Source of the DNA: a virus
Strand: one strand, 5' to 3'
DNA: 21,591 nt
Virus record (IMG/VR): IMGVR_UViG_3300009181_000407
Location: 1-21,591 of that record
In this document: piece by piece, positions 1 to 21,591 of the stretch
Numbering within the stretch: the stretch's first letter is position 1
Layout: each line of letters begins with the position of its first letter
Notes under the pieces: generated by a model
What the model was told of the DNA's origin: nothing
What the model saw: only the letters and a program-made list of their open reading frames with translations
The model's database searches: none
Translations under genes and position numbers: made by a program

Positions 1-2
1 CA

Positions 3-308
3 GACAACCGCACATTCAGCATGGAAGAAGTCGATGGAATTCTTAAAGCAGATTTGGCTCGCTTTGAGCGAGGTGTGGTTCAGTTCTGTCCTGTTCCCCT
101 CACTCAGGGTCAGTACGATGCTCTCATATCTTTTAGTTTTAATGTTGGTCTGGGAACACTACAGCGCTCAACCCTCCGTCAGAAGATTCTTCGCGGGGAT
201 ATGGAAGGCGCGGCAGAAGAGTTGTTGAAGTATTGCAAGGCGGGTGGCAAAATACTCAAAGGGTTAGAAAATCGCCGTAAAGATGAGCGTGCCCTGTTCT
301 TAGGATAA
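3..308 (+). CDS. Endolysin, GH24 (T4/lambda-type) lysozyme, C-terminal part
   Basis: A muramidase that cuts host peptidoglycan at the end of infection. The gene enters the window already open, and the first in-frame codon is at 3. The Met codon at 21 is most likely internal, because the residues before it (DNRTFS) already fit the family. What is visible is the second half of the fold: the segment EEVDGILKADLARFERGV, then QYDALISFSFNVG, then STLRQKILRGD, and the closing KAGGKILKGLENRRKDERALFLG typical of RrrD/P22 gp19-type lysozymes. The catalytic Glu and the E-D-T triad region lie upstream, outside the window. The stop is 3 nt before the tail-hub gene, so lysis and virion genes are probably co-transcribed. 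Family assignment is from recognised motifs. Activity cannot be judged without the N-terminus. Confidence 0.9.
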   Translation, partial: DNRTFSMEEVDGILKADLARFERGVVQFCPVPLTQGQYDALISFSFNVGLGTLQRSTLRQKILRGDMEGAAEELLKYCKAGGKILKGLENRRKDERALFLG

Positions 309-311
309 AAA

Positions 312-2909
312 ATGCCATTACAGAAACTGATGCTCAAGCCCGGTGTGAACAAGGAGAACACCCGTTACACCAACGAAGGTGGGTGGTATGACTGCGACAA
401 GATTCGCTTCCGCCAAGGCACGCCTGAGAAGATCGGTGGCTGGTCACAGATTTCTGGTTATACCTATGTAGGCACATGCCGTTCCCTCTGGTCATGGGCT
501 TCTCTAAGCGGGATAGTCTATGTTGGGGTTGGCACTTATCTAAAGTTTTATGTAGAGCAAGGTGGGGCGTATAACGACATTACGCCGATTCGGTCTTTTG
601 TAACGCTTAGTGGTCCATTTGCAGCGACGAACGGCTCAACTACAGTTACTGTTACTAGCGCATCACATGGTGCATCTACAGGCGACTACGTTAACTTCCT
701 TGGTGCAGTGGCACTTAGTACGCAGACATTTACTAGGTCTACAGCAACTAACTTCATCGTAACTACAGCACTTGCGGCTAACACTCCAGTTATTCTTACT
801 GTGTCTTCGGGTGGCACATTACCTACGGGCTTGGCTGAGAACACACAGTACTACATATTGGTTGTGTCTGGCACTACAGTTAACTTCGCTAACACAATAG
901 GTGGCGCGGCTATTTCTACGTCCACTGCTGGTACTGGTACGTTCTCTTTATATGTAAACAGCGGGTTGACGGCGGAGGTACTAAATAGCAGTTTTGCTAT
1001 TACTAAGATTAACGCTAACTCATTCACTATTACTACCCCCGTTGCGGCTGGGGTGTACGATACTGGCAATGGTGGTACAACGGTTAACACCAACTACGAG
1101 ATACCTGTCGGATATGACTCATCACAGCCATTAACCGGTTGGGGCGCAGGTGCTTGGGGTTCTGGCTCTTGGGGTTCAGGGCAGGCCAGCGTTGCTCCCG
1201 CTCGTATCTGGTATCAAAACAACTTTGGTCAAGATTTAATCTTTGGCTACCGTGGTGGCCCGCTCTACTACTGGAACGCTTACATTACCCCCAACGGGCT
1301 TAATGTCACTATAACGATTAACTCCCAGACTGTTTCTGCTGTTGACACTGCTACGGAGTACATCACGTTCTCCACGGCTATTGCGGCTAATACACCTGTT
1401 AAATTTACCTCGACCACTTCACTGCCTGCACCCTTGGTGTCTGGCACTGTTTACTACATAGTTAACCCTGTTGCAGCTACGGCACAACTTGCGCTTACCG
1501 TTGGCGGAGCGGCTATTAACTTGACTAGCGCAGGTTCTGGGACTATCACGATTTACACCCCAGCGACGTTTACAACCATTAGCACTTTGACTAATGCTAC
1601 GGCTATCCAGATAGTTAGTACTGGCACCGTGCCGACTGGGATGACTATTGGTACAACGTACTATGTAAACAACTTTGCATCTAATGTTTTCAATATCTCT
1701 GCTACATACGGCGGGGACTTAATCGTATTGACTGGAACGCAGACAGGTACGCAGACTATCTACCCGCACGGTATCCCTGTAACTTCTATGTACGGGGCGT
1801 CGGATGTGCCAGCCTATGTAAACAACATGATGGTGTCGGACGCAAGTAGATTTACTATTTGTTTTGGCTGTACGCCTTACGGCGGCGGTGACTTAGACCC
1901 CATGCTGATTCGTTGGTCTGACCAAGAATCCGTAACTAACTGGACGCCAGCGGTTACTAACCAAGCCGGATTCATCCGCCTATCGCACGGCTCACAGATT
2001 CTTACTGCGGTGCAGACTCGCCAAGAGATTGTTGTGTTCACGGATACATCCCTATATTCTTTGCAGTATCTCGGTGCGCCGTTTATCTGGGGCACACAAC
2101 TCTTAGGTGACAACATCTCCCTAGCCGGATATAACACTGCCATCATTGCATCTGGTGTTATTTACTGGATGGGCGTGGACAAGTTCTATAAATACGATGG
2201 TAGAACTCAGACTCTGCGCTGCGATTTGCGTCAGTTTATTTATGGTGACATTAACTTAGATCAACAAGCGCAGTTCTTTGCCGGAACTAACGAAGGTTTT
2301 AATGAAGTCTGGTGGTTCTATTGCACTTCTGGCTCTACAACTATTGACCGCTATGTAACTTATAACTACGCTGAAGATGTGTGGGCTTATGGGGCTATGG
2401 CTAGAACAGCATGGTTAGATTCTGGTTTGATTACTAACCCTATCGCGGCTACCTATGTAAACAATCTTGTCTACCATGAGTACGGTATTGACGATAGCAC
2501 TACAGGAACCGCTCTTCCTATTGAGGCGTATATCACTTCGTCCGAGTTTGACATTGGTGATGGGCACAACTTTGGATTTATCTGGCGTTTAATCCCTGAC
2601 CTTACGTTCCGTGGCTCGTCTACTACTGGGGCTACTCCGCAGGTTACGTTCTATATGTTGCCAATGCAGAACTCTGGTTCTGGGTATAACGACCCTGTTG
2701 AGTCTGGCAATCAGTCAGTTGGTGGCACAAGTTATGCCAATGTAGCCCGTATCGGTACATACACGGTAGATCAGTTTACTGGTCAGGTCTACACACGGGT
2801 GCGTGGACGGCAGATGGCTATGAAGATTTCTTCTAATCAAGTTGGAACGCAGTGGCAGTTGGGCGCTCCTCGTATTGACATTCGCCCTGACGGTAGGCGA
2901 GGCGGTTAA
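312..2909 (+). CDS. Tail-hub / packaged-DNA stabilisation protein (P22 gp10-like) with FCCH-like repeats
   Basis: An 865-residue virion protein. The N-terminus (residues 1-60, with TRYTNEGGWYDCDKIRFRQG and PEKIGGW) and the region 500-700 (RWSDQESVTNW, GSQILTAVQTRQEIVVFTD, GVDKFYKYDGR, NEVWWFYC) look like the beta-propeller tail-hub proteins that plug the portal in short-tailed phages. P22 gp10 has 472 residues; the extra length here comes from inserts. Three copies of an FCCH-like module (ending GG-A-x-n-GTG, with a central YY[IV]) lie at about 155-215, 358-416 and 427-484. An outer module at 101-136 plus 217-264 is split by the first copy. A Trp/Gly stretch (GWGAGAWGSGSWGSG) is at 276-290. 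AGGAT lies just upstream of the ATG, and the stop shares one base with the next start (TAATG). The hub role is inferred from similarity and gene position. Confidence 0.75.
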   Translation: MPLQKLMLKPGVNKENTRYTNEGGWYDCDKIRFRQGTPEKIGGWSQISGYTYVGTCRSLWSWASLSGIVYVGVGTYLKFYVEQGGAYNDITPIRSFVTLSGPFAATNGSTTVTVTSASHGASTGDYVNFLGAVALSTQTFTRSTATNFIVTTALAANTPVILTVSSGGTLPTGLAENTQYYILVVSGTTVNFANTIGGAAISTSTAGTGTFSLYVNSGLTAEVLNSSFAITKINANSFTITTPVAAGVYDTGNGGTTVNTNYEIPVGYDSSQPLTGWGAGAWGSGSWGSGQASVAPARIWYQNNFGQDLIFGYRGGPLYYWNAYITPNGLNVTITINSQTVSAVDTATEYITFSTAIAANTPVKFTSTTSLPAPLVSGTVYYIVNPVAATAQLALTVGGAAINLTSAGSGTITIYTPATFTTISTLTNATAIQIVSTGTVPTGMTIGTTYYVNNFASNVFNISATYGGDLIVLTGTQTGTQTIYPHGIPVTSMYGASDVPAYVNNMMVSDASRFTICFGCTPYGGGDLDPMLIRWSDQESVTNWTPAVTNQAGFIRLSHGSQILTAVQTRQEIVVFTDTSLYSLQYLGAPFIWGTQLLGDNISLAGYNTAIIASGVIYWMGVDKFYKYDGRTQTLRCDLRQFIYGDINLDQQAQFFAGTNEGFNEVWWFYCTSGSTTIDRYVTYNYAEDVWAYGAMARTAWLDSGLITNPIAATYVNNLVYHEYGIDDSTTGTALPIEAYITSSEFDIGDGHNFGFIWRLIPDLTFRGSSTTGATPQVTFYMLPMQNSGSGYNDPVESGNQSVGGTSYANVARIGTYTVDQFTGQVYTRVRGRQMAMKISSNQVGTQWQLGAPRIDIRPDGRRGG

Positions 2910-3565
2910 TGGCTTCATACGATCCAAAGATAACGGACTTTACAAATCCTGTTGCACCAAACTTACCCCTTGCGCCGATTCAATACGATAGGCAGTTTCA
3001 AGATCAGTTTGAGAACATCCTACGCCTGTACTTTAATCAACTAGACAACTCGTTTGGTTCTTTGCTTGGGCCATCAGGTGGTAAGTATTTAAAGTTTCCT
3101 TACGGGGCGTTCTCCAGCAATCAAGATCAGACTACAACGGCTAATACAGCCACATTGATGACGTTAAATACAACGGACTTCTCTAATGATGTGTCTATTA
3201 GTTCGTCTAAGATCACGGTGGTAAATCCCGGTATATACAACCTTCAGTTTAGTGTTCAACTAGAAAACGCAGATAACGCGCCGCAAGACACGTTTATTTG
3301 GCTTAAACAAAATGGTGTGGATATTGTTGGCTCTACAGGCAAAGTAGGTATGCCAGCACGTAAAAGTCCGGGCGACCCGTTTCACAATATTTTTGGTTGG
3401 AACTACTTTGTAAGCATGGCGGCTAGTGATTACATAGAGATTTACTGGTCAACAACTGATGTTGATGTAACTATCCAATTTTATCCAGCATCTGGAAGCC
3501 CCACCAAGCCTGCAACCCAGTCTGTTGTAGCCACACTTTCATTTGTGTCTAGACTGCCATCGTGA
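2909..3565 (+). CDS. C1q/TNF-like jelly-roll virion surface protein, candidate receptor-binding or decoration protein
   Basis: A 218-residue protein. Residues 1-58 (QYDRQFQDQFENILRLYFNQLDNSF) look like a helical attachment segment. From residue 62 the sequence fits a C1q/TNF-type beta-sandwich: FPYGAFSSNQDQTT, then NTATLMTLNTTDFSNDVSI, then VNPGIYNLQFSVQLEN, then IWLKQNGVDI, then MAASDYIEIYWST, ending in a strand VVATLSFV. In phages this fold usually sits on tail appendages or capsid decorations. The start overlaps the tail-hub stop by one base, which suggests translational coupling and stoichiometric expression with the hub. There is no signal peptide or membrane segment. Host receptor binding is inference. 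A purely structural role is equally possible. Confidence 0.65.
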   Translation: MASYDPKITDFTNPVAPNLPLAPIQYDRQFQDQFENILRLYFNQLDNSFGSLLGPSGGKYLKFPYGAFSSNQDQTTTANTATLMTLNTTDFSNDVSISSSKITVVNPGIYNLQFSVQLENADNAPQDTFIWLKQNGVDIVGSTGKVGMPARKSPGDPFHNIFGWNYFVSMAASDYIEIYWSTTDVDVTIQFYPASGSPTKPATQSVVATLSFVSRLPS

Positions 3566-3589
3566 TAAACTTTAATAAAATTTTGCTAA

Positions 3590-3595
3590 AAGGAG
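3590..3595 (+). promoter_or_regulatory. Strong ribosome binding site AAGGAG for the 474-aa protein
   Basis: AAGGAG lies 6 nt before the ATG at 3602 and is preceded by an AT-rich 25-base spacer, the longest gap in the rightward gene cluster. It fixes the start of the downstream gene. AGGAG followed by CTCCT makes a short palindrome, but with only one base between the arms it cannot fold as a hairpin. Confidence 0.7.
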
Positions 3596-3601
3596 CCTCC
3601 T

Positions 3602-5026
3602 ATGGCTGATTTCGGTATAGGTGAATATTTACTAGCTGAGGCAGCCGGAGATGCTGCTATTGCCGATATGGTAGGTTTGCCTGTTGCGGATTTAATCGGT
3701 GTTGGTGCCCTTGAAGCTGGTGCTGGTGCTGGTGCCCTAACTGCCGCCGAAGCCGCTAGTGCCGCTGGTGCTACCGAAGCTGGTACTGCGCTAACTGCCG
3801 CCGATTTAGTTGCTTCCGGGGCTGTCCCAGATATAGGCTCTACAGTTGCTTCCGGTGCATTTGATGGCGCTCAAGGTATTGATGCTCTTGGTCAACGGGT
3901 TGTAGACCCTGCAACGCAGGCTATTAATGCAGGAAACGCAGCCAACGTCACGGGCGACCCTTATATGCAAAAGGTAGGGTTTGAAGGTACAAATCCTTTT
4001 CAAGCGCCGACTGAGTTTAATGACTTCCAAGACCCAAGTAAGTTAGTCCAAGGCGCACCACAAGGCATAGATCAACTGCAGACTGGCATGCAGCAGGTTG
4101 GGCAGAATGTACCCCAGAATGATTTAGTTACTAAAAAACTTGCAGAAATGGGGATTGAGCCTGTTGGAAGAGCCCCCGGTTTACTAGAACCCGGTTCTAA
4201 AATGGGTGGATTTACTGTTGGTGCCGATGGTATGCTGTATAACAGCGCCGAACTTAGTAAAGCAGGTATAGCCACTGCCGGTACAGGTGCTACTGCGGAT
4301 ACTGGTTTAGGTATTGGCAAGCTTCTCTCTGGGAGCACCATGGGTATCCCTAATAAGTATTTAGCGATGGCTGGCACTTCGGCTGTAGCAGGTCCTTTGA
4401 TTAAAAAAGCGCTTACACCTGATCCAAGATACGGTATTAATCCGCAAGCCTCAGAGCCTTATAGTGGCCCACTTTCTAAATTTAACTACAACCCAGCTAC
4501 TTATACACCTGCGCCTAGTCCAGCACCAAATTACTACACCCCACAATACAAACGCTATGCGGCAGGTGGAACGACTAAATCCGATTCAATGTCGGATTTA
4601 ATGGGTAGCGGAGATTCGATGGAACAATATTTGTCGGATTATCAGTCTGACCCTGCTAGTGTTTATCAAAAGGCTAAGGATGGTGACTACAACGCTATGC
4701 TGGCATTGAACAAGATACGTAAAACACCTAACGAGAACTACGCCGCAGGTGGTATCGCCCAACTAGCCGTAGGCGGTAAGTTGCTTCGCGGGCGAGGCGA
4801 CGGCATGAGTGACAGCATTAACGCGAATATTTCTGGTAAGCGTGAGGCTCGACTTGCAGACGGCGAGTTTGTAATTCCCGCAGATGTTGTTAGCCACTTA
4901 GGTAACGGTTCTACCGATGCCGGTGCAAAACAGTTGTATAGCATGATGGACAAGGTACGAAATGCCCGCACGGGGCGTAAGTCTCAAGGACGTCAGATAA
5001 CACCGCAAAAATATATGCCAGCATGA
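3602..5026 (+). CDS. Unrecognised virion-module protein with conserved 'GDGMSDSI…RLADGEFVIPADVV' C-terminus
   Basis: A 474-residue protein of unknown function. Residues 10-70 are an Ala/Gly-rich repetitive segment (EAGAGAGALTAAEAASAAGA). Residues 220-265 are Gly/Ala-rich with weak hydrophobic character. Residues 297-317 are Pro/Tyr-rich. YAAGG occurs at 319-323 and 380-384. The C-terminal 80 residues look like a folded, conserved domain: GDGMSDSI at 399-406, ARLADGEFVIPADVVSHLG from 416, a basic helix, and the ending QKYMPA. I recall this C-terminal signature from proteins of other aquatic phages without an assigned role. Its place between the tail hub and the ejection proteins suggests an internal or tail-associated virion component (inference). 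The stop overlaps the next start as ATGA. Confidence 0.6.
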   Translation: MADFGIGEYLLAEAAGDAAIADMVGLPVADLIGVGALEAGAGAGALTAAEAASAAGATEAGTALTAADLVASGAVPDIGSTVASGAFDGAQGIDALGQRVVDPATQAINAGNAANVTGDPYMQKVGFEGTNPFQAPTEFNDFQDPSKLVQGAPQGIDQLQTGMQQVGQNVPQNDLVTKKLAEMGIEPVGRAPGLLEPGSKMGGFTVGADGMLYNSAELSKAGIATAGTGATADTGLGIGKLLSGSTMGIPNKYLAMAGTSAVAGPLIKKALTPDPRYGINPQASEPYSGPLSKFNYNPATYTPAPSPAPNYYTPQYKRYAAGGTTKSDSMSDLMGSGDSMEQYLSDYQSDPASVYQKAKDGDYNAMLALNKIRKTPNENYAAGGIAQLAVGGKLLRGRGDGMSDSINANISGKREARLADGEFVIPADVVSHLGNGSTDAGAKQLYSMMDKVRNARTGRKSQGRQITPQKYMPA

Positions 5027-5436
5027 CACTAACGGTTAAGTATGTCCAGAAAGAACATGCCGCTCAAATGTGGCCTCTTGTCGAAACATATATAAAGTCA
5101 GCCATGGAGCATGGGCATGGGGACTACACACTTGACCAAGTGAAACTGCTAGTATGTATGGGTCAATGGCTTTTGATGGTAGCGATGGATGAGGATAGCA
5201 AGATTCATGGGGCGGCAACGGCATCGTTCATGAATTACCCAAATGACAGGGTTGGGTTTATCACTTTCATGGGCGGCAAGTTAATTACTAATCAAGAAAC
5301 TTTTAAACAGATGTGCGATATTTTGAAACAGCGTGGGGCGACTAAGGTGCAAGGCATGGCTAGACCTGCGACCGCTCGTTTGTGGAAAAGATATGGTTTT
5401 AATGAGCGTTCCACTTTAGTGGAAACAAGGATTTAG
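5023..5436 (+). CDS. GNAT-like acetyltransferase-fold protein, positional counterpart of T7 gp13
   Basis: A 137-residue protein. The layout fits a GNAT fold: an N-terminal helix pair (residues 10-45), strands at 50-58 (LLMVAMDED) and 76-85 (VGFITFMGG), a helix at 90-104 (QETFKQMCDILKQRG), and the characteristic end ATARLWKRYGFNE at 106-118. The acetyl-CoA pyrophosphate loop (R/Q-x-x-G-x-G/A) is not recognisable, so catalytic activity is doubtful. T7 gp13, which comes before the ejection proteins gp14-16, belongs to a GNAT-like family, and this gene precedes three proteins in the same order. Its start overlaps the previous stop (ATGA). Its stop codon lies within the AGGAGG site of the next gene. 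Confidence 0.6.
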   Translation: MTLTVKYVQKEHAAQMWPLVETYIKSAMEHGHGDYTLDQVKLLVCMGQWLLMVAMDEDSKIHGAATASFMNYPNDRVGFITFMGGKLITNQETFKQMCDILKQRGATKVQGMARPATARLWKRYGFNERSTLVETRI

Positions 5437-5440
5437 GAGG
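5435..5440 (+). promoter_or_regulatory. Ribosome binding site AGGAGG of the gp14-like gene
   Basis: A full AGGAGG 5 nt before the ATG at 5446. It overlaps the TAG stop of the GNAT-like gene, so ribosomes ending there can reinitiate. This is the strongest Shine-Dalgarno sequence in the rightward cluster and predicts high expression of the downstream virion protein. Confidence 0.7.
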
Positions 5441-5445
5441 CTTTT

Positions 5446-6216
5446 ATGGCAGATCCGGTATCACAAACGATTACGCAAACAAATATTCCCGAATACGCAA
5501 GACCGTACGTCGAGTCAATGCTGGGCGCAACTCAGCAGCAACTATTTAACACAACGCCTAACGCAGCGGGTGGTTACGACATATCAGGTGTTAAGCCATA
5601 TCAGGCTTATAGCGACGATCCAAGCAGATATTTTGCCGATTTCAGCCCGATGCAACAACAGGCATTTGGACAGGCTGGTCCGGGCGGGTTTGGTAATACT
5701 GTTGGTCAGTACATGAACCCATACCTACAGATGTCGCTGGCCCCCCAGTTAGCAGAGGCTAACCGTGCTTACGATATTAGTGGTATGAACGCTAATGCGC
5801 AGGCTACTCGGGCAGGTGCTTTTGGTGGTGGTCGTCAGGCTTTGATGCAGTCCGAAAACGAACGCAACCGTAACATGGGTATCGCAGGTATTCTTGGTCA
5901 AGGCTACAACAATGCCTTTCAAGGTGCAACAAATCAGTACAACACCGGCATAGGCCAACTGATGCAGATGGGTGGTCAACAGCAACAACTTGAACAAAAT
6001 AAGATTAACCAAGCGATACAGAACTATTCTATGGGTCAGCAGTACCCACAACAACAACTTGCATTCATGAACTCCATGCTTAGGGGTTTACCATTACAGA
6101 CAGCCACAACATCTGCTTATCAAGCACCTCCTAGCACTGCGTCACAAGTTGCTGGTTTAGGCACTGCCGGTATTGCTGGTCTGGGTCTGTATAACACTAT
6201 GAATAGAGGTTACTAA
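5446..6216 (+). CDS. Internal virion / DNA-ejection protein, T7 gp14-like
   Basis: A 256-residue Gln/Asn/Gly-rich protein. Residues 120-134 (ATRAGAFGGGRQALM) carry the motif A-G-A-F-G-G-x-R typical of small phage ejection proteins of the T7 gp14 type. It is followed by a helical stretch with repeated YN/NQ pairs (residues 145-205) and a Gln run (QQQQLEQ). Residues 235-250 (VAGLGTAGIAGLGLYN) form a Gly-rich hydrophobic segment that could insert in a membrane. In T7, gp14 leaves the virion and forms the outer-membrane part of the DNA channel. The same role here rests on the motif and on the gene order 13-14-15-16. One base separates its stop from the next start, and the next gene's Shine-Dalgarno AGAGGT lies inside this gene. 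Confidence 0.65.
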   Translation: MADPVSQTITQTNIPEYARPYVESMLGATQQQLFNTTPNAAGGYDISGVKPYQAYSDDPSRYFADFSPMQQQAFGQAGPGGFGNTVGQYMNPYLQMSLAPQLAEANRAYDISGMNANAQATRAGAFGGGRQALMQSENERNRNMGIAGILGQGYNNAFQGATNQYNTGIGQLMQMGGQQQQLEQNKINQAIQNYSMGQQYPQQQLAFMNSMLRGLPLQTATTSAYQAPPSTASQVAGLGTAGIAGLGLYNTMNRGY

Positions 6217-6217
6217 T

Positions 6218-7645
6218 ATGATTGGTGATTTACTACCCACTTTGGCAAGAGCCCAAAGCGAAAGCATCCAGCAACTACAGCGTTCTATACAGAGCGGGGT
6301 TGTACCTGCTTATATTGGTGTGCCTTTACTCCAAAAGAAGTTAAGTGAGCGTCAGCAAGCCCAAGCGTTGTTATTGGGACAACAGCAACAAGGGCAACCC
6401 CCTATTGCTGAACAAGTGATGCAACAGGCTAATCAAGTTACACAGCCACAACAAGCACCACAAATGCCTCAGATGCCGCCACAACAGATGGCTCAGGCAC
6501 CACAAGGCATTGACGCCGCGCCAAGTAATATGCCTATTGAATACGCTGGTGGTGGCATCGTTGCGTTTGCCGATAACGAAGATCAGCCTGTTAGCCGTTA
6601 TATGCCGTCTACTCGTCAGTATGACGATTCTTATGTACCGTCTGATCGTGAAGGCATGCAAAAAACTGGGTTCTTGGATTGGTTAATCCCTGAATACAAG
6701 AAACCAGAAGATATGTCCGAAGAGGAATACGAAAAAAGTAAAAGGCCTGCATATACTGCACCAAAGGCGGGTCCATTAACTCCACCTGCGGCGGCGGCTC
6801 CCGGTTCCCGTAGAGAAACAGCACCAGCACCCGGCACCGGCAGCGTTGCGCCTCCTGTTGTTGAGAAGAAACCAGAAGAAGAAAAGAAAAAACCTCCATT
6901 GGTAGTTGAACGAGGCCCTTCAAAACCTGCTGGACCCGCACCTTCTCAAATTCCCGGCGCTCCTCCTTCAGATGGCATTGCTGATTTTATGAAGAAGCGC
7001 GAGACTAGCGACGAGAATCTTAAGAAGTTAATTCTTGGTGATCCACAAGACAGAGACAAACAACTTCAAATCCAGACGCTCTTGAAAATTATGAAGGGTG
7101 GACTAAAAACCTATGGCGGAACTTCGCCGTATGCGAACGTCAATGTCGGTGCTGGCGCAGAAGAAGCTGTTGGCGGTATTGGTGAACTTTATGCACAACA
7201 AGAAGCCAACAAAGAAAAACGCGTTGGTCAACTTGTGGCCCTCGGTCTTAAAGGCCAAGAACTTGATGCTGAACTTGTCAAACTTGGTATCACTAAAGAC
7301 TACTACGACTCCCATAGAAAATTGTTTGAAGCTCAAGCAGATTATTATCGTCGTCGTCCAAGCACTACTGGAAGTGCCGGATTGGGGTATGTAGGGCAAG
7401 CGCAATCAAAAGAGTTGATGCAAGAATACTTGGGCTATATGGCTAGACCTCAATCTGCTCCATTTTTTGCGCAATTACCAAAAGATGTTCAAAGATACCT
7501 TAAAGCTGATCCTAGTAGCCCTTCCTATGCTAATGCTATGGGCGAATTTGACCGATACGCAAAAGCGTATAGGGATCGGCAGGCGGACTTCATAAGACAA
7601 AATTCCGCTAAATTTCAACAACCACCCTACAACACAGAACCATAA
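6218..7645 (+). CDS. Internal virion protein, positional counterpart of T7 gp15
   Basis: A 475-residue protein with no recognised enzyme domain. The N-terminus (residues 15-50, LQRSIQSGVVPAYIGVPLLQKK) is a conserved-looking helical segment. Residues 54-95 are Gln/Pro-rich. YAGGGIVAFAD lies at 109-119. Residues 174-250 are Pro/Ala/Lys-rich and probably disordered. Residues 255-475 are helical and charged (DENLKKLILGDPQDRDKQL, AEEAVGGIGELYAQQEANKEKRVGQLVALGL) and probably form the folded core. It lies between the gp14-like gene and the giant gp16-like gene, where T7 has gp15, but I see no clear sequence match to gp15. The stop TAA overlaps the AAGGAT ribosome binding site of the next gene. Confidence 0.55.
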   Translation: MIGDLLPTLARAQSESIQQLQRSIQSGVVPAYIGVPLLQKKLSERQQAQALLLGQQQQGQPPIAEQVMQQANQVTQPQQAPQMPQMPPQQMAQAPQGIDAAPSNMPIEYAGGGIVAFADNEDQPVSRYMPSTRQYDDSYVPSDREGMQKTGFLDWLIPEYKKPEDMSEEEYEKSKRPAYTAPKAGPLTPPAAAAPGSRRETAPAPGTGSVAPPVVEKKPEEEKKKPPLVVERGPSKPAGPAPSQIPGAPPSDGIADFMKKRETSDENLKKLILGDPQDRDKQLQIQTLLKIMKGGLKTYGGTSPYANVNVGAGAEEAVGGIGELYAQQEANKEKRVGQLVALGLKGQELDAELVKLGITKDYYDSHRKLFEAQADYYRRRPSTTGSAGLGYVGQAQSKELMQEYLGYMARPQSAPFFAQLPKDVQRYLKADPSSPSYANAMGEFDRYAKAYRDRQADFIRQNSAKFQQPPYNTEP

Positions 7646-7654
7646 GGATAAAAC

Positions 7655-10600
7655 ATGGCACGGGTAAATATTCCGGGAGTAGGCTATGTGTCGTTCTCAG
7701 ATAAGTTGTCGGACGAACAAATTCTTGCCCAAGCGCAAGTTATACAAGAGCGGGCGCAACAGCCTTTATACGACCCTAGAGATTTACCAACTAGCGAACT
7801 TATTAAAGGCGGTTTTTCCCGTGGGCTAGAAGGTCTTAAAGGTACAGTTTTTGATTTACTTCCTGCGCTTGGCGCGTCCATGTTTGGAAACGACAAATAC
7901 GCCAAAGAGCAACTAAAAGAGTTTTCAGACCGCATGGCTGCGGCTGAGTTAGAAAATCCCGCTGCATATAAGTCTTACAAAGATATTAAAGGTAGAGGTA
8001 TTGGTGGCGCGTTTGACTTTGCCGCTGAAACATTTGGTGAACTCGGTCCTGATATTGCCTCCTTTATGTTTGGTGTGGGTGCTGGTACTGTTGTTGGTAA
8101 GAAAGTTGCTGCTAAGGGTTTAGAAAAAATTGCCGCAGAACAAGCCGCTAAAGTAGCAGCCAAGAATGGTTTAACTAAAGAAGCCGAAAGTAAATACGCT
8201 GAACGTCTATTAACCCGCGCTAAAGACGGCATCATTGGTAAACAGGCGGCAGAGCAAGGCGCTAAGGTTGGTCTTGATACTGGCTTGTGGGGCACATCAC
8301 TTGGCACCAACGTGCCTGATGTATTTAATAGTATCTATCAAGATACTGGCACGTTAAACCCCCTCCTTGCGTTAACGATTGGACCGCTGGTAGCAGCGTT
8401 AGATACATACTTGCCTAGCAAGATGTTAAAACAACTTGGCCCATCTGGTAAGGCCCGTGTTGCTGCTGAGATGCTTCAGAAGTCTTCGGTTGTACCTATA
8501 AATTGGAAGAAAACATTTGCTGGTGAAGTGCTAAAAACTGCTGGTGGTGAAGGTCTAACTGAAGGCGCACAACAAGTTTTACAAATCCTTGCTTCTCAAA
8601 TAGCAGGGGATAAAGACCCGTTCTTTTCAGAGAAAAACGTAGACGGCATCATTAACTCAGCCCTTAAGGGTTTTGTAGGCGGTGGTACATACGGCATGCC
8701 CGGCGGAGCCTTGGAAGCTAGGCGGATTAAAACCGAGCGTAATAGACAAATTGAAGAGCGTAAGGCTCAGCAAACAACCACACAGCAAACAAAACAAAAC
8801 TTACAACTAGGGTACGCACCGTTTACCCCTGTAGTTTTCCCAGACGGTTCAGTTGCTAATACACAAGAAGAACTAGACGCTTATCGGGCACAACAGTTCC
8901 AACAACAATACGCGCCACAACCTGCTGGTAAACAGATGCCCTTGCAGTTGGGCATGTCCGCTACACCTACTATGCCGGTAACGCCACAAGGCGAGGCATA
9001 TTCAGACATCCAATCAATGCGTGCGGCACAAGAACAAGCCGCTGCTGAAGCAGAGCAACGTGCGTTCCAAGAGAGAACCGCCCCACAACAAGTTGAACAG
9101 CAGACTCGAGAGATGTTCCCAGAAGCACTTGGGCTTGCTCAGTCACAGCAACGTGTTGGTGCGTTACCTACTCAAACTCAAGAAGCTGCAGCCGAACCAG
9201 CACCAGCCGAATTTGGTACAGTGCTTGATGCTTCTGTCTTGCAAAGAACTGGTCTCAAACCACAGTCTGGTTTCTTTAAGCAACTTCTTAACAAGGACAT
9301 GTCTAATCCAGAGGACCAAGCCGCTGTACGTGCCGTACTTGTACAAATAAGAACCAACCCAAACTTATCTGAGTCTACGAAGCAAGCCATCGAGGGGGTG
9401 GCTATGCAAGCGTTTGGCGCACTCGCTAAACAACAAGAGATGTTTGGCCCCCGTGGAGGCATACTTAAAGGAGCCGATGTTGGAAGAACAATTTCTAGAC
9501 CTGTCAGTGAACCAACTGGAACAAGCGTTCCAACTACTGTCGAACCCACAAGTATTGACCAAACCGCCGAAGGAGTTGAGCCGTCTGAGCAGGGGGGAGT
9601 GGGAAGTGCTGTCCGATCTGCTTTCGAGCCTGCAGTTAGAGAAGAAGTACAGCCAGATACATTAACCCAAGAAGCTCCCGCTCAAGAAGATGCACTTGCC
9701 GTTGCCACTAGAGTTGCCGCGCTCAGTGATGAAGAAATACTTAGCAACATGGCACAGTCCAAGACGTTGCTCAATGCTGTCATTGACGAACTTGGCATAG
9801 AAATACCCGGTCACACTAAGAATCGCAACGACAAGAACGCTCTTGTAACGAAGAAATACTACATACAAGAGCACTTAAAAGGTCTGCAAGAGGCGCCAGC
9901 GCCGGAGGAACAAGATGCTATCCAAGCCGAACTGGATGCGAAACTGGGCAAAGAAACTGCGCCTGTTGTGGCGCGAGTCGCTCCCGCTAAGGAGGGAACT
10001 ACTGAAGGAGTTTCTAAAGGAACTGATAAAGGCGGCGCTAAGGCAGTGGCTGAACCTGCTGCTAAAACTACCCGTGCCAAAAAGAGTAAAGCACCGAGCC
10101 CTGCTAAGACTACTGAAACTGTAGATGTTGATAAGTTACTAGAAGAAGCGGATGAGATTCCGCTAGAGATTCCTAAAGCCGCTAAATTTGATGTTAGTGG
10201 TGGCTATACAAACTTTGCCAAGAAGGATATAGAGAACATTGACGACAGCATCGCAGTAACAGATTTGTTGCGTACCAAAAAACTAACCGAAATTGCTAAA
10301 GCTGCAAAAACTTATTTTGGCAAGATGCCTCGTTTGGTAGATAACCTGCTGAACATGGCATTTGATATTGTTTATGAAACCCCACAATTTAAACGCACAG
10401 ATGAATCTTCTGAAGAAGCACAGTTCTTCAAAGGTATGAATGGTGAAAAAGCTAATGATGCGTTTAAGTGGGTGCAGAACAACCTAAGTCCAGAAACTAA
10501 CAAAGCGATACGTGAATTTATTCGTCGTTTTGAAATTGCACGGGATACGACTAACGACCAACAGTTTATGGATTTGATTCGGGACGGTATTTCCGGCACC

Positions 10601-13600
10601 AGAGAAAACTACGACGATGAAACCGTCAAGAGTTATATCAGAGCGCAAGAAGCAGATGCCAAGACTAGGAAACTCCTTGACAATGCTGTATCTCGCCTAG
10701 CACACGGACTGCACCCAATCATCATTTCTGCGCTCCAAGCAGGTGACTTACAAACCGCGTTGCGCTTGTTGTCTGCTAGTTCAGACACATTTGTATCTAC
10801 TACCGCTGCTAAGTTAGCAGGTGTTAGCCCCGATACTAAAGTAGTTATAGAGGAAGACCTCGTTGATGAGAACGGTAAACGCGTTCCGGGCTTCTTTAAC
10901 CCACAGACTAATACCATTCACTTAGACTCTGTGACCGGTATGAATAGCCACGTGTTACTGCATGAGGCTGGGCACTCTGCTATGTCGCATGAGTTGGATA
11001 ATCCTAATAGTGCGTTGGCTCGCCAACTACAACAGATACTTGACAAAGTAAGAGATAGCCTAGGTTCTGCTTATGGCGCTACTGACGTACATGAGTTTGC
11101 TGCTGAGGCTTGGGCAAATAAAGAATTCAGAGCAAAGTTGCAGTCTATGTACCCTGATGGTGGCAACATAACTGCATGGGATAAATTTACCCGTGCTGTA
11201 GTTAACTTCTTCCGTCGTTTAACTGGTAAAGAATCAAAGCCGTTAACTTCTGCCTACGATGAAGTTGACCGTATATTGTCTGCAATCGTGTCTCCTGCAC
11301 CTGATTCACGCAACGCTGGTGTGCTGTACGCACAGGCGGCTAACAAGAGCGCCCAAGTATTTTCATTTACCGACAGAATGATTAACGCTATTCCAATGTT
11401 GGGTGAGGCTCAAAAAGACGCATTGAGTGGTGGTATCGCTCGCGGCTCTGAAGCAACTAAGTCAGCGTTGTTTTCTGTGTTGCCTATGCACGCATTGGGT
11501 GAAGTTGCAGACAAAGTATTCCCCGGCCTTGGCTCAAGGTTTAACACGCTTATCAACGAACGTGCCGGTTACGAGAACAAGTTAAACCGTGGTATCGACG
11601 CTGTTGTTACTGAAGCTAAACATGCTATCAATACTCGTCCTGAGCAACGCGAAGCGTTCAACCGTGTTGTTAACGACAGCACGATGGCTGAGGTAGACCC
11701 AACTAAACCAATGTCTGCTTATAAAGAGAAGGAAGACATTGAAGAGTGGAAGAGCCTTAACGCACAGTACAACAAACTAGATAAAGTTTGGAAAGACTTG
11801 TATGTCACTATGCGTGATGCAAACAAGAAGATGTATAACGAAGTCAAGGCGGCAATCGAAGCACGTATTGACGAGACTGGGCTAGATGGCAAGACCAAAA
11901 TATTGGTTAAACAAGACATCATGAAAAAACTTGCCGAGCAAGGCATGATTGACCCATACTTTGCACTCGGTCGTGAAGGTAAGTTTTGGTTAGCCTCCGA
12001 CTACACAGATAAGAACGGACAAAAGCAATTTACTGTTGAGGCATTTAAGTCTCCACGCGAGCGTGCGCGTCGCCAAGAAGAACTTAAAACGCTAGACCCA
12101 AAGGCACGGGTTGATGTTTACTCTAACGTAGATCAAATCAACTTCCGTAATGCACCGTCTGGCTCGTTTGTAAACAGCGTCTTGAAGATCATGGAAACCA
12201 ACGGTGTGCCTAAGCAGGCTATCGACGAGACCATGCGGTTGTTCATTACTACTTTGCCTGAGACTGCGTTTGCTAAGTCGTTCCAAAAACGTAAAGGCAC
12301 CGCTGGCGCTTTGACCGATACGATTGGTGTGTTTGAACGCAAAATGCGTAGCACTTCTCATCAAGTGTCCAACATGTTGTACAACCCCAAATTGACTGGG
12401 GTAGTCGATAGCATGACCCTAAAAAGCGAGGAAGCCGCCAAGAGCGGTAAAGATAATGAACTTGAAGCGCGTTATGTAAACGAGTTCAAGAAGCACCTAG
12501 ATTACGTACGTAACCCAACCAAAAATGATATTGGTAGTATTCTGACTTCCGGCGCATTCTTCTACACGCTGGGCTTCAACATCTCTTCCGCTATTGTTAA
12601 CATGGCTAACGTGCCGATGATTGTGGCACCGTACCTCAACGGAAAATACGCTGATAGTAATGTTTCGGGCGCTATTGGTAATGCTTCTAAGGTATTTCTT
12701 GGTAGTGGTACTAAAGCCACTATGCCCGTACTCGGTGCAGATGGTAGGACTTCAATGATGGATGTGATGCCGTCTATTGCTAACTACGCACCGGATTCGG
12801 CTATGGGTAAGAAGTACGCAACTCTTATCCGTATTGCTGACGACCAAGGTCAGTTGAATCGTTCCCAGTTGTATGAAATTATCAACGGAGATACTCGCAC
12901 AGGCACGCTTGCCAAAATAAATGCTATGGCTGGTTGGGCTTTCCATCACGGCGAGCGTATGAACCGTGAAGTAACCATGATTGCGGCGTATGACCTTGAG
13001 TTGGCTAAACTTAAAAAACAAGGCATCACAGGTGAAGCGGCTGAAGTTCAAGCTGCCAACAATGCAATCTACACAGCAGAACTTACTAACGGTGGTATAT
13101 CTGCAGCCGCTGCGCCACGTATAGCGCAAAGTTCATTTGGTAAAGTGCTATTCATGTACAAGCGCTACGGCGTTTCGATGTACTACATGTTGTTTAAGAC
13201 AGCCAAGGATGCCCTTGCAAATACCGACCTATCTCCAGCCGAAAGAAAAGCCGCATGGAAACAACTTGGTGGTATTTTTGGTATGACCGCGCTCATGGCG
13301 GGTGCTCAAGGTTTGCCGTTGTACGGCTTGGCATCTATGGTCTACAGTTTGTTCTGTGATGACGACGATGATGATTTAGATACCGTGACTCGCAAGTACA
13401 TGGGTGAGTTTATGTTTAAGGGTCCGATTGAGTATTTCACTAATCTATCTATTGCCAGCCGTATCAGTTTGAGTGATTTGATTGTTCGGGATACCAAAGG
13501 GGGTTCTACCGCAGGTAGTTTCTCTCAGCAACTACTTGCCGCAATCGGTGGCCCGGTAGTCGGTGTAGGTGATCGTATCCAAAGAGGTTATAGCAAGATG

Positions 13601-14098
13601 GCTGAAGGCCACTTCATGCGCGGTCTTGAAGACATACTTCCTGCTTTTGCGGCTAACGTGCTTAAAGGCGCAAGGTATTTAACCGAAGGCACTACGACTC
13701 TGCGTAATGACCCAATCACTGGAGACGTCAGCGTATGGAATGCAGGTGCTCAAGCATTTGGATTTGCGCCAGCCGATTACACCCGTCAGATTGAAGAAAA
13801 CTCTCGCCTAAAAGGTATTGATAAGTACACCAATCAGACAAGCACTAAATTGCGTCAAAGATGGAACCTTGCACGTACCTTGGGAGACACGGGTGGTATG
13901 GAAGAGGCACGTAATGATTTGCTAGAACTTGGCTCTAAACATCCCGGACTCAAGCTAAATGCAGGCACTATAGAGAGCTTACTGCAAGACTCTAAGCGCG
14001 AGTACGACAGAGCCACTAAAGAGATGGCGCACGGGGTGCGATTCTCTAAGAAGATGACTAGTGAACTCAAATCCCGTTCGGCTGAATACGATCAGTAA
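7655..14098 (+). CDS. Giant internal virion protein with HEAGH zinc-metallopeptidase domain and LPD-like C-terminus
   Basis: A 2147-residue protein, about 30% of the window. Residues 1-25 (MARVNIPGVGYVSFSDKLSD) resemble the start of other large phage ejection proteins. Hydrophobic segments lie at 130-148 and 234-249. Residues 370-560 are Gln/Glu-rich, and 600-860 are acidic, Ala/Pro/Thr-rich and probably disordered. The metallopeptidase domain covers roughly 1060-1190, with zinc ligands H1103 and H1107, catalytic E1104 in HEAGH, and a third ligand probably E1147 or E1151 in HEFAAEAW. Helical regions follow. From about 1640 to 2147 the sequence resembles a large-polyvalent-protein-associated domain (SSFGKVLFMYKRYGVSMYY near 1825), with a six-Asp run at 1902-1907. 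It takes the place of T7 gp16, but I see no lytic transglycosylase. Ejection with the DNA and cleavage of a host protein or sibling virion protein is inference. Confidence 0.7.
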   Translation: MARVNIPGVGYVSFSDKLSDEQILAQAQVIQERAQQPLYDPRDLPTSELIKGGFSRGLEGLKGTVFDLLPALGASMFGNDKYAKEQLKEFSDRMAAAELENPAAYKSYKDIKGRGIGGAFDFAAETFGELGPDIASFMFGVGAGTVVGKKVAAKGLEKIAAEQAAKVAAKNGLTKEAESKYAERLLTRAKDGIIGKQAAEQGAKVGLDTGLWGTSLGTNVPDVFNSIYQDTGTLNPLLALTIGPLVAALDTYLPSKMLKQLGPSGKARVAAEMLQKSSVVPINWKKTFAGEVLKTAGGEGLTEGAQQVLQILASQIAGDKDPFFSEKNVDGIINSALKGFVGGGTYGMPGGALEARRIKTERNRQIEERKAQQTTTQQTKQNLQLGYAPFTPVVFPDGSVANTQEELDAYRAQQFQQQYAPQPAGKQMPLQLGMSATPTMPVTPQGEAYSDIQSMRAAQEQAAAEAEQRAFQERTAPQQVEQQTREMFPEALGLAQSQQRVGALPTQTQEAAAEPAPAEFGTVLDASVLQRTGLKPQSGFFKQLLNKDMSNPEDQAAVRAVLVQIRTNPNLSESTKQAIEGVAMQAFGALAKQQEMFGPRGGILKGADVGRTISRPVSEPTGTSVPTTVEPTSIDQTAEGVEPSEQGGVGSAVRSAFEPAVREEVQPDTLTQEAPAQEDALAVATRVAALSDEEILSNMAQSKTLLNAVIDELGIEIPGHTKNRNDKNALVTKKYYIQEHLKGLQEAPAPEEQDAIQAELDAKLGKETAPVVARVAPAKEGTTEGVSKGTDKGGAKAVAEPAAKTTRAKKSKAPSPAKTTETVDVDKLLEEADEIPLEIPKAAKFDVSGGYTNFAKKDIENIDDSIAVTDLLRTKKLTEIAKAAKTYFGKMPRLVDNLLNMAFDIVYETPQFKRTDESSEEAQFFKGMNGEKANDAFKWVQNNLSPETNKAIREFIRRFEIARDTTNDQQFMDLIRDGISGTRENYDDETVKSYIRAQEADAKTRKLLDNAVSRLAHGLHPIIISALQAGDLQTALRLLSASSDTFVSTTAAKLAGVSPDTKVVIEEDLVDENGKRVPGFFNPQTNTIHLDSVTGMNSHVLLHEAGHSAMSHELDNPNSALARQLQQILDKVRDSLGSAYGATDVHEFAAEAWANKEFRAKLQSMYPDGGNITAWDKFTRAVVNFFRRLTGKESKPLTSAYDEVDRILSAIVSPAPDSRNAGVLYAQAANKSAQVFSFTDRMINAIPMLGEAQKDALSGGIARGSEATKSALFSVLPMHALGEVADKVFPGLGSRFNTLINERAGYENKLNRGIDAVVTEAKHAINTRPEQREAFNRVVNDSTMAEVDPTKPMSAYKEKEDIEEWKSLNAQYNKLDKVWKDLYVTMRDANKKMYNEVKAAIEARIDETGLDGKTKILVKQDIMKKLAEQGMIDPYFALGREGKFWLASDYTDKNGQKQFTVEAFKSPRERARRQEELKTLDPKARVDVYSNVDQINFRNAPSGSFVNSVLKIMETNGVPKQAIDETMRLFITTLPETAFAKSFQKRKGTAGALTDTIGVFERKMRSTSHQVSNMLYNPKLTGVVDSMTLKSEEAAKSGKDNELEARYVNEFKKHLDYVRNPTKNDIGSILTSGAFFYTLGFNISSAIVNMANVPMIVAPYLNGKYADSNVSGAIGNASKVFLGSGTKATMPVLGADGRTSMMDVMPSIANYAPDSAMGKKYATLIRIADDQGQLNRSQLYEIINGDTRTGTLAKINAMAGWAFHHGERMNREVTMIAAYDLELAKLKKQGITGEAAEVQAANNAIYTAELTNGGISAAAAPRIAQSSFGKVLFMYKRYGVSMYYMLFKTAKDALANTDLSPAERKAAWKQLGGIFGMTALMAGAQGLPLYGLASMVYSLFCDDDDDDLDTVTRKYMGEFMFKGPIEYFTNLSIASRISLSDLIVRDTKGGSTAGSFSQQLLAAIGGPVVGVGDRIQRGYSKMAEGHFMRGLEDILPAFAANVLKGARYLTEGTTTLRNDPITGDVSVWNAGAQAFGFAPADYTRQIEENSRLKGIDKYTNQTSTKLRQRWNLARTLGDTGGMEEARNDLLELGSKHPGLKLNAGTIESLLQDSKREYDRATKEMAHGVRFSKKMTSELKSRSAEYDQ

Positions 14099-14126
14099 AA
14101 AAAACCCCCGATGTTTAGTCGGGGGT
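14097..14126 (-). terminator. Rho-independent terminator of the leftward replication transcript
   Basis: A perfect 8-bp stem ACCCCCGA / TCGGGGGT (14104-14111 with 14119-14126) encloses a 7-base loop. On the minus strand it is followed by seven T residues (14103 down to 14097), the classic intrinsic terminator layout. It lies after the 90-aa gene. The T-tract reaches the stop codon of the giant virion gene on the other strand. On the plus strand the hairpin is followed by AATAGGGAG with no T-tract, so rightward termination here should be weak. Confidence 0.8.
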
Positions 14127-14189
14127 AATAGGGAGTTCTCAAGAAAAGAGAAGCAAACTGCAACAGGAGAATGTCGCGGCGCCAGTATA

Positions 14190-14462
14190 TTACAGAATTC
14201 TCCAAAAGCGCATACCTAACTTCCCGCTTTCTATACGCTCGTAGCCTTTAAGCGTTAAATTTTTATAATCTGCAATCTTTTGCACTTGTTTACTCAAGAT
14301 TGGTAAGTTAACAGCGGGTACAAAAAACGACATCCCTATATCTAGGGAGTCCCAATTTATGCCAATAACCACACCGTCAGGGCAGACTTGCCCTTCACGC
14401 ATCACCTTCAAGAACGGCTTTGTGACCTGCGGCGGCTGCGATTTCTTCTTCAACGTCGTCAT
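14190..14462 (-). CDS. Small conserved-looking hypothetical protein at the end of the replication operon
   Basis: A 90-residue protein of unknown function. After a basic, flexible N-terminus (MTTLKKKSQPPQVTKP) the sequence reads like a compact alpha/beta fold: WDSLDIGMSFFVPA, then a helix LSKQVQKIADYKNL, then KGYERIESGKLGMRFWRIL. The Shine-Dalgarno AAGGA lies 8 nt before the ATG at 14462, which supports this start although it overlaps the end of the primase-helicase gene by 68 nt. An alternative start at 14402 (MREGQ) would reduce the overlap to 8 nt, but its Shine-Dalgarno spacing is only about 2 nt. It is the last gene before the leftward terminator. I recall similar ORFs in other phages without an assigned role. 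Confidence 0.6.
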   Translation of the reverse strand: MTTLKKKSQPPQVTKPFLKVMREGQVCPDGVVIGINWDSLDIGMSFFVPAVNLPILSKQVQKIADYKNLTLKGYERIESGKLGMRFWRIL

Positions 14463-17256
14463 CTAAAAAGTCCTTGCAGTTAATCCATAGCACATCTAGG
14501 GACGGTAGATTCATACGGGTGCCTTTGCCCATACGCTTCTTCTCTATCTTTGACTTGGAACGTCCACGTTTTAGCGCATCGACAAAGCCTTCGTAGTTGA
14601 CCTGCTTCTTTACGCACCAATCCCTAAGTGGACTGAGGTAGATGTATAGCATCTTTATGTCGTATTCGTAGCGTGCCATGTACGACACTCTCGGCGTAGC
14701 GTCCGGAATAATCAAGTGGTCTGCGTCGTCCCGCTTCAATGTGCGGGAATCATCCGTGCTCTTAATACGCAGGATATTGTTGTAGTTCTCAGCCAAGAAG
14801 TTAGTGAGCGTTGTCTCGGCGTCGACGTCCATAGATTTGACTTGATCTTGTACCCCGCTAACTACACCCTTGAGCCAAGTGACCACAGCCTTGAGGTCAT
14901 AGTCAACTAAGCCAGCCCGCTTTGCCGCCATCAACCCCATGATGCCATCTGCCGCTAAGACCGAATGAAACCGTGCGTCAGGTCCAAACCCGCACATCTG
15001 ATCTAGTTTGTGTTGGGTAGATTTGTACAAAGCCTTGATACCAGCAATGTCCTGCATCACGTACTGCATGTATGGCAGATATGCGTGCCCGTAGTTGTTT
15101 AGAAGTGCGTCACTTAATATGTCAGTATCGACCTTGTTGAGTCCGGGGACGGGTTTGGCACGTACTTCCAACAAACGCATGGCTTCACCTTTAGGCAGAG
15201 CCTTGTAGGTTCCCATCTTCTCCATCATGGATGAGTTGCCTGTACTAACTGCCGCTTGTTTCCATGGCTCGCCACGGATTCGCTCTGAGTTGGAGTTCGG
15301 CCCCATGCGATTGCGTTGCATACCTGATGTGTACTGATACAGAAAGTCGCTCAACTCCTTGGCGGTGGAGTTAGTCATCTCGTCCATAGGTAGGAAGATG
15401 TTGTTGTAGAGTTCCGCACGGTTCATCTTGGATGCCATAGTGTCGGATTCTTTAAGCACAATCTTGGTCGGGTCGCCCCAAATACTAGCCCCCGCATACA
15501 ACGCAGTTGTCTTGCCGATTCCTGAGTCCGGACTGAATATGTGCATCAACGCCCCATTTACAGGGGTGAAGTCGGTAAAGATAGAGCCAAAAGATAGTCC
15601 GATTACAAACTGGTGCATCTCCATTCCGGGGCGGTTGTAGAAGTTCATGGCTTCTTTCCATGCCTCTAGCGTTCCTTTGGGTTGAAATGCGTGAAACAGA
15701 TGTGCTGTAGCTGATGAGGGTGGATTGTGGTCTACCCGATCTGCACGAATTTCTTTATCCCCTAGCACGAATGCTTCGTGCTTATCATCTATCCAACCAA
15801 ATTGTCTGTGAGCCGTGTCCGCTCTTGCGTTAAATTGCATGTGGTTTACCCATGTTGTTATATATGACATTAGTTCGTCGGTTCTAATCATCGCCACGCC
15901 GTTGGATGACATGTGCTTACGCAGTTCATCCTTAGAGGTAGCAGACGCAAGAGGTATCGTAAATTCCCGCACCCCGTCACGAGGAAGATGTAGCCTTACG
16001 ACTACCGCCTCACCCACAGCAGAGTCCAGTAACCTACGAGTTACGTACATATCGTTGTGATAGATCATCACTTCGATCTCGTCTTCTTGCTTGATAACCC
16101 GCTTAAAGATACCTCCGTTCTTCCCCCTGAAATAAGGTTCGGGATACTTCGGTATAACGTATGTTTGTGTGTGCCCTTGATTCACATTCGCCGGGGCATC
16201 TTCTACGATGTTATCTTCCTCAGTTGCTTCTTGCACTTCTCGACCAAGCACAATCGGCGATTTGATTGAGCCTTTGCTTGGGCATCCGTCGCAACCTTTG
16301 GGGTTGTATTCTTCAAACTTAGCGCAGGTATAAGGGCCGCCCTTGATACCACGTACTTTCCTGTCAGCAAATTGTGGGCTGTACTCAGGGTGCCCACTAG
16401 AAATCTTGTCAATAGCCTTGTCTGCGTCTACGCAAAATTTAGCGATAGATAAGCCTGCTCTCCACATCGGTTCCGACATGGTTGCTTGGTTCTCGTAAAT
16501 ATATCCTAGTTGTTGGCATCCTTCTCCCTTCACAGTTCTAATCATGATGGTCTTAAACCGATTTGTGTAGTTCCCAAGGATTGCCTTGGTTACTTCGTCC
16601 ATCTCTCCACGTGGGATGTAGGGCCGCCGCTCAATGAGTGGGTCACCAATAACATCTTTTAGTGTGTCAAGCTCATACGGTACGGAACCCTGGCCTAGTA
16701 AACTGACAGGGCGTGCCACGTCGTTTTTGTAGTTTAGAGTCCCCGGAACCCGTAAGATTCGTACCGCATCCGCCGTTACTACATGGTCGATGTGCAAGTC
16801 ATGGTCGTCACACATACTCTTTAACTTCTCAGCCAAAGGCAACCATGTTTCACGTGAAACGGGTTCAGTAAATGCCCAGTAGACGTGCACACCCCCACCG
16901 GAGTTAACCAGCGTAGGCTTCGGCATCTTGGTCGCCTTGCAGAACTGTTTTAAGGCAGTAATCGCTTCGGCTTGTGTCGCGTATGGTTTATCTTCTCCGC
17001 AGTCTATGTCTAGGAACAACGATTTCAGTTGTTTGACGTTAGGTGCTTTGCGTGACTTGCCATCCTTGAATGTTGCTAATGCGTAGTACGCATCGTACCC
17101 CTCGTTTTTCAAATTCTCGGCTACTGCTACTGCGTCTTCCACTGTGCGGAAGAACTTTTGTACAGGCTTGTCTGACCCATTTTTTAGCCCAACTATGCAG
17201 TAGTATCCGTCGTCCCCGAGGACTTGCTGTAAAAATTCTAAATTGTCCATAGCCAC
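14395..17256 (-). CDS. Primase-helicase fusion: AEP-type primase plus DUF927-like AAA+/SF3-type helicase
   Basis: A 953-residue replication enzyme. Residues 1-200 form an archaeo-eukaryotic primase (Prim-Pol) domain: the metal-binding pair D83/D85 in FLDIDCG, the histidine motif SGGGVHVYW at 119-127, and RILRVPGTLNYKN at 166-178. A possible zinc site uses C311, C322 and C325 (GCDGCPSKG). Residues 370-540 lead into the ATPase, with Walker A SPDSGIGKTT (K582, T583) and Walker B FLPMDEM (D625, E626). The C-terminus (from about 790) has small helical domains. It should unwind DNA and make primers at the phage fork. The start is GTG at 17256 or ATG at 17250. Both are close to a weak GGGTGG site, and I cannot decide between them. 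A perfect 14-bp parS-like palindrome lies within codons V133-T137. Confidence 0.85.
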   Translation of the reverse strand: MAMDNLEFLQQVLGDDGYYCIVGLKNGSDKPVQKFFRTVEDAVAVAENLKNEGYDAYYALATFKDGKSRKAPNVKQLKSLFLDIDCGEDKPYATQAEAITALKQFCKATKMPKPTLVNSGGGVHVYWAFTEPVSRETWLPLAEKLKSMCDDHDLHIDHVVTADAVRILRVPGTLNYKNDVARPVSLLGQGSVPYELDTLKDVIGDPLIERRPYIPRGEMDEVTKAILGNYTNRFKTIMIRTVKGEGCQQLGYIYENQATMSEPMWRAGLSIAKFCVDADKAIDKISSGHPEYSPQFADRKVRGIKGGPYTCAKFEEYNPKGCDGCPSKGSIKSPIVLGREVQEATEEDNIVEDAPANVNQGHTQTYVIPKYPEPYFRGKNGGIFKRVIKQEDEIEVMIYHNDMYVTRRLLDSAVGEAVVVRLHLPRDGVREFTIPLASATSKDELRKHMSSNGVAMIRTDELMSYITTWVNHMQFNARADTAHRQFGWIDDKHEAFVLGDKEIRADRVDHNPPSSATAHLFHAFQPKGTLEAWKEAMNFYNRPGMEMHQFVIGLSFGSIFTDFTPVNGALMHIFSPDSGIGKTTALYAGASIWGDPTKIVLKESDTMASKMNRAELYNNIFLPMDEMTNSTAKELSDFLYQYTSGMQRNRMGPNSNSERIRGEPWKQAAVSTGNSSMMEKMGTYKALPKGEAMRLLEVRAKPVPGLNKVDTDILSDALLNNYGHAYLPYMQYVMQDIAGIKALYKSTQHKLDQMCGFGPDARFHSVLAADGIMGLMAAKRAGLVDYDLKAVVTWLKGVVSGVQDQVKSMDVDAETTLTNFLAENYNNILRIKSTDDSRTLKRDDADHLIIPDATPRVSYMARYEYDIKMLYIYLSPLRDWCVKKQVNYEGFVDALKRGRSKSKIEKKRMGKGTRMNLPSLDVLWINCKDFLDDDVEEEIAAAAGHKAVLEGDA
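16846..16861. promoter_or_regulatory. parS-like palindrome (ParB-binding-site core) inside the primase-helicase gene
   Basis: The 14-bp palindrome GTTTCACGTGAAAC (16847-16860) is identical to the core of the chromosomal parS consensus TGTTTCACGTGAAACA known from Bacillus, Caulobacter and most bacteria. Including flanks, 15 of 16 positions match. It encodes V-S-R-E-T in the primase domain. No parA or parB gene is visible in the window, so ParB would have to come from the host or from elsewhere in the phage genome. The identity is seen directly. Function is unproven. Confidence 0.5.
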
Positions 17257-17287
17257 CCATTGTTAGGTGGGGGTACTCGCTACTTCC

Positions 17288-17316
17288 GGCAGTCAGGAGT
17301 CCAATCTAGACTTGCC
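17288..17316 (-). other. Stem-loop in the spacer between the four-cysteine protein and the primase-helicase
   Basis: GGCAGTC at 17288-17294 pairs with GACTTGCC at 17309-17316, giving 7 bp with one bulged T and a 14-base loop. It lies in the 89-base spacer, the second longest of the leftward operon, about 30 bases before the primase-helicase start. There is no T-tract, so it is not a terminator. It could be an mRNA processing or stability element. The stem is short and may be chance. Confidence 0.3.
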
Positions 17317-17345
17317 AGCATCCGCTTTCCCCCCGAAACCATTAA

Positions 17346-18254
17346 TTAAGCATCGTCCCATTCGCCAACCAAGTCTTCTAACTTGGGTTCATTGGCTACG
17401 GGTGCTTTCTTGGGTGCGGCTTTCTTTGGTTCATCAACTTCCTCAGCTTCTACCTTTGCGGGCTTGGCTTTAGGGGCTTCTTGCGCTTCTGCTTCGGGTG
17501 CAAACAAGGAGGGTTTTGGCCTGTCCTTGACACCATCGGTTTGTGCAACAGTCATTGTGATTGCGCTGACTGCTTCGGGTGAGTCCTTGAGTTGTTGGAC
17601 TGTGTTGAACTCTTCCTCGGTCACGGGGCGCACAGGCTTGAACACCAATTTAGGTGTAGGGCTTGCAGTATCGAAACGCATCTCGGTCACAACACCAGTA
17701 ATAGGTGTGCCGTGGTTCTTCAAATGGCGAGCATAGGCTTGCAAGGGTAACTTGCCCTTCTCACCATCACCAAACACAGATGTTGGGGGCAACACTAGTT
17801 GGTAGACTTCTTGTTTTTCCACTTCACCATCAAGCACGACGGCTAAACGCTGTTGGTAACGGCATGCACGGCTGTCGCCTTGACCAGAACCCTTGATGTT
17901 TTGTGGGCAACTCAAACAAGTAGCTGACTGCTTGTTCTCTTCCTTGACCTTTACATCGGGACGTTGGCTATCTGCTGACCAACATGTTGGGGATACGGCT
18001 TCACCTTCGCTATAAGTTCCTGCGTAGTAGATACGTGAAACTTTCGGTGCGGCTTTGATGATGACAACATTCATCGCACGCTCTTCTGACACGCGGTACT
18101 CTTTACCGCCAATGAACTCACGAAATACTCCGCCCTTGATACTGATACGACGTGAACCTAAGCTCTCTCCAGCTAGGGCATTCGTTGCATCATCTGCGTT
18201 TGCGTTCTTGAGGTATGCGGGTAGTCCGCCTTTAAACAATGCTAAATCACTCAT
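17346..18254 (-). CDS. Four-cysteine protein with acidic tail, candidate phage ssDNA-binding protein
   Basis: A 302-residue protein. Residues 35-215 look like a beta-rich folded core, with four cysteines in a zinc-finger-like arrangement (C91, C113, C116, C131; TCLSCPQN at 112-119). Residues 250-292 are Ala/Pro/Lys/Glu-rich and probably disordered. The last residues, LEDLVGEWDDA, form an acidic tip like that of T7 gp2.5 and other single-strand-binding proteins, which use it to contact polymerase and helicase. Its place directly upstream of the primase-helicase fits such a role. I do not recognise an OB-fold signature with certainty, so the function is inference. The start is fixed by AAGGAG at 18262-18267, which overlaps the stop of the upstream HTH gene. 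Confidence 0.6.
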   Translation of the reverse strand: MSDLALFKGGLPAYLKNANADDATNALAGESLGSRRISIKGGVFREFIGGKEYRVSEERAMNVVIIKAAPKVSRIYYAGTYSEGEAVSPTCWSADSQRPDVKVKEENKQSATCLSCPQNIKGSGQGDSRACRYQQRLAVVLDGEVEKQEVYQLVLPPTSVFGDGEKGKLPLQAYARHLKNHGTPITGVVTEMRFDTASPTPKLVFKPVRPVTEEEFNTVQQLKDSPEAVSAITMTVAQTDGVKDRPKPSLFAPEAEAQEAPKAKPAKVEAEEVDEPKKAAPKKAPVANEPKLEDLVGEWDDA

Positions 18255-18265
18255 CTACATTCTCC

Positions 18266-18538
18266 TTAAATATCATCGTTGGGGTTAAAGTTTAAAGTCA
18301 TTTGAGTAGAACCCTGTGGGGGTTTTACCGTAAGACTTCCGTCTGCTTCTTCTCTCACAAGCGTTCCGCCGTTTAGGACTCGCATCGCCTCTTCCACTTC
18401 GCTAATCTTGAAACGGTAGACACCGCCAATCTTTAATGAGGGGATTAGGTCTTGCCGAATCCATGCGCGGACAGTCGATATGGACACCGCAAAATGCTTT
18501 GCCACACTTTCTATCGGAACGAAAGATTCATCAACCAT
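18266..18538 (-). CDS. Excisionase/MerR-type helix-turn-helix DNA-binding protein
   Basis: A 90-residue protein. Residues 6-52 carry a winged helix-turn-helix of the excisionase-like class (HTH_17 style): FVPIESVAKHFAVSISTVRAW, then IPSLKIGGVYRFKISEVEEAM. Here the Val-Ser-x-Ser-Thr-Val-Arg-x-Trp helix recognises DNA and the GGVYRF hairpin is the wing. The C-terminal 35 residues are polar and probably flexible. No integrase or attachment site is visible, so a transcriptional or replication-accessory role is more likely than excision. The start has AAGGAG 5 nt upstream (18544-18549) and overlaps the previous gene by 8 nt, which suggests coupling. Confidence 0.8.
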   Translation of the reverse strand: MVDESFVPIESVAKHFAVSISTVRAWIRQDLIPSLKIGGVYRFKISEVEEAMRVLNGGTLVREEADGSLTVKPPQGSTQMTLNFNPNDDI

Positions 18539-18950
18539 TTTTACTCCTTTTTATGGTCACGGAATATTCCGCATTCGCGTTAAGCCCCGGCGGAAGCACG
18601 TCGGGGTGTTCTTCTAAAAATGCCTTCATATTGGTTTGGTGAAGTCGCTTCTCCAATAGTTCCGGCACACCATGTTCAAGTATGAATTTGCCCATGGATT
18701 CCCAGTCGTTCGTTGAGTACGTCGTCCTTACGGTGCGATACACAACTCCGGCTTCGGTTCGTAGACTCTCAGCGCCAATGACTTTCATGTGGTCAAGAAT
18801 CGCTGTCTTGACTGTCTTCATGCCGTCTTCAACCTTGGCGATTTCCGCTTCTAGTTGATGGGTGAGTTCTGCTTTTTTGTCCCGCATCTTGATATAGACA
18901 CGGGTAAGTTTTTCTAGAGGCACTTCTGCCTGTACTGTAGCTTCTTCCAT
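18531..18950 (-). CDS. Conserved-looking coiled-coil phage protein, function unknown
   Basis: A 139-residue protein. Residues 10-58 predict a charged coiled coil (EKLTRVYIKMRDKKAELTHQ, then EAEIAKVEDGMKTVKTAILD). The rest is an alpha/beta domain with SLRTEAGVVYRTVRTTYSTN, DWESMGKFILEHGVPELLEKR, HQTNMKAFLEEHPDVLPPGL and a closing strand EYSVTIKRSK. I recall similar proteins in many phage early or replication regions, without a settled function. The coiled coil followed by a compact domain is loosely like Gam-type nuclease inhibitors, but I see no specific match. The start has AGGAG at 18958-18962, within a leader (AACAGGAGAATGT) that recurs in this window. The stop overlaps the HTH gene start. 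Confidence 0.65.
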   Translation of the reverse strand: MEEATVQAEVPLEKLTRVYIKMRDKKAELTHQLEAEIAKVEDGMKTVKTAILDHMKVIGAESLRTEAGVVYRTVRTTYSTNDWESMGKFILEHGVPELLEKRLHQTNMKAFLEEHPDVLPPGLNANAEYSVTIKRSKNG

Positions 18951-19030
18951 TTACATTCTCCTGTTTTAAAAATACGATAGCGGTTTGTTGTTCTCACTAT
19001 CTTCCCTCTACTCTACTATCAAATTCTACC

Positions 19031-20569
19031 TTAGTCAAGTAAATTCTTGTAAAGTTCAACTAACTTTACATGATCGTCTATACGGTTGTCAAGCATTTTG
19101 TATAGGTGTTTCTCCGCATTTGAACCCTGTAATCGCACAATCGTGACCGGATGGCGTTGCCCCGCTCTATGCGCTCTTGCATTGGCTTGGGCATAAGTCT
19201 CTAGGCTTGGGGTCGGCCCCCACCAAACAACTGTATCCGCCGCTGTCAAGGTCACGCCATGAGCCGCCGCTTGTGGTTGGATTATCAAAATCCTTGGGTC
19301 ACTGGTATCTTGAAAATTCTTAAATATTTCAGCGCGTTTGTGGGCGGGCACATCACCATTGATGATCTCGGTTGAGAACCCGTCTGCTTCTAGCTTTTGG
19401 CTGAGAATCCGGATCGTGTTTTTAAATGGTACAAAGATCAATATCTTTTGTTGTGTCTCGTCGATCACTTCTCTCAACACCTTATAGCGGTTCTTGATGT
19501 CGAACTCCAAGGTCTCGCCAGTATCAGAGTACACCGCGCCACAAGATATTTGCAGGAGTTTGCTCAATCCGACTGCAGCGTTAACTGCCGTAATTTGCTC
19601 CCCCGCCGTTTGCACAACAAGTTGCTTGCGTAACAACTCATAGTATTTCTTCTGTTGGGGGGTCAGTTCAACCTCCCGTGAGACATACGTCATCTCAGGT
19701 AGGTCAAGGCATTCCTCTTTGGTAAACCGGATGGCGGGTTGTAGGGCTTCGTAAACTACCTTGTCCGCATGGGGGCGTGGCACCCACTTGAACTGGGTTA
19801 TCTTGTACATAACCATGTCTTTAAATGCGCTGTAGAACTTAGGCACACCGCTAGGACTTACAAGTTTCGCTAGTCCATAGGCGTCCACGGGGGATTGAGC
19901 CGCAGGTGTTCCAGTCAGCATCCAGAGCCATGTCTCAGGCTTTAGAATACGGTTTAACGTCTTCCAACGTGTTGTCTGCGCGTTCTTGTACGCATTGGCT
20001 TCGTCGATAACGATTAAATCAAACCCACCATTAGCCACCGCTTCTTGAACAATCTCCACCCCGTCATAGTTGATGATGACAAACTCGGCGTCCGATGCGA
20101 TCACTCGGTTGCGCTTCTCTTTAGAGCCATAGGCAATGTCCACGGTGCGGTGCATAGCAAACCTAAACAAGTCAGCACGCCAAGCAGAATCCATGATGGA
20201 CAGTGGGCAGATAACCAGTACACGGCGAATCCGACCAAGTTTCATCAGATAGTCAGCCGCCCAAATAACAGACCCCGTCTTGCCTGTGCCTTGCTCATTA
20301 AGGCAGAAAGCCCGCTGGTGCAGGGTCAAGAATGACGCAGTAGTCTTTTGATGCTCGAACGGTTTGTAGAGTCCGGGCCATCCGTACTGTCCCATGATTG
20401 GTGATGGGATGTTTTTTATTTGCAGGTTCTTAAGCACCCGTGCTTCATCTAACCCCCACTTCACCGCTACTTGGTGCTCTCCAATTTGTCTGCTCTTTGG
20501 TATAACCGTTGTCACCTTATTGGGGTGACGTAGGTTCAATAGCAGTATCTTGTTCTCTACGATTTCCAT
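19031..20569 (-). CDS. SNF2-like superfamily 2 DNA helicase/translocase
   Basis: A 512-residue helicase from the preferred ATG at 20569. Motifs, numbered from that ATG: Q-type entry PFEHQKTT near 71-78, Walker A NEQGTGKT (K97, T98), motif Ia VLVICPLS, motif II D189-E190-A191-N192 followed by xxKN as in SNF2 enzymes (usually DEAH), motif III LTGTP near 218-222, motif IV KILIFVPF, motif V ITLTAADTVVWW-like (VTLTAADTVVWW), and motif VI QANARAHRAGQ at 461-471. It probably remodels or unwinds DNA during phage replication or recombination, possibly with the nearby RecB/Cas4-like nuclease (inference). A longer GTG start at 20593 is possible, but AGGAG at 20574-20578 lies inside that extension and points to 20569. 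Confidence 0.88.
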   Translation of the reverse strand: MEIVENKILLLNLRHPNKVTTVIPKSRQIGEHQVAVKWGLDEARVLKNLQIKNIPSPIMGQYGWPGLYKPFEHQKTTASFLTLHQRAFCLNEQGTGKTGSVIWAADYLMKLGRIRRVLVICPLSIMDSAWRADLFRFAMHRTVDIAYGSKEKRNRVIASDAEFVIINYDGVEIVQEAVANGGFDLIVIDEANAYKNAQTTRWKTLNRILKPETWLWMLTGTPAAQSPVDAYGLAKLVSPSGVPKFYSAFKDMVMYKITQFKWVPRPHADKVVYEALQPAIRFTKEECLDLPEMTYVSREVELTPQQKKYYELLRKQLVVQTAGEQITAVNAAVGLSKLLQISCGAVYSDTGETLEFDIKNRYKVLREVIDETQQKILIFVPFKNTIRILSQKLEADGFSTEIINGDVPAHKRAEIFKNFQDTSDPRILIIQPQAAAHGVTLTAADTVVWWGPTPSLETYAQANARAHRAGQRHPVTIVRLQGSNAEKHLYKMLDNRIDDHVKLVELYKNLLD

Positions 20570-20573
20570 GATT

Positions 20574-20578
20574 CTCCT
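20574..20578 (-). promoter_or_regulatory. Ribosome binding site deciding the helicase start
   Basis: AGGAG on the minus strand, followed by AATC and then ATG at 20569. It makes the ATG, not the in-frame GTG 24 bases upstream, the likely start. The 13 bases AAAACAGGAGAAT here are identical to the leader of the coiled-coil gene. Confidence 0.6.
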
Positions 20579-20593
20579 GTTTTTATAAAGCAC

Positions 20594-20737
20594 TGACAGA
20601 GCAAAAGTGGTCTCCCACTTCGCTCCATCAGATTGTCGGTTCCCTACCGGAAAGAGTAGTGCCGACTGGTAAGGTTATTTCGGTTTCCCGCGATGCACGC
20701 CACTCATACCTTACGCTTGCATCAGACTATGAACCAA
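20594..20737 (-). promoter_or_regulatory. Hairpin-rich untranslated leader upstream of the helicase
   Basis: A 144-base gap, the longest in the window, between the HNH-like gene and the helicase. On the minus strand it can form AAGTGG-GAGA-CCACTT (20605-20620; a perfect 6-bp stem with a GNRA tetraloop, followed by TT), a 7-bp stem CCTTACC/GGTAGGG with one G-U pair (20668-20674 with 20642-20648), and a small CGG-GAAA-CCG hairpin. I see no convincing sigma70 promoter. It could be a regulatory leader, an RNase processing site or a small structured RNA. No coding potential is evident. Confidence 0.4.
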
Positions 20738-21061
20738 TCAGGCTCGTCGTTTTCTTTCTCGCTTGCTAGTCTCACCGACTAGGTTGCTCTTTGAGTCTCT
20801 CTTGAATGACCGATTCTTTGCAGGTGTCTGCACACTAAATCCGTCCTTGTTACTACCGCCTTTGTCTAACGCTTTCTTGTGTGATAGGTCTTTACCTTCA
20901 CGGCTCTCGGCGGTCTTGTTTGTATCTGTTGCACTGTCCTTGTGCTTCTTGTCGTACTCACGACGCAAGCGTTGACGCTCCATACGGCGTTCTAGTTCGC
21001 CACGGGCTTTTTGTTGCTCATACTCTTTCTTGTATGGGCGGGGTTTATTTACATACGGCAT
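20738..21061 (-). CDS. Small basic HNH-like protein, probably lacking a full nuclease active site
   Basis: A 107-residue, very basic protein. The N-terminus MPYVNKPRPYKKEYEQQKAR and the Arg-rich helix GELERRMERQRLRREYDKKH are followed by a region that resembles the HNH nuclease core: GKDLSHKKALDKGGSNKDGF (57-76), then KNRSFKRD. In active HNH proteins this reads D-H-x-x-P-L-x-x-GG-x-N…N-R. Here the acidic residue before the His is replaced by Ser, the following Pro is absent, and no CxxC zinc pairs are seen. It may bind DNA without cutting it, or act as a minimal nuclease. The start has GGGAGG at 21067-21072, inside the end of the upstream nuclease gene, whose TGA overlaps this ATG (ATGA). Confidence 0.6.
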   Translation of the reverse strand: MPYVNKPRPYKKEYEQQKARGELERRMERQRLRREYDKKHKDSATDTNKTAESREGKDLSHKKALDKGGSNKDGFSVQTPAKNRSFKRDSKSNLVGETSKRERKRRA

Positions 21062-21591
21062 CAGTTCCTCCCGTTATGGGCACACTCAAGCACTAAACAA
21101 TGCTTCTTGCATAGTCCGCTAGGGCGGGGATTCCACACATTGTTGGCGTATGAAAGCTTCATACGGCTGTGCTCTGCGAACCATTTCGCCCACATCTTAT
21201 CCTGATTTTCGATATCGTACGAGTCTTTAATAAAGTTTTTTGAGACCACAAAAAGTAGCCCACCTTTGACCCGTTTTACTTGGGGGAAGTGCTTAAAAAT
21301 AGCTAACGCCATCAACTCCAGTTGGTCGGTATCGGCATACTTGGCAGACTTACCTGTCTTGTAGTCTACGCACCGTGCTTCTTCTCCGTTAATTATTAGT
21401 AAGTCGGCAACACCACGCCACCAAACATTTGAGTCTTTAAATCCACAAGGCTCTAAGTTCTCAGTCAGCCCGAACTCATACTCACAGTACTTATCACCCG
21501 CTAACTGTCTTAAGTTATCGAGGGTTGGTTTGGCATAGTTAAACTGCGGAGGTAGTGGTACGTCATCACGTACGTAATGTTCTGCTGCCGA
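21061..21591 (-). CDS. RecB/Cas4-like PD-(D/E)XK nuclease, N-terminus outside the window
   Basis: The minus-strand frame ending at 21061 is open to the right edge of the window, giving 176 visible C-terminal residues. It carries the PD-(D/E)XK core: WRGVADLLIING (D63 of the visible part), then CVDYKTGKSAKY (D76, K78) and the helix DTDQLELMALA (Q90, E92) characteristic of RecB/Cas4-type nucleases. After the core, the C-terminus reads GLCKKHCLVLECAHNG, a C-x3-C-x4-C cluster reminiscent of the cysteines that hold the Fe-S cluster in Cas4/AddB-type enzymes. It probably acts as a DNA exonuclease in replication or recombination, in the same operon as the helicase. The missing N-terminus would show whether a further cluster cysteine is present. 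No CRISPR array or cas1/cas2 is in view. Confidence 0.82.
   Translation of the reverse strand, partial: SAAEHYVRDDVPLPPQFNYAKPTLDNLRQLAGDKYCEYEFGLTENLEPCGFKDSNVWWRGVADLLIINGEEARCVDYKTGKSAKYADTDQLELMALAIFKHFPQVKRVKGGLLFVVSKNFIKDSYDIENQDKMWAKWFAEHSRMKLSYANNVWNPRPSGLCKKHCLVLECAHNGRN

What the first reader, a model, noticed from the sequence alone, without database searches (positions are those of the whole stretch)
7655..14098. Giant 2147-residue virion protein carrying a complete HEAGH metallopeptidase motif
The gp16-position protein has no visible transglycosylase but has an intact gluzincin-like motif (H1103, E1104, H1107, then E1147 or E1151), membrane-like segments near the N-terminus, and a C-terminus resembling large-polyvalent-protein domains. 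It may be an ejected effector that cleaves a host defence protein, a cell-envelope protein or its own virion partners.
Basis: partly seen in the sequence, partly recalled or inferred. Interest (0 to 1): 0.6.

Follow-up and report, generated by a model that had tools for sequence, protein, structure and literature searches.

The report
Metalloprotease domain in phage ejection protein
A 2147-residue protein that this podovirus probably carries in its particle and ejects into the bacterium contains an intact zinc-protease domain of a known phage type; close relatives have replaced that domain with a different zinc-protease-like one at the same spot, so a protease there seems to matter, although what it cuts is unknown.

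Summary
ORF 7655-14098 (2147 aa) has one HExxH, HEAGH at 1103-1107 (0.01 expected by composition). It is the active-site helix of a real zincin domain (about 1031-1212). Among 57 relatives picked by their C-terminus alone, H1103, E1104, H1107, Y1140, E1147 and E1151 are invariant. AlphaFold2 gives a confident core, and profiles match solved ejection proteins (PhiM1 gp48, E 2e-28), anthrax lethal factor (2e-7) and weakly an N4-type virion RNA polymerase. E1147 is the predicted third zinc ligand.

The domain sits directly before a ~900-residue helical module (LPD39, 'DarB-like' C-terminus). All 64 sufficiently complete module-bearing proteins examined have HExxH just ahead of it (65 inside that interval, 1 elsewhere in 98,040 aa). 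In sister phages with 63% identical C-termini the protease segment has been replaced by a sequence-unrelated zincin-like one. This favours selection for catalysis.

It is a new member of the phage polyvalent/ejection-protein zincins (Iyer 2017). Most likely it acts after ejection, in cis or on its ejection partners; a host target is the main rival and was not tested. The PhiM1 gp48 domain published as 'endolysin-like' is better read as this metallopeptidase. No host, virion or activity data exist for this phage.

The parts
7655..14098 (+). 2147-aa giant ejection-type protein
   Evidence: homologues
7655..8674 (+). N-terminal module, residues 1-340, with two moderately hydrophobic stretches (130-148, 231-249)
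   Evidence: no PDB or phage-collection match
8675..10234 (+). residues 341-860, Q/A/P/E-rich, fast-evolving linker (identity 22-39% in distant relatives, dN/dS 0.36 against L012)
10235..10744 (+). residues 861-1030, conserved region preceding the protease (its C-terminal part, from residue 980, is predicted helical)
10745..11290 (+). zincin metallopeptidase domain, residues about 1031-1212
10961..10975 (+). HEAGH, residues 1103-1107: predicted zinc ligands H1103 and H1107, general base E1104
11072..11107 (+). YGATDVHEFAAE, residues 1140-1151: Y1140 (predicted oxyanion-hole Tyr), E1147 (predicted third zinc ligand), E1151 (second shell)
11291..11332 (+). junction motif SPAPDSRNAGVLYA, residues 1213-1226: hinge or candidate cleavage site
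11438..11881 (+). LPD39, residues 1262-1409
11441..14095 (+). C-terminal helical module, residues 1263-2147, shared with DarB-like/PLxRFG giants
6218..7645 (+). 475-aa protein next to the giant, candidate ejection partner (P22 gp20 position)
5446..6216 (+). 256-aa protein, candidate ejection partner (P22 gp7 position)
312..2909 (+). P22 gp10-type packaged-DNA stabilisation protein; places the giant in a podovirus head/tail cassette

Best explanation
The protein is a podovirus ejection protein. It is built as an N-terminal module with two hydrophobic stretches, a long variable linker, a catalytically competent zincin endopeptidase of the phage polyvalent/ejection clade (lethal-factor/PPEP-like active site), and a ~900-residue helical C-terminal module. 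H1103, H1107 and E1147 bind zinc, E1104 activates water and Y1140 stabilises the oxyanion. The protein is stored in the head (inferred) and leaves ahead of the DNA (inferred). The protease then cuts within its own polypeptide, near the junction or linker, or cuts a partner ejection protein, so separating the C-terminal module from the N-terminal part during or after ejection (inferred). Shown by computation: the domain, its intact conserved active site, its fixed position before the C-terminal module, and exchange of the protease segment. Not shown: zinc binding, proteolysis, substrate, timing, or presence in virions of this phage.
For: Active site: a scan by the second motif alone found 74 loci; 73 have HExxH 43-102 residues upstream in the same ORF and the 74th is cut off there. 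Of the C-terminal-module set, all 57 with this zincin type keep H, E, H, Y, G, E1147, F, E1151. Fold: core pLDDT 90-98, three strands, HExxH helix, then a helix with E1147, as described for polyvalent zincins (PMC5512222). The Tyr-Glu spacing of 7 equals PPEP-3 Tyr190/Glu197. Homology: 8vb2 E 2e-28, 9sfn 1e-20, lethal factor 2e-7, N4-type vRNAP 0.0017; N4 C1 hhalign E 5e-6; viral fold library, probability 1.0 to internal virion proteins. Selection: the domain core is the best-conserved region in distant relatives (45-52% versus 32-34% for the C-terminal module and 22-29% for the linker); dN/dS 0.07. Position: 64 of 64 module-bearing proteins with more than 300 aa ahead of the module have HExxH within 400 aa before it; 65 inside versus 1 outside in 98,040 aa. 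Exchange: L091-L093 share primase (74-77%), SNF2 helicase (85-89%), N-terminus (38-46%) and C-terminus (62-64%), but the middle has no BLAST match and carries HEAIH...EEAVAEAF (hhalign probability 52). A junction motif [SA]PAPxxR lies between protease and module in 21 of 29 non-redundant proteins (background 0.09 per 210 aa).
Against: No experiment shows cleavage. N4 vRNAP, which has a homologous domain, is packaged unprocessed (stated in PMC5512222), and in PhiM1 gp48 the domain sits resolved within the virion ejectosome (PMC11440229), so cutting before ejection is unlikely there. This protein has no recognisable N-terminal enzyme for the protease to release, which weakens the 'release of payload' logic. 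The junction motif travels with the protease segment and is absent from distant members (Crassvirales, PhiM1), so it may only be a structural end of the domain. Two isolates with the C-terminal module (Vibrio phage douglas 12A4, Agrobacterium phage Atu_ph08) have no HExxH.
Confidence: 0.45

Rival explanations
1. Injected effector: the same zincin is active but its substrate is a host protein (envelope, transcription or defence) met on arrival.
For: Active-site conservation and exchange between zincin clades fit changing targets as well as self-cleavage; host targeting is one option offered in PMC5512222; one related giant also has a PBECR3 nuclease domain.
Against: One domain type occurs in phages of very different hosts (Bacteroidota crassviruses, gammaproteobacterial podoviruses); no defence-library hit; a fixed position before the C-terminal module is not required for a host effector.
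Confidence: 0.27
2. Processing during assembly: the domain trims the giant or head proteins before or inside the capsid, as proposed for P1 DdrB.
For: P1 DdrB is processed before packaging (PMC5512222); P22 gp7 loses 20 N-terminal residues, though through a host protease (record note).
Against: N4 vRNAP is packaged unprocessed (PMC5512222); the PhiM1 gp48 domain is resolved in the virion (PMC11440229).
Confidence: 0.13
3. Structural use only: the zincin fold is kept as scaffold or DNA-contact element of the ejectosome and proteolysis is not used.
For: In PhiM1 the domain lies in the ejectosome beside the DNA path (PMC11440229); in N4 C1 packs on the polymerase (PMC12633501).
Against: All catalytic residues are invariant in 57 relatives, and a sequence-unrelated zincin-like segment replaces it with HExxH kept.
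Confidence: 0.1
4. Peptidoglycan hydrolase, as proposed for the homologous PhiM1 gp48 domain.
For: PMC11440229 calls it endolysin/exotransglycosidase-like from BLASTP and DALI; it occupies a T7 gp16-like slot; metallo-endopeptidases that cut peptidoglycan exist (general knowledge).
Against: The profile places it with zincins (lethal factor, N4 C1); no muramidase or SLT family matches.
Confidence: 0.05

Closest known systems
Zincin-like MPTase domains of phage polyvalent proteins (Iyer et al. 2017, PMC5512222)
   Same: Three-strand core, HExxH helix, second helix with Glu; in giant phage proteins next to LPD domains and virion genes.
   Different: Only one recognisable enzyme domain here; almost always placed before one specific C-terminal module. 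Which of the paper's 12 clades it belongs to was not determined.
PhiM1 gp48 tetrameric ejection protein (PDB 8vb2, PMC11440229)
   Same: Homologous zincin domain (E 2e-28) with LHEAAH and HEF motif.
   Different: 1263 aa with another C-terminus; its authors called the domain endolysin-like.
N4 virion RNA polymerase C1 domain (PMC12633501)
   Same: HExxH domain before a large helical C-terminal domain, with a membrane-inserting N-terminal domain; homology E 5e-6.
   Different: N4 carries an RNA polymerase ahead of C1; its C2 has no detectable homology to the C-terminal module here.
Crassvirales RNAP-associated virion protein (phi14:2 g065)
   Same: Homologous zincin domain in a protein noted as found by MS/MS of virions.
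   Different: Different flanking regions; infects Bacteroidota.
MEROPS M34: anthrax lethal factor and PPEPs
   Same: Profile match to lethal factor (2e-7), best structural match, Tyr/Glu spacing of 7 as in PPEP-3.
   Different: Phage virion context; no known substrate; structural match is weak (E 0.03, low TM-score).
DarB-like/PLxRFG giants (Klebsiella SopranoGao, Erwinia PEp14, Pseudomonas Skulduggery)
   Same: Same C-terminal module (E < 1e-180).
   Different: 3695-4914 aa, several annotated as DNA methylase or DarB-like antirestriction; their HExxH segments are not of this zincin type.

Membership tests
Zincin metallopeptidase | HExxH on a helix, with a third ligand on a following helix | tested here: met
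   distances not measured
Zincin metallopeptidase | binds zinc and cleaves peptide bonds | not testable with these tools
   needs protein
Phage polyvalent-protein MPTase (Iyer 2017) | zincin in a giant phage protein with LPD domains, near virion genes | tested here: met
Phage polyvalent-protein MPTase (Iyer 2017) | several domains with disparate activities in one polypeptide | tested here: inconclusive
   only the zincin and LPD39/C-terminal module recognised
M34 (lethal factor/PPEP) | HExxH plus Tyr then Glu 7 residues later | tested here: met
   Y1140/E1147; PPEP-3 Tyr190/Glu197
M34 (lethal factor/PPEP) | significant family-level fold match | tested here: inconclusive
   profile E 2e-7; Foldseek E 0.03, probability 0.94, low TM-score
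T7 gp16-type ejection protein | N-terminal lytic transglycosylase | tested here: not met
Podovirus ejection protein (functional class) | encoded as last gene of the head/tail-ejection cassette | tested here: met
Podovirus ejection protein (functional class) | present in virion and ejected | not testable with these tools
   relatives only: phi14:2, PhiM1 (PMC11440229)
N4-type virion RNA polymerase | RNA polymerase domain | tested here: not met
   no RNAP match; residues 341-860 are a low-complexity linker
N4-type virion RNA polymerase | homologous C2 domain | tested here: not met

The most novel reading that the evidence does not exclude
A general phage ejection device: a replaceable zincin cassette, with its own cleavage peptide at the junction, is kept directly before one C-terminal module, whatever the payload, and self-cleavage there is a required step of ejection.
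Probability: 0.3. Interest if true: 0.72.

Novelty: new member of a known kind. Interest (0 to 1): 0.5.

Why it matters
Phage ejection proteins are large and poorly understood, and the role of their zincin domains has been open since they were described in 2017. The protease-segment exchange between closely related phages is a natural experiment arguing that catalysis, not just the fold, is kept. The conserved junction peptide gives one precise cleavage test. The result also suggests re-reading a published structure domain (PhiM1 gp48) as a metallopeptidase.

Tried and rejected
A payload enzyme or RNA polymerase in residues 1-1030: none found. Homology of the C-terminal module to N4 C2: none; no fold match in the PDB for its model. 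A defence-system match: none. Anthrax lethal factor appears only as a database hit; nothing of it was fetched. I suspected that the 137-aa neighbour (5023-5436) is a GNAT acetyltransferase like the one listed beside several DarB-like giants; BLAST gave no support. The first HExxH tests partly select for the zincin: the A1 scan requires its second motif, so E1147 is biased there. The C-terminal scan avoids this, but its query came from zincin-bearing proteins and only the best 80 loci were kept, so 64 of 64 is an upper view; named isolates give 5 of 7. Junction disorder cannot be claimed, because most alignment rows end near there.
Full report
Observation. The ORF at 7655-14098 (+) encodes 2147 aa. 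HEAGH at 1103-1107 is the only H[ED]xxH in it; 0.0115 HExxH are expected from its composition. Pfam finds LPD39 at 1262-1409 and nothing else; PHROGs matches only the last ~800 residues, to 'DarB-like' giants and unnamed families. The window itself is a 21.6-kb virus record.

The domain is real. tblastn of the middle region against phage genomes gave weak hits in unrelated phages that, where annotated, fall mostly in giant or internal virion proteins: Crassvirales, Pectobacterium Phimunavirus and a Variovorax phage. Aligned, they share HExxH and a second motif YGxTxxHEF. A scan of IMG/VR with the second motif alone gave 74 loci in ORFs mostly 900-3300 aa long; 73 carry HExxH 43-102 residues upstream in the same frame, and the other starts after that point. 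In 46 diverse members H, E, H, Y1140, G1141, E1147, F1148 and F1158 are invariant and E1151 is at least 90% conserved.

Structure and homology. AlphaFold2 on that alignment gives pLDDT 90-98 over the core: strands 1062-1066, 1079-1082 and 1087-1091, the HExxH helix 1098-1115 and a helix 1145-1154 with E1147. This is the core described for polyvalent zincins (PMC5512222). The profile finds PhiM1 gp48 (8vb2, E 2e-28), two other phage proteins (9sfn and 23sg), anthrax lethal factor (2e-7) and, weakly, an N4-type virion RNA polymerase (0.0017) in the PDB. Foldseek puts lethal factor first in the PDB, with weak scores, and matches phage internal proteins with probability 1.0 in the viral library. 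Direct comparison with N4 C1 gives hhalign E 5e-6. The Tyr-to-Glu spacing of 7 equals PPEP-3 Tyr190/Glu197, where the Tyr forms the oxyanion hole and the Glu is the third zinc ligand (PMC12828418). I therefore assign E1147 as the third ligand and E1151 to the second shell (inference). Distances were not measurable.

Selection. Against distant relatives the domain core is the best-conserved part (45-52% identity versus 32-34% for the C-terminal module and 22-29% for the linker). Against L012, dN/dS is 0.07 in the domain, 0.12 in the C-terminal module and 0.36 in the linker.

The partner module. Residues 1263-2147 form a mostly helical module (AlphaFold2 pLDDT 78, pTM 0.73) with no PDB match by sequence or fold. 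A scan by this module alone found at least 584 relatives in IMG/VR; the best 80 were kept. Of these, 64 ORFs had more than 300 residues ahead of the module, and all 64 have HExxH within 400 residues before it; 57 match this zincin profile and 7 do not. Inside that interval there are 65 HExxH in 29,294 aa; elsewhere 1 in 98,040 aa. After removal of redundancy it is 29 of 29. In the 57, which were not chosen by protease residues, all catalytic positions are invariant. Caveat: the module query came from zincin-bearing proteins. Among seven named isolates with the module, five have an HExxH 150-340 residues before it, none of this profile type; two have none.

Protease exchange. In L091, L092 and L093 the surrounding genes are clearly the same kind of phage (primase 74-77%, SNF2 helicase 85-89%). 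The giant's N-terminus (38-46%) and C-terminus (62-64%) are homologous, but the segment holding the protease has no BLAST match to the window. It carries HEAIH...EEAVAEAF instead, only marginally similar by profile (hhalign probability 52, E 1.5e-4). L107 and L108 (HELGH, HELAH) and L136 and L138 (HEIAH) show further types. Replacement with the metal motif kept argues for selection on catalysis. That the replacements are zincins is inferred from motif and position.

Junction. Between protease and module lies [SA]PAPxxR(D/N)AGxLYxA (window 1213-1226), in 21 of 29 non-redundant proteins against a background of 0.09 per 210 residues. It is missing where the protease was exchanged, but it lies within the exchanged stretch. 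It may be a cleavage site, a hinge or the end of the domain.

Context. Upstream are a P22 gp10-type protein and proteins of 256 and 475 aa, in the order of P22 gp7, gp20 and gp16; their homology to the P22 proteins was not shown. No SLT domain was found in the window or five related records, all possibly incomplete.

Mechanism. N4 vRNAP has the same general order: an N-terminal domain that inserts into membrane nanodiscs, a payload, a HExxH domain C1 and a helical C2 (PMC12633501). It is packaged unprocessed (PMC5512222). In PhiM1 the domain is part of the ejectosome in the head (PMC11440229). So action after leaving the head is likeliest. A protease kept next to one module across different payloads, hosts and zincin clades fits cutting of the polypeptide itself or of ejection partners (0.45). 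A host target (0.27), assembly processing (0.13), purely structural use (0.10) and peptidoglycan cutting (0.05) are the alternatives.

Known or new. The zincin domain of phage polyvalent proteins, and the proposal that it self-processes, are published (PMC5512222). This is a new member. What appears additional is the near-constant pairing with this C-terminal module, the protease exchange, the junction motif, and the correction proposed for PhiM1 gp48, whose Asp268-Asp528 domain was read as endolysin/exotransglycosidase-like. I did not find these points in the papers searched, but subscription journals are not covered.

Noticed in passing
PDB 8vb2 (PhiM1 gp48), residues 258-516: Published as an endolysin/exotransglycosidase-like domain (PMC11440229), but it matches the zincin profile at E 2e-28 with LHEAAH and HEF kept; likely a metallopeptidase.
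   Followed up: partly
window 6218-7645 and 7655-8674, versus L003: L003 is 99-100% identical in primase, SNF2 helicase and small genes, yet the 475-aa protein is about 40% and the giant's N-terminus 62% identical: local exchange at the ejection proteins, perhaps partners that change together.
   Followed up: partly
window 3602-5026: 474-aa protein: in L014 and L091 only about 84 residues align (72-74% identity); near its C-terminus it has DGEFVIPADVVSHLGNGSTDAGAKQL. Function unknown.
   Followed up: no
window 1-308: Phage lysozyme (PF00959), cut by the window start; not found in five related records, so lysis genes may be exchanged, or the records are incomplete.
   Followed up: no
L172 7891-14445 (Pseudomonas phage Rollin): The homologous giant is annotated in GenBank as OppA oligopeptide-binding protein, probably wrongly; it carries the C-terminal module and an HExxH.
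   Followed up: no
window 14395-17256, 19031-20593, 21061-21591 (all minus strand): Convergent replication genes: DUF927 primase/helicase, SNF2 helicase, PD-(D/E)XK nuclease; the primase is closest to that of Pseudomonas phage Rollin (29% over 90%).
   Followed up: no

Follow-up and report, generated by a model that had tools for sequence, protein, structure and literature searches.

A host-type parS sequence is maintained by selection on DNA within the primase gene of phages without detectable ParA or ParB

Introduction

The parS site and its binding protein ParB form a nearly universal bacterial centromere system, and a position inside a gene is common for chromosomal parS. Both parS itself and phage-plasmids with a ParABS system of their own are already known. 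In phage-plasmid systems, such as P1 parABS, N15 sopABC, and the mycobacteriophage ParABS prophages (PMC7157519), a centromere-like site likewise resides on a phage genome. In these systems, ParA and ParB are element-encoded and serve the prophage state through distinct site sequences of their own. Dif-exploiting filamentous phages (IMEX) borrow a host chromosome-maintenance site, with dif/XerCD integrating the phage. Phage cytoskeletons are represented by PhuZ of jumbo phages (PMC4244570) and AlpC of the CGP3 prophage (PMC4446434).

The locus described here shares its 14-mer with chromosomal parS (ParABS/Spo0J-type); 29 of the 44 dereplicated relatives also have its perfect 16-mer, TGTTTCACGTGAAACA (a count without correction for shared ancestry). 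Unlike chromosomal parS, the phage site is present in a single copy within a primase gene, in a 63-65 kb genome without detectable parA or parB, and not at the host oriC. Unlike the phage-plasmid systems, the carriers in this primase family have no detectable ParA, ParB, or tyrosine integrase. As in IMEX, a phage copy of a host site would give access to a host DNA-handling protein, but, unlike dif/XerCD, parS/ParB would load clamps without integration. The purpose shared with PhuZ and AlpC would be intracellular placement of viral DNA; unlike in these cytoskeletons, host machinery would act by way of a single 14-bp site and without a phage protein. In the open-access literature, we came across no description of a host-type parS conserved in phages without ParABS; subscription papers and preprints were outside the scope of the search.

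Results and Discussion

A parS core in frame within a phage primase gene

The window analyzed here is an IMG/VR record, a 21.6 kb fragment of a tailed-phage genome in which the plus strand carries structural genes and the gene for a 2147-aa giant protein, and the minus strand carries the replication module. The features relevant to the site are the following:

16847..16860, no strand assigned: parS core GTTTCACGTGAAAC (full 16-mer, 16846-16861), identified by sequence, with synonymous positions retained in 83/87 homologs and 42/44 dereplicated genes
14395..17256, minus strand: PrimPol-helicase gene carrying the site (Pfam DUF927, 3e-21; PHROG DNA primase/helicase; AlphaFold)
17346..18254, minus strand: conserved protein of the replication module, encoded upstream of the primase gene (ORF; no Pfam family), containing the half-site at 18033-18041
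18266..18538, minus strand: HTH_17/MerR-like small DNA-binding protein (Pfam, 3e-8)
19031..20593, minus strand: SNF2-type helicase of the same replication module (Pfam, 1e-20)

A direct check of the sequence confirmed the parS core palindrome at 16847-16860, the sole match in the whole window at up to 3 mismatches. The surrounding 16-mer, TGTTTCACGTGAAACG, is identical to the full consensus at 15 of 16 positions. Taking either TGTTTCACGTGAAACA or its core as the sequence criterion for a host-type chromosomal parS, the window site qualifies (14/14 core, 15/16 full). The 14-mer is read in frame within the minus-strand ORF (CCC GTT TCA CGT GAA ACA TGG, P VSRET W) and encodes VSRET, residues 133-137 of a 953-aa protein.

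The C-terminal part of this protein contains the DUF927 helicase-like domain, and the AlphaFold model of N-terminal residues 1-330 (pLDDT 76.6) reads as an AEP/PrimPol domain, with cyanophage S-2L PrimPol (6zp9) as the best PDB match. VSRET maps to a strand-helix junction of this predicted domain, where relatives have many other peptides (VSRGE, ISREE, LSREQ, VTAEA, and others); therefore, the protein can do without the VSRET residues, as judged from the relatives' peptides and the predicted structure. The product of 17346..18254, which may be a single-stranded-DNA-binding protein, has homologs in site carriers and non-carriers alike. The HTH_17/MerR-like protein is similarly present in both and is thus not a site-specific partner. 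GC skew was dropped as an origin marker, its extremes tracking switches of gene strand. On the plus strand, the giant (polyvalent-type) protein (7655-14098) contains a zinc-metalloprotease-like HEAGH motif and is likely to be an ejected or internal virion protein.

The first-pass annotation had reported the exact core with 15 of 16 consensus bases and a half-site, ACGTGAAAC, at 18033-18041 in the upstream gene; both are present as described. Its arithmetic was also right: about 8e-5 occurrences of the 14-mer are expected per window with uniform bases, and VSRET permits this spelling at 1 in 288 synonymous choices. Once VSRET is given, codon usage in the family predicts the exact spelling with a probability of 0.9-2%, so a single window is inconclusive with respect to chance; the comparison across relatives is conclusive.

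Selection acts on the DNA letters and not merely on the protein

We scanned IMG/VR in a codon-blind manner for any GTN TCN CGN GAR ACN TGG NTN CC spelling of VSRETWxP, leaving out AGN serine and AGR arginine codons. Among the 90 places found, 87 were homologous primases at the same position, with local identity of 48-100%. The exact 14-mer was kept in 83 of these 87 VSRETW homologs, and the other four, from two lineages, differ by CGT->CGG alone. The variant in these four (L210, L280, L224, L272), GTTTCACGGGAAAC, consists of one ParB-type half-site and one half reading GTTTCCC. The adjoining codons vary: CCC, CCT, CCG, GCT, TCT, or GGT precedes the 14-mer, ACA, ACG, or ACT encodes the threonine, and L, M, I, or V follows.

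After dereplication at 95% nucleotide identity, 44 genes remained, with a median pairwise nucleotide identity of 58%. In these genes, the codons were GTT in 44/44, TCA in 44/44, CGT in 42/44, and GAA in 44/44, whereas the top-codon fraction at 101 other conserved columns averaged 0.56, and one column alone reached 0.90. From the codon usage of these 44 genes, 0.9% of VSRET genes would be expected to have the exact spelling. Parsimony on a tree from which the site was left out gave 0, 0, 2, and 0 codon changes at V, S, R, and E, against a mean of 9.9 and a minimum of 2 at 100 other conserved columns on the same tree. Recent gene conversion was ruled out as the source of this identity: deep carrier lineages share only 44-54% of codons at shared residues.

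The bases flanking the 14-mer lean toward the full 16-mer consensus, which the 29 genes mentioned above match perfectly. The preceding proline is encoded by CCT in 31/39 genes against a 30% background and the threonine at the end of the 14-mer by ACA in 34/44 against 28% (neither corrected for shared ancestry).

Selection on the DNA letters thus holds the exact 14-mer constant at synonymous positions, even though the relatives are deeply diverged. These codon counts, together with the tree and the unbiased sample below, satisfy the requirement that a host-type parS be kept by selection on DNA. The first-pass annotation had allowed that the match could be due to chance, which was not borne out, and had named free variation of the synonymous bases under a retained VSRET as the refuting outcome; the opposite was observed.

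The site is all or none with VSRET

To avoid bias toward the site, we compiled 108 relatives by means of peptides outside the motif, with no limit on codons. The 14-mer was present in 24/24 members with VSRET and in 0/84 of the others, and no copy was found anywhere else in the available DNA of these 84. No VSRET member among the 108 used AGN serine or AGR arginine codons. Members with VSRE but without the threonine (L011, L318, L327, L328, L331) have drifted codons, so that the residue at position five is coupled to the silent letters at positions one to four, a link readily explained by a DNA site alone. One relative (L339), in which the peptide is VPRET, carries GTTCCACGTGAAAC, built from GTTCCAC half-sites, to which several chromosomal ParBs bind (PMC7022226). 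The family tree implies at least 10 changes between presence and absence of the site, whose location never differs.

Carriers encode no detectable partition system

Seven carriers of 61-67 kb each contain exactly one site and no further match at up to 2 mismatches. A complete, terminally redundant relative (G024, 63,004-bp period) has a second copy, which is its terminal repeat; beyond this, neither extra sites in carriers nor substitute sites in non-carriers were found. ParB_N gave 0 matches in all primase-family records searched, including the seven carriers, and ParA (AAA_31) gave 0 in 11 records. No tyrosine integrase was identified in the seven carriers; serine integrases, replication-initiator genes, and repressor genes were not systematically covered. 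Positive controls were detected. The follow-up that the first-pass annotation had proposed, a search for more sites and for parA/parB, therefore yielded a single site per genome and no partition genes. With neither ParB_N nor ParA detected, the carriers do not qualify as phage-plasmids with ParABS.

Comparison of carriers with non-carriers showed a single gene tracking the site, that for an M15 peptidase. Because the carriers lack ParB_N and ParA and no other conserved gene tracks the site, the binder is probably a host protein, with ParB the most likely candidate, although there are no binding data. A phage-encoded ParB too diverged for Pfam is not fully ruled out.

Among the close relatives with near-complete genomes, G004 (61 kb) and G010 (66 kb) have neither the site nor any near match. 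Given that 84 of the 108 family members, these two included, live without it, the site is not essential for this type of phage. The location expected of a chromosomal parS, near oriC of a bacterial chromosome, does not apply to a site on a phage genome; the site is parS-like in sequence and selection and is not a chromosomal centromere by location. What is established for these phages is a selected parS sequence that is all or none with VSRET, present once per genome, in near-complete carriers without detectable ParB, ParA, or tyrosine integrase.

Searches for the host were of limited help. A scan of genome contigs (prophage/MAG) with the primase gave no match, and the terminase matched one Rhodobacterales MAG contig at 72%, which may be a binning artefact. 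The nearest cultured relatives found by terminase (45-46%) are the Pelagibacter phages HTVC023P and HTVC027P, with genomes of 57.6-60.9 kb; unlike the primase family, they have a different primase and replication module, and the 14-mer of HTVC027P lies in another gene.

A proposed function in host ParB recruitment

We consider it likely that the 14-mer, which selection on DNA maintains, functions as a host-type parS, a landing site for host ParB through which phage DNA is handled by host machinery. That the host chromosomal ParB binds the site and loads as a clamp is an inference in which we have high confidence, in the absence of binding data. The suggestion of the first-pass annotation that such a site could recruit host ParB is thus supported by selection on the DNA letters, binding itself being inferred; each benefit that it listed (positioning or segregation, altered transcription, ParB titration) is inferred only.

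In the proposed mechanism, host ParB would bind the phage parS, load as a CTP clamp, and spread over the replication module. The ParB-coated phage DNA would be handled by the host ParA gradient and/or the SMC loader. Phage genomes would stay on the nucleoid, be separated or organised while they replicate, and be distributed among daughter cells when infection is slow or stalled. This would amount to one-site "hitch-hiking" on the host ParABS by a phage without a partition system of its own. Handling by host ParA/SMC as the benefit is inferred and cannot quite be called probable; it is favored, also by inference, over control of transcription or replication, then titration, then shielding. Nothing in the genome layout indicates partition, positioning, or SMC loading, and a single site may be weak. 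Considering that many relatives lack the site, the benefit could be conditional, perhaps on the host or its growth state.

Alternative explanations

Under transcription or replication control, spreading ParB clamps would damp or time the replication operon, or ParB/ParA would affect a nearby replication start. The site always occupies the same spot of the primase gene inside the replication module, and in the Microbacterium phages described below, it likewise lies in a gene near the SSB gene. There are precedents: Pseudomonas aeruginosa ParB represses genes adjoining parS3/parS4 (PMC7022226), and F SopB silences kilobases (PMC7333895). However, the chromosomal ParBs of B. subtilis and S. pneumoniae usually have little effect on adjacent genes (PMC7022226), and the fixed position may merely reflect shared ancestry, making this explanation unlikely.

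Titration is also unlikely. Multicopy phage parS would act as a decoy drawing ParB, along with ParA or SMC, off the host origin and upsetting segregation or division to the benefit of the phage. The exact high-affinity consensus, the multicopy state that phage DNA attains, and the three sites of Ruegeria phage RpAliso (see below) are compatible with this possibility. However, a decoy should profit from several sites, so that the single copy in the primase family, even in 61-67 kb genomes, is evidence against a pure decoy, and many relatives have no site at all.

Less plausible still is shielding, whereby a ParB coat would hide phage DNA from nucleases and defence systems or mark it as self. 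SopB spreading does block gyrase and restriction enzymes (PMC7333895), but there is no direct evidence, and coverage from a single site would be limited to some kilobases out of 63-65 kb. Similarly doubtful is use of the site by a phage-encoded protein, perhaps in replication or as a signal for packaging, with a convergent match to parS. The site is in a replication gene, and the operon encodes an HTH protein; against this stand the exact identity to the host consensus, including the flank preference, the fact that relatives lacking the site encode the HTH and replication proteins equally, and the same 16-mer in unrelated phages.

Chance, with the primase requiring VSRET and codon bias making the spelling common, has in its favor the non-negligible probability for one sequence (0.9-2%) and the protein-driven match in the HTVC027P group, but is all but excluded by the replaceability of VSRET, by exact retention in 83/87 and 24/24, and by the tree-based counts.

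parS sites in other phages

Across the collection, the parS 16-mer was found in at least 120 viral contigs, whereas two control palindromes matched to it in composition gave 1 and 5. The ParB_N domain was detected in 3 of 50 parS-bearing viral contigs, some of which may be prophage edges or host DNA.

Among cultured phages, the perfect 16-mer is kept in the Microbacterium phages Paschalis, Jollipop, NoodlelyBoi, Smarties, Metamorphoo, and Gina (6/6 with VSRET), within an apparently disordered linker of variable length (DVSRETS) in an HTH protein (Quhwahvirus/Metamorphoovirus) encoded close to the SSB gene. In the Paschalis genome (69% GC; site at NC_047976:42258, L388:1501-1516; homologs L391-L397), the chance of the parS spelling is 2e-6. 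Tyrumbra has TGTTCCACGTGGAACA, a symmetric change in both half-sites; Sunny, Jayden, and Megan are without the Microbacterium-type site. Fireman carries the variant TGTTCCATGTGAAACA. Paschalis gene 83 (L489:48906-49565) encodes a 219-aa protein with a ParB_N domain and no other Pfam domain, which might be the phage partner at this site and could act with host ParB or compete with it.

Ruegeria phage RpAliso (L400, OR257569) contains three intergenic exact parS cores, at 140696, 147106, and 148088, all within the final 9 kb of the genome, and no ParB_N was found in it. A repeated element, ATCTTCAAGCCGAA..GGCTTGC, lies after each core; one of its copies is diverged.

Pelagibacter phage HTVC027P was withdrawn as a convergent case. 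Its core (L385:16413-16426), first taken as intergenic, is in frame within an unannotated Hjc/nuclease-like ORF (16171-16587; peptide FHVKHP). Relatives that retain FHVK show free variation of the silent letters, with the exact site in only a minority of them; the match is likely protein-driven rather than selected as a DNA site. The codon test can therefore fail, as it does in this group.

On balance, we lean toward a bolder reading, that several unrelated phage groups, namely, the primase family, the Microbacterium Quhwahvirus/Metamorphoovirus group, RpAliso, and probably many more, each placed a host-type parS to be handled by host ParB. If true, this would be a general, undescribed route of host takeover, in which the host centromere is borrowed via a short DNA site with no partition system of the virus itself, and viruses could enter the host segregation machinery with 14 bases. 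It would also offer a testable handle on phage DNA location in the cell and on ParB clamp action on foreign DNA; the cultured cases (Microbacterium foliorum phages and RpAliso) make experimental tests feasible now.

Several other viral contigs (L062, L107, L050, L120, L135), which may be phage, plasmid, or host DNA, contain 3-5 clustered parS cores within about 1 kb or pairs 24-26 bp apart. Two more groups of similar phage proteins (L101, L124, L154, L166, L203 and L097, L122, L194) include parS as VSRET in linker-like segments.
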